A stretch of DNA of 64,000 bases from Daphnia pulex (lineage: Eukaryota > Arthropoda > Branchiopoda > Diplostraca > Daphniidae), in the NCBI RefSeq assembly GCF_021134715.1, contig NC_060019.1:372001-436000 (forward strand). The letters run 5' to 3'. Positions 1 to 64,000 of the stretch are shown here, one piece after another (within the stretch, counting starts at the first letter, position 1; the number at the start of each line of letters is the position of its first letter). The notes under the pieces are model-generated. The model did not search any database, was not told the DNA's origin, and saw only the letters and a program-made list of their open reading frames with translations. The translations under genes and the position numbers were made by a program.

Positions 1-1
1 T

Positions 2-196
2 TTCGACAAGTACATCTTGAAGGGCATATTTGAAATACAACCAATGCTTTATATTCCCAGCGGTGAGATTGAGGAAGCTCAAATGAGGTGGCAATTGTCT
101 TGGGAGAAAGCGTCTAATGGCATTAAGGACATGTACGAAAAGGACGCAATACGAGAAATAGATAAACAAAATTCTAGCACTGGGAAATGCCAATAA
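2..196 (+). CDS. 3' end of a coiled-coil family gene (copy 0, cut by window edge)
   Basis: The reading frame is open from the window edge to a TAA at 194-196 and encodes the last 64 residues of a protein ending NSSTGKCQ. It aligns with the C-terminus of the gene at 6438-8426, which ends NSSTGK and shares the pattern of an Ile/Leu-rich helix, then GVKNMYNEE-like and EKKNSSTGK-like segments. It belongs to the same paralogous family of helical, coiled-coil proteins. The 3' untranslated stretch carries an AATAAA at 332-337 and the CTTTGTCCAGCGCAGAC-like segment seen after other members. Function is unknown. The 5' part lies outside the window. Confidence 0.7.
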   Translation, partial: FDKYILKGIFEIQPMLYIPSGEIEEAQMRWQLSWEKASNGIKDMYEKDAIREIDKQNSSTGKCQ

Positions 197-1776
197 TTAG
201 TTGGTTTGCAGTCCCATATCGACCTAGCCCTCCGGAATTGGCCAACCAGTCAACTCGGAGACTCTCAACACAAACTTTGTCCAGCGCAGACTCTCAAATT
301 TCGTTTTCCATTTCTTATGATAAACAAAGAAAATAAAAGTCAGTTTTGCTCTAACATGAATTCTATGACCTGCATCGATTTTTTTTTCTTTTTTCGATTC
401 AATTTTTAGTTACGTCAGAAAACAAGGGATGAATGCTTTACGATACTCTACGTTCCATTGTTCTATAGCAAACCCGAATAAGCTTATAGGAAATGTAAAA
501 GCAAATTTGTTAGCTTAGAAATTTAATAAAGAACTGAACTGATCCCTTACATGTAAAATATATATTATTTTTAACTTTCATAATGTTTTGTGCAAGTGTT
601 TCAAAATATTAAGTAGCAGAATAGAGGATAACCAACAAACAATCTGGACATGACGAAAATTACGACGAGCTCATTTTTTCTTAATAGCAACATCACTCTT
701 AAGGAGAAAACTTGGGGGATTACTTCAAATTTAAAAGGCGGCTCTCCAACTATGCTTCAGACACAATTTTTTAAAAATACAAAATTTTTGTTTGATTCCT
801 ATTTACAGTATTTGAAACATTTGATTCAACATTATTATCTAGTAATATTCGATATAACTCAGCAAAAGTTACAAATGTTAGTTGAATGGAATCAACAAAG
901 TTTAGCTTTGTTAGCAGAAAGAAAGCATAATTTGGCTGTTGGCATCAACACTGCTATTGGCATGGACTTACATGTTCTCACCCAAACCACGTTCAAAAGA
1001 TATTAGTCACATATTGTTACACGTGCAACAACAAGAGTTTCTACCAGCTGCCGAAACATTTATAACCACTAACACAACTCTAAGAACAAAATAAAGTTAA
1101 AAACACAGTTTTATCTTTAGCTGTGGTGATGTGTTGATTAGTAGCAGACGTTGTATCCTTCACATGAAAATATTCACATCACATGATTGGAGTGTCAAAT
1201 GAATATAATGCACATGAATCATGATGAGTCACTGTTAACATCTCATGATTTTGTTGCGGATTGAGTTGAGCAGACGACAATCTTATGAATATGGTTTTGT
1301 TTTGATGAGAACAGAGTTGCCAGTAAAATACTATTACAATACAAATTTTAGATTTTTAATAAAATGCTAAAATAATAAATAATCGACTGGGATTCTAAGG
1401 GAACCACAGATCCAACAGAAATAATCTCATGAAATTTGTGCATTCAAATTTCGGATACACTGAATTGAATTGACTCTGCTTGAATGTTGAAAACAAGTAC
1501 GGAGAAAACGACTTTCTAAAATTGACTGACTGTCCATTATCAGAAGGACGGTTTGATTGGAATAGTAAAACTCTTCATCGACGGCACCGACATTAATTAC
1601 AAAAATTAAATACGACACTAACAACCTGCATTATAGTTGTGCGAGTACTATTCCCAAGAAAATTTAATCGACGTCATTCAACTTTTTATTTAAAAATTTT
1701 GATTGGTGGACTTATTGACAGGAATGAAGAATATTTGCGGGGGGAGGGGGGGCTTCGCCAATTCTGCTAAATACTG
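197..1776. other. Intergenic, no convincing gene
   Basis: The first 150 bases are the 3' untranslated region of copy 0. An open frame at 650-1006 (+, 118 codons, AT-rich, no recognisable domain, no splice or untranslated features) may be chance or a relic and is not called as a gene. The rest is AT-rich sequence without features I recognise. Confidence 0.5.
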
Positions 1777-1931
1777 TTAAGCGATTCGTGGAAGATGCAG
1801 TACGGAAGTTGTCAACAAACGTTGGTGAAGAATAGAAAGTTGGCAGGAATCGTCGCGATGATAAGTACAGTGATATCCAGGCAGTCAAGTATTCAACAAC
1901 GTCATCGAAAATTTGGTTGTTTAAAGAAGTC
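1777..1931 (+). repeat. Conserved 5' block of the coiled-coil family (promoter/5'UTR)
   Basis: This stretch begins AAGCGATTCGTGGAAGATGC and continues through ACGGAAGTTGTCAACAAACG and GATAAGTACAGTGATATCC to the start codon. Diverged copies lie directly upstream of family first exons at about 6262-6437, 16640-16800 and 48187-48358, and one orphan copy is at 13131-13215. Conservation right up to the ATG suggests that promoter and 5' untranslated sequence were copied with each gene. The segment AGTCAAGTATTCAACAA is a possible initiator, but no start site can be proved from sequence. Confidence 0.6.
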
Positions 1932-3341
1932 ATGGCCTCTGCAGCAGATCTAGCCAGCGGTAAGTTACAATTTCAAAAGCGTTTTAAAGAATTGCCCAGG
2001 CAAGTCACATAATTTAGAAAATGAATTTCACTTTTTGTCGTATTTTTTCTTGTTTGATTCTTTGAATGTGAGTGTGATACTTTCTTCGATCCACTAATGT
2101 TGGACTCGCTACAATTATACCGAATTAAAATGTATTTCAATTTGATTTGAATATTGACAGTTGCAGCCAACGCCGATTATGAATTCGATATTACCAACAT
2201 CAGAGAGTTGAATTTTACGGCACTCAAGTGCATTTCTTTCTTGACGAATCTGGCATCGGCGCCTGATTTCCCAATCGACCAGATGGACAAAAAAGACATG
2301 CCGTTAATTAAACATCCGCATTTCTGCACAACTATGTGGCAAATCTCCATTGAATGCTTCTCAGCCCGCTCGAAAGCGCACAGTAACATGCAATGCATCC
2401 AGTACAGGATGGAAAAGGTTCCCTTAGATGTGGAGTACGTGAAAAGTAAATGGAAGGACGTGAACGTGAAGAATTTTTTGCGCAATCTCGTGGAGAAAAT
2501 GACAAAATTAGTTGAAGAAGGAGCCCAGCTAACACAAGAAGCTTGCGATACTTTTGATCGATTGATTCAGCTGATTGGCCAAGTCATTGCAGCCTGCAAG
2601 GCAAGTAAGAAACGTGAAAAGGAGAATCTAACGGACAAGAATACGAAAAGGAAGAAGGAAATGGAGGAAACGATTAAGAGTAAAGTGGAAGCCAAAATAA
2701 AAAAGGACAACGGTTTGCAGCAGGAAATTGAAAGGGCGGAAAGAAATCTATGCGAAAAAATTAAATACTTGGATGACATCCGCAAATCCAAGTTGCATGT
2801 TTGCATGGCATTTCTCAGGATATTTGGGCACCAAGATTGTGTTGGGTACGCCTGGCAAATGTTAGAAGAGGCCGAAAAGAGATTGAAGAAAACCAAAGAA
2901 GAAGCAGAGAAAAAATACAAACGGTCCAACGAAGACATTCAAGAGTGGCAAGACAAGCAAGTTGAATTAAATAAATCCTTGGATCAAATTGAGAAACTTC
3001 CAACCCACGAAAATGATATTCGTGTTCTCGAGTTGTTGCGTGACAATTGTTTGGGCATAAATCGTTACTTTAATCAGATGAGAAACTACGCTACTGATGT
3101 AACACTTCCAAGACTCACTGACTTTTCAACCCAAGTCGAGAATGTAGAAAGTAATGCCATTCCAATTGACGAACTGGAAGAGTCCCTTGGACTGACGTTG
3201 GAATCCTGCGCCAAGACGCATCACTTGGCTAAAATGTACTTCCAATGCAAGACACATCTGCGTGACGATGAAACGTCTGTTGACATTAAGGAACTGTTTA
3301 AGGCCACCGAAGGTGATATTGTAAATGTAGGAAAAATGTGA
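1932..3341 (+). CDS. Lineage-specific helical coiled-coil protein, family copy 1
   Basis: Exons 1932-1959 and 2161-3341 join in phase 1 (GTAAGT donor, TTGACAG acceptor) and encode 402 residues starting MASAADLASVAANADY. Three blocks are visible. The N-terminal helical block (about residues 10-135) holds the family signature around MPLIKHPHFCTTMWQIS. A strongly charged Lys/Glu coiled coil spans about 150-290. The C-terminal block holds IDELEESLGLTLESC. There is no clear signal peptide or membrane helix. The C-terminus is shorter than in the member at 6438-8426 and lacks the NSSTGK tail. A 3' AATAAA lies at 3549-3554. I do not recognise the family from known domains. The mostly helical plan permits several guesses (structural, membrane-interacting), none supported by a motif. 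Gene structure is well supported; function is unknown. Confidence 0.8.
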
Positions 3342-4125
3342 GCGCATCCCAGCATATGGAAATGGTTGCCCAATGCCCATCCGAGTCGAGTCCTGTGTCG
3401 CCCTACCCTGAATTACCCTACCTGAAAACACAAACCTGGAACTCTTGTCCAACGCAGACGTAAAGACGAGAATTAATTTCACATCGATTTCCTTTTTATA
3501 TCTGATCACATTACGTTCAATTCCATTTTTATGATTCTAAACAAAGAAAATAAAATCAAAGTTTTGCTCTAACGCGAATTTTAATTTCTTGATCTGCTTC
3601 AATTTTCCTATTTGGCCGCCAAAGAAAAATGACAAAATGACGTATGAAACGATGATTTGAATGAATCCAGATCAAAGATGTACACTTTTCTCTCGCTTCA
3701 TAATTCAGGCGAATCAGGTAACGACGAGCAAAATCTGATGGCCAATTTCAATTCCAAGAATAAATTCCGACAGGTATTGATTTGATTAATTCTTAATCTG
3801 ATTAATACTTCTTTGATCGCATCGAATCTGAGTGTCACAATTTTAAATTTGGAGTGGGGAATGGGTAAGGGGCGTTATTTAATATTTCACGCCACTCGGG
3901 GGGTGGGTTTGATTATTATGGAGACAGGTGTAAAATATAAAGAGTCGCGCAATAAAAACTAAAAAAGGAGGATAGGTGAGAAAAATGTTCGTCTCATTAC
4001 CACTTCCACTCGTGTCAATTTCTTTTGTTCCTTTCTTACCCGTCCCGTCATACACAATCCGACAATACCCCATAAAAGTGAATAGACAAATTTCTGGGGA
4101 AGTTTTTTTGCACGACGCACTGTAT
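3342..4125. other. 3'UTR of copy 1 and intergenic sequence
   Basis: The first 215 bases are the 3' untranslated region ending near the AATAAA at 3549-3554. The remainder has no convincing gene. Open frames on either strand around 3880-4215 overlap the flank of the inverted pseudogene fragment and look incidental. Confidence 0.5.
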
Positions 4126-4149
4126 ACGTCACGGTCGTTCAGTTGTAGG

Positions 4150-4545
4150 ATTAGATTGGCTCCATCTTCGGCAGTTTTTGTTATTCCATCCAGGCGTGTG
4201 CGCAAAATTTCTTGACGTCTTCTTCCACAGGTTTACTTTTTCTTATGTGATCCATGCAATCCTGTACATCTGTAGAAACCCGTTCCATCGCCAATTGGAT
4301 CGATTCCATGTTACCGTGCGCTTTCTCTAAGGCTTAGAAACCTTCGTCTGCGATTTGCGTCATAGTTGAGCAGAAACTATCTGGATGTTTGATTAAAGGG
4401 ATGTCCTTTTTGGTCGATCTGATCGATTCCGACATTAGACAGCTGAGATGCGGAAATGATCAGTTGGATGTCAAAAGCAATGCCCATGGGGGTCAGGGCA
4501 ATAATTTCATTCCACTCTGTGTACTCTGAAAGCCTCCATTTTCCA
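4150..4545 (-). pseudogene. Inverted exon-2 fragment of the coiled-coil family
   Basis: Read on the minus strand, this segment gives the family's N-terminal block, including PMGIAFDIQL and IPLIKHPDSFCSTMTQIADE-like sequence. A stop interrupts it (GGTTTCTAAGCC), as do frameshifts. It is very similar to the plus-strand copy at about 5300-5690, so the two form the arms of an inverted repeat with a spacer near 750 bp. It has no first exon of its own and no intact frame. Confidence 0.75.
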
Positions 4546-4576
4546 TCCTTCGTCCACGTGTCTTATTGAGCAGAAA

Positions 4577-5885
4577 ATGGCCTCGACTAATCTAACCAGC
4601 GGTAAGTTACAACTCGAAAAACTTATTAGAGAATAGCCTAGACAAGTAGGCTATCATAATTTAGAAGTAAATTAGTTTACTTCCAGAAGTTTGATTAAGG
4701 CTGCAATTTTATCGTGAGAAATTAATTTAAGTGGGACCATTGATGATTATCACTTCATTTTGTTCCCTGGGAAAAATTAGTAGATGTTGAAATTCAAAAT
4801 CTGGTCACTAAACTATTTTACTGGTGATATTCCATCACATTTTTAAGAAGAGAAATGCAACAGTCGTGATTTAAGTTAATGAACATTCTACTAGTTTTCA
4901 AATTATTCATAACTGGGCAGTTTTACTTTAGCTTTAAATGTACAGGTCAGAGTTTATTGCCTTATTCTGTGCCTCGTTTGTGTGGCACTAACCCATAATC
5001 CATTGAGGTTTGATTTGCATCGTCCGTCCCTACTAACGAAATTATGACAATGTAACTTGTTTGTTAAATGAAGACAGCTAAATACCGTTCATATTGTCTG
5101 TATGTAAATATTTTAAAAATTGCTTGCTTAGCTTATTTGCGCTTATTTGATTTATTGATCGATAGTATACTCTGGATAGAACCAAAGAGGCTACTATTTC
5201 AAATAAATAATTGGGATAGCATGAATTTTAATTTTCTTTGCAAACTTTATTCTAATTCTCAGTTTTATTTGAATTTTTATAGCTATGCAGTCGACGCTGA
5301 ACTCGGAATGAAATTATTGCTCCGACCCCCATGGGCATTGCTTTTGACATCCAGCTGGTCATATCCGCATCTCAACTGTCTGATGTTGGAATCGACCAGA
5401 TCGACAACAAGGACATCCCTTTAATCAAACATCCACATAGTTTCTGCACAACTATGACGCAAATCGCAGACGAAGGTTTCTCAGCCTTCGAGAAAGCGCA
5501 CGGCAACATTTAAACGATCCAATTGGCGATGGAACGGGTTTCTACAGATGTACAGGATTGCATGGAGCACATAACGAAGAAGTAAACCTGTGGAGGAAGA
5601 CGTCAAGAAATTATTGCGCACACGCCTGGAAGGAATAACAAAAGCTGCCAAAGAAGGAGCCAAACTAATCCAAGAAGTTTGCGAGAACAAGCACAGAGGA
5701 ATTCTGCCAGTATCGAAGAATTGCAAGTCTTCATTCAACGACAGTTGGAATTCTGCCAAAACATCTGCTACACCGCTCAAATGTACGTCCAAGTATCGGA
5801 CAACTACATCATGAAGAGCACCACTCATGTGCCGTTAGAGCTCACTCTTGCTCTCGGTGAGCATGAAGAAAACAGACTTACATAA
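4577..5885 (+). pseudogene. Degenerate coiled-coil family copy 2
   Basis: A typical first exon (4577-4601, MASTNLTS plus GTAAGT donor) is followed by a long intron and exon-2 sequence from about 5290. The frame shifts near 5308-5320. The family signature is readable in a second frame (MGIAFDIQLVISAS, then IPLIKHPHSFCTTMTQIAD) and ends at a TAA replacing the usual Met-Glu after AHGN (about 5512). The central coiled coil is missing and the C-terminal block (YVQVSDNYIMKS) reappears in another frame around 5770-5880. No single frame could give a full-length product. Truncated peptides remain possible. Confidence 0.75.
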
Positions 5886-6261
5886 TCTCGGACAGCATGT
5901 GAAGAAATGGCAGTAAGAAAATATGTAAATGGATGACAAGGCTTCAATCATCGAGCTGCTCAACATAAACCCAGATCTCTTGTTCAGCACGCACTGGAAA
6001 GATTTTCGCTCAAATTTCTCATTGTTTTCTATAACTGATGTGTCCAACGCAAACGAAAAGATTTTCGCTTACTATTTTTATTTTATTTTCTTTTGGATTA
6101 TCTGTTTTCAAGCCTATTTATGTAATTGTAAACTTCCTTGAAAAGAAAACAATCATTTATATTTTATAGCATAAATTTTCATTCTTTGATCTTTACCTAA
6201 TGAGTTTGATTTTGGGGGGAGGAGAGGTCTACTCTGACAAAATGGTGTAATAGCGAGTTCA
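5886..6261. other. Intergenic, no gene seen
   Basis: AT-rich sequence between copy 2 and the 5' block of copy 3. Short open frames on both strands overlap each other and show no family resemblance. Confidence 0.5.
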
Positions 6262-6437
6262 GGTGATTCGTGGAAGATGCAGCTTGTTGACAAACGTCGA
6301 TGCAATGCCGATGAAATAGGGATAGGGAGGTTTATTCTCAGAAATTCAGCGTCCTGTAGTCGCGACGATAAGTACAGTAGCGTATCGTACATTAGTATTC
6401 AGTCGAGCCTCAACAAGCTAATCGAGGAGAAGAAGAT
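6262..6437 (+). repeat. Conserved 5' block upstream of copy 3
   Basis: A diverged copy of the family 5' block, with GTGATTCGTGGAAGATGCAG at its start and GCGACGATAAGTACAGTAGC near its middle. It runs into the ATG at 6438, which supports that start codon. Confidence 0.6.
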
Positions 6438-8426
6438 ATGGCCTCTGCAAATCTAACCAGCGGTAAGTTACAACTTCAAAACTTATTAGAGAATTGCCTA
6501 AATAGGCAAGACATTCAAATCAAAAGATAAAACAACTTGCACTTTGAATTTTGTTAAGGCTGTGATTTATTTATTTATCTCAAAACAGTTTAAACTTTTG
6601 ATGATGATATTCTCATTTGTAGTCCTTAAATAACAGGGAAATGTAAAAGGGTTCGACAAATATAACAACTACGGAGCACTGTCATTTTGATTCTTCCCAT
6701 AAAACAACAACATTAAAAATCCAGTCACTTTACTATTTGATAATAAATTCCATTTACTTTGTAAGGAGAATAGCACTTTAGCAGCAGAAGTAAAACGCAA
6801 TACTATTTGATCTTAATTGAAAAAAAAGTAAAGTGAACTATTTTTAATTTCAATGTTCAAACGACAAATGTGCTAATCTTGATTCTTTCTGTGAATTGTT
6901 TGTGCGGTACTTTTCCTCGATCCACAAACCTACACAAACGTTGGGACATTTTTCTACTAAAAAACCGTTGGCCCAACTTTCCTACCGAGAATTGTACGGT
7001 ACTCTGCGTACGTATTCTAACCAGACGTAGAGACAGCCTCGCTAAATGAAGAGAGTCTTGATGCAAATATTTAAAATAAATTGCAAGCTTTAATTATTGA
7101 GTGAATTATTTACTTATAAGAAATGTTATAAATAATTAAATCAAATAATTTGTACAAGTTCAAATTTAATTAAATGAAATGTCTTCTAATTCCCAGTTTT
7201 TTTTTAAATTGACAGTTGCAGCCAACGCCGACTGGATTGAGCTTCTTGCTCCGGCCCCCGTGGGAGTGGCCATCGTGAGTCAACTCTTGATATGCGCATC
7301 TCGGTTGAAGAATGATTTCGCATTCGTCCAGCACACCGATGACAAAGAGCGCTTCAATTTAATCAAAGACCCGGACAGTTTCCGCACAACTTTGTGGCAA
7401 ATCGCCAAAGAATCGTACGAAGCCTTCGCCAAAGCTCACAACAATATGGAGAACTTTCTGTTGCAGATGGGCCAAGTCCCTGGCTACGCCAAAGATTGCG
7501 TAATGTACGTGAGGAGTGTAGACAGAGCAAAATTGAAGACATTATTCGGCAGACGCCTGGCCAAGATCAAAGAAGCGGCCGACGATGGAGCCAGGCTGAC
7601 AAATCAAGTCTGCGAGGCTTTTGATTTATTGGAACAGCTGATCAATCAAGTCATTGAATCCTCATCGCTAACTATGAGTCAAATAGAGAAAGAGATGGTC
7701 AACGACCAAGTGACGAAGATGGAAGCCAAAGAAAAAGAGAAACGGCTAGCCGAATTACAGCAGCAACTCAAAACATCGAAAGACATTCGCTGTTGGACAG
7801 GAACTAGTTATGGAGTTTATGAAAATTCATTCGAACATGACCGGAGCATCAAAAAAGAAGAGCAAATGCAGCAAGAAATCGACCAAATATCGGACGATAG
7901 CATTCAACATTTGGACGCCATGCGAGTCGACACGGATAAAACTTTAGAGCAAAATGAAACGCTCCGAACGCTGAAAGAAAGTTTAAATAACCTCGGTCAG
8001 TTGCTTGACAAATGGTCGAGCATCCATCGCTTTTTCAATACGATCAGAAATCACTTTACGGAGGTAACATTTCCAAGACTGAAGGATTTTTCAACTGATG
8101 CCCAAGAAGCTGAGGAGATGCCGTATGATAATTCCGTTTTAATAGATGAATTGGAAAAGTCCCTAGAAAAATCGTTGGAATCCTGCTACGAGACGCATCA
8201 CTCGGCCGCCAAACTCTACGTCCGAGTCTCCGACAAGCACATCATGAAGAGCATCAATCTCATGCACTCGATGCTTTCGATTCCTCTCAGCGAAGTTGAG
8301 GGAGCTCAAATCAAATTGATGGCATCATGTGAAGAAGCAACTAAAGGCGTTAAGAACATGTACAACGAGGAGAGAGCGGAGTCAACACGAGGAATAGAAA
8401 AGAAAAATTCTAGCACTGGGAAATAG
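6438..8426 (+). CDS. Lineage-specific helical coiled-coil protein, family copy 3
   Basis: Exons 6438-6462 and 7216-8426 join in phase 1 and encode 411 residues, MASANLTSVAANADWIELL to NSSTGK. The N-terminal block contains a non-polar stretch (LLAPAPVGVAIVSQLLICAS, about residues 19-38) and the signature LIKDPDSFRTTLWQIAKES. The middle is a charged coiled coil (about 160-260). The C-terminal half has an aromatic segment KWSSIHRFFNTIRNHF and a helix with IDELEKSLEKSLESCYETHH. A family AATAAA lies at 8605-8610. This is the most complete member in the window and is the best reference for the others. The non-polar stretch followed by long amphipathic helices would fit a membrane-interacting helical bundle, but that is only a structural guess. 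Function is unknown. Confidence 0.8.
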
Positions 8427-8610
8427 TGAGCTTCTTTCCAGTTTAGTATCGACCTGTCCTCCGGAACTGGCCATCAACCATCCAGACGCGTCCAACATCA
8501 AACCTGGAACTCTTGTCAACGCAGACGAGAACATTCACTTCTTTTTTTTTCGCTTTTTTCTAACTCACATTACGTTTCCCATTAATACGATTGTAAACAA
8601 AGATAATAAA

Positions 8611-10110
8611 CTAACCGTGCCTATGGGACAAAGTCAAAAATCAATTTGAATAAAACCCGATTATAGGCAAATTGATTTTTCACGATAACACGATTCGTAA
8701 TTCAGGTGATTGAGAAAACCGACAACGGCCGCCATCTATCGAATTGACGAGCAAGTGCAAGTGTGGCGGCAAATCCTGCTTGGTTAGAATAGAAATAAAA
8801 AACGTTCTAGTTGCACTTTGCTTCAAGTGTGGAAAAGTTTAACTATTTTTGGATTTAATTGTTTACTCCACAGACAAGGTTGTGAGTAAAAAACCGGACC
8901 TTATCTGATATTGTTCGATAAATGAGTTAATGAATTAACCCTAACCCTGACTGAGACAACAGAAAACGACAAAAGAGAAAACAGTTCCAGTCTCATAGCT
9001 CAGGAATAATCGTACTCCGTACTATGTTACGATTTACGAGCAACGCCATCCAAAAGTCACATAGGAAGAATAGACATTTGTTCCTACCTTTCAGCCTGGG
9101 AAATACGGCCAGGCATCCATTCACAAGTGCTTGATCCATCTGCTGAAGAGCTGAATCCACCAGGAGGGAAAAAGGGTGTCCTCGTGAATACAGCCACACC
9201 TCACATGGCTGTACACGAGGACAGAGAAGATTTTGAGAAAGAGCTCGAACAACAGAAGTCTTTCCAATCCAAAACGGGATGATGTTTATCTGAAAATAAA
9301 ATAAAAAATGAGTTATACATATTTAACGGAAACAACAAGTATTACAAACAAGTTGAAAAGTGAGACAGCGTGTAAACCATAATTTCTAATAAAGAGAAGA
9401 ATTAAAGGTTTCCATTTGACACATTGCATTCGTGAAGTAATGAATCAATAGAAATGTTTAGCAGGTCACAGGTAATAAAAGTTACGAAAATCATACCCAA
9501 GCGATGATGAGGGCTTGTTGCTGGTGACAGGTCAATATACCAGCACAAGCACAACTTGAATTTCCTGTGGACATGATGGCTGGCTCTGGCATCAAATCTG
9601 CAATAAAGAAAAGGTTATGAAGGTGAACAAACTGTGCTCATATGCATCAACAAGTGGCTTACGTGACTATTGACTAATGATAAGCAGTCTGAACTAACAT
9701 TTCAAAAACTTGGATCAGGTTCTATTTTCTCTTCTATCTCTTCATTGTTTTGATCTCTTCTATTTTAAACTCAGACTGTGATATTATTTACCTGCAATAC
9801 AACAGCACGCTTTGGCCATTAAGCGATTCTAAAAATAGACACGTGATGAGTTAACGCGACCATATTTTTTTAATTTTCTTTGTTGTGCAATTTTTCGTGC
9901 AGCCACATGCACAGTTTCAAATAATAATGATCGTTGTTTTCTTCCTTTGTAATTGTAAAGTGTAGACCTTCGTCGTTCGTCTCGTCTTTTCAAAATTCGT
10001 AAGACGACAGCAGACGACACTACAATTAGTGATACTTAACATATCGATTGAAATCATTAAAAATCGATTCCCCCTGAAATTCAAACCGCTCCAAATTCAA
10101 TTTCACAAGC
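8611..10110 (-). repeat. Dispersed ~1.4 kb repeat, copy 1
   Basis: The segment shares long stretches with 13225-14045 and 20741-22148. Shared landmarks include ACCGACAACGGCCGCCATCT (near 8720), GGAAATACGGCCAGGCATCC (near 9100), an AAGCGATTCTAAAAATAGAC block (near 9821) and the ATATCGATTGAAAT block at its right end. I see no terminal inverted repeats, transposase or reverse transcriptase. Splice-like sites on the minus strand suggest that a small multi-exon gene was duplicated rather than a classical transposon. The left end resembles the 3' flank of the coiled-coil family, so the units may have been copied together. Confidence 0.7.
8993..9819 (-). CDS. Putative small three-exon protein within the dispersed repeat
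   Basis: On the minus strand, exons 9819-9792, 9597-9497 and 9289-8993 have GT..AG boundaries and compatible phases and read through as 141 residues. The protein starts MAKACCCIADLMPEPAIMS and ends IVRSTIIPEL. Cysteine clusters (CCC, CACAG, LTC) sit at the N-terminus and a hydrophobic stretch follows. The last exon is also open in the copy at 20741-22148 despite indels, but it is interrupted in the 13.2 kb copy and the first exon is damaged in the 20.7 kb copy. No domain is recognised. The region could instead produce a noncoding RNA, with the open frame coincidental. Confidence 0.3.
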
Positions 10111-10909
10111 CCTCTGACAGCCCGCTGATCATCTCACCAAGTTTTATTTAGCCACCATTCTTCTTTTTGTCTTGAGCTAATTGTTGATTTTGCACATCTC
10201 ACGTGACGGATTTCTAAAACAACAACGTCAACAGAAATAAAACATCCATAATTTAAAAAACCAAAAACAGTTTCCGTACAGCGTACAATTATTGTGCAAT
10301 GAGTAAACAACGCTTACAATGCTTTCATGAAGACTCAAAGTAATACGGAGGCATCACGTAAAAAAGCGTTTACGGACGTGTACATCGAGCGTACATCTTT
10401 GACCATACGAGAAATTAAGACTAGCCGAAATCAAATTAAAGTATAAGTTTTTGAAAGAATAGAGAAACTGAAAAGACGAGTTTGAATTTCATACTCATGT
10501 CGTTTAACGTTGGTCGTCACTCTTGGTTGGAGTAAAACAGATTTCTTTTGTTTTTCTATACGGAGCGTTCAGCGTAACGGCACGGTCAACTCTGCAGAAC
10601 GTTGAAACAACTCGATTTCGTCGACGATACCAAAGAAGCACAGGGAGATCCCTTTCTTATTGATTTGATGACCAACTCCATTAACAAATCGTTGGAATTG
10701 TCTTATACTAGAAATTGGATGGATAAAATCAGCGATAGGTCTACTAATAATTGTTTGTTTTATTAGTTTTTTGATTTTTGATTTTACTTTTTGATTTCTG
10801 ACTATTATTTGCTCGATATACGAGAAGAGACTTTGGCTACTCTTCTGTATTTTCTTATATTGGTTCAAGAACCCTCTGAGTTTTAACTGGAAAGCAGGCT
10901 ATTGAAAGT
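10111..10909. other. Intergenic, no clear gene
   Basis: Mostly AT-rich. Overlapping open frames on both strands at 10569-10868 show no recognisable domain. The sequence leads into the macrodomain-like fragment. Confidence 0.45.
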
Positions 10910-11167
10910 GTGGCCAAATTCCCGGCGAATTCCAATGAACACGGAAGCGACTTGCAATGGAGGAGGCGTTACAAACGCAGGACAAAAATTGGCGATAACA
11001 TTAAAGTTATAAAAGGAATTCGTATAGCCAGACAGCTAGCTCGAGTCTATCCTCTAATATCATCAAGGGGAGTCAAACTCGGCCGTATAGCATTTCTCTC
11101 CAATACGCGCCAATACGTTTACGTCTTGATAACTAAACGAAAGAATGGCGACTATTGGAACCAGTAA
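10910..11167 (+). pseudogene. Possible macrodomain (OARD1-like) fragment
   Basis: The frame encodes about 85 residues, with GVKLGRIAFLSNTRQYVYVL followed by ITKRKNGDYWN near the C-terminus. This resembles the G-x-VAVLKR...YVYYLITK segment of O-acyl-ADP-ribose deacetylase-type macrodomains. The upstream part fits less well, the strand-loop carrying the nucleotide-binding residues is not clear, and the domain stops abruptly at the family-like splice donor at 11164. The fragment overlaps the predicted first exon of the next family copy (11145-11163) in another frame, so it looks like a relic or a fusion junction. The assignment rests on pattern memory only. Confidence 0.3.
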
Positions 11168-12482
11168 GTTACAAGTTTTAAAAGTGATTCAAAAATAGCT
11201 TATAGGTTGAAACACCATTAAGAATAAGATTTCGCTTGTTCACTGTAGAGAGAAAATTATAGCCGACGAACGAAATGAAAATTCTGTGTCCTAACGAATA
11301 GGAAATTAAGAGAAAAAAAGGATGGGTCAAATCAGCGAAACACTTTTTTTTTTAATATGAAACGTTTACAAATTGAGTAGCGCAGTTCTACGTCACAATC
11401 AAAAGTCTGATGCTGCAAAATTTACCATCAAATATTTAGTATTTCTTAGTTTTCGTTTTTCTTTTCATGTTGATTAGTTTCAGTTCTAACCGAGAATGAC
11501 GTCAACTGGAGTGAGCTTCTTGTTCCGGCCCCCATGGGCATCGCCGTCATGAGCCAACTGTTGATTTGCGCATCTCGAATACGCGATTTCCCAATCGACA
11601 AGATCGACAGAGAGGCGATCCCTTTAATTAAACATCCGGACAGTTTCCGCACAACTCTGGTGCAAATCGCCAACGACGCTTACAATGCTTTCATGAAGGC
11701 GCATACCAACATGGAAAAGATTCAGTTACAGGTGGCCCAGGTGCCTGATTACGTCAAAGACTGCGTCAAAATAATCAAATCCGATAATAAAGTGGCCATA
11801 GAGAAGTTGTTGCCCAGACGACTGGATGCATCAAAGAAGCAACTGACGGCGGACAGAAACTGTCAGCGAAAGTCTCTCAAGCTTTTGACTTAATGGGGCA
11901 GTTGATTCAACAGGTTCTGTTAGCCATTACGGCCAGCCAAGGAGCAAAAGAGAAGGAGATTCAAGCTGCGATCCTGCGATCAAGGCGTATAATGCGGAGG
12001 CCAAAAAAAATCAAGAACAGCGACAGGTGATAAAAAGACAAAAAAAAAATTTACAAAAGGAATTGGAAGATTACAAGCAAGTGACAAACGAAGCACAACA
12101 CTTGGCGGAAGAATTCCAACGTTCACGAAATTTTCCGAATTTCGATCTCGTTTCTTGGAAAAGACAAATGAGAAACTATGAACGAACGGTAAAAGAGGCC
12201 AGAGAGCGTCTGGAACAAGCCAGGGAACAAGCTGCAAAGCAAACCGAAGAGGAGACGGGAAAAATTGAAAAGGAGTTCACTGAGAGTTTAAAAAATATGC
12301 ACATCGACTTTGAAAAAGATATCAGTGCAGATGGAATGATCCAAATCTTAAAAGACCTGCAACACGGAACGAAAGTGCTAAACAAGTTGCAGGAAAATTG
12401 GGCTGGCATGACCCTCTACTTCTACTCTCTACCCTCTACATCATGTTCAACGAGGACAGCGCACAGACTATCCTTGAAATAG
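11145..12482 (+). pseudogene. Frameshifted coiled-coil family copy 4
   Basis: A short exon (11145-11163, MATIGT) and exon 2 from 11484 give MATIGTILTENDVNWSELL and continue with the family signature IPLIKHPDSFRTTLVQIAND. The frame is lost near 11838. It resumes one frame over as KEATDGGQKLSAKVSQAFD up to a TGA at 12028-12030, and a third frame from 12027 carries the coiled coil to 12482. The C-terminus is shortened, joining an aromatic WAGMTLYF segment to a remnant of the usual tail. Two frame changes and an internal deletion make this a pseudogene unless the assembly has errors here. The first-exon sequence differs from other copies and overlaps the macrodomain-like fragment. Confidence 0.7.
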
Positions 12483-13130
12483 AAAATGCGCGTTGATCAT
12501 TAGGCCCGGATAAAAGGACAATTCAGAATTAATGCTGAATAACAAAGAATGTATAGTAACTATTAGTTTGTATTCTATATGCTGATGTATCCATAGCATC
12601 ATCAAACATTTCTTCATTTGCCATTAAAAGTATGCCATTTAAAATCACATGATTATGAAATGCTGATCTAAAAATTCAAACCAGCACAGCACCATAACTT
12701 TAAAAAAGAAAGTCGTAACCTGCATATCCTGCAAGAAGTCGTAACTTTGCTGCTTTACGAAAACTCGAAACCAATAAAAGAATAGCGAGTCTATCACCGG
12801 GTTTATTCAATGTTACTTCTAAACACCAATGCTATGCAGGGCACTGGACGACAAAGTTGAGTCTAGTCATCACCAATGCTGCTGATCAGCAATAATGATA
12901 CAGCAGTGAGAAAGAGTGATGGATAAGTGTCTATTATAGTGCGGTGAGAAAGTAGACAAAATAATGAGATAAAGTTGCGGATAAAGTATAAACATATAGA
13001 GCCCATATAAAAAGTCTGCAGGAGAGAGATCAAAAAGTCGTAGACATGCATTTCTTCCTGCTCAAAACACAAGAAAGCAAGGATGGAATAAGCTCAAACA
13101 AATTCTTGGTATAATAGCTGGCTGCTCGTT
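12483..13130. other. Intergenic, no gene seen
   Basis: AT-rich sequence after copy 4. No family 3' tail, no repeat and no convincing open frame. Confidence 0.5.
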
Positions 13131-13215
13131 TCTTTAAGCGATTCGTGGAAACTTGTTCGGTACGGAAGTTGTCAACAGACGTAGGTGAAGAAATAGAAAG
13201 GCTTATAGGCAGGAA
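13131..13215 (+). repeat. Orphan copy of the family 5' block
   Basis: The sequence matches the start of the family 5' block (AAGCGATTCGTGGAAAC, then ACGGAAGTTGTCAACAGACG) but breaks off and is followed directly by the dispersed repeat, with no first exon. It is probably a relic of a deleted family member. Confidence 0.6.
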
Positions 13216-13224
13216 TATAGGAAG

Positions 13225-14045
13225 TCAATTCGAATGAATCCCGATTATAGGCAAATTGATTTAGACTCACGATAACATTGATTCGTAATTCGCGTCATTA
13301 AAGGAAACCGACAACGGCTGCCATCTAGCGAATTGACGAGCAAGTACAAGTGTGGCGGCAAGTTTGTCTTGGATAGAAATAGAAAATGTTCTAGTTGCAC
13401 TTTGATTCAAGTGTGGAAAGTTTAACTATTTTTTATTTAATTGTTGATTCCACAGACAAGGTTGTGAGTAAAAAACCGAACCTGATCTGCAATCGTTCTT
13501 ATAAATAAATGATGTAATAAACCCAAACCCTGACTGAGGCAACAAAAAACGACAATAGAGAAAACACAGTTCCAGTCTCATAGCTCAAGAATAATCGTAC
13601 TCCGAACAATGTGGCCTCTCAAAAGTCAGAAAGGAAAATAGAGAAATTGTTTCCTACCTTTGTGCCTGGGAAATACGGCCAGGCATCCATCCACGAGTTC
13701 TCGTTCCATCAGTCGAATAGTTGAATCCGCCAAGAGGAAAAAAGAGTGTCCTCATGAATACAGCCACACCTCACATGGGTGTACACGAGGATATTTTAAG
13801 AAAGGGGAAGAACTCGAACGACATCAGAAGATTCTATAATCCAAAACGGGTGCTGTTTATCTAAAGAAAAACAAAAAATTTGTTAAGAAAAATATTGTCA
13901 GAAACAATATGTATTCAGAACAAGTTGAAAATGAGACAGGGTAAACCCTAATTTTAAATTAAGATAAGAATAAAAGGTTTCCATGTGGTACATTGCATTC
14001 ATGCAAGTCATGCATCATTAAAAATATCTAGCAGGTCCTCTCGAA
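13225..14045 (-). repeat. Dispersed ~1.4 kb repeat, copy 2 (truncated)
   Basis: Matches 8611-9470 of copy 1, with the same ACCGACAACGGCTGCCATCT and GGAAATACGGCCAGGCATCC landmarks, and ends about where the next exon of the putative minus-strand gene would begin. The minus-strand frame that is open in copy 1 meets an early stop here, so this copy looks non-coding. Confidence 0.65.
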
Positions 14046-14626
14046 AGAGACTAAAGTCGCTCTAGACAACAATTACAGAAATAATACGCGTTAGTGTCAT
14101 CTGTCAAGTAACGGTTGCAAATGGTGTAAATTATTTTCAAATGGATAAAAAAATAAAAACTGTCCCTACAAGAACGCAAAATATTTTTAAAATTTTTATC
14201 TCATGACTATGCTAATCAAATTTATCATTTATAAAAACGAGTTGATTGTATTACTTCTTTTCGGTTACATTTCTCGCTCTAAAGACAACACAACAGTTAA
14301 ATGTGAAGCAAAATAACTTGAGTTTCTTTTTAGCGAAAAAGACAGGTTATTCATATGTGTTAATATGACCGAGTTATCGATGAATAACCGAGTTAATCTA
14401 TTGTAAAATAGGCAAAGATAATAAAGGTGGCAACAAAGCAGCCTAAGTACCCATGGGCTATGTACTATGGATAAAAGCAATAAGATAAAAGAACTTTTAT
14501 CAGTAGATTAAATTTACAAGTGATGTAGATGCTGTTATATTTCTCGCATCAAATAACCACACCCTTCAGTTGAGCGAAAGTAGACTTATATTTAAGTGTT
14601 TTTGGCAAATTAATTCATTTGTTAGC
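14046..14626. other. Upstream region of the kinase gene
   Basis: AT-rich sequence without an evident gene. It should contain the promoter and 5' untranslated region of the kinase-ankyrin gene. The kinase frame is open back to about 14570, so a slightly longer N-terminus is possible. Confidence 0.45.
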
Positions 14627-16381
14627 ATGTTGACGTTTGATCGTCAAAAGGTATTAGGAAAGGGAGGATTCGCCACTGTTTATGAAGGTACTTGGGGTGG
14701 AACTAAAGTAGCCGTCAAACGAATTGTTGTAGGGGATGCCGCAACCACGGAGCAAGAAGAGATGGCCCTGAAAATGTTGGATCATCCTAACGTCATCAAA
14801 TTATTTCACGTGCTGGAGAACCAAGACTTTAAGTATTTTAAAAAATCAAACAATAAGCATTCTTAATACTTTTCAACAAAAAAAAATTTTACAGAATTTT
14901 CGTCCTGGAATTTTGTGATGCCTCATTGGACCAACGATTTCTCAAAGAAAAGGACCCCAAAAAATACCGCGGCCCAATGCCACCGGAAACTGAAGTTCTT
15001 CTCCAGTTGGCTAAAGGACTCGAGTACATCCATCAAAATGGATTGGTCCATCGCGACATCAAGCCACAGAACGTGCTCATCCGTTTGAATTCTACAACCC
15101 AACAAGTGGCGATGAAGTGGGCGGATTTTGGTTTCAGTAAACAAGTCAACGAAAGGGGTTCTTTCTCGATGAGCGGAGTGAGAGGAACATACGATTATTT
15201 CGCACCGGAAATATTGAAATTACTCGACGACGAGAGTTCTACTGATAACGAAGTTAAGAAGAGAGGAACAGTCCAGAGCGATGTATTCGCAGAAGGACTC
15301 GTCTTTGGCTATTTCCTTTTGGGAGGGGTTCATCCGTTTGGCACCTTGAGTCATCAAATTCAAATCAACTTACGAACAAATGAACCAGCCAATCTTCCCA
15401 GTAAGTTGAGTGAAAAACCAAAAATTGTGAATATCAATATAATTTTTCTCAAACGTTAATTTCTGTTTTCGTAATATAGAAACGGGAGAAATTTGTGATA
15501 TTATCACAGAAATGTTGGAAAAAGAACCAAACAATCGAATGACATCGTCTAATGTCGTGAATCGACTAAAGGTAAGGCAATAAAATACTTCACGAAAACG
15601 TTTTCTTAACTATTACATTATATCCATTAACCAGTTTTGTTCCTTTTAGAATTCACAGATGTTTACTTTACTAGCAAAGGGGAACCCAAGCGTGGAAGAA
15701 ATCGAAAAACTGATACAAGAAGGTGCCGATGTCAATGCCAAAGATGAAAAAGGATTGACACCGCTTTTATGCTTAGCAGAAAGCGAAAAGATAAGTGAAA
15801 ATTTGGTTGAAATATTTAGTCTCTTGATTCAAAACGGAGCCAACGTCAATTCACTTGACAGCAACGGTAACAATGCTCTCCTTATGTGGTGCGAAAATCG
15901 TAAACAATATCAAAACAAAAGTTTTTTGGCAATTATCAATCTCTTCGTTGAAAATGGGATCGATGTCAATTGCAAAAACATATACGGAAATAATGCTCTC
16001 ACCTTAGTGTGCACTTTTTATGAAAACGAAAATTTAATTGACATTATTCGACTTTTAATTGAAAATGGGATCGATGTCAATTGCAAAGGCAAATACGGAT
16101 GGAATGTTCTCACTTATTTGTGCTACTCTTACAAAAAGGAAAATTTAATTGACATTATTCGACTTTTGATTGAAAATGGGATCGACGTCAATTGGAAAAA
16201 CAGAAACGGACATAATGCTCTCACCATCTTGTGCTACCGTTACAAAAACAAAAATTTCATCGACGTTATAACATTATTAATCAAAAGTGGATTCAAAGTG
16301 ACTGAGGAAACGCGTGGCTTCTTCCAGAGAAATTATAAAGAAACAAATCGCACCGAAGTCTTGCAATTACTTCATGTTTAA
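14627..16381 (+). CDS. IRE1/RNase L-like protein kinase with C-terminal ankyrin repeats
   Basis: Exons 14627-14832, 14895-15400, 15480-15571 and 15650-16381 join in phase and encode 511 residues. The kinase domain (about 5-265) shows the glycine loop GKGGFATVYEG, VAVK with Lys31, HRDIKPQN (Asp123), ADFG (Asp146) and an APE-like FAPE, so the catalytic residues are present. Its style (WADFGFSK, GTYDYFAPEIL, SDVFAEGLVFGYFLLGG) fits the IRE1/RNase L group. The rest (about 270-505) is four to five ankyrin repeats with the motif NGIDVNCKN.YGNNALT, three of them nearly identical. RNase L has ankyrin repeats first and a KEN nuclease domain last. Here the order is reversed and no KEN domain follows. 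The start at 14627 puts Met just before the conserved LTFDRQ; the ATG-less frame upstream is open to 14570. Confidence 0.85.
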
Positions 16382-16622
16382 ACAACATCCACATTAACCA
16401 GCAAACTATAACGAATGGCCGCCAGTTGATTAGAGTAGAAGAATGTATCGATTACGTAGCGGATTGGTACTTGAAAACAGAAGATAAGGAAGATACGGAT
16501 TTATTGCGCAGACGACTGGATAGAATTTAAAAAAGCGGGTGACGACGGAGTAACAATTTCAAAACAAGTGCTTTTGACAAATTGGGTCAGCTGATTCCAC
16601 AAGTGATTAAAATGTAAGGAAA
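16382..16622 (+). pseudogene. Coiled-coil family fragment (copy 5)
   Basis: Directly after the kinase stop the sequence reads as the middle of the family exon 2: CIDYVADWYLK, then LLRRRLDRI followed by a TAA and KKAGDDG-like sequence in a shifted frame. There is no first exon, 5' block or C-terminal block. It is a short relic. Confidence 0.65.
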
Positions 16623-16639
16623 GTAAGCAAGTAATTGCT

Positions 16640-16800
16640 TTAAGCGATTCGTGGATTGCACTACGGAAGTAGTCAACAAACGTCGGTGAAAATAGAACGA
16701 CGATTGACAGGAATAGTCGCAAAGTGTGAATACTGAAGCAGTCAAGTATTCAACAACCTGCAATCGAAAGGTTTTCTGCTGTTTATCCTGAGGAGAAGTT
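16640..16800 (+). repeat. Family 5' block upstream of copy 6
   Basis: Begins AAGCGATTCGTGGATTGCAC and includes ACGGAAGTAGTCAACAAACG and AGTCAAGTATTCAACAACC, ending at the ATG at 16801. It matches the 5' blocks of the other family members. Confidence 0.6.
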
Positions 16801-16970
16801 ATGGCCTCTGCTGATCGAACCAGCGCCCGCTGGTTTCGCCAGTACAAAATTCTACAACTGGCGAATGTCAACAATGAGCTAATGTCGATTCCCGTGTCGA
16901 CCTGCACCCAGGAATCAGCCAACTATTCAGACGCGCCCAGCACAAAACCTGGAACTCTTGTCTAACGCAG
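16801..16970 (+). pseudogene. Internally deleted family copy 6
   Basis: A family first exon (MASADRTS) runs without a splice donor into sequence matching the extreme 3' coding end and 3' untranslated region of other members (CCTGGAACTCTTGTCTAACG). An AATAAA-containing AGAAAATAAAATCAAAG lies near 17025. Almost all of exon 2 and the intron has been deleted. No product is expected. Confidence 0.65.
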
Positions 16971-17040
16971 ACGAGAATTAATTTTGCTTAATTTCCTTCT
17001 TTTTTTATGTTTCTAAACAAAGAAAATAAAATCAAAGTTT

Positions 17041-17138
17041 TGCTCTAACCGTGCCTATGAGACAAAGTCAATTTGAATGAATCCCGATTAAAGGCCAATT
17101 GATTTCTCACGATAACACTGATTCGTAATTCAGGTCAT
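17041..17138 (+). repeat. Fragment of the repeat's left edge
   Basis: About 100 bases match the left end of the dispersed repeat and its flank (CCGTGCCTATGAGACAAAG and ACGATAACACTGATTCGTAA), also present near 8611-8710 and 13226-13300. The match ends where the other copies continue with the ACCGACAACGG block. Confidence 0.55.
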
Positions 17139-17899
17139 TTTCCCGTAGGGATTCTAGTCACAGTCGAAGGAGGCTCAGTTTCGACACGCCACCGCTACGA
17201 TACAAATCGCTATTCAAACGTACGAAAAAAGGTTGTATTCTTCAACACGAAACGTACGGAAATGTTATGCAAAATGCCTTCACTTTTTATAGACATAGAT
17301 TGCTCGCAGAAATCTCTTTCAGATAGATGTAATTTCCAGGGGTATCTGTGTTTTTACACAGCGTTTTCCCTGTAAAATCGCAGTCGCCAAAAACGCGCCA
17401 CTAGCTTTCGATGGCCACCGCTATTCCCGCCAAAGACGCACTAATCTTTATTTTATGCCGCTAGATGCGCCACATTGGGGCTCATTTTCCCGGCTTGAAG
17501 CGCGTCAACCCAAGAAGCTAGTTTCCAGGCCTACTAGAAGTGAGTTCGGTAGTAGTTTTAAGTTTAACGACTGTCCGGCGGCCTTATACATACATGTAGA
17601 TCCAAAAAAGCGTCCGGTTTGTTTGTTTACGTTTGAACATGGTTTGAATGTTATTAAACTTAAACTTAAAATAAAAAATAACAATAAAATAAAATAAAAC
17701 AATTAAAATAATAAAATAACAACAACATATCTTATAAAACAAAGTAAGTTTTCCTATGTGTTTAGAAAAACAAATTGGTTATTTACACATTTTTTGGTAT
17801 GCCTCAAGTCCATATAGATATGTAGAATTTCAATTTTTGAGTGTGATCTACAACAATTGACAAACATTTCTTACTGAAATATTTCTTTTTCCTTTTTAG
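17139..17899. other. Intergenic, no gene seen
   Basis: Contains short open frames on both strands around 17455-17700 that overlap and lack domains. An A/T-rich stretch of AAAATAA repeats lies at about 17660-17720. Confidence 0.45.
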
Positions 17900-18125
17900 A
17901 TGCCTGGAGAAGTTCAAATGGAAGACGAAGCTGAGACTTTCACATTCCAGGCCAAGATTGCTCAGCTTATGAGCTTGATTATCAACACCTTCTATAGTCG
18001 ATCTCCAACTCCTCAAATGCCCTAGACAAGATCCGTTATGAATCCCTGACTGACCCAAGCAAGTTGGACAGAGGTAAGGATCTTAAAATCAAGATTGTCC
18101 TCAACAAGAATGCTGACTCACTCTC
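17900..18125 (+). pseudogene. HSP90 N-terminal fragment
   Basis: The frame from ATG 17900 reads [20 protein letters not shown] then [13 protein letters not shown], the conserved N-terminus of cytosolic HSP90. A small deletion with frame loss removes the following NREIFLRE region. The sequence resumes as [19 protein letters not shown] and [16 protein letters not shown] in another frame, then ends. Only about 75 codons of a roughly 720-residue protein remain, so this is a relic. Confidence 0.8.
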
Positions 18126-18374
18126 GACATCAACGCATGATGTCCACAAGAGCATCAAACGGTAACGTCACTGTAGGGGAGCGCATGGATCCTTACAGTG
18201 ACTCGTGGAACAGCTCCAGGTTGGATGATTCGACTACAACGACGTTGAGTAGTGTCAACTCGACGCTGGAGGACTTGGTGAGACAAACAACAACAACCCA
18301 AATCGGTACAACAAAACTTGAATTCGTGATTTTATTAAAATTCTTACAAAAATAAATGTAATTCGCCCTTATAG

Positions 18375-19912
18375 TTAACTACGGCAACTGATTCGGACAT
18401 GGAGTCCAAGTTTTCGGCCAAGGTTCTGGTAATGCTGCCCGTCTTCCGCTTCCTGCAGTTGCTGTGTGAGAATCACAATCGAGACCTGCAGAACTTTTTG
18501 CGGGCCCAGTCCAACAAAAACAGTTACAATTTAGTGTCAGAGACACTCATGTTCATCGACTGCATTTGCGGATCGACGACGGGCGAACTGGGTCTGCTCG
18601 GCCTCTACATTAATGAGCACAACGTCGCCCTCATCAACCAAACCCTGGAAACATTGACGGAATATTGCCAAGGACCTTGTCACGAAAACCAAAACTGCAT
18701 CGCCACTCACGAGTCGAATGGACTGGACATCATCACGGCTCTTCTTCTTACCGACATCAATCCATTAGGTAACAATTTCCTTTCATTCCATTTGATTATA
18801 ATAATTATTGTATCAATATATTTAGGAAAACGGAGAATGGATCTTGTTTTAGAGTTGAAAAACAACGCCTCCAAGTTGTTGCTGGCCGTCATGGAGAGTC
18901 GTGGCGAAAGCGAGAACGCGGAAAGGATCCTGTACAACATGAATCCTCGCCAATTGGTGGACGTTGCCTGCAAAGCCTATCACCAAAAGTTGGTCGGTGG
19001 AGAAGAGGCGGCCAATCCGAAAGAAGTCGCCAGTCGGCCACAACATTTACATTTTGTGACACCAGTTGGCGCAGCACAACAAAGAATTGGCCTCCCTGAT
19101 GAAACCGCCGCCAGTGGACGGAGTCAGTGGTGATGCGGCCCTGCAGGTACTACGCCGATCACACGGCGCAAATCGAAATTGTCCGTCACGACCGGACGAT
19201 GGAGCAGATTGTCTTCCCCATTCCGGAAATGTGCGAGCCCCACCAACCACCAACGACACGAAAGTGCGCGTCTTCCACACGGCGGAGCGCGACGACCAGG
19301 GATCGAAAGTGGCCGCCTTCTTCGAACGACATGTTTGACGAGATGAAATGGCAGAAGAAATTGCGCGGACAGCCGTTCCTCTTTTGGGTCAGCTCGCACA
19401 TGTCCATCCTCTTCAATTTGGCCGTCATTATCAACTTGATTGTCGCCTTCTTTTACCCGTTTGACACTGATGGACCGGCTCCTGATCCTGGCACTCACCT
19501 CTCAGGTCTGCCCAACTTGGAATAGTAACTCCCATTTCCATCTTTTCAACGATCTTTTCCATTTATTAATTCAGGTCTCATCTGGGCCGTCATGCTCCTA
19601 TCCGCCGCTGTGGCCATCACGTTAGCCAAACCGTCGGGTATCAGGACTCTCGTCATGACAGTCATCCTCCGGCTTATTTGCTCAGCCGGCCCTCAACCCA
19701 CACTGATGCTCCTTGGCACCGCCGCGGTAGTGTTGAAGGGCGTCCATCTGCTGAGCATCATGGGCAACGCCGGGACATTCCAGCGGAGCGTCAGACAAAT
19801 CTGCACGGACACGGAGATTGTTTACCACGTCGTTTACCTCATCTTTTGCTTCCTCGGACTCAGCACCCATCCGTTCTTCTTCTCCGTCCTTTTGTTTGAC
19901 GTCGTCTACCGC
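18375..19912 (+). pseudogene. IP3 receptor C-terminal region, broken copy
   Basis: Segments match the C-terminal third of inositol 1,4,5-trisphosphate receptors in order: [90 protein letters not shown], then the first membrane helix (SHMSILFNLAVIINLIVAFF) and the next ones to LLFDVVYR. Introns at 18769-18825 and before GLIWAVML are kept, so it is a DNA duplicate, not a retrocopy. The reading frame changes at least four times between 19030 and 19340, with a TGA for Cys in VGHNIYIL(stop)HQLAQHN. The sequence stops before the pore helix and selectivity filter. Upstream sequence at 18126-18374 is Ser/Thr-rich and unassigned. Confidence 0.85.
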
Positions 19913-20740
19913 AACACAAACTCAGTTTCTCTCAATTGTTCTTATTTCAGCGTTTTTGTGAACTGGAATGAGGGTATTCATATGATAAAACTAGTCTTAT
20001 TGTCTTAAAATCATGGCTTTACTACCCTCATTCTTGGCATTGTATAACTACGTGTTAAGAGTTGGAATTTAATACAACCAATCGCGGTTTGCTATATAAA
20101 AACTTTGTTCGATTTCTCTCCATACCCCTGCTTGTGACAGCTATACAACGACACCGAGTTTCGAATAGAAAAGCGGTACATAGAGCTTAACATTTCGGTC
20201 ATGAGAAATGATTTTAGAAAAATGATGACGAATGGAATTGGTTATCCGTGGAGGATAATCCGCTGAGTAGATCCGCGGAGTTGGTTGCATAAATTTACTT
20301 AGAATGCTTCGTAATAAATTCACTAGGCTACTCAACTAAGTTGATCCATAAATCACACTTCGCTAATCTATAAGTGAGTTGATGAAAATTCTGCCCTCTC
20401 TTCATTAGAAAACAAAATTTGTTGCCTAGATAGTCCGGCTTTAAAGTTGCATTAAATGTCTTCAATTCCAACATGATAGGGATCCAAATGATACAAGTTG
20501 TGAAAATGGTCAAAAGGTAACCGAAAAAAAAATAGTTAGGCTTGCTCCTGGATTACAGTTACACCCCGAAATGATGTTTATAATAAGCGCCGAGCAATCA
20601 CCCTACATTGCGCGAAAAAATACTTAACCTATATATAACCTTTCTCCGAACCCCCAAAAATTTATTATGCACACTCCCTCATTTAAGTTAAACCCCAAAA
20701 GTCCCGGAGGGAAACTGGCGACGCTAGGCGCGAGGCACAA
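19913..20740. other. Intergenic, no gene seen
   Basis: No convincing frame or repeat. The left edge is the break of the IP3 receptor relic and the right edge is the dispersed repeat. Confidence 0.5.
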
Positions 20741-22148
20741 TTAGGAAACCGACAACGGCTGCCATCTAGCGAATTGACGAGCAAGTGCTGGTGTGGCGGG
20801 AAGTTCGTCTATTGGTTACAAAATGTTCTAGTTGCACTTTGCTTCAAGTATTAAAAAATAATATATTTTTTGAATTTGATTGTTAACCCACAGAGGCACA
20901 GACAAAGTTGTGAGTACAAAACTGAAATCTGTAGTCGTTCTACCAATGAGTTTTTTAATAAACCCTAAACCAAACGACAACAAAAACGGCCAAAACGGCG
21001 ATAGAAAACAGTTCCAGTCTCATAGCTCAGGAATAATCGTACTCCGTACTATGTTAAAATTTACAATCATCGCCACCCAAAAATCAGAAGAGAAAAATAG
21101 TGAGAAATTTGTTCCTACCTTTATGCCTGGGAAATACAGCCAGGCATCCATCAACAAGTGCTTGATCCATCTGCTGAAGAGAGTTGAATCCACCAGGAGG
21201 GAAAAAGTGTGTCCTCGTGAATACAGCCACACCTCACATGGGAGTACACGAGGACAGAGAATATTTTGAGAAACAGCTCCACCAACAGAAGTTTCTCCAA
21301 ACCAAAACGGGATGATGTTTATCTAAAAAAAGGGTTACAAAAGAAACAATATGTATTAAGAACTTTAAGTTGAAATTTGAACAATGGGGTAAACCCAAAT
21401 TTTCAATAAAGAGAAGAATTAAAGGTTTTCATGTGACACACTGCATTCACACAAGTCTTGCATCATTAAAATGGTAGCAGGTCACAGATTGATAACAGTA
21501 ACAAAAATAATTACCCAAGCGATGAGGGATTTTTGCTGGTGACTGGTCAATACCGGCACAAGCAAAACTTGAATTTCTTGTGGTTATGATGGCTGGCTCT
21601 GGCCCTGAATCTGCAAAAAAAGAAAAGGTTATGTAGTGCAAACTAAGTAACTAACTGCTCATGATGCATGAGCAAGGGGCTTAACTGATCAATGCTAAGC
21701 AGGAACTACACATTTCTCATACTTAAATCAGGTTTAACTCTATTTTAAGCTCCTATGCTTTTATTGTGGAAAAACAGCATGGAGCTTGTCCATTAAGCGA
21801 TTCTAAAAATAGACAGGACCAGATGAGTTTACACGACAACCACATTTTGTAATTTTATTTCTTGTGGAATTTTTCGTTTTGGGTTCGTATTGGGTCCAGG
21901 AATCCAGGACCCAATAGATTTTACCATTTTTCGTGTAGCCACGTGCACATTTTCAAAAAAAGTGATTGTTACTTTTTCCTTTTTCTTTGTTCGTAACGAC
22001 GTCAACATGTAACCTTCGCCATTTTTTCGAAATTCGTAAATCAAGACGACAGCAGACGACAATTTAATTAGCCTTGATTAGTGATTACTGATTAAGATAT
22101 CGATTGAAATAATTAAAAATCGATTCCCCTTAAATTCAAACCGCTCAA
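20741..22148 (-). repeat. Dispersed ~1.4 kb repeat, copy 3
   Basis: Nearly full-length copy, from ACCGACAACGGCTGCCATCT near 20750 to the ATATCGATTGAAATAATT block near 22098. The exon equivalent to 8993-9289 is open on the minus strand (21020-21310, ending NIVRSTIIPEL) in spite of small indels. The equivalent of the first exon has a premature stop, so only part of the putative gene survives. Confidence 0.65.
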
Positions 22149-23827
22149 AAATGTTAAAATCAGTTTTCGCTCAACACCCGTTAATCGTGATTACTTTAGA
22201 AAAGTCTGTCTCAACCAGTTTTACTTAATCCCCCAACCACTTTCAAGATAAAAGTAAAAATTTGCCCGAAACCCGCAGATAATTATAGTTTTCGACCGAA
22301 AACCTGTCACAACACCAAATCAAGAATTTCCTAACGTAACATTCGAGTGTCTATTTGGAGAGAGGAGGTCATTTCCTGCACGAAGGAGAGTCGCTTATAG
22401 TTGACGGGAGATGTAGTGGCCAGTCTGGCCCAAGGTCGACAGTGAAGAAGAGAGGCCAATATCATGATGAGATTAACAAGCCCTTCACTTTGACATTTAC
22501 TTTTAAAAAATCTCTTTCCCTCCATCCATCCAAAGATATACGCAAAATCACCTGATATTATTTTGTTCAAACAGCGCGGGGCGCACCTCCATGACACCAT
22601 TCAATTTTTTAAAATTTTATTTTCCACATTTTAAATTGATTTTTCAACTCGAAACTTTTATTTGGTCATCGGTGAAAGTTCTGCCGATTTTTCCATCTAT
22701 TTTTCTCGGCTTATAACATATAACGAGTACTGGTGTGTAATCTATATATATATAGCCATTATAGATTTTAGCCAGCCAGCTGTGAAACCGGATTGAGAAA
22801 GCTTCTTTTCTCTCTCTAATAGAAAAAAGATTGCAGAGCAACCAGCCACTCCCTTATTCGGCTATCCCGACGACGACCGAAATCGATTTGTTTCACGTTT
22901 TATTCACCCGACTTATGGTGCAAAAGTGCCGAGTTATTTTCCATCACGGACTGAATGTAACCAAGTTATGGTGTCAGCAGCAGTAGGTAAAAATATCTCT
23001 CCGGCAGGTAGAACAAATTCTTCCACCTGATTTCCGTTAAAATATTCAAACATGCTTGACATCATTTTGTAAAAAATAAAACCAGGGCGGGGTTTCCAAT
23101 AAATTTTTTTGTAATTTAATACATTTTGATTTGATTAAATCCGTGAAAAAACCAAAACTTTCCATTCCGACCGTGCGGATGAACATGTTTGGCTTTCACG
23201 AAAAAGAATCGAAAGTCTTGGCGGACGTTGTATATAATCGGCCTGCAACCGCAAATTCATCATCCATCATATAACTTATCAGCCGAAAAAATGGCCAAAC
23301 GCTTAAAGACATATATTTTAGGCAACAAAAGAAAAAGTGAATCGAATCTTTCCTTACACCGCAATCAAATCTAATAATCGACAGACAATTTCATTTTTTT
23401 AAATTTGTTTCTTTATTTCTTCATCGCAATATCAGAGAGACGACCACACAAATTTTCGCACGTCGACCCACAAAAATAGAATTTCAACTTCACACACACA
23501 CACACAGACACCAACAGAGAGTCACATACACACGCATAATAATTAATAATTTTTCAGGGAAAAGGAATTAAAAAATATTGGTCTTTTGAAAAAGGGGGAG
23601 GAGTCATTATTAGATAATAGAATTTCTTTTTTTAAAATTTTTTTTATGTCTGTACAAATTGCCGACATAGACACACTTTAAGATTTCATAAAAAAAAACA
23701 TAATTTCATATTATTTAAAAATTCACTGGGGGCATTATAATTAATAAAAGGTGCAAAAATTTGTGTGTGTTTATTACAAAACAAAAATAAGTTTGGAATA
23801 TGAATTTTTAATTAATTAAAAAAAAAT
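22149..23827. other. Intergenic and 3' flank of the cuticle gene
   Basis: No convincing gene. Overlapping open frames at 22331-22600 lack domains. A short CA repeat lies near 23490. TTTATT at 23770-23775 is an AATAAA on the minus strand, 53 bases past the stop of the next gene, and is its likely poly(A) signal. Confidence 0.5.
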
Positions 23828-25820
23828 TTATAATTTATGGGATTTATTTGTCGGTTCCAGCGGAGTAGTTGTCGTCTTGGCGACGGATGTGGAAGGAGGG
23901 ACGATGGGGAGCAGTGGAGGTCGGGCGTTGGTAGGATCGATGATCCGCCCAGGAGCTTTAGGATCGTAGTCGTCATTGGCGTAGAAATTGCCGTGCTCCA
24001 AACTGTCGTCGTAATCGTAATAATAATAATCGTATTCAATCACCGATTCTTCGCCCTTTTCCTCGACGTAGGGCGTGGCTGTCGTCGTTGACACGCCGAT
24101 GGATCGGGCGGCCACTGGTGACGCCGATGTCGTCACTTTTCGTCCTTGTTGTTTCTCCTGTTGCTTTTGCTGGTCTTGAATGATTTTCAATTGATTTCTC
24201 TGTGGAAATAAGAGTTTTATTTTTAGTCCAATCCGGAATTGTTACCCAAAGTTGATTACAAATTATTTAGAAAGTCGAATATACCTGATGCTCTTGTTGA
24301 CGTCGCTCGTGCTGGTCAATCACCTGTTGTTGTTTGAGCACCTGGGCGGCCTGCTGCTCCTCCAGGACCATCAGCTGTTTGAGTTGTTGCTCCTGTTGGC
24401 GCTTTTGCTGCTCCGACGGCTCCTCAGTTCCGGCCGATAAAGAAGATGTGCCACTGCTTGTTTTATTGGACTCGACGTTGGGCTGGAACAGTTGCAGATT
24501 CTTGTCGTAGAAAAAAGTGGACGAACGGCAGTCGATTTCGAACCAGTTGGCACAAATGAAATTCTCCTGGTCGAAAACCGTGTCGTTTGGGCACATGAAT
24601 TTGAAATCCCTCACCTGTATGCCCAGTCAAAAATATTTAATTAACTTTTTTTCTTGTCTCAATTCGTGCCAAGGAGAATCCAGAAAATAGAAAAAAGGTG
24701 CTTCGTGATCGTGACAAGTTCACGAACGAGATTTTCTTGTAGACGCCACTCTCTAGTACATAGCATTTTGGCGAAAAAAAAACAAAAGAGAAACGTCTAG
24801 CTCTCTTTAGAAGCCCCCATTCCCATCCCCTACAACAGCAGCGTGACCGACTAGATAATAGGCCGAGCTCACAAACAACACGCACGAAAACAATGGGTTA
24901 ATTTCCCTCCAGCTCGCAACGTGAAAAATATGATTTTCTGTTTTTTCCCTTTCACTTTTGCCCTTTGTACACCTGTGTAGTAGTAGCAGCAGCTCCCATA
25001 ATCCACCAGTGTACCTGTACAAACGAAATTTGGAGGGGCTCTGCTTTCGTGCAAGTTGACCTGCTTGGTAGACACGACACGAATTGCGCTCCCGTCGTGA
25101 ATTTCCCCTTTCACGAATGTTGGAGAAATATTTCACGCAGATGAGCCAATTCATAATAAGAATAATATAAGACGACCTCGTATACCTTTCCCTCTCCCAG
25201 GTATATTTTTCCAGGTAGAGAGAACCTTTCACTTGTCTATACAACAACAACAACAGCCGCATGTTGTTGTTGTTTGATATTCAAATGAGACTTACGTCAT
25301 TCTCGTCGACTTGGACGCAAACGTGAAACATTTGACAGTCGGCGTCGGGATCGGCGTAGTAGCCGCCGACGACTTTACCGGCGCACGTGAACGACGTCTC
25401 GGGCATGTGGTCGTGATTGTAATTGGGCGGACGACGGACGGCGCCCAACGCCGGATTCACGCTCCAGCTCAACACGCCCAATGCCAACAAACCTGTAAAA
25501 TACCCAAACAAAATAAAAATGTAATTTCTCCCGACTGAGAGAGCGGGATAATTCAAAAAGCATTTTGAAATCAATCAAACGAATCCAGTAAAAAGAAAAT
25601 GGGAATAAACTAAAAAAGAAAAATTAGAAAATTCCCGAAAAAAAGTGAACCGCGAAATTGTTTTTGGTACTATGGGAACCAGGTAAGAAAAATGGGGTCC
25701 ATTCCTTCCGGGAAAAACATATTTGTCATAGCAGGTCAAAATAAAATTAAATAAAAAATTTTTAAGTTTTTAATTACCGAAAAGGAACTGTTGATGGCCG
25801 GGTGATGAGGTCCTTCCCAT
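23828..25820 (-). CDS. CPAP1-type cuticle protein with one chitin-binding domain
   Basis: Minus-strand exons 25820-25778, 25492-25296, 24614-24285 and 24199-23828 encode 313 residues. The N-terminus has a hydrophobic signal-like segment (FLFGLLALGVLSWSVNPALG, about 13-32). A single type-2 chitin-binding (CBM14) domain follows (about 48-107): FTCAGKVVGGYYADPDADCQ, then MFHVCVQ, FMCPNDTVFDQ, FICANWFEIDC, with six cysteines in CPAP1 spacing. The rest is a Gln/Glu-rich stretch (about 145-205) and an acidic tyrosine run EYDYYYYDYDD (about 255). Secretion and chitin binding in the cuticle are expected from the family. An acceptor-like TTGTGTAG before AGAATTTTTC near 25970 suggests a 5'UTR intron with its first exon further upstream. 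Confidence 0.9.
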
Positions 25821-28505
25821 TGTACACGCAGTGCCCCCCTCCTTAATTTTCGTTGAAAATTCTTATGTCCTTGTTGGGTTGTTGTTGTTGTTGTTGGGTT
25901 GTTGTTGGTTTAGTTTTACCGTTCCATTAGATCTCGGGTGGATCTCTCGCCGTTGCGGAAAAATTCTCTACACAATAAAAATAAAAATAAACAGGTGAGA
26001 AATTTACACGACCGACATTTTGCCTAATTATAAATTTATTTTTTCCTCCCGTCGACAGCAGATGGTAAAAAATTAGGAAATCACGAACCAATTAACCGAT
26101 ATGTTTTTTTTCCCCTACTGCATGACCGAATTTTTCAATATTTGATTTCCAATTTAAAGGCAATTTGAACTTTCACTTGACCCATTGCAAAGAAGAAATT
26201 AATTTTTCCGACCATCTTGTTTCCAGCCGATGCACGAAACAACGTGATGAGCGAAAGTTTGAAAAAATAGACTGGATTATCATCAGGCAATCGAGCGTGT
26301 CTGATCTCTTACAGGTTTATTTTATTCGGTCAAAGAGAAAAATGTACAAGGATGGGGTCTCTCCTCTCTCTTTTTCTAACAGAGTCCGAAATGTCTATAA
26401 CCCAGTTAATATTTGATTATTATTTCACGCTGAAAATTTCCGTCCAGTGAAAGGAACTACTACCCCTTGCGGGAGAGAAGATCTGGGTCAATCGTGATAA
26501 AAAGAGACCCCCTTTTTTATATTCTAATGAATCAAAATGTAAAGCACACTGAACTTGGCCATCCAACACACACACACACACACACACTACTACCAGTGTG
26601 TGTACTACATAGAGGGGAAAGAGAGTGTGAGGGGAGAGAGACTACTGACCCGCTTCGTGACCCACACCTGTTTTCACCTGGTGGCGGAGATTCCAAACAT
26701 TCCACAGGTAACAAAATCAAATCGTCGCCCAGCCAATGTGTGAAAAACGTCTGATTGGCCAATTGAGGTTACAACGTCCAAGTGGAACGAAAATATCTCG
26801 GCAGAATTAAAAGAAATTGATTGAAAACTGGATGGGTCACGACTATAGAACTCGGCGTGAAAGTCGTGAAAAAAAAGAAGGTCGCAACCCTCAGCCCAAA
26901 TTTTCACCATTTCGGTTCCAGTCGGGAAACGTTTTTCTTTTACTTTGCGGCCATTGATTTTATTTCCAGTCGACAAAATATGTTTCTCTCTCTCGAGAAT
27001 AAACAAGAGGAGAAAATGTCTCGGGAGAAAGCCCTCCATAATAATCATCATTATTATGATTATTGCTGTGGCTACCCATGCGTGAAAATGATATCTTTTC
27101 TTTCTTTTTTCTCGGGAAAAATTCTGCACAATTTTTTTTATTTTTAACGCACCTTTTTTATTTCGTATTGACGTTTCTCTTTACGATTTGATGACGACGA
27201 CGAATGTTGTATCCATTCACTGCTGATATAATATAATCCCTTACTGCAATAACAACAACGCCATCATCGTCTAGCGGCCGGAAGCGATCCGTTGTTATTT
27301 ATCACCCCCGCAAGGCACTTTGCACCCCCACACACTCAAACACTACACACACTACACACTACACACACACAACCATGCGAGTTGAAAAATATTTATCCAC
27401 ACCACTTAAAACTCAAAACAACGATATGTTGGAACCAACGTCGATCGAACGATTTCTGCAACTGGCACAATTGGCTAAAAATTTTCACTGTGCACACACA
27501 CTACACACAACACCAAAAAATGAACGAAATATATTATATAAAAACGTGCGTGCGAACCGGTTGACGATCTACCGACTACTGGAGCTGCTACCTGCTGGGT
27601 GCTGTGTAGAGTTGTTGGTGTTGTGTGTGTGTGACTCTCTAAAACAGCGCCAGGAGCACTGGAACACTGGAACAGCAACCACAGAATAAAAGCGGAACAC
27701 ACACACCATCCTGGTGCATATAGTGAAAGTAGAGCGACTTGTTACCTTTCTCTCTTCTTCTTCTTTGGCTTTTTAGCTTCTTCTTCATGAGCAGAAATAA
27801 ATATTCCTTGCAGAATCTTGTTTTGGGCTGCTGCTGCTGCAGACGCCGCCATCTTTTTTCGATCGAATGTAAAATTCTTAGAGAATCGTCTGCACTGCAG
27901 GTGTGGAATCACCGCGCCAAGGACTTTTTCACAATCTTTTTTTTGCGGTATTCATCATCATTATTTAGAGATAATAATCACGGTGGCAATTTGGCCTCGA
28001 CTGGCAAGATCATCATCAAAAATTGACATGTAGTTTGGCAGCGGTTGGTGGTGGTGTTGTTCGTCAATTTCTTGCAATCAACTTTCCCTCTTCTTCTTCT
28101 TCTTCTTGCTGGGCCTCATTGAAGATGAAAAGTTCACGAGCTCAACTGTCGAGAAGAAGAATTTCACGACCTGAATTCCTCATCCCTTTCAAATCTTAAC
28201 CGATTGCTGCTGCAGCTCAAACGACGGTTCATTGCACCTTTCTTTTATTTTTAAAAAAGACTCGAGCGTTTGCCATTTTTGCCACTAGGTGGCCATCCAG
28301 TCAGCGCTAGGTGGCTACACGTATCTCTGTTGTTATCACAGTCACGTCTTCTGCTGCTCTTCTGTGTGAATGAAACAACCGTCTTGTTTTAGAGATATAA
28401 AAATATTGTTTTCTTATCTCATGCTGAAATTGTATATGTAAAAACTCCCCGCCCCCTTGCTGCATTCGGGACACACATGAATCGGCGTATTCGTTAGTCT
28501 CGGAA
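25821..28505. other. Long upstream region between divergent genes
   Basis: No coding gene seen. It probably holds the promoter and a 5' non-coding exon of the cuticle gene (-) and the promoter of the gene at 28506 (+). Features are (TTG)n near 25880, a (CA)n run at 26566-26587, CA-rich sequence at 27325-27375 and (CTT)n near 28090. Open frames here follow these repeats and are not trusted. Confidence 0.5.
26566..26587. repeat. CA dinucleotide microsatellite
   Basis: Eleven CA units in an otherwise unique promoter region. A further imperfect CA-rich tract lies at 27325-27375. Confidence 0.9.
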
Positions 28506-29605
28506 ATGAATAACAACGTGATGAACAAAGAGGCTATTCAACTGCTGAACGCCGCCAGCAGTGACAGCGAATCTGCATCTGATTTGCAATTCGCCTTGGC
28601 CCCACAACCGACGATACAAGTGAGAAGAAAGATTCGTACGAAAAGGTTAGTTGATGAATAAGAATTTCTCCTTGTTTTCCATCAACTCATTCTCCAACGA
28701 TTGACAGGAAGCAGAGACGAGGAGATGCAGGAAGTGGATCTCAGTCCCCGACTCTGTCTCAGTTGCCTTGTTCTTTCTTCAACATCTTGAAAATCGCATC
28801 CATTTCGTTTGCCATTGGAGGCACTCTAGTCATCGGCTGGATAGTCATGCTCCTCCACACAGAAGTGCAGCAGCTCTCTGACAAATTGGCCAACGGTACA
28901 CACAATAGAATTCTCTGTCCCAACCTGCATGTTAATCATTCCGAGTGCTTTTTCTAGTACCCACATCTTACGATGACGAAACCATTTTGGGTCTGAAGAG
29001 AACCATCAAGGAACTGGGCTTGAACCAGTCTTACCATTACTACGTCCTTCAAAACTACTCTCGAGGTCTGGAGGTCTTCCGTCAACAAATTACGTCCGTG
29101 ACATCTGACGTCAGTAATATCAAAGACAGCCTGAAAGAGGCCCCTCAAATGTTGAACATTGGCAAAGAGTTGGATTCGTTGAAATCCTCTTTGGCCACTT
29201 ACGGTGCCACCATATCCGATTTGAAGCTCAGTCTGGCCGAATTGAAAGAATCGCCAACGTCATCGACTGGCGCCCAGCTGGAAGCCTTAAACGCCACCCT
29301 GCAGGCCAGACTGGATTTCATTACCGAAGATTTGCACCATCACCACGTATGACTCGACAGAAAACAAAAATGTGTGTCAGTGATTTTCTATTTTCCTTTT
29401 TTAAATTTTACAGGGTATCATTACCTCACTTCAAAATGCAACGGAACGTCTTTCTGCTCAGATTCCATCCGCAAATATTCCCCAAAGAGTCGACGCTATC
29501 CATTCAGCCCTGGCCAAACTGGAAGCTCAGCAAAAGAATACGACTGTCACTCTGAGCTACGCCATGGAACTTTTACATCAAATAGTAACAAACTCTTCTG
29601 GATGA
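28506..29605 (+). CDS. Single-pass membrane protein with coiled coil
   Basis: Exons 28506-28645, 28708-28895, 28958-29346 and 29414-29605 join in phase and encode 302 residues. The N-terminus is polar with a basic patch (VRRKIRTKRKQRRGD, about 39-53). One membrane helix follows (about 70-94, ISFAIGGTLVIGWIVMLL), and the remainder is amphipathic helix and coiled coil to the C-terminus (for example SLKSSLATYGATISDLKLSL). Positive charges before the helix predict a cytoplasmic N-terminus and a lumenal or extracellular coiled coil with N-x-S/T sites (NQS, NYS, NAT, NTT). The layout recalls EFCAB14-like proteins, which have a membrane helix and a long lumenal coiled coil, but I see no EF-hand. Start chosen at the first ATG of the frame. 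Confidence 0.8.
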
Positions 29606-29855
29606 TAATCACCGGTTGACTTAAAAAATTCCCTTTCGTAGATATGCCATAACAAACTCAATTTTTATAATTTAAAATTTGGATAGTAGTTGCCAACTTG
29701 ACAAACCTTTATTTTAACTAGTCCCTTTTTAAATAATAGCTTTGTCTTTTTGTCGCGCTCAAAAAATACAATTGAATTTTTTTTTGTTTTTTCAAAAAAA
29801 TCCGTGATTGGTTGATGGAGAAACTTGTGCGTGTTGTTTTTGGTTCTTTTTCTTT

Positions 29856-31857
29856 TCAGTGGATGACGCCCAACTCGCGGCCGACAGAAATGAAAGCCTC
29901 GATGGTCCGGTCGATGTCGTCAAACGAATGAGCAGCCGAGATTTGCACGCGAATTCGTGCTTTCCCTTTAGGTACCACAGGATAGCTGAATCCAATCACG
30001 TAGATCCCTCGACCTGTCAATAACCCCCGGATGGATTATTTTTTTACTTTTTCTGATAATTATTATTAGGGTTACTTACTAAGCATCCGCTCGGCCATGG
30101 TAGAAGCTAATTTAGCGTCCTCCAAGAAAACTGGGCAGATGGGATGATTCTCGCCCAAGATTTTGAATCCAGCCGATGTCATCCCTTGGCGGAATCGTGT
30201 CGTGTTAGCCGCCACTTTTTGTGATAATCCTGATCCTCCCATGACCAATTCCAGGGCCTTTTTCAAAAACAAAAGAAAAGTTGTTTTTCAAAAGAAAAGG
30301 TAAACAAACTTTTGTTTAAAAAAGTTGTCGTGCCGCAGTGCAACTGCAGGGCTAACCCCCCCCTTAAAAAAAAAGTCCCGAGTCACGCCATTTTCAACTA
30401 CGTTACAGTCCCGACACTATCAGCTGTAAACTTTTTTTTCTTTTGAAAAGTCACAGGAAATATATCTACAATAAGTTTTAAAATGTTTAGTAGTAAGAAA
30501 AACCTTTTGAGCTACGGCGACGACCGGCGGCGGAAGTGAATTGGAGAAAAGGTACGGCCTGGATCGTTGTCGTAGAAGGTGAATCAATTCTTTGGGGCCG
30601 GTCGTGTAGCCACCGGCCGCTCCACCCAAAGCTTTGCCCAGAGTTGAATTAATGATGTCAACTCGGTTGGTAAGACCGAAATATTCCTCCGTTCCCCTTT
30701 GTTACATTTATAACAAGTTATGCATGAAATTTGACACTATCCGAAATCGGCGGTTATTTAAATTACCTGCCGGTGGCGCCGAAAAAACCGGTGGCGTGAC
30801 ATTCGTCGATAAAGATCATTGAATTGTACTGGTCAGCCAACTGTCCAATTTCTTTCAACGGTACCACGTTGCCGTCCATGCTAAACACTCCATCCGTCAC
30901 AATCAGTCGCATTCGTGAATTTTGGCTTTCCTTTAATTTCTCTTCCAAATCTAAACCGCATTTGAATTGGGAAAGTGAATGGAAATTTGATTTGATTTGA
31001 TTGACTAATCACCAGCCATGTCCTTGTGTTTGTAACGCAATTTCTTAGCCTTGCAGAGCCGGATGCCGTCGATGATGGAAGCGTGATTAAGTTCGTCTGA
31101 AATGACGGCGTCATCGGGAGTGAGAAGGACCTCGAAAAGTCCGGCATTGGCATCGAAACAGCTCGGGTAGAGAATGGCGTCTTCGCGGCCGTGAAATTCC
31201 GCAATCTTCTTCTCCAACACCTTTTCTTATATAATTATAAACATTCGTTTATAATTTATTATTCAAATAGAGAAAGTGTGGACATGTGTTTTTTTCCTAG
31301 AAGCAGACCTTGTGAATGTCCTGAGTTCCGCAAATGAAACGAACGCTGCTCAGTCCCGCTCCGTAATTATCTAAAGCTTCTTTCTATTTTCACGAAATTT
31401 TAATTAAAAAAATCTTTTGTCTTCAACAGGAAATATTTCTAGGAAAAATAACACTTACGCCGGCTTGGATAACATCTGGATGGCTCTAATAGAAAAATGA
31501 AATTAAACTGAATTAAATATGAAGATATATCATTAATGTAATACCGAAAGGCCCAGGTAATTATTAGCACAGAAATTGAGTAGAGGTTGAAGCTGTCCTT
31601 GAACTTGAACAGTGACAGCCTGTTTGGACGTAATGACTCTTTCGTGTTTAAAAGTTCCAGCCTGACGAATCGAGTCCAGTTCGTTTTCCAACAGCTGACG
31701 GGCAGCTGCCAGGGCCGAACTGTTACGCGAATAACTCAAATTCTTCTTCTTCACCAGCAAATGCCATCCCGATCGACCTTTTTATGTTAAACAAAATGAA
31801 AATTTCTTTAAATTATACGAAATAATTCATTCTCAGACCTGCTGCTGCTTGGAACAT
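29856..31857 (-). CDS. GCAT: Glycine C-acetyltransferase (2-amino-3-ketobutyrate CoA ligase)
   Basis: Nine minus-strand exons (31857-31839, 31777-31545, 31485-31459, 31383-31309, 31220-31013, 30950-30767, 30696-30504, 30257-30080, 30013-29856) encode 424 residues. The enzyme is a PLP-dependent alpha-oxoamine synthase that converts 2-amino-3-ketobutyrate and CoA to glycine and acetyl-CoA in threonine breakdown, in mitochondria. Family motifs are [58 protein letters not shown] and the PLP-lysine segment [13 protein letters not shown]. The length fits the family. The N-terminus ([18 protein letters not shown]) is basic and Ala-rich, consistent with a mitochondrial presequence. Exon 3 is a 27-nt microexon encoding SHPDVIQAG. 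Confidence 0.95.
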
Positions 31858-32635
31858 TGTTGCGTGACTGAATCGACTGCTGCCGATATATCTGCGCAGC
31901 TGAGACAGCCCCGGCAATGTTCCAAAAACCCCAAAGTCTATTTTAGGTTGTACATAACCCTCCCTCCCACCTCGTTCGTTTTGTTTTACAGGCCAACAAC
32001 AGACGACGACGGCGTCAAAGTCTAATTATCAAAGTCAGCTGTTTTTCTACAAAATATAAAGTTATCGATCCTGGAAAAGAAGGTGATATCGTGTACACGG
32101 CATTCGTATAAAAGGTAAGATATAATAATCGATCAAGCAGCTATAAACGCGCGGTAATAGTTTCCCATGTTTGACTCTTTTATACGTCAGTTTATATCAA
32201 CTTTGTTTTCTTTTATTATTAGGGCGGGAAAATTTATGATTTGAAACAACTTTTGAACTGGAATAGGCCATCACACAAACAAGTCGGTTAAACACGCAAC
32301 AATGTTATATTGGCGCGATATTCGATTGGCTAAAATGGATAGCTGTTTAAAAGGTATTAACTTTTGTTAGATAATGAAGGTAAATGCTGACTCATCGAGT
32401 TTGAATGTTTGCTTGTATTCCGATCGAACGTAGGTTTGAACATTGGTTGCGTGGGCAACTCGTCAGTTATTATTCAACAGCTGTCCCATGAGGGGGGGGG
32501 GGGACTATTCACCCCCCCTCGAAACGTTGTTGCCCACCCAGGTGTGCGCAGGTGCGCCCTGGAACACACGAACGTGATGGGGGGAGAAAAAAGAAGGAAA
32601 TTGTACTAGTCTCATTTTTATTTGTGTGTTAGTCG
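31858..32635. other. Divergent intergenic region
   Basis: Lies between GCAT (-) and the gene at 32636 (+) and probably holds both promoters. A donor-like site at AAAAGGTAAGAT near 32113 and an acceptor-like TTATTAG near 32221 suggest one or more non-coding 5' exons for the plus-strand gene. A 12-G run lies near 32493. Confidence 0.45.
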
Positions 32636-33145
32636 ATGCTAGAACGTCGGTCAAGGATGGCGTCGTCGGAACTTCGGCGACCGAAATCGGCCAATCCCAA
32701 TCGGAGATTACGGACAGCAACGCACAAAGTGACCGATCCTCGAGTCCGTCCCGAACAACCGGCAGCCGAAAGAGAAGAGTCTTCCGAGTACCACAATTTG
32801 AACGAATCGCTCTCCGTTTGGACCAACGATTCTCTGCTGGAAGAGGTCGATCCTGGACAGCAGAGGCCATCCGCCGCCTCGGGCAAACAGCAGCGGACGC
32901 CGTCGCCCACGTCATCGACATACGATTCGCTGATGACTTTCGAGTGCATTCAAAAGGCCAGTGCTTTGCGTGTATTGGCCAAAACACTTGACAGACAGCG
33001 TGACGTCTTGCAGCAGGCCAGCAGCAGCAGCAGCGGTGGGAACGGGAGCAGCACTGCAACGGGAGATTCGGCTGACTCCCGAAAAACCACACCCCCGCCA
33101 AGGAAATTGCGGCCTTTGGGACGTGAATACAGCGGTCCTTTCTAA
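32636..33145 (+). CDS. Hypothetical polar protein, 169 residues
   Basis: A single open frame begins MLERRSRMASSELRRPKSAN and ends GREYSGPF. It is basic and low-complexity at both ends, with an acidic centre (SLLEEVDPGQQRPSAASG), a likely short helix (FECIQKASALRVLAKTLDRQ, about 98-117) and a Ser/Gly run. A splice-acceptor-like TGTGTGTTAG lies just before the frame, so the true start may be in an upstream exon or at the internal Met (MASSELRR). There is no recognised domain. Competing frames overlap on both strands; this one is preferred because its composition and helix look protein-like and it closes shortly before an AT-rich 3' flank. Confidence 0.5.
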   Translation: MLERRSRMASSELRRPKSANPNRRLRTATHKVTDPRVRPEQPAAEREESSEYHNLNESLSVWTNDSLLEEVDPGQQRPSAASGKQQRTPSPTSSTYDSLMTFECIQKASALRVLAKTLDRQRDVLQQASSSSSGGNGSSTATGDSADSRKTTPPPRKLRPLGREYSGPF

Positions 33146-33772
33146 AACAAAACAACAATTTGATTTTTAAATTTTATTTTTTGTTCATTTTGATTTTTGC
33201 GGGTTGTACACACACAGTCAAGGTCCAATGAAAAAGACGCCAGTTTTATCGTGAATATATATACAATGTGAAATAGCGTACTGATGTTAACGTGATGTTC
33301 AACATCACGAACTGGCGAATTTCGCTTTTTTGTGTTAGCTCTGCTGGTGAGTTGAGGGAGGGGGCGAGCTTTATATCCATCACGTGTTACTGAAACATAT
33401 AACGCCAGCATGAGCTGGGGGTGCGTGACAACAAGTCGTGATTCACTGCTGAGAACGGAGTAGCTATACTAAGAAATTTAAGTTTCTACGACATATTTCC
33501 ACTGCGGCTGAATCGTTTGAGTGTAATCTGAAATTAACTTTTTTTTGTACACGATCAAAATGATGAATGCGTCTTTTGTGGAAAGTTTACATTATTATTC
33601 TCGAGTGTTGGCAACGTTGCTAGATTATTGTTTACGTTTTCTTGGCCAATTCGTGTGTCGTCTGCTGCTACTGCGTTGTGGAATTGAATGTCAAGTGTCA
33701 GAATCCAAGGGGGGCGTACACACACACATCGTTGGATGAAGGGTCACGACAACTTTCAAGAATTGATTCAAC
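33146..33772. other. Intergenic and cystinosin promoter region
   Basis: No gene seen. Short open frames at 33142-33411 (-) and 33545-33739 (+) have no domains. The right part should contain the cystinosin promoter and 5' untranslated region. Confidence 0.5.
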
Positions 33773-35558
33773 ATGACTGTAGCACAATCTCGTAAAAGTG
33801 GACTACAATGGCCTATTGCCATCTGTGAGTTATTAAATTCCCATATTTTATGGATTTTTAAAAGTTGACACACTTTTGTTTTTCTATAGGTCTTCTTTTA
33901 CCCCTAGTCTTGACTGGTTGCGGCGGAAGTGAATTAAGTTGTATCCCTCACGATGTTCTAGTCCATATTGGTGGCGAAACGGATGTAGTCTTGTCTCTCA
34001 GGTATGTTATTTGCATATTTTTATTTTGGTTCATGACGTGTATTGTTTTTTCATCAGCGGTTTTAATGATTCCGTGGAGATTTACCCTCTGTACGAACCT
34101 GCCAGTGCAGCAGAGAAGATAACCAATCTGGGAAATCTGACTCTTTATGGAAATCCAGATGGACTGAATCTTAGTTTGACAATTCATGCTGTTCATGGCG
34201 GTCATGTCACTGTATACTTTAATGCTACAACCTCAGCCATAAAGTGAGTTGTTATTATTCTCTTGGATTTTTCAAATCACTAAATAACTTGTGACTTTCT
34301 ATTTTCTGACTAGTGATGACGCTGCATATGTCAGGGTGACCATTATTCATTCTGATGAAGTCTTCTTTGTATGCATTGCTGTTGGGTGGATCTACTTTGT
34401 CGCCTGGTCTGTTTCATTTTATCCCCAAATCTATGAAAACTTTAAGAGAAAATGGTGAGTGAGCCTACTATTATCTTATCAGTACAAGTTATCAAGTGCT
34501 AATTGCTTTCCAATTGTTACTGTTTGCCATAGTGTTGTGGGTTTAAACTTGGATTATGTTGTCCTCAATGTCCTTGGCCATTTTGTGTATGGAATGTTTA
34601 ATTTGGGTCTCTATTGGATACCGAGCGTTCAGGTATGTTGAACCACATTTGCGGTTATTTTATCAGTATAATCAAAGAACTTTCAACATTTCAGCTCCAA
34701 TATTACGAAATCCATCCAATGGGCGTTATCCCGGTCCAGACAAATGACGTCGTATTTTCAGTGCACGCTACCGTTTTCTCTATTCTAACTGCCATACAGT
34801 GTATAATCTATGAGGTATAAGCTATCAATTGATACGTCAGAATATCATTTATTATTTGATATCTATTTTTTAGAGAGGAGACCAAAAAGTATCGCCCTAC
34901 ACTTGGGCGTTTATCGGTGCCTCATCCGGCTTCATTTTCTTTAGCACTATAGCTGCAATCACTTACAGTATTACCTATCTGTCTCTCCTCTACTATTGCT
35001 CCTACGTCAAGCTGTTAGTAACTCTAATCAAATACATCCCTCAGGTATTTCTATCTCGATGACAAATTACAATAATGATGGGAGTGATAACGTTTAAATT
35101 AATTGTTGAAGGCTCACCTGAACTACAAACGACAAAGCACCGTGGGATATTCGATTGGCGGAGTGCTACTTGACATTACCGGGGGATTGTTGAGCGTCCT
35201 CCAAATGTTTCTATTGGCATATAATAACGGTATGCATTCTTAATGAATTATTGGTTTAACTAGAAATTTTATTCATTCATTTTGATGAATTCTAGATGAC
35301 TGGGATTCCTTGTTTGGTGATCCCACCAAATTCGGACTGGGTCTCTTCTCTGTCATGTTCGATTTGCTCTTCATCGTCCAACACTACGTTCTCTATCGGT
35401 TCGTAGTACTCTAATTAATTATTAACAAAGATGTTTCTAAATCATGGTTATCTTGTTTTCACAGGAACAACGACCCATCTCCGGTTTATCTTCCGATCAA
35501 TCGCGACGATTATCTGCCGATTGACGACGATCGTAGCACCCCATCTATAATGGCATAA
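33773..35558 (+). CDS. CTNS: Cystinosin, lysosomal cystine-proton symporter
   Basis: Ten exons (33773-33824, 33890-34001, 34058-34243, 34314-34454, 34533-34632, 34695-34814, 34874-35044, 35112-35229, 35296-35398, 35465-35558) encode 398 residues. Cystinosin exports cystine from lysosomes with protons through a seven-helix PQ-loop fold. Seen here are a signal peptide ([15 protein letters not shown]), an N-glycosylated lumenal region (NDS, NLT, NLS, NAT), PQ-loop 1 ([20 protein letters not shown]), PQ-loop 2 ([20 protein letters not shown]) and the conserved [19 protein letters not shown] near helix 7. The cytoplasmic tail lacks the vertebrate GYDQL but has two YLPI tyrosine sorting motifs. All phases agree and the length fits the family. 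The 3' end faces FAN1. Confidence 0.95.
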
Positions 35559-35911
35559 TGGGTACATTTCCCCCCTTTTTTTAATATTCTAGTTTAATAT
35601 TGCCACTCGATTTCCATTCTCAATATTCTCGCTGTTAAGATCTCGGTGTCTAATTGATTATTGCCGTATAAACTATAGAGCTCATTGGAAATATATATCT
35701 CTTAGCGAGTCCTCAACTGGAAGACAAGCGCTTCTTTTTAAACAGTTAATTGCAAAATTTCTTTTTAAATGAACTAAAAAGGTAAGTGTAGAAAAACCTT
35801 GTAATTTGATAATCGAAATAGAATTTACTCTTTGTTTGATACATGATTTTGACCAGCATAAAAATATCGTGATAAAAATTTCCAAGTTTTTAACTAGAAA
35901 CAGTAATAATA

Positions 35912-38900
35912 CTACTTTCTTTCACTATCCTTTTTCGCTGTCAAGCGACGTGATTTCCGTACAACTTTATCATTTTCACGATCCTCTTCATCGTCCACTG
36001 TTCTCGGGGATTTGCTCTTGACGGCAACCTGAGGTGTTGCTCCCATTCGTTTAGCACCAACAGCTTAATAATGGAAAGGCAATTAATACATTTTTGTAGA
36101 TTTTTAAAACTTATAGTAAATGGTGAACCTTCAACGTGGCAAACTTCCGCCTCTACGCCAAGCGAGACGAGGAAATCGAGCCACAAAGTTTGTTTGGTCG
36201 AAAGGCGATCGTTGGGACCTTTGACTTCGATTATTCTCCATTTCTGTAAAGAAATGGCCAGTCAGTTTAGCTCTTAACTTAACCGGTTAATCTAATTTAT
36301 GTTTTTTTACTTTTTGTTGGGGATTCCATATTGTCAAGTCCGGAAATCCTGAACGGTAATGCCGATAGTTTTGTAAAAGCCTTTGAGAAATGGCTGCCAG
36401 AACCGGAGGAGGTATGCACTGGACTAATCCGCCGATCGATTCGAGGTCACGAAATCTGTCCCATGAAACCAAAGAACTTTGGCCGTGATTTTGTTCCCAC
36501 ACTTTGGCGATTTCTTCCACGATTTCAGAGCTGGACCAGTTACGGATACATTCCAACCGATTCTCAATGATCTCTTTGCGGGATTGATAGAAATCCAGGG
36601 TGTCAAAATCAAGTGGCATGGCTTGAAAAAGGCTGATGAAAACATCGGCGATTTCCGACTGGTAAATGATATCCCAAAACAGCAAACCGATGACTGTCCA
36701 CAGAGTCGATCCTTCGCCGTGAAGGCCGTGTGTGTAACCATTCTCCATGTAGTGTTGAAGGACAAGCTCTTCGACAGAGCAAAGAGTGACATCACCAGCA
36801 TCGGTATTGATCTCTGAATCTCCTCGTATAAACATGGACTTGTGTCCAGGTAGATCCCTGTAAAATGTAAGGAAATTTTAAATTATTCAAGAGAAAAATC
36901 CAAATGGAGAAAATACCTGGGTAAAGAGCGTCCAGTGATGGTTACACAGCGCGGTTCAGCAGGAATTAAAAGAGATAAACCGCTAAGAAGTGGTTCTAGT
37001 TTCTGTTTCCATCTAGGCGATTGGCAAAGCCTCGTAGCCCTTTGACTAAGAGCAAATCTGTGTGCTGGAGAAACCCACGAATCGTCCAGCGCATTTTTTA
37101 TCGTCTCGAAAGCCTAGGAGAACAGATAATTAACATCTACTATCAACTAATAAGACAAATTAAATACTTCATAGGGTTCTTTTAGATGCTGTTCCAAGTT
37201 TAAGGCGAGTCGTTCGTACCAGTGACCTCGATGGGAAAGCAAGTAAACGTCTTGGTTGATCAACATTCTAATTAGATCGACTGCTTCTTGATATTTCTTT
37301 AAACACTGGAGAGCCTCGATCCGTTTGTTGAATGTGTAAACGTACACAGAACCGGCCGTGTATCGCCGCAGGAAGATGGGCAAGTCGAGATCGTCGTTGC
37401 CATATTCTTTTGAATATTCGACAAAAGCTTGCTGGATCGGATCCGTCATCTCTACCAACGTCCCCCACTGCTTGTTATCGTAAGATTCCCGGACTTGCAG
37501 TTCTAGTAGAGAAGCTTCGCCATATCTTAAACAGAAAGATAAGATGTAAAATAAATGTGATTAGAAAAAAGAGGCAAAATTAAGTTACTTTAGGAAATGA
37601 TCTCTGTGCTTGAAAATGGCTCGCTGTCTATTGATGCGATAAGACGGAAAACATTTGTCTCCAATCTTGACTTGAAGCATTTTGAAATTCTGTTGCTGTT
37701 GCCCTTTCTCTTCCTCTTCTTCTTGGCGTTGATGGAGTGTACTCAGTAAAATAAGACGAAGGAATGTTCGACGAGCTTCCTCATGCAATTTGTAACATTC
37801 CTTCAGGTAATGACCCTTGATTTTGGCAATAATGCGATCCTTCATTGACAGCGAACTTCCGGATAAACAAGGTTGACTCCGGCAGTGTTTCAGGAGCGCC
37901 TAACAGTAATGATTATTGTTAATCAGCTATTAAAATGTATTATTTAGTCAATCAAACCTCTGTTGCGTTTCCTTTTCCATTGAATGGAATTTTGGCGTCT
38001 TTAAACAACTGCTTGAGTTCTAATTGCGTGAGCAGTTTGAGCAAAGTTGGTAAATCTTCTAGTTGATCTATTCCATGAAGGAGAGAAGATGAGCACAATT
38101 CTTTTAGTGCTGGTCCCAAATCACTAGCTATATCTTTATAATCGATTTTTTCCTTTCTTCGCCATTGGAATTTTCGTGCAAACAAACGAGCGTAAAGTTT
38201 CTGAGCTTCCAAAGATAACGATTTAAAATTTTTATAAGTATCTTTATCTTCTTCGTTGAACAAATGTTGATTGAGAGGTTCATCAAAGGTAGACTTGAGC
38301 AAGAATAAAAATGTTTCCAAGTAGTAAGGTAAACCTTCAAACTTTGGCTTTGATTCTTCAGTAAATAGTTTCTTTTTAACAGTAGACCAATCTTCGTGCT
38401 TGTCTAATTTGTTTTCCGAGTGTTTCTTGTAATCTGTTTCCACTTGGCGGTCTTTGAACTGTCTTGCTATTTCCCTTCTTCGAGCAAAGTTTTTCTTGGA
38501 TGAGGAATTGAATTTCCTTCTTTCTTTTTGAATGTGGGGTGTAGGAGGAGGAGTGTGAAAAACTAATGTTGAGGATGAGGGATTAGGTTTTTCTTCTTTA
38601 GAGGGAGTTGAAGTAGTATTTAAAATGAAATTTGAAGATGGAGTGTTTAATTCTGTAATTACTTCTTCCTTGGCCTTAGTACTTGGTGGGCTATTTAAGA
38701 CTATTTCTGGAACCGTCAAGTCAATTAGCCTTGTAGTTCTCTGACTGACTTTTGGACTGCTGCTTGACGAATTTGGTACACAATCGTTGTCAAGATGATG
38801 ATTCAACTTGTAAAAGGGTACAATTTTGTTACAGGCAGGACACTCTGTTGGAGGTCTTCCTCTCGTTATAAACGGAGTGGAAGCGTTTACGGCACTTGAA

Positions 38901-39043
38901 GATGGTGTTGAAACGGACGCATCTGCTAACGGAGTAGAAGAAACTTGATTATGCACAGCTGAAGAAGGGGTTCGTTGGAAAAAATGAAACAAGTTTGTCT
39001 TTTGAACTGGTGTCTTGCTCACTGATTTACGATTGCGATTCAT
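35912..39043 (-). CDS. FAN1: Fanconi-associated nuclease 1
   Basis: Seven minus-strand exons (39043-37958, 37899-37589, 37525-37168, 37113-36917, 36857-36311, 36243-36129, 36063-35912) encode 921 residues. FAN1 is a structure-specific 5' nuclease and exonuclease in interstrand crosslink repair in the nucleus. A UBZ4 zinc finger is present (Cys68, Cys71, His83, Cys88; [20 protein letters not shown]), then a helical SAP/TPR-like middle and the C-terminal VRR-NUC domain with GFPDLTIWN and [12 protein letters not shown], giving the D...ExK catalytic residues. The N-terminus has [12 protein letters not shown], close to a PCNA-interacting (PIP) box. A basic tail after the nuclease ([14 protein letters not shown]) is an extension. 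Its head-to-head neighbour is the CDYL-like gene, 612 bp away. Confidence 0.93.
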
Positions 39044-39655
39044 TTTTTACATTCAGTGTTCCAACACTTGTCATGGAAAATTTTCTCCAAACAACTTTTC
39101 TCGCGCGTGTTTGTTTATATTTTGAAAATGCTGCGGGGCGCCGACATTTTGTCGTATTCTACGTTGCCAGTTCATCAAAAAATATCACGAATTAAAAAAA
39201 TTAAAGAAAATACCAAAAATAGTTGATTGTAAAGTTGAAAATCAATTGAAACTTTTATTTTAAAAAATATTATTTGTCTCATTGTTGATAAAAAATGCAA
39301 TATGGACGACATTCAAGCCCAGTCGTGATTCACTCTCTCTCTCAGTCACATCACATGTGTTTCAAACCTTTCAATCAGCAGACGAATAGGGGCATGGTTA
39401 GAACTACATGACGTCACGTTGTCGATTTGTGCAGTAAAAAGTGAAATCGTCGTCTTCTCTTCCCTTCTTTTTCTGAAAAAGTTTTTCACTGATTCTGTCT
39501 ATAAATAAGCTTTGCCACGAATGTATAGATAAATTACCTACTCCTGTTTAAGACATTGTATAAATTGAACTGATTGTGGAGGGAAGTTGCTGAGTGGCGC
39601 GTAAACTGGTCCCGGAAAAGGGAAAAGCACATAGGCGACGTAGGTCTGCAGAAGC
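39044..39655. promoter_or_regulatory. Head-to-head promoter region of FAN1 and the CDYL-like gene
   Basis: The 612 bp between two divergent start codons must hold both promoters. A TATAAATA at 39500-39507 on the plus strand precedes the CDYL-like start by about 155 bp and could be a TATA element. No gene is seen in the interval. Confidence 0.5.
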
Positions 39656-42600
39656 ATGTCTTCAGATGCAAGTTCAAAGTGAGTAGTTTGCAACTTTGCA
39701 CGTTCTGAGAGATTTATTGAATTGTTAACTTAATTGTTAATCAATTTTCATTTATGCTTGTTGGCTTACTTTAATGTAATTTTAACCATTTTGATTTCAT
39801 TTTTGTTCAAGGTCAGCAGCTGCTAGACCTTCATCTACCTCGAAAGATTCAGAGTCTTATCAAAGTAGCAGCAGTGGCAATGAAAGTAACACCCAACGAC
39901 ATGATTTCCAAAGGATAGGTAACAGTACAACCTATTCACCAACCCAGCACTCCACCATAGCAAACTCGGATAAAATCATGAGAACCCCAATCAATCCTGT
40001 TCCAGGAACAAGTCAAACACTAAATGATGGGAAGTCTGTAAATAAACCTTTTGGCCAACGGGCAAAGAAATCTTTCCCTCAGCCAAAGAGGTTCAAAATC
40101 CCGCAGCCAGTTCTTGGAAAAGATCCCAATCACCCAGAGATTGAAGTGGTTGAATATGTTGAGAAAGTAAAACCAATTCTAGAACCTCAACAAGTTTCAA
40201 ACTATGTTACCTCTCCTATTTCATCGAAGGAATTGCACCTTGATATTCCACAGCATTCCATTAAGATAGAAGTGAGTAACCTTTAGCTTTACACTAAATG
40301 TCGGGAATAATCTAATGTATTTGTTCATTTAAGGTAATCGCTGCTGACCAGATCTCTGGAGGTGAAGAACCTCAACAGACACCCTCAATCAAGGCATCCC
40401 CCGTACCTGAATCTGAGCAAAATAATGCATCACCTGTACATACACCTGATCAATCCGTTTTCAATCATCCATGCCCTGCACAGAGCCCCGATCAAGTGAC
40501 AGAAATCAAGCCATCGCCATTGTATACATCTTATAGAGAAACATCGCCTACGACGCAACCATGTACTGCAGAGCCATCAGGCGCAAAGATGTTAAGTGAC
40601 GAAGAAATGAACAGAACGGTGACTTCCACAACATCTTTGTTTACTGGTGGTGGTTCACTCATGGACGAAGAGGACAAGAAATCCCTATTAGCCTCGATGA
40701 AACAAGCCTATACATCAGAGTTGAACCAATCCGAAAAAATGCAGGGAAGTGAGAGTGACGCCAGTCTCAATGATTCCGTTACTATGCCTCAGTTGTTCAA
40801 ATCACCTAACTCGGGTTATGAAACAGACAAGAGCCGTCCTCCCCCAGATCTACTTTTTGAAGACTCATTCGATGAAGAACTGGTTACTTTGGCAAATAAA
40901 ACGCTCTTCGGTTCTTCAGATTCCAAGACGGATTTTGGATTGGATGGTCAAGACCAAGAGGAAGTTCAAACCAGCGAAGAGTTGACAACAACCTCCACTG
41001 ATGTTGCTATTGATCTTTCTCACTTGACCAGTTTAAACAAACCTGTGAGCCCGAAACCAATTCCTGATCTGCAAGACATCCATCATCCGCCTACTCCCGC
41101 CCTTACTCCGCTCAATCCTCTAACCGATGATTTGGAAGCTGCGATGGCCAAGCTGCATGGTGAATCTTTAAATGAAGAACCCGAGGAGGAAAAAAGGCCC
41201 CTGTCAAGCATGACGAATATCATAGTGACGAAAATAGTGGGTCATGGACGTTCAGGCCATCGACATAAAATAGTCAAAGAACATTCGGAATCCAGCCGCA
41301 CGGAGAGCGGTAAAGGTAATGCCTCTAGTACTCTGTCAGATTTAGAATATCACCCGGATTCAGATGAACAAGAAGCGAAAGATAAATTCGAAGAAAGAAA
41401 ACCGTCCGTGAAGCCGTACAAGTTTCATAAAATCGGCCCCAAGAGTAAAATGGGACCGTTGGCTGTTCACAAACCACTCAAATTGAACAATGTAGATGAG
41501 GCATCTGTAGAAGGCGGAACGGAGATCACCGAAGCAAACTTTGAAACAAAATTCAAACCCAAGTCAACACCTACACCCAGGTCACTTTCTCGTCATTCCA
41601 GAGAAGTGGAAAAGCTCTGCGAGGACGAGATGGTGCAGAATATGTTACGGGACATCGAGGAACGTGGACTAAACAAAAGACGAATTTCTGCAATTACCTA
41701 CAAGGAGTTCCAGTCTAATGGTTCAGATAAAGAAGTGCGAGCTCCTCGCCGTGGCAAACGCGCCAAAAAGGATGACTCTAGTATTGATTATGAGTTGACA
41801 CCCCCAAGGAAGAAGAAGATGTCACGAACAACTTCGACTCCTGTTGTGGATTCATCCCCACAAGATCAAGCGCTACAGCAATGGGAACCAATTCTCGTAT
41901 GTATTCAATTTCCATATATTTAATGAGCCTAAACTCAATTGTGTTTTTTTTTTCGATTAATAGAATTCAACCAATGAAGACAAAGTGGTTTACGTTCCTC
42001 GTAAACTGGCCAATCCTGCTGATAGCTCAGTAATCGTTCGCCGACGAACTTTTTCCTCAGACTCCAGCGCTGACGGGAATCAGAACAACAAACGGAAGAC
42101 TCTACATTCTCTAGATGGTGGTTAATTGCTTAACATTTTCAATCAAAAGGAAATTTCGAATAATTTGTATTTTAGTTTCTACAGGAGTTCAACGTTCCCT
42201 CTTCATGTTGGATGATCATTCTTACACATCTGTCAAAAGTTCACATGAGCTGGGATCCGCCGGTACATGTTCTAACTTTTCATTCGGTAAAATCATATTA
42301 TAATGGCTCGTTTTTGTTTTATTTTTGTAGACGATTTAGTGTCCAAACTGAGCGCCAAATGTCAGGAGGTTCATATCAGTTGTAGAGATCACCTGCTTTG
42401 TATAAAACTCTGCCCCAGGACATCTATATTACGCAACAGTCTAAATTCCAATGTAATGTCAAATAATTTAGTTATGCAATGCGATTTAATCCAAAATTCT
42501 TTTGTAATAATCCCCCTAGATTTTGAAAGAGCTGTCCATGGTGTTGCGAAAGCTAAAAATGGAAACATCAATCCATGTGGTCTTAATCACCTCATCTGGA

Positions 42601-44597
42601 CCGGATTTCTGCAACGGAATCGACTTTCCTTCCCTTATCCACGAGAATATGGCTCAAAGGCTGGAATCAGCCATGACCATCGTGAGTAACCTCCAGTAAG
42701 TAGAGCTACAAATAATGCTTGTCTATGCCAGAGTTGCAATCATTCTTTCTATTTCAATAACAGGGAGTTTATTACGGAACTGGCCAACTGTGACAAACTG
42801 CTGATTGGAGGCCTGGTGGGATCCGTCATGGGCTTGGGTGTTGCTTTGCTCCCTTACCTGAATGCAGTGTACGCTTGTGATAAAACCTCATTTTGTTTGC
42901 CGTATGTCAAACTCGGACAAAGCTACGAAGGTGGCCTATCGCTGACTCTTCCATTGGTGTCCAGGAATTTGGTAAATTTGACTTTTAAGTGGAATGGTTT
43001 GACAATTGTTTATAATCGTTTATTTCTCAAATTGCAGGAAAACTTGCTGTTCTGTGAAGGGCGACGTCTCACGGCCACGCAGGCTAAAGATTGTGGCTTG
43101 ATACAAGACGTCTTTTTGCCGGATAATTTCGAAAAAGAAGTCGTGATCCGCGCCTGTAAAATCGCATCCGAATTTACCCAGGTATGGTTCGGTTTTACTT
43201 TTATGAGTTTTATGGCTTGCAGACGCCTAGATAGGCTGGCCCTGAATAGTGGAGCTCTTCGACGTGAGTTTGCGTTCGATTTTCAATGGTACACACGCTG
43301 CCTCGTCGGCACAGACAGTAAGGGTAGACTGAAAAAGTGTCGGCTGTGATTGCTCCACAACTCGCTCGCAGACGACATCGTTTTAACTAGAAAGTAGGAA
43401 AGGAATTACTCTCATCAGTATCGAGGGGCTTAACACTTGGAATGGGAGACTTACGGGTTTACATGTATAGGATGAAGTGGTAGTAGTCGGACTTGTATTC
43501 TCGTCGCCCGTCACTGAAGATTGCTGCCACGTGTGATTGCTAGGGCATTTGCAAAGAACGCGGGTACTCGGAAACTGTGACGTAGTCTGAGCTTGTGACG
43601 ATCCTATTGGAAAGGATTTTGCGCTTTTAACAATGTGATTGGAGAATATTTGGGTCGTTACCGTTTATTCTGATGTTGACTGCCGATTGATTAGGTGCGC
43701 ATGTTTCGATCCCTTTCATGGAAGCGCAAAACTGTCAATTACCCGGCCGGAAAAGAATTTTAAATTTCATTTCGATTTAGTGACAATTACGAATGGGGCT
43801 TACTTTCATTTGCGCCCGATTATTTAGTGGAAGGGAATACGCTGGGCCCTTAATGACTCGAACGAGCGATGTCACATTGCTGACGGTCACATCGTCGGGT
43901 CCTGTCCAATCGGCTGGGCAGTCGACTCCCTCGGGGCATCGACAATAGCGATTGAGAATGGACGGAATCCAATATCTCTTTTGGAGTATGCTACAAACAG
44001 TGTTTGCAGTTGCGCAGTTTGGAAGGTCACGCTCGCTCCTTATCTGCACTCGGGAAATTGGACCGACCGTCAAGCCAAGCAGATCTCTTTTTTGTTTTGT
44101 TTACGGCAGGCGACACTTAACAATATCTTTTAAAGGGATTCAAACAAACGAAAAAAGGTTGCGAGGCTTACTTGTAAAGGATATTGGGTAATAAGGTCAT
44201 TTTCCGAGCTGGAACAACTGGCGAAAGGCGCAATCAAGAGTAGAATGACACAGAGTTGACGTGGAGCCATCATTCCACTGGTGGGTCCTGAGCGTATTCT
44301 GGAGGCTAACTGCGATTGCCTAACTAAACTGTGTTAGTGGGTGGCGACGGTCTAGTAGTGGTGGTGTGACGTCACTCGAATGCTCTCATTTCCCACCGAA
44401 ACTAATCTTAACCAAATTAATTCTATTTCTAGAGCTCGCTGGCCGGCAAGAGAATGAGTCAGGCTTCACTCCGCCGTGACCTTCCTGACGTCCTAAAAGA
44501 AGAATCGCAGCTGTTACGGCAAACTTGGATTTCCGACGACTTCCAGCGACGAGCCAAGCAATTATACGCCAACGGAGATTTGCTGTCGTCGTTGTAG
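39656..44597 (+). CDS. CDYL-like protein with crotonase-fold C-terminus (copy A)
   Basis: Ten exons (39656-39678, 39812-40271, 40334-41896, 41964-42117, 42185-42262, 42331-42452, 42520-42695, 42764-42971, 43038-43181, 44433-44597) encode 1,030 residues in consistent phase. The first 690 or so residues are polar, Ser/Pro/Glu-rich, with a basic nuclear-signal-like APRRGKRAKKDD and PPRKKKMSR. The last 300 residues form an enoyl-CoA hydratase-like domain: VVLITSSGPDFCNGIDF, LLIGGLVGSVMGLGVALLPY, SFCLPYVKLGQSYEGGLSLT, EGRRLTATQAKDCGLIQDVF. This pattern is closest to the chromodomain-Y-like (CDYL) co-repressor family. No chromodomain is visible, so the name is provisional. The last intron is 1.25 kb and holds a nested antisense gene. 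A poly(A) signal lies at 45578-45583. Confidence 0.85.
43210..44273 (-). CDS. Nested cysteine-rich secreted protein gene (antisense in CDYL-like intron)
   Basis: Minus-strand exon candidates are 44273-44172 (signal peptide, MMAPRQLCVILLLIAPFASC), about 44090-43804 (NCATANTVCSILQKRYWIPS, then NRYCRCPEGVDCP), 43731-43662 (FCASMKGIETCAPNQ), 43574-43455 (TRVLCKCPSNHTW) and 43386-43210 (CRLRASCGAITADTF, YPYCLCRRGSVC, ending GVCKP). Exons 2 and 5 repeat one pattern: two spaced Cys, then Y-C-x-C, then a GPAY segment. Boundaries 2/3 and 4/5 agree in phase. Boundaries 1/2 and 3/4 do not, and exon 2 lacks a pyrimidine tract, so the gene is either mis-modelled or slightly damaged. I do not recognise the family. 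The corresponding intron of the duplicate CDYL gene lacks these exons. Confidence 0.55.
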
Positions 44598-45817
44598 AGT
44601 ACCGCCTACGAGCAGCAATCCATCCAGTCGTCCCCAAATCCAAGTTAGATCCTTATGTTTCTACTTTTCTATCTCTCTCTCTCGTCACCTTGTCTAGTTT
44701 AAGTTACAGTTACCAAAGGAACTTTATCGGCGTGATTGTTTGGCCTTTTTTTTTCTTTTTTAAAAGATTCTCTCGCGTTCTTGTTTGTTTCATGCGTAAG
44801 GATTTTTTGGCGGGTATGTAACGGTTTCACTCCAAGTGACGTTATCACAAAGTGCGCGACGTGTATTCGCCCGTGTTTTTCCTTATGGCGAGTCGATCTG
44901 TCTTTTGTTTCGTTGAAGTTGTTTTTTTCACGCGCGGGTTGTGGGGGGGGGGGGACTGAAGTGTCGGCTCGCCGTTAATCCTTCACGCAATTTGTTTCTC
45001 TCCCTTTATTTATGTACTTGTAGCCCCAATCAAGATTTAATTTACCTTTCACACCAGAAACCGAGTGCCTGTTCTACTCCCATCCAGTTTAATTGACAGA
45101 CGGTTAATTCCCTCCTTTGCTTTGTAATTGCGGTTGGTTTAAAAACATCCATCATTCAATCCCGAAAAAAATTATGTAATTCTACTTTGCTTTTATGACC
45201 CATCCATTCGGTGTTGGCTGAGTTGTAATGGGACTTTTTTTTTCGGTTAATATCAATACAGTTAACATAGAACAATACCTTCTAACATGTATTTTTATAG
45301 TTATTTTTTCCTTCCGGTGAAAAAGTTTGTGTTGTTTTATTGGTAACAATCAGAAAGTCATGATGCGATTTTAAACCGGCTGAACTTTCTCCGTTTTCGT
45401 TCCGTTTCATTTTCATTTAATTGGTGACGTATTCGCGATCTTTCTGTGAATGGTGGCCAACTAACTGGAAACGTAATTTGAAAGGGTAGTTCTCAGAAAT
45501 TTTCCGATTTCTTTGTCAATGGTGCAATTGTGTTTGACAAGGTGTCATTCGCCAACCAATTTCTTTCGTTGTTTCCTAATAAAGTTGCGCTGTGTATAGG
45601 GAATACGGTCTCGGTGGGATGGTCGCTGCTTCTGTCGTGGTGTTATAGCTTTCGTATGATAATGTACAAAAAATGATTATGATGACGAATTTTACGACGG
45701 CACTTGTGTCGATTGTACTTTTTGTTTTTGCCATCTTTTACTGATGTCTAAGCACATAGGAAGAGCAGAGAAGAATTTTTCTATGCGGTTTCTATTCCAT
45801 AGGGCATGATTAATGGG
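44598..45817 (+). other. 3' untranslated region and flank of CDYL-like copy A
   Basis: About 1 kb of 3' untranslated sequence runs to the AATAAA at 45578-45583. It is shared with 52453-53560 downstream of the chimeric gene with many indels, which shows that the duplication includes this region. A long G run lies near 44942. Open frames here are not protein-like. Confidence 0.65.
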
Positions 45818-47266
45818 AAGTTTGTCAGAAAAGAAGAGAAGAGTCTCATTTCCTCGTGGACTCGAATGAGAGCTTTTTTTACACCAGGGTGATCGATTTC
45901 CGGCGTAAAATCAACTCGATATTGCAACAACTTTATGTCCGGTCTTTTTGTCAAATGGAAATAGTTGGATTATAGTAATTCAATCTGCGATCCTTCAGAC
46001 TGTATTTTTGAAATGTTAAATCTAGAGATAATCTTTTACTTAAATGTTATTCCAGTAGATTGTGCCGGCTTTATTGAATCGGGCGTCAGTGGGGCGAGTA
46101 ACAAGATCATGGCTAAGAATTTGATGGAAAAACTTTTCGGTTGTATTGCCCAAGGATTGGTTGTTTTTTGTACGGCTGAGCCCACGGCTGGGTCCAGCAT
46201 TTTCTCAACTTTCACCTGAAGCCTCTCCTCCTAAGATTTCCTCTTGTCGTATCTCTTGAATTACCTGTTTGAATAGGTTAATTAGGGAGCTATTTTTGGT
46301 AGGAAATTTTGATTTATTAAAAGAACATCAAAGCAACGTTGAACTAGGCCTCTTTTCATTTGCATTCACGGTCAGGTTCTATTTTATTTTCATTTAGAAA
46401 ATACTGCTTTTTTGAAATCCCAAATCGCTCGTGAAAGACATACTCATTAAAAATATATTGACGACTCTTTGAAAAGATAAAATACTGATGACATAATGTC
46501 CACATTAACACGTGACCCATTTTCAAATTTTCCTTCCGGCCGTCTTGTATTTGTACATCTCTCGAACGCTTTGTTCCACGTTTTTTGACGTCCGACATTC
46601 TCACGTAAAAGTTAACGACAGGTGTTTGTTCCTTGCGCAACTTGCGATCACTAAAACAGAACTACGGAGAAAATTTTTCTGAGGTTTTTTTATTGCGTCA
46701 TCGGCATTTTGTCCATCGGGTAAGAAGGCCTATTTTTTACGACCATCGGCCTTCTCCAAGTACGTCAAAAGCGTCCGACCTTAGATGAGCGAGCGTGGCT
46801 GATTAAAACAAATATTATGCACACTTGGATAGTCCACATTTTCAATCGTATTTTTTTCGGGATTGGTGGGCATAGATAATATTCATAGATTCGGGATTGG
46901 TGGGCAATTTGCTTATTTTCGAATTATGAACTCTCCATTCTTCTACGTTAAATCTCTTGATTTTCTGTCGCTTGTTTTTTAGACTTTGGCCGTATTACTT
47001 TAAATAATTTCCCGAGTCGGTAAAGACTATGATGGTCTTTCCTAAAAGTCTAGACATGTTAAAATTAAATCCTGATCTGTGGAAACGTAAGAACCTTATT
47101 TTCTTGGCAAACAAAAGAAATGGGAATACAAAACAAGCCAAAAAAAACAATTAACCTGAGATGAGGTCCCGTTGTGAGCTCTATCCTTTTCTTGCGGGCG
47201 TCTTGGTAGATGTTGCTGCAGCTCGCGGGAACTTCTCTTGACACCACGCCTTTCTGCGTCTGACAT
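45818..47266 (-). pseudogene. Truncated Piwi 5' region
   Basis: Minus-strand sequence equivalent to the first three exons of the complete Piwi at 53940-58364. Exon 1 is intact (47266-47156, starting [20 protein letters not shown]). An additional MSDVKKRGTKRSRD first-exon-like frame starts at 46598. Exon 2 (46264-46066) has a TGA at 46207-46205 and a GC instead of GT donor. Exon 3 is incomplete, with insertions and a deletion, and the sequence breaks at about 45818 into the CDYL 3' flank. PAZ, MID and PIWI domains are absent, so no functional Argonaute can be made. Confidence 0.85.
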
Positions 47267-47794
47267 GGTCGATTCTTTTTTTTCAAAACTGATAGATTTA
47301 TTGTCTGCAGCGTCAAATTCAACTTGCTCAAGTTTGACGCTGAATTCATCTTGGCCAACTTCTGTTTAGGCTCCGACTTTTGCCCATTTCCGCGTTGTTT
47401 TTAGCTGTAAAATTTCTGGCACCTCGGATGAAATGTAATATCACGTCATTTTTCTTTTCCTATAATAACAATTTCATTTACTGCTGTTGTGTCTGGGCTG
47501 TAAAATGAAGTGTAGGGCATTGCGTGGTTCATCCCAATTTTATTATTATAGGGGACCAAATGTGGTCCACACAAATCAGTAGACCTACTTCTTGACAGGC
47601 CAACAAGTATTTTAAAACATCACACACTCCCCTTTTTCCCACTGTATAGAAATCGGAAACTTTTCATAAAAGGGTCAGCCACCCCGAGCTCAATCTTTCT
47701 TCACTTACAACGACCCCCATCGACTCTTTTCGGCATCTTATTTTATGCAGGCATGAGAATAAAGAAGCGATTAAAATAATGCAAGAAAGCAAAC
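47267..47794. other. Spacer shared with the upstream flank of Piwi copy 1
   Basis: 47395-47765 matches 58490-58860, both lying upstream of a Piwi exon 1, and probably includes the Piwi promoter. No gene is present. The match ends where coiled-coil family sequence begins. Confidence 0.65.
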
Positions 47795-47905
47795 AAAGAA
47801 GCGTCTAATGACATTAAGGGAATGATTACGGCCGCCAAAGACGATATGTTAAATATAGAAAAATGTGAGCAAACGGGAACAATTGGCAAATGTCAACAAA
47901 TAGCT
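47795..47905 (+). pseudogene. 3' remnant of a coiled-coil family gene (copy 7)
   Basis: Starts AGCGTCTAATGACATTAAGG and matches the last 90 coding bases of copy 0 (108-196), then family 3' untranslated sequence follows to about 48090. Nothing of the gene upstream remains; the flank is Piwi spacer. Confidence 0.6.
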
Positions 47906-48186
47906 TCGTTTGAATATCGACCCCGGAATTGACCAAGACGCTTAACACAAACCTGTAACTATTTAAGATATTCACTTAGGCTTAGTTACGGTTTATGTCT
48001 CTCTGTGCGTTCAACCCCATTTTTATTATTCTAAAACTTTTTTTGAGAATAAGATAAAATCATTTCTGCTCTAACATGAATTTTAATTCTCTCATCTGCA
48101 ACGATTTTGCGTTTCGTTTGCGGGGTGGGGGAGGGGGGTGCTAAGCCTTTTTCTGCGAAATAGTGCAGCTGGTTGCTCGTTTCTTG

Positions 48187-48358
48187 AAGCGATTCGTGGA
48201 ATGCAGTACGGAAACAAACGTTGATGAAAATAGACATGCTGATTCATAGGAATTGTCGCGAAGATGATAAGTATACAGTAGATTCAAACAGTCAAGCTTA
48301 AACATCGTTACCGAAAGGTTGTCTGTTTATCCTGAGGAGAATCGGCTTGGAAAATATT
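48187..48358 (+). repeat. Family 5' block driving the chimeric gene
   Basis: Begins AAGCGATTCGTGGAATGCAG and continues to the ATG at 48359, matching the 5' blocks of the family members in the first 17 kb. The chimeric gene therefore appears to carry the promoter and 5' leader of the coiled-coil family, not those of the CDYL-like gene. Confidence 0.6.
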
Positions 48359-51300
48359 ATGGCGTCTTCTGATCTTATCAACGGTAAGTTAAAACTTTGT
48401 TCTCCCTTTTTTCTTTTAATTTCGTCTATAGTTAAATGCCTTTTATTTTATTTTTATATTGACAGTTGCAGCCGACGCCAATCAAGAAATTCTGGATAGA
48501 ATTAAAAAAGCGGAAGGCGACGAGGCGGAATTATTAAAACAAGTTTTTGATTCTTTTGATTCGCTGAGAAAGCTGATAAGCCAAGTGATTGAAACTTTCA
48601 AGTCGAGTAAGGATGGTGAAAAGGAAACCAATGTTACGGACATGATTATGGACAGGATTAAGAAGGCAATAGTGGAAAAGATAAAGAGCAAAGTGGAAGC
48701 CAAAAAGAAAAAGGAAGAAGAGTTCCAGCGGGCGATTGAAGAAGCGCAGAGAAATTTAAGCGAAAAAAGAAAAGACTTGGATGACCAAAGCAAACCCAAG
48801 TTGCGCGTTTGGCCGTCATTTTTCGGCCTATTTGAATCCAATGAAGAATCTGTTGAGAATGCCCGGCAAACGTTAGAAGAAGCTGAAAAAAGATTGAAGA
48901 AAATCAAAGAAGAAGCAGAGGACAGTGACAAAAGGTTGAACGAAGAAATTCAAAGGTGGCAAGCCATTCCAATTGATGAGCTGGAAGAGTCCCTTCAACT
49001 GACGTTGGAATCCACTAGGAAGAAATCTTTCCCTCAGCCAAAGAGGTTCAAAATCCCGCAGCCATTTCTTGGAAAAGATCCCAATCACCCAGAGATTGAA
49101 GTGGTTGAATATGTTGAGAAAGTAAAACCAATTCAAGAACCTCAACAAGTTTCAAACTATGTTACCTCTCCTATTTCATCGAAGGAATTGCACCTTGATA
49201 TTCCACAGCATTCCATTAAGATAGAAGTGAGTAACCTTTAGCTATAAACTAAATGTTGGAAATAATCTAAAGTATTTGTTCATTTAAGGTAATCGCTGCT
49301 GACCAGATCTCTGGAGGTGAAGAACCTCAACAGAAATCTTTCCCTCAGCCAAAGAGGTTCAAAATCCCGCAGCCAGTTCTTGGAAAAGATCCCAATCACC
49401 CAGAGATTGAAGTTGTTGATTATGTTGAGAAAGGAAAATCAATTCTAGAACCTCAACAAGTTTCAAACTATGTTACCTCTCCTATTTCATCGAAGGAATT
49501 GCACCTTGATATTCCACAGCATTCCATTAAGATAGAAGTGAGTAACCTTTAGCTATAAACTAAATGTTGGAAATAATCTAAAGTATTTGTTCATTTAAGG
49601 TAATCGCTGCTGAACAGATCTCTGGAGGTGAAGAACCTCAACAGACACCCTCAATCAAGGCATCCCCCGTACCTGAATCTGAGCAAAATAATGCATCACC
49701 TGTACATACACCTGATCAATCCGTTTTCAATCATCCATGCCCTGCACAGAGCCCTGATCAAGTGACAGAAATCAAGCCATCGCCATTGTATACATCTTAT
49801 AGAGAAACATCGCCTCCGATGCAGCCATGTATTGCAGGGCCATCAGGTGCAAAGATCTTAAGCGGCGAAGAAATGAACAGAACGGTGACTTCCACAACAT
49901 CTTTGTTTACTGGTGGTGGTTCACCCATGGACGAGAAGTACAAGAGATCGCAATTAGCCTTGATGAAACAAGCCTGTACATCAGAGTTGAACCAGTCCAA
50001 AAAAACACAAGTAAATGAGAGTGATGACAGTTTCAGTGACTCTAGCTGCTCTAGTATGCCTCTTTTGTTCCTAACGCAGGAAATTGATAGTGACGCCAGT
50101 TTCGATGATTCCCTTACTATGCCTCAGTTGTTCAAATCACCCAACTCGGTTGATGAAACAGACAAGAGCCGTCCTTCGCCAGATCTACATTTTGAAGACT
50201 CATTCGATGAAGAACTAGATTCTTTGGCAAAGAAAACATGCTTCGTTTCTTGCAATTCAGAGACGGATTTTGGATTGGATACTCCCGCTTTGACTCCGCT
50301 TAATCCTCTAACGGATGAACTGGAAGCTGCAATGGCCAAGCGGCATGGTGAATCTTTGAATGAAGAACCCGAGGAGGATAAAATGCCTCCGTCAAGCATG
50401 ACGAAAATAGTCAAAGAGCAATCGACAGCCAGCCGCGTAGGGGAGATCAACGAAGCAAGCTTTGAGGCAAAATCTAAACCCAAGTCAACACCTATCCCCA
50501 GGGCACTTTCTCGTCATTCCAGAGAAATGAAAGAGCTCTTCAAGGACCAGACGGTGCAGAATATGTTACGGGACATCGAGGAACGCGGTTTAAACAAAAG
50601 ACCAATATCTGCAATTAACTACAAAGAGTTACATTCTAATGGTTCAGATAAAGAAGTGCGAGCTCCTCGCCGTGGCAAACGCGCCAAAAAGGATGACTCT
50701 AGTATTGATTATGAGTTGACACCCCCAAGGAAGAAGAAGATGTCACGAACAACTTCGACTCCTGTTGTGGATTCATCCCCACAAGATCAAGCGCTACAGC
50801 AATGGGAACCAATTCTCGTATGTATTCAATTTCCATTTATTTAAAGAGTCTAAACTCAATTGTTTTGTTTTTTCGATCAAATAGAATTCAACCAATGAAG
50901 ACAAAGTGGTTTACGTTCCTCGTAAACTGGCCAATCCTGCTGATAGCTCGGTAATCGTTGGCCGACAAACTATTTCCTCAGACCCCAGCGCCGACGGCAT
51001 TCAGAACAACAACCCGAAGACTCCACATTCTCTAGAAGGTTGTTAGTTGTTTTTCTAGAGAAAGGAAATTTTAAATAGTTTGTATTTTTATATCTACAGG
51101 AGCGCAGCGTTCCCCGTTGAGCGATCATTCTTACGCAGCTGTCGAAAGTTCGCATGAGCTGGGATCCGCCGGTATATACTAACACTTTTCATTTAGTCAA
51201 ATCATATTTTAATGCTCCGTTTCTGTTTTTAATTTTGTAGACGATTTAGTGTCCAAACTGAGCGCCAAATGTCAGGAGATTCAAATCAGTTGTAGAGATC

Positions 51301-52452
51301 AGCTGCTTTGTATAAAACTCTGCCCCAGGACATCTATTTTACGCAACAGTCTGAATTCTAATGTAATGTCAACACATTTAGTTGTGCAATGCAATGTAAT
51401 CAAAAATTATTTTGTAATAATCCCCCTAGATTTTGAAAGAGCTGTCCTTGTTGTTGCGAAAGCTGAAAATGGAGACATCAATTCACGTGGTCTTAATCAC
51501 CTCATCTGGACCGGATTTCTGCAACGGAATCGACTTTCCTTCCCTTATCCACGAGAATATGGCTCAAAGGCTGGAATCAGCCATGACCATCGTGAGTAAC
51601 CTCCAGTAAGTAGAGCTACAAATTATGCGTGTCTATGCCAGAGTTGCATTTAATTTTTTTTTTTAAATAATTAGGGAGTTTATTACGGAACTGGCCAACT
51701 GTGACAAACTGCTGATTGGAGGCCTGGTGGGATCTGTAATGGGCTTGGGTGTTGCTATGCTCCCTTACCTGGATGCAGTGTACGCTTGTGATAAAACCTC
51801 ATTTTGTTTGCCGTACGTCAAACTCGGACAAAGCTACGAAGGTGGCCTATCGCTGACTCTTCCATTGGTGTCCAGGAATTTGGTAAATTTGACTATAAGT
51901 GGAATTGTTTGACAGTTGTTGGTAATTGTTTATTTCTCAAATTGCAGGTTAAGTTGCTGTTCTGTGAAGGCCGACGTCTCACGGCCACGCAGGCTAAAGA
52001 TTATGGCTTGATACAAGACGTCTGTTTGCCGGATAATTTCGAAAAAGAAGTCGTGCTCCGCGCCTGTAAAATCGCAGCCGAATTTACCCAGGTATGGTTT
52101 ATGTTTTACTCACATGTCACGAGTTTTATGGCTTGCAGACGTAGTTTGAGATTGTAACAATCCTGTTAGAATTTATAGAAATGATTTTGCGCTTTAAACA
52201 ATGTGATTTGAAAGATGTTTGGATTGTTAATCAATGCTCTCATTTCCCAACCGAAACTAAACTTAACCAAATTTATTCTATTTCTAGAGCTCGCTGGACG
52301 GCAAGAGAATGAGTCAGTCTTCACTCCGCCGTGACCTTCCTGACGTCCTAAAAAAAGAATCGCAGCTGTTACGGCGAACTTGGATTTCCGACGACTTCCA
52401 GCGACGAGCCAAGCAATTATACGCCAACGGAGATTTGCTGTCGTCGTTGTAG
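48359..52452 (+). CDS. Chimeric gene: coiled-coil family N-terminus fused to CDYL-like protein (copy B)
   Basis: Eleven exons (48359-48383, 48466-49226, 49289-49537, 49600-50817, 50885-51038, 51100-51171, 51241-51362, 51430-51605, 51675-51882, 51948-52091, 52288-52452) keep one open frame of 1,097 residues. Residues 1-190 are family sequence (MASSDLINVAADANQ, then the charged coiled coil and IPIDELEESLQLTLEST). It lacks the N-terminal signature block and part of the C-terminal block. Within exon 2 the frame crosses at about 49017 into CDYL-like sequence (KKSFPQPKRFKIPQP) and continues to a complete crotonase-like C-terminus. Relative to copy A it lacks the first 145 or so CDYL residues and a block after DFGLD, and has an extra duplicated exon. 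All splice phases agree. Expression is not shown, but nothing in the frame is broken. Confidence 0.8.
49023..49644 (+). repeat. Tandem 311-bp duplication inside the chimeric gene
   Basis: Units 49023-49333 and 49334-49644 each start AAATCTTTCCCTCAGCC and include the end of one exon, the 62-bp intron and the start of the next exon up to CCTCAACAG. The second unit creates an additional in-frame exon of 83 codons (49289-49537). Copy A has a single unit (40064 onward). Confidence 0.9.
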
Positions 52453-53899
52453 AGCACCGCCTACGAGCTGCAATTGATCCAGTCGTCCCCAAATCCAAGT
52501 TAGATCCTTATGTTTCTACTTTTCTATCTCTCTCTCTCTCGTCACCTTGTCTAGTTTAAGTTACAGTTACCAAAGGAACTTTATCGGCGTGATTGTTTGG
52601 CCTTTTTTTTTCTTTTTTAAAAGATTCTCTCGCGTTCTTGTTTGTTTCATGCGTAAGGATTTTTTGGCGGGTATGTAACGGTTTTACTCCAGTGACGTTA
52701 TTAATGTGCGACGTGTATTCGCCCGTTTTTTCCTTATGGCGAATGGATCTGTCGGTTAATGCCCTCCTTTGCTTTGTAAGATTTGCGGTTGTTCAATCCC
52801 GAAAAAAATTATGTAATTCTAATTTGCTTTTATGACCCATCCATTCGGTGTTGGCTGAGTTGTAATGGGACTTTTTTCGGTTAATATCAATACAGTTAAC
52901 ATAGAACAGGATAATCGAATTTTGGTTATTTGAACTTTAGCAGTTTAGAGTTGGACATCTGATGGATTGGTATTTTACTATTTGTCCGGTTTTGTCGTCC
53001 AATTCAAAAAATTTTTTTTAACCTTAAGGGGCGTGATGCGTTGTCTTACCGTCGAATACCTTCTCATGCGTATTCTCAGTTAATTCTTTCCTTCCGGTTT
53101 AAAATTTTGTGTTGTTTTATTGGTAACAATCACGAAGATCATGATGCGATTCTAAACCGGCTGGACTTCGTTTTCGTTCCGTTTCATTTTCATTTAATTG
53201 GTGACGTATTCGCGATCTTTCTGTGAATGGTGGCCAACTAACTGGAAACGTAATTTGAAAGGGTAGTTCTCAGAAATTTTGCGATTTCTTGTTTTGTTTT
53301 GTTAAGGTGTCATTTCCGGAAAAAAGTGACACCTTTTCGCAGACCAATTTCTTTCGTTGTTTCCTAATAAAATTGCGCTGTGCATAGGGAATATGGTCTC
53401 GATAAGATGGTCGAAAATGTACTAATATTGACGCATTTTACGACGGCACTTGTGTCGATTGTACTTTTTGTCTTTGCCATCTTTTGCTGATGTACTAAGC
53501 ACATAGGAAGAACAGAGAAGAATTTTTCTATGCGGTTCTATTCAGTAGGGCATGACTCATGGGAAGGAAAAGGAAGGATGTGTTTATGTTCTGTATAGTA
53601 GCTATAATGATTGTCTCAATTAAAACACCCCTCGTTTCCCCCATAGCAAATAGCAGCTGCCCACCTATTCTGTATCTTTCTTTTGGCTTTTTGGACGGAA
53701 GCGGATCTTTCCTTATTTGACTGCACCGTTGATGGTCCCTCCCCAAACCGGAAATCAGTTAATAGACCCCAAGTAATAGCTTTGAAACTTAAAAAGATAA
53801 AGTAGAGATACACTTTTTCCAACACGTCGCTTTTTTACGCCTCTTTTAGTATTTTGCGCCCCGGACATTAAAATAGAAAACTTTTCAACTCATCTTTTT
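52453..53899 (+). other. 3' untranslated region of the chimeric gene and Piwi 3' flank
   Basis: Matches the 3' region of copy A, with deletions, to the AATAAA at 53366-53371 and on to about 53560. Unique sequence follows. TTTATT at 53900-53905 is an AATAAA on the minus strand, 35 bases past the Piwi stop, so the two genes end convergently. Confidence 0.65.
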
Positions 53900-53939
53900 T
53901 TTATTAAACGAAAGTAATGGAAATGTTTTTGGAAGCATT

Positions 53940-56900
53940 TCATAAGTAATAGGGGTATTTTGCCAAGTTGTCTAGCGGCATCCGCTGAGTTCTCTCGCCA
54001 ATCAAATACGCTAATTTATGGGCGTATTGGATTGGAGCCGGAACTCGTACTGTACCCTGTGTTTAAAATTCTTGACATTAAAAAACAAAATCCCAGTCCA
54101 GTAATAAAACAAAACAAAAATCATACCGGCCAATTGAAGTAGACGTGAGTTAAAGCGTAGGCCAACGATTGGTGAATATCCGGCGTAATGTTGGACGAAT
54201 TATAAATGACGTTGAAATTGATTGGCGAAATCGTACCCTGATTGACTTTCTGCGACACCAGGAAGAAATCGAAGCGTTCGCTGAGCGTCACCGTGTTGTC
54301 CACCACCGTCCCGCACGGTGGATTCCCGAACGCGTCTCTCCTTTTCAAGAAGAAACGAGTGTTGATTTTCTTGCTGACAATCACGAACGAAATGCCGGGA
54401 TCGTAATGGCCCGTTTTCGTAATCATTGCCGCTTTTTTACAAGCTTCCTGTAATCGATTCAAGTATTATTTGAGCGGTTGATTTTTAGTTGGAATTAAAT
54501 AATTAAATACCTTGATGCCACCGAGTTCGATATCGAGGACAGTTTGGATATCCCCGGCTCCAATGCCGTCACGGTAGACGATTATATTTTCTGGTAAAAG
54601 TATTTTGCTTTTATTTTCCACTTGGGCCATGTAATAAGCTCTAAATGGAAAATAATTTCAATTAATCAAACCAAGTTCAAAAGACCAGAAAATAATAATT
54701 TGCGTTTACTTTAACGAGGTGAGCATGTGATGTTGGAAGCTCGGCGAAATCTCTTCGTTGGCCGAGTGGATTTTGACGGACGAATTGTAACGCGTGAAAC
54801 TGTCGTTGGTTGAAGCCACGAACGCCCCAACGGCTTTTCTTTGTGCGGCGTCGTGAAACGTGTCGTAACCAACAATCATCCATGGCTTTTGTGGTTTAAA
54901 TGATTGTAAAATGATTGAGTCTACTATATAGAAGGTTTATATGATGTTTATTACCTTGTTTGGCACTTGCGCTTTCCAAGGTTCAGCTCCCAACTTGCAG
55001 GCAATTTGAGTCATCACTTTTGTAGCTACCGACATTAATTTCCCCTGGTTTCCTTCAATAATTCGACCTGTAATTACCTGAAAGAGAAAATTATTGATGG
55101 AAAATTGGACAGGATAATTTTGTTTTATTAATTATACCTGTGAGGGGATACCCCTTTCGCAAAAGGTGTATTTCTTGATGGCCGAATACGTGTCGGTTCG
55201 ATTGGTTCGCAACACGCACATAACAATATCGTAGTCTCTCTGGGAGACATTGTCACGCATAGCATTGATGTACTCGCTTGTTTGTTCTCTTTCCAGAGCA
55301 ACACTTTTTTAAAAATCAAAATTATTAATTAGTTTTGATTTCTTTTTCAATGGTGGATTTTTAAAATTTACTAGCGAGGTTCCGGCACGTTAAATCCTTG
55401 AGGAAGGCCAACTTGTTGAATCAACTTGACAAAATGTCGTACTTGTTGGTTCATTCTGCTTGGAAGTATGACGATCCATTCCTTAAACTCAGCCGAAACG
55501 GCCATCTTGTTTCCTTTTGAATCAATTCCAAATGATTAACTGCCATTTCACAAATATTTTTGAGAGACTCACTTTGCATATCGCTGCTCCATTCGCCTTC
55601 CCTAATATTGATCCTGCCAGCACCTGTGATTAAAGGTTTGGCTGGTAAAATTCTCGCCTTGCAAGTTACAAGATCGTTTGCAAACTGAAGGCCCCAGCTC
55701 CTCAGCTCTCGTTGAATCTAATTCATTTTGCATTAATAACGACCTAATTTTTTGTTTGAAATTATTTAAAAATTTACTTCCGGGCTGTTGGTTAACCGGC
55801 GACGGAATTTCAGTAAAGTTTCTACCCTCCTATCAGGTGTGACGCGAGTGATTGTAGAAATAGCCTTCTTCAAATTATTATTATCCCTTTTTAAATTCAA
55901 ACAAATAAAAAAATTAGCGATTTGAATTTTTCAACTTTTTTCAATTGATGGCAAACCTTTGCTCGGCTGAAAGACCCGTCATCCCGCACAACTCTGGGAC
56001 GAGATAGATGGCCTGGGGTTCGATGTTTTGATTGGCACAGCCGTTGATATCACGACGTGATGGTCTCGACACGAGCATCGGCTGGTTCGGAAATCGAATG
56101 TTTTGCTGGTAACGATTCTTGTAATATTCTATGTAACTAATGTCTCTATCTTCTTTCTTCAAATGGAATGTCGAATCGGCTCTGTTGACAAAATCCACGT
56201 CGTCGATCCTGTACGTTTTGTTGTTGTAGCCCGTCATCACGATCTTGCCCACCAGCTCGGCTTTAATTCGTTCCTGTTTTGAAATGTTAGTCTTGATGGA
56301 AAGAGTTACATGCTTAAATATTACTTGTAGGTTATCTGTGTTGGCACGGCGCATTTTGTCCATCACGTCGTAAGCAGTGTCTCTGCGAAGAAATTTATTG
56401 ATGACTTCCACGTTCATAAAATATTCTTGTTCGTGATGGCGAATCGTTGTCAAGTATCCAGGCCAAATTGTTATCGGGTGATTCTAAAAAGATTTAATTT
56501 GCATAATAATTATTTGAGGTAATAATTAACAAGTTTGTTGAATCGCCATTTTACCGGAACGTCTTCCCTGGCTTCTTTGTCGTAAAAATTGCGTCGTATC
56601 ATCACCAAGTTGAGCATCGACATGCAGCGTCGCAGAATTAAATTCGTTACCTAATTAAATAAATCCATTTTTAATTTTGTCATTTGTTTTGCGGCTCCAC
56701 TTGTAGCACTTACGGAAGTGTAAACAGGATCTTCTTTTTGTATTTCGCTGGTTAGCCTTAAAGTAATTCTGACTTCACTGTCGTCCGATTTTCGTTTCGA
56801 AATCAATTCCAGTGGCTGTAGATGTAAAGAAATTTGAGCTACTGTGTTTCTTTTAACGTTTAGGTGTTAAGTTACTTGTGGGAGACGAGTGGTATTGTAG

Positions 56901-58364
56901 AGAAGAGTCCCGTCAAAAATGTATTTCCCAATCATTTGCTCGTGGACTCGAATGAGAGCCTTCTTAACACCAGGGTGATCGATTTCCGGTGTAAAATCAA
57001 CTCGATATTGCAACAACTTCATGTCCGGCCTTTTTGTCAAATGGAAATAGTTGGATTGTACTTCAATCTGCGATCCTTCAGACCCTGTATTTTTGAAATG
57101 TGTTATCTTCTAGCTAGGTTATCTTTCATTCGAACTTTAGTGCAATAGATTGTACCGGCTTTACTGAATCTGGCGTCAGTGGGGCGAGTAACAAGATCAT
57201 GGCTGAGAATTTGATGGAAAAACTTTTCGGTTGTATTGCCCAAAGGCTGGTTGTTTCTTATACGGCTAAGTCCACGGCTAGATCCAGAATTTTCTCCACT
57301 TTCACCTGCAGCCTCTCCACCTCGAACTTCCCCTTGTCGTATCTCCTGAATGATCTGTTTGAATAGGTCATTTAGGGAAAATTTAGTTATTTTGGTAGAA
57401 AATTTTGATTTATTAAAAGAACATCGTTGCAACGTTGAATTACGACTAGTTTCATTTGCATTCACAGTGAGGTTCTATTTCATTTACATTGTTTTTTAAT
57501 AATTCTAAATTTCTCGTGTAAAGGCTTTCTAATTTAAAATGAATTCATGACTCTTTTAAGATAAAATACCGATGTCGTAGTGTTAACACTTGACCCTTTT
57601 TCAAATTCTCCTTCCGGCCGTCTTGGTATCTGCACATCTCTCGGACGCTTCGTTCCACGTTTTCCGACGTCCGACATGTTCACGTAAAAATTTTACAACA
57701 GGTGTTTGCTCGTTGCGCAACTTGTGATCACTAAAAGAGGACTAGGGAGAATCTGAGGCTACAAGAGAAACACTAAAACTACTCAGAAATGGTAGATGGC
57801 CATCTTCACCTTTTCTGAGATATTTGTATTGCGCCATCGGCATTCTGTCCATCGGGGAATTACGATATTACGGCCTGTTTTTATGCCCATTGGCCTTCTT
57901 GAAGTAAAACAGAAGCGCCTTTATTAGATGAGCGTGGCTGATAAAAACAAATATTATGCGCATTGGATAGTCGTATTTTCTTTGTACAGCTGGGATCAAA
58001 ACAAATTGGTGGATAATGTGCTTATTTTCGAATGATTGATTAGAATGATTACGTTAAATCGCTAAGCTTTGACCATTATTACAAACTACTACTACTACAA
58101 ATAATTCCTCAAGTCGGTAAAAACTATGATGGTCTTTCCCCCTACAAGTATCTCAATCTTAAAATTAAATCCTGATCTGTGGAAACGTAAGAACCTTATT
58201 TTCTTGGCAAACAAAAGAATGGGAATAAAATACAAGTAAAAAAAACAATTAACCTGTGATGAGGTCCCGTTGTGAGCTCTATCCTTTTCTTGCGGGCGTC
58301 TTGGTAAATGTTGTTGCAGTTCGCGGGAACTTCTCTTGACACCACGCCTTTCTGCGTCTGACAT
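53940..58364 (-). CDS. piwi: Piwi-subfamily Argonaute, copy 1
   Basis: Sixteen minus-strand exons (58364-58254, 57354-57156, 57084-56876, 56815-56714, 56650-56555, 56483-56325, 56273-55957, 55886-55778, 55717-55573, 55513-55372, 55303-55138, 55077-54955, 54885-54710, 54640-54511, 54447-54127, 54056-53940) encode 873 residues in phase. Piwi proteins bind piRNAs and silence transposons in germline cells. The N-terminus is basic ([16 protein letters not shown]). A PAZ region with YRIDDVDF and [10 protein letters not shown] is followed by MID and PIWI domains. The slicer triad is present: Asp in VGYDTFHD, Asp in VYRDGIGAGD, His in THVYFNWPG, and the C-terminus is YPYYL as usual for the family. 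A likely poly(A) signal is at 53905-53900. Intron 1 contains a second first-exon-like frame. Confidence 0.94.
57537..57677 (-). other. Alternative or decayed first exon inside Piwi intron 1
   Basis: ATG at 57677 opens MSDVGKRGTKRPRDVQIPRR and PEGEFEKGSSVN, resembling the MSD..KRG.KR start of both Piwi proteins. It ends at a stop 47 codons on. A GTCAAG donor after GAAAAAGG would be in phase 2, which does not fit the phase-0 exon 2, so it is more likely an old duplicate of exon 1 than a usable start. A similar frame is kept in the truncated copy (46598). Confidence 0.5.
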
Positions 58365-59386
58365 GGTCGATTCTTTTTTCAAAACTGATGTAGATTTATT
58401 GTCTACAGCGTCAGATTCAACTTGCTGGAATTTGACGCTGAATTGGCCAACTTCTGTTCTCACCAATGTTTAGGCTCCGCCTTTTGACCATTTCCGCGTT
58501 GTGTTTCAGCTGTGACATTTCTGGCACCCCGAATGAAATTTAATATCACGTCGTTTTTCTTTTCCTGTAATAACAATTTACTGCTGCAGTGTCTGGGCTG
58601 TAAAATGAAGTGTATTGGGCATTGCGTGGTTCATCCCAATTTTATTATTGGTGACCAACTGTTGTCCACACAAATCAGTAGGCCTATACTTGACAGGCCA
58701 ACAAGTATTTTAAAACATCACACACTCCCCTTTTTCCCACTGTATAGAAATCGGAAACTTTGCCCTAAAAAGGGTCAGCCACCTTGAGGTCAATCTTTCT
58801 TCACTTACAACGACCCCTCGACTCTGTTCGGCATCTTATTTTATGCATACATGAGAAGAATAAAGAAGCCAAGCCAAGGAAAACCCTTTGATGTGTTACA
58901 CTTTTTAGGAATCGATTCGTTAACCGTTTGAGCTTTAAATAGAATAGGGTTGGCCTTTTCTTTTATTCCAGTCCAAGTCCATTTTGTATATCGGTATTGT
59001 TCGATATTTGTTTCTTATTCAACTATTGTTCACTAAACTATGTCCTTTCCGTTTCCTAAAACGACAATTACTTCCGGAGTTATTGTAATAAAAAGCAAGT
59101 CGAATTTAAAAAGAAATGCCGGTATTTCCTTCCCGGAAATGTTGTTGGTGATTTCACAACCGACCCATCACTCCTTCTATTCAAGCATTTTGAATAGAAT
59201 ATTCTTTTGACCTCTTGAAATAACATTAAATAGATTTGTCCATTTTTGAAATAATTTTTACTTTTCTCTAAAAATTGGCAGTGACATTAGAATGGAAAAC
59301 AAAATGTGTTGAGGTCTTTGTGGTGGGCGACAATATTTAGAGATCGAAATCTATAAAAGATTTCACTTTGAAATGGAGCACGCATT
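58365..59386. other. Intergenic between the two Piwi genes
   Basis: 58490-58860 matches 47395-47765 and probably includes the promoter of Piwi copy 1. The remainder, to the stop of Piwi copy 2, is unique AT-rich sequence without a gene. Confidence 0.6.
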
Positions 59387-62300
59387 TTAAAGGTAATAGG
59401 GGAATTTCGCCAGGACATCTAATGGCTCTCGTTCAATCCTCTCGCCCACCAAATACGCCAACTTGTGAGCGTATTGCATCGGAGCCGGAACTCGTACCGT
59501 TCCCTAAATCAAAATTTCAATTGATTAAAAACCAAGTTGTTGCAATTTCAATTCAAATTACCGGCCAGTTGTAGTAGAGATGGGTTAAACTGTACGCAAA
59601 CATTTGATGGACGTTGGCCGCCAGTCCAGTGCTGTCGAAAATGACGTTGAAATTCGTTGGCGAAACTGTTCCTTGATTGACTTTTTGCGAGACCAAAAAG
59701 AAATCACTTCGCTCCCTGATGGTGACAATATCGTCCACTACCGTCCCACTCGCTGCATTCGATGGATTGTCTCTCGTTCCGGCGAAAAAACGAGTTTTGA
59801 TCGCCTTACTGACAATCACAAATGCAATGCCAGGCTTGTAATCAACTCCTGCCAAACTGGCATTCGCCACTAGTTTACAAGCTTCCTGTAAAACAATTTC
59901 CTTCGTTAAGCATTTACTTTCTTTTCTACTTGTCTGTTTTTAATCTAAATCGTCTACCTGGATGCCTTCGAGTTCGATATCCAGGACAGTTTGGATATCG
60001 CCAGCTCCGACGCCATCACGGTAGACGATAATTTTTTCCGGATAAGAGCCGTTGGCTGTTTGATAGGCCCTGATTATTTGTATAATTTTAGAATAAAATC
60101 CATCCATTGTCTAAAATGCAATTCAAGTAATACTTTAATGATTTGAGCATGTGATCCTTGAAGCTGGGCGAAATGTCCTCATTGGCCGGATGGATTTTCA
60201 CCGACGAATTGTAGCGCGTGTAACTCGTGTTGATTGAAGCCACGAACGCACCGACGGCTTTTCGATTGCGAGCGTCGTGGTAGGTGTCGTATCCTACAAT
60301 CATCCAGGGCTGAAATTTAAAAAAAAATTATTTTAACTGCTATAAGTGTAAATGGCGGATTTGATTTGATTTATTACCCTTTGAAGGTGCGTAACTAGTG
60401 TCCACGGTTCAGCACCTAATTTACATGCGATTTGAGTCATGACTTTGGTAGCCACCGACATTAGTCTGCCTTCGGTTCCCTCAATAATTCGACCTGTAAT
60501 AACCTGAAAGGAGATAAATGTTTATATAAGTCTTGCCTTTAAAAATGAATTCAAAATGTAAATACTTGGGAAGCGATACCCCTATCGCAAAAGGTGTATT
60601 TCTTGATGGCCGAATAAGTGTCGGTCCGATTGGTTCGCAACACGCACATGACGATGTCGTAATATCGGTTGGGGATGTTATCCCGCAAAGCATTGATGTA
60701 ATCACTGGTTCGATCCATGTCCAGTGGAACACTTTTTTAAAATTAAATCAAAATTAGTTTTCATTTAATTTTTTATTTGTGGTTGATTAACTTACTAGTG
60801 AGGTTCCGGCAGGTGAAATCCTTGAGGTTCGCCAACTCTTTTCATCATATTAACAAAGGATCGAACTTGCGAGTTCAATTTAGTCGGATAAACGACGATC
60901 CATTCCGACATCTTGACAGAAACGCACATTTTTCTTTCTGTTCGAAATAAATTGAAATTTAAAAAATTAATTCGAGTTATTTCATAGCAAAATTGAATAA
61001 CTCACTTTGCATTTCACGGCCCCAGTCGCCATCTTTCGTGTTAATTGTATTCGTTCCCGTGAGAAGGAGCGGTGCTTTCAAAGTTCTGGCCGGACATGGA
61101 ACGAGTTGATTGGCGAACTGAAGTCCCCAATTATTTAACTCCCGTTCAATCTATACAACCGTTTTAAATGTTGAATTTTTCGCTATATGCCCATTTTTTT
61201 AAATTCACTAGTAATTATACCTGCGGAGTTTCGGCCAATCGGCGACGGAATTTCATTAAAGTCTCCACCCGTCTGCCCGGCGTGACTCGCGTGATATTCC
61301 CAACGGCCTGCATCATTTTAAAGTTGTTCCTAGAAAATATTTCCAATCAACTTTTTTGTTTCAAAAATAATCAAACAAAATTCAAACCTGTGTTCCTCTG
61401 TTAGTCCCGTCATTCCGCACAATTCCGGAATGAGATAGATCGTGTCATCTCTCATGCTGGCCCCTTGCTGGTTGTCGGGTTTGTTACGTGATGGCCGGGA
61501 CACGAGCAAAAATTGCCGCTCGTCTTTGATGTTCACCTCGTAATGTTTTTGGTAATATTCCTTGTAGGTGATGTCCCGATCCTCTTTGCGCAAGTGGAAC
61601 GTCGACATTGGAGTTTTGTCGAAATCAATGTCGTCGATCCTGTACGTTTTGTCGTTGTACAGCGTCATCACGATTTGGCCTAGTAACTCAGTTTTGACAC
61701 GATTCTAATTCAACAGAAAAAAACTTAAAAATTTGGTAATTAAAGAGACAAGGCTAATAATTCAAATACCATGAAATCATCTCTCCCTATTTGCCGATGA
61801 ATTCGTTCAATCACGTTCATGGCAGTGTCTCTGCGAAGGTATTTGTGAACGATTTCCACGTTCAAAAGATAGTCACGCTCGTGACGTCGAATCGTTGTCA
61901 CATACCCCGGCCAAATGGTAATCGGGTGACCCTATACAAATTCAAAATTAAAATTTTGAAATGGAAAATTAAATTGAATTGATTAGTTGCGAATACCGGA
62001 ACATCTTCTTTAGCTGCTTTGTCGTAATATTTGCGCTTCAACATCACCAAGTTGAGCATCGACATGCAACGCCTCAGGATCAAACACATCACCTGAAAAT
62101 TAAAATTTTGTTAAATGGAAAAGTTAACGCTAATTTTAATTTAAGGGTAGTAACTTACTGAGGTGTATGTAGCATCTTCTTGTTGAAATTCGCCTACTAA
62201 AGCGAATTTAATTTTGACGTCACTCCCGTCAAATTTCCTTTTAGAAATCAATTCCAACGGCTAAAAAAATAAAATCCCAATTTGTTAGCGGCCTGAGAAA

Positions 62301-63250
62301 TTTTATTCATTTGATAATTAAATTTTACTTGAGGAAGAGGAATGGTAGTGTAGAGAAGAGTCCCATCGAAAATGTAATGGCCGAGAATTTCTTGGTGAGT
62401 TCGAATGAGCCCTTTGCGGATGAAACTAATATCATCCGCTATTTCCGGCGTGAAATCGACGCGATACTGCAACAATTTGACGTCCGGCATTTTGATCACT
62501 TGAAAATAATTGGACCGCACTGTCATCTTTTCTCCCGAATGTCCTTCATTATTACAGAAAAATGAATTTTAATAATTATTTCAAATTGGATCGATATTTT
62601 TAAAATAATTTATTTACCGTGTTTGTCGTACGACGGAGATTTGGTAACTAATTCTAGTTGACTCCGCGCCCGGCTTAAACCACGAGTTCCTCCGCTAACA
62701 ATTGCACTTGTCCCCCCGGCTTGCTGATGGCTAGGCCCAGCAGCAGCCGCTCCCCCACTTGCGTGTTGTTGCCCAGCATAGTAACTGCTGGACCTGGTGT
62801 CTCCTTCACTACGTGAAGTTGATGGGCCTGGAGACTGCGGCTATCACAAAAAAATAAATAAATCAAAAGTCGTTCCGTATTTGTAATCTTCAAGGACGAT
62901 CATCTGACAGCTCTTTTTGATTCATTTGATTTATAGCAACAAAAAATTGAATTTCTTTTTTTCCTACCAAACTTGTTTACTGAATAAAATCAAGGGTCAA
63001 CATTCTTTTTCTTTCCATGATTTTCATTTCATTTTACCCAAAAAAGAATGAAAGAAAATCATGAATACACTTTGAAAGTAATTAAAAATACAGCGCTATA
63101 ATAGGAAAATTTGGTTTTAACATTTGAAATTACCGTTGCTGTCGAAGGCGGTTGTGTAGATTCTCCCGGTCGTCTTGGCGTCTGTTGTTGCAACTCCCTG
63201 GAACTTCTCTTGACTCCGCGCTTTTCACCTCCTCCTCCCGCGTCCGACAT
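59387..63250 (-). CDS. piwi: Piwi-subfamily Argonaute, copy 2
   Basis: Sixteen minus-strand exons (63250-63134, 62840-62618, 62543-62329, 62260-62159, 62092-61997, 61931-61770, 61704-61388, 61329-61221, 61150-61006, 60937-60796, 60731-60566, 60503-60378, 60309-60134, 60069-59958, 59885-59562, 59503-59387) encode 882 residues, and intron positions match copy 1 one for one. Its N-terminal region is longer and Gly/Ala/Ser-rich with arginines in [11 protein letters not shown], the type of context methylated and read by Tudor proteins. PAZ ([18 protein letters not shown]) and PIWI residues ([27 protein letters not shown]) are complete, so slicer activity is expected. The N-terminal third differs most from copy 1, and the PIWI domain least. 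Confidence 0.94.
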
Positions 63251-64000
63251 GGTCGACCCTCGTTACTAAACTGAGTCCCCCCCCCTTTCCCAGTTGATTT
63301 CATTTGGTAAAGTCGTTTGGGAGTTCGCCCTGCGGCAAAGTCTTCACGTTTCTTAACAATCGATTCTCCAGAATATCAATTGACATTTCCTTTTTTTATT
63401 TTAAGTTTTGGAATGGTTAAACACGAAAGATGTAATTAAATTCAACTGATCTCTACGGTCATTTCCTGTTGGCGATTTATTGGGAAATCGACACTATAAG
63501 ATTCATGTTTCATTTCTGCCCGTGTAATGAACCAAATGTGAAATACTAATATCCTTAAAGAATGAAACGGGGAAAGAAGGAAAGCAACGCGTCATCCAAA
63601 CATTTATGCTGTTTACTATTGTGCACGGATCAGTGAGTTGTTATTTTGCGGTTGTTTGTCGTCATATCAATAAAAGGTATTATCCATTTGCCCCACTGCT
63701 CTCTGCCATATATTTCATTGGCTGTCGGACGATTAAATGGGCAGCTGTGCATGGTCGTACATAAATGGGAGAGCTTATACGACGTGTTTAAGATGTAGAG
63801 GTCCCTCTCCACCTGCTTTTTATTATTTGATTGTGGCTCAGTATAACACTCGACATTCACATTCCAATGACAACATTCCACCAACTTTTAGATAATTAAA
63901 AGTTAAACGTTTTATTTGTCCTAAAGAGACTATCAAATTGATGTTTTTTTTAATTATAAAAGTGTATTGTCAAATATGAAAAGAAAAATGATGGAAAACA
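63251..64000. other. Upstream flank of Piwi copy 2
   Basis: Should contain the promoter of Piwi copy 2. A minus-strand open frame at 63630-63884 has no recognisable domain and is not called. Confidence 0.45.

Follow-up and report, generated by a model that had tools for sequence, protein, structure and literature searches.

A chimeric gene with an intact reading frame at the joint of a tandem segmental duplication in Daphnia pulex

A tandem segmental duplication appears to have placed the 5′ half of a gene for a helical protein in front of a HIPP1/CDYL-like gene. The resulting chimeric gene (gene B, 48359-52452, + strand) is real and has an intact reading frame. Positions refer to the window, the whole stretch of 64,000 nt that was analysed (C3:372001-436000), unless another contig or locus is named; genome searches covered 133,188,837 bases in 13 contigs. 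We consider it fairly probable that gene B is a protein-coding chimera which arose by tandem duplication, that its frame is under selection, and that it is transcribed from a donor-family promoter to give a HIPP1/CDYL-type protein. Judged from its sequence, gene B is probably functional.

Structure of the chimeric gene

Gene B consists of 11 exons with a coding total of 3294 nt, which specify 1097 aa and end in a single terminal stop (Table 1). All ten introns are of the GT-AG type. Exon boundaries of gene B and of the related intact gene A were set by hand, without transcripts, from the reading frame, GT-AG sites and A/B homology. A sequence-only reading had proposed an intact chimeric frame with the joint inside exon 2, preserved splice phases thereafter and a complete crotonase-like C-terminus. 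Exon-by-exon reading bears out all of these; the in-frame joint is also seen when the letters of both parents are set side by side, and the C-terminus is matched by Pfam family ECH_1. The 5′ block said to be common to gene B and the donor family was found as well (48187-48329 versus 1779-1923, 73%, E 9e-14).

Exon 1 and roughly 550 nt at the front of exon 2 derive from the donor family. Donor-family homology stops at 49013, and homology to gene A begins at 49020. Upstream of the joint, 48538-48966 matches donor-family sequence at 2536-2955 (74%, E 8e-72 in a blastn-type self-comparison of the window), far above chance. From 49020 on, blocks that hold exons are 87.5-97.8% identical to gene A, and similarity extends to part of the last intron (75%) and to the 3′ flank (80-85%). 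At the N-terminus, 194 residues stand in place of the first 93 of gene A; in the protein, these would be mostly charged helices.

The donor part is shortened: compared with full-length members of the family, it lacks about 100 aa early in exon 2, a further stretch of about 68 aa ahead of the joint, and the C-terminal end. Its closest relative is a truncated piece on contig C10 (86% identity over 48343-48822), which has the same short form and intron, with an exon-intron-exon layout identical to that of the exon 1 region of gene B. The two yield a dN/dS of 0.31 over 122 codons, a value in which much of the divergence may predate the fusion. Pieces of the region upstream of the start codon have counterparts of 68-80% identity at five further places in the window and in loci L022, L023, L024, L025 and L027. 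Further donor-family 5′ blocks occur at 13116-13217 and 16635-16825, but neither is followed by coding sequence that matches the donor at E 1e-3.

Table 1. Features of the chimeric gene, its parents and the duplication units (window coordinates).
Feature	Positions	Strand	Evidence or remark
Gene A, intact HIPP1/CDYL-like gene, 10 exons, 1030 aa, introns GT-AG, single terminal stop	39656-44597	+	source type of the 3′ part of gene B
Duplication unit 1; starts within gene A exon 2 and ends at a truncated Piwi gene, on its 5′ side	40065-47768	+	self-blast
Remnant, C-terminal coding end of the upstream donor-family gene, just past the end of unit 1	47786-47870	+	blastn 47798-47870 versus 3270-3343, 80%, E 5e-11
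Upstream of the gene B start codon: 3′ region or intergenic sequence of the donor family, then a donor-family 5′ block (putative promoter and 5′ UTR)	47965-48358	+	
Gene B exon 1, a first exon of donor-family type; ATG preceded by A at -3 and followed by G at +4	48359-48383	+	
Gene B exon 2, chimeric; helical donor-family sequence up to 49013, then filler, and HIPP1/CDYL-like sequence starting at 49020	48466-49226	+	
Fusion joint, about 6 nt of filler matching neither parent	49014-49020	+	side-by-side letters
Duplication unit 2; starts at the gene B joint and ends at a Piwi gene, on its 5′ side	49020-58869	+	self-blast
Gene B exon 3, extra exon, from tandem duplication within gene B	49289-49537	+	49021-49334 versus 49332-49645, 97.8%
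Gene B exon 4, long charged HIPP1/CDYL-like region; in-frame indels versus gene A of 69, 147, 51 and 216 nt	49600-50817	+	
Gene B exon 5	50885-51038	+	exon reading
Gene B exon 6, 6 nt shorter than in gene A	51100-51171	+	
Gene B exon 7, crotonase-like domain begins	51241-51362	+	
Gene B exon 8, crotonase-like domain, with I901	51430-51605	+	
Gene B exon 9, crotonase-like domain, with L950 and E981	51675-51882	+	
Gene B exon 10, crotonase-like domain	51948-52091	+	
Gene B exon 11, C-terminus and stop	52288-52452	+	

Origin by tandem segmental duplication

Gene B is located at the joint between two duplication units, which are separated by about 1.2 kb of donor gene array. The order between the units is the tail of a donor gene (its match may, by eye, start near 47786), the 3′ region of that gene, the upstream block of the next donor gene, exon 1, and exon 2 up to the joint. 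As is characteristic of chimeras formed by tandem duplication, the source gene A lies upstream and the joint coincides with the duplication boundary. Because a stretch of the donor array lies between the units, the fusion is the joint of a tandem duplication, and since the 5′ half of a donor gene precedes unit 2, this unit begins in frame behind it. In this way, the segmental duplication would have made a protein-coding chimeric gene, with transcription starting from a donor-family promoter.

The simplest tandem-duplication model expects a copy of the donor gene after unit 2. Such a copy was looked for on C3 from the chimera (about 422 kb) to 799 kb, and no donor-family match was found there (search counts are lower bounds). 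This result gives no support to a one-step tandem duplication with the donor gene persisting downstream. It would be explained by later loss of the donor gene after unit 2, or by a donor piece that entered as a copy when the duplication took place. Unit 1 may itself have been altered: a homology gap between the units, from 45820 to 45846, suggests that it has lost the body of its Piwi gene.

A later tandem duplication of about 311 bp within gene B added exon 3. The two copies (49021-49334 and 49332-49645) have in common five intron differences from gene A, and this duplication thus came after the separation of genes A and B. They differ from each other by six nonsynonymous changes and one synonymous change, with no difference in the intron, hinting at relaxed constraint in this part of the gene.

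In Drosophila yakuba, chimeras formed by tandem duplication likewise carry the 5′ end of one gene before a partial copy of another at the joint, and a regulatory change is expected (PMC5460883, in excerpt). Unlike those chimeras, gene B has a donor piece between the units, no donor copy was found just downstream, and an exon was gained later. Chimeric genes that arose through horizontal gene transfer (HGT) have been described in arthropods, the youngest being in D. pulex and D. pulicaria (PMC13389597, in excerpt). No bacterial origin is claimed for the donor of gene B. The chimera was made by a known route, and it is the donor which is unusual.

Identity of the HIPP1/CDYL-like part

The best PDB matches of the crotonase domain are human CDY1 (E 4e-26), CDY2 (6e-26) and CDYL (2e-23), followed by ECI2 and other crotonases, and Pfam ECH_1 is matched with E 9e-23 in gene B and 2e-22 in gene A. 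CDYL has an N-terminal chromodomain (PMC6385973, in excerpt), but none was found in A or B: no Chromo family is among their Pfam matches at E <= 1, and none of the 31 matches to PF00385 in a genome scan falls inside the window. The oxyanion residues are I834/L883/E914 in gene A and I901/L950/E981 in gene B, with the spacings of CDYL (49 and 31); the third residue is D in CDYL and E in both Daphnia genes. In the fly, HIPP1 also has a C-terminal crotonase-like domain homologous to CDYL, has no functional chromodomain and carries the oxyanion residues I, L and E. Its printed numbering (732, 780, 812) corresponds to spacings of 48 and 32 (PMC6385973, in excerpt), in contrast to the 49 and 31 that CDYL shares with genes A and B.

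Because no chromodomain was found and the triad is I-L-E, the tail of gene B is best called HIPP1/CDYL-like; for this comparison, the fly residues were taken from the published description. The sequence-only reading had spoken of a CDYL-like, presumed silencing factor. It was right in that the crotonase domain is closest to CDY and CDYL, but the label is loose, with HIPP1 the closer named relative. The term "silencing factor" also needs care, since loss of fly HIPP1 leaves viability and fertility, and also Su(Hw)-dependent repression, unaffected (PMC6385973, PMC6911044, both in excerpt). A literature search found nothing that joins CDYL with Daphnia, or the evolution of chromodomain Y-like crotonases with invertebrates.

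Both domains of fly HIPP1 can dimerise, but their partners differ: CP190 is bound by the N-terminal domain and Su(Hw) by the crotonase domain (PMC6911044, in excerpt). Gene B differs in having donor-family helices in place of such an N-terminal domain. Its crotonase-like domain should retain partner binding of the HIPP1/CDYL class and self-association. The new N-terminus should alter when and where the protein is produced and also its binding partners, because CP190 binding and dimerisation reside in the N-terminal domain of the fly protein. By this analogy, the change in gene B is likely to be one of partner choice.

For the N-terminal two thirds of gene A, no copy was found in the genome beyond gene B and a fragment on C7. 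This fragment of the charged region (C7:6165447-6165719; L036:4863-5507, - strand) lies in an open frame right after a RING-finger exon and is possibly a second chimera. As a third HIPP1/CDYL copy it was considered as an outgroup, but with only about 95 aa and 40-48% identity it is too short to polarise the differences between A and B.

The donor family

Members of the donor family cluster at the left side of the window (2151-3341, 7170-8426, 11474-12482) and occur elsewhere on C3. Contigs C4, C8, C9, C10 and C11 contain further matches; several matches are interrupted by stops, and the counts are lower bounds. Long open frames of 647, 762 and 764 aa are present on C11 and C8. Open frames for a protein kinase and for ankyrin repeats adjoin the donor gene cluster (14507-16381 and L025:452-2197). 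No Pfam or NCBIfam entry matches the family over the cut-off.

A full-length relative of the donor is predicted to fold like the alpha-pore-forming proteins of the ClyA superfamily, a resemblance of the model in fold only. No counterpart was found at the sequence level for YaxA/XaxA, AhlB, SmhB, HBL or Cry6Aa: a search of the PDB with the family profile gave 12 matches at E <= 10, none of them a ClyA-superfamily pore-former. Pfam and NCBIfam likewise gave no link to bacterial pore-formers over their cut-offs, the sub-threshold matches being a mixture of coiled-coil and helical families. Gene B, in contrast to ClyA-superfamily proteins, retains only a shortened piece, and pore activity is not implied for it. 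Its exon 2 is modelled as helical, with a confidence (pLDDT 57) too low to assign a fold to the donor part of gene B itself. The N-terminal part had been taken for an oligomerisation module. A helical character agrees with the model, but the module is unproven: confidence in the model is low, and the parent fold resembles a bundle of the ClyA superfamily. Literature searches found nothing joining Daphnia with xenorhabdolysin, or HGT of ClyA pore-forming toxins with arthropods, and a search for Daphnia, pore-forming and horizontal gene transfer gave no paper whose title or displayed abstract was about such toxins.

As a tentative proposal, on the doubtful side, a protein of the HIPP1/CDYL class may have gained its N-terminus, through the tandem duplication, from an expanded animal family with a ClyA-type fold, and selection may have retained it as a second HIPP1 under different regulation.

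Selection, gene conversion and age

Counted from the second tandem unit onward, genes A and B show 153 differences over 2396 coding positions (6.4%) versus 68 over 458 positions in introns 3-8 (14.9%). An alternative count, begun six columns before this and with all introns taken together, yields 157/2401 coding and 92/637 intron differences. All five coding indels (69, 147, 51, 216 and 6 nt) are multiples of three, compared with 7 of 29 noncoding ones (Fisher p 0.003). If half of the intron change is placed on B, as these expectations assume, an unconstrained gene B should have 7.9 frameshifts (introns 3-8) or 15 (all introns), and none was found; similarly, 178 substitutions would be expected on the B branch alone under neutrality, and 153 were found on A and B together. 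In addition, dN is lower than dS (103/1829 versus 52/562 sites, Fisher p 0.003). These indel and divergence tests make a chance open frame unlikely, with gene conversion as a caveat.

The dN/dS ratio between A and B is 0.60 overall and 0.47 in the crotonase part. The overall value leaves selection unsettled, because a constrained gene A together with a neutral gene B would give it too. Two exons exceed a ratio of 1 (exons 4 and 9 of gene A), and the last exon has no synonymous change at all. A and B share six identical stretches of 112-202 bp, of which four lie within the gene and the other two in its 3′ flank. They point to gene conversion, which may have kept B open passively. Absence of stop codons is a weak test: for 78, 51 and 39 neutral substitutions, P is 0.05, 0.16 and 0.23, respectively.

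One alternative is consequently that gene B is a non-functional duplicate which is still open because it is fairly recent and has at times been overwritten by gene A. The identical runs, the dN/dS values and the no-stop probability, which is not extreme, all fit with this. It does not account for the lack of frameshifts and the coding indels exclusively in threes, nor for a coding divergence less than half that of introns, and the donor half has stayed open even though it is uncorrectable from gene A, which has no such half. We regard the non-functional duplicate as unlikely. Selection on gene B is likely but not proven, and gene conversion with gene A weakens the frame tests. Selection would hold the frame open while occasional conversion keeps patches identical.

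It is more improbable still that gene B is expressed but not as a chimera, with a start inside the HIPP1/CDYL-like part or with the donor exons spliced elsewhere. The 5′ blocks at 13116-13217 and 16635-16825, behind which no matching donor coding sequence was found at E 1e-3, would be compatible with this. However, the joint lies in frame within one exon and follows an intact first exon with canonical splice sites, and the dN/dS of 0.31 to the C10 relative also speaks against it. As to the assembly, tandem similar copies are where assemblies fail, and the joint might be an error of this kind. We hold this to be very improbable. Genes A and B differ by 6-15% and are not one gene counted twice; the window contains no N; the donor piece with exon 1, intron and exon 2 is independently present on C10; the unit boundaries are mutually consistent; and a 241-bp stretch across the joint (48900-49140) is found whole at only one place in the genome. 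A protein-coding chimera remains the preferred reading.

The fusion had been called young, which is true only in a relative sense, given the 14.9% difference from gene A in introns 3-8. Genes of the common ancestor of D. pulex and D. pulicaria are described as having arisen "as recently as 82,000 years ago" (PMC13389597, in excerpt). Set against this figure, an intron divergence of 13-15% indicates that the fusion is probably older than the split of the two species, and it is predicted to occur in both.

Genomic neighbourhood and significance

Two tandem Piwi genes with PAZ and Piwi domains lie next to gene B (54124-56483 and 59556-61704, - strand). The region 45846-47768 beside gene A corresponds by homology to one of these genes, on its 5′ side, and belongs to the same segmental duplication. 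Six AUB/PIWI copies have been counted in D. pulex (PMC2680839, in excerpt). A FAN1-like gene with a FAN1_HTH domain (37952-39046, - strand) is arranged head-to-head with gene A, and the two may have a promoter region in common.

The locus retains in one view both duplication units, the piece that joins them, an exon gained later and the intact parent gene. As all parts are still present, it is directly testable here how a chromatin protein gene captures a promoter and has its N-terminus replaced, and since duplicated Piwi genes adjoin the locus, a possible link to germline silencing can be asked about. If the proposed origin from a family with a ClyA-type fold is true, a chromatin factor would have been built in part from a pore-former-like helical bundle. 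The donor family, which by its predicted fold resembles an animal branch of a class known chiefly from bacterial toxins, may merit more attention than the fusion.
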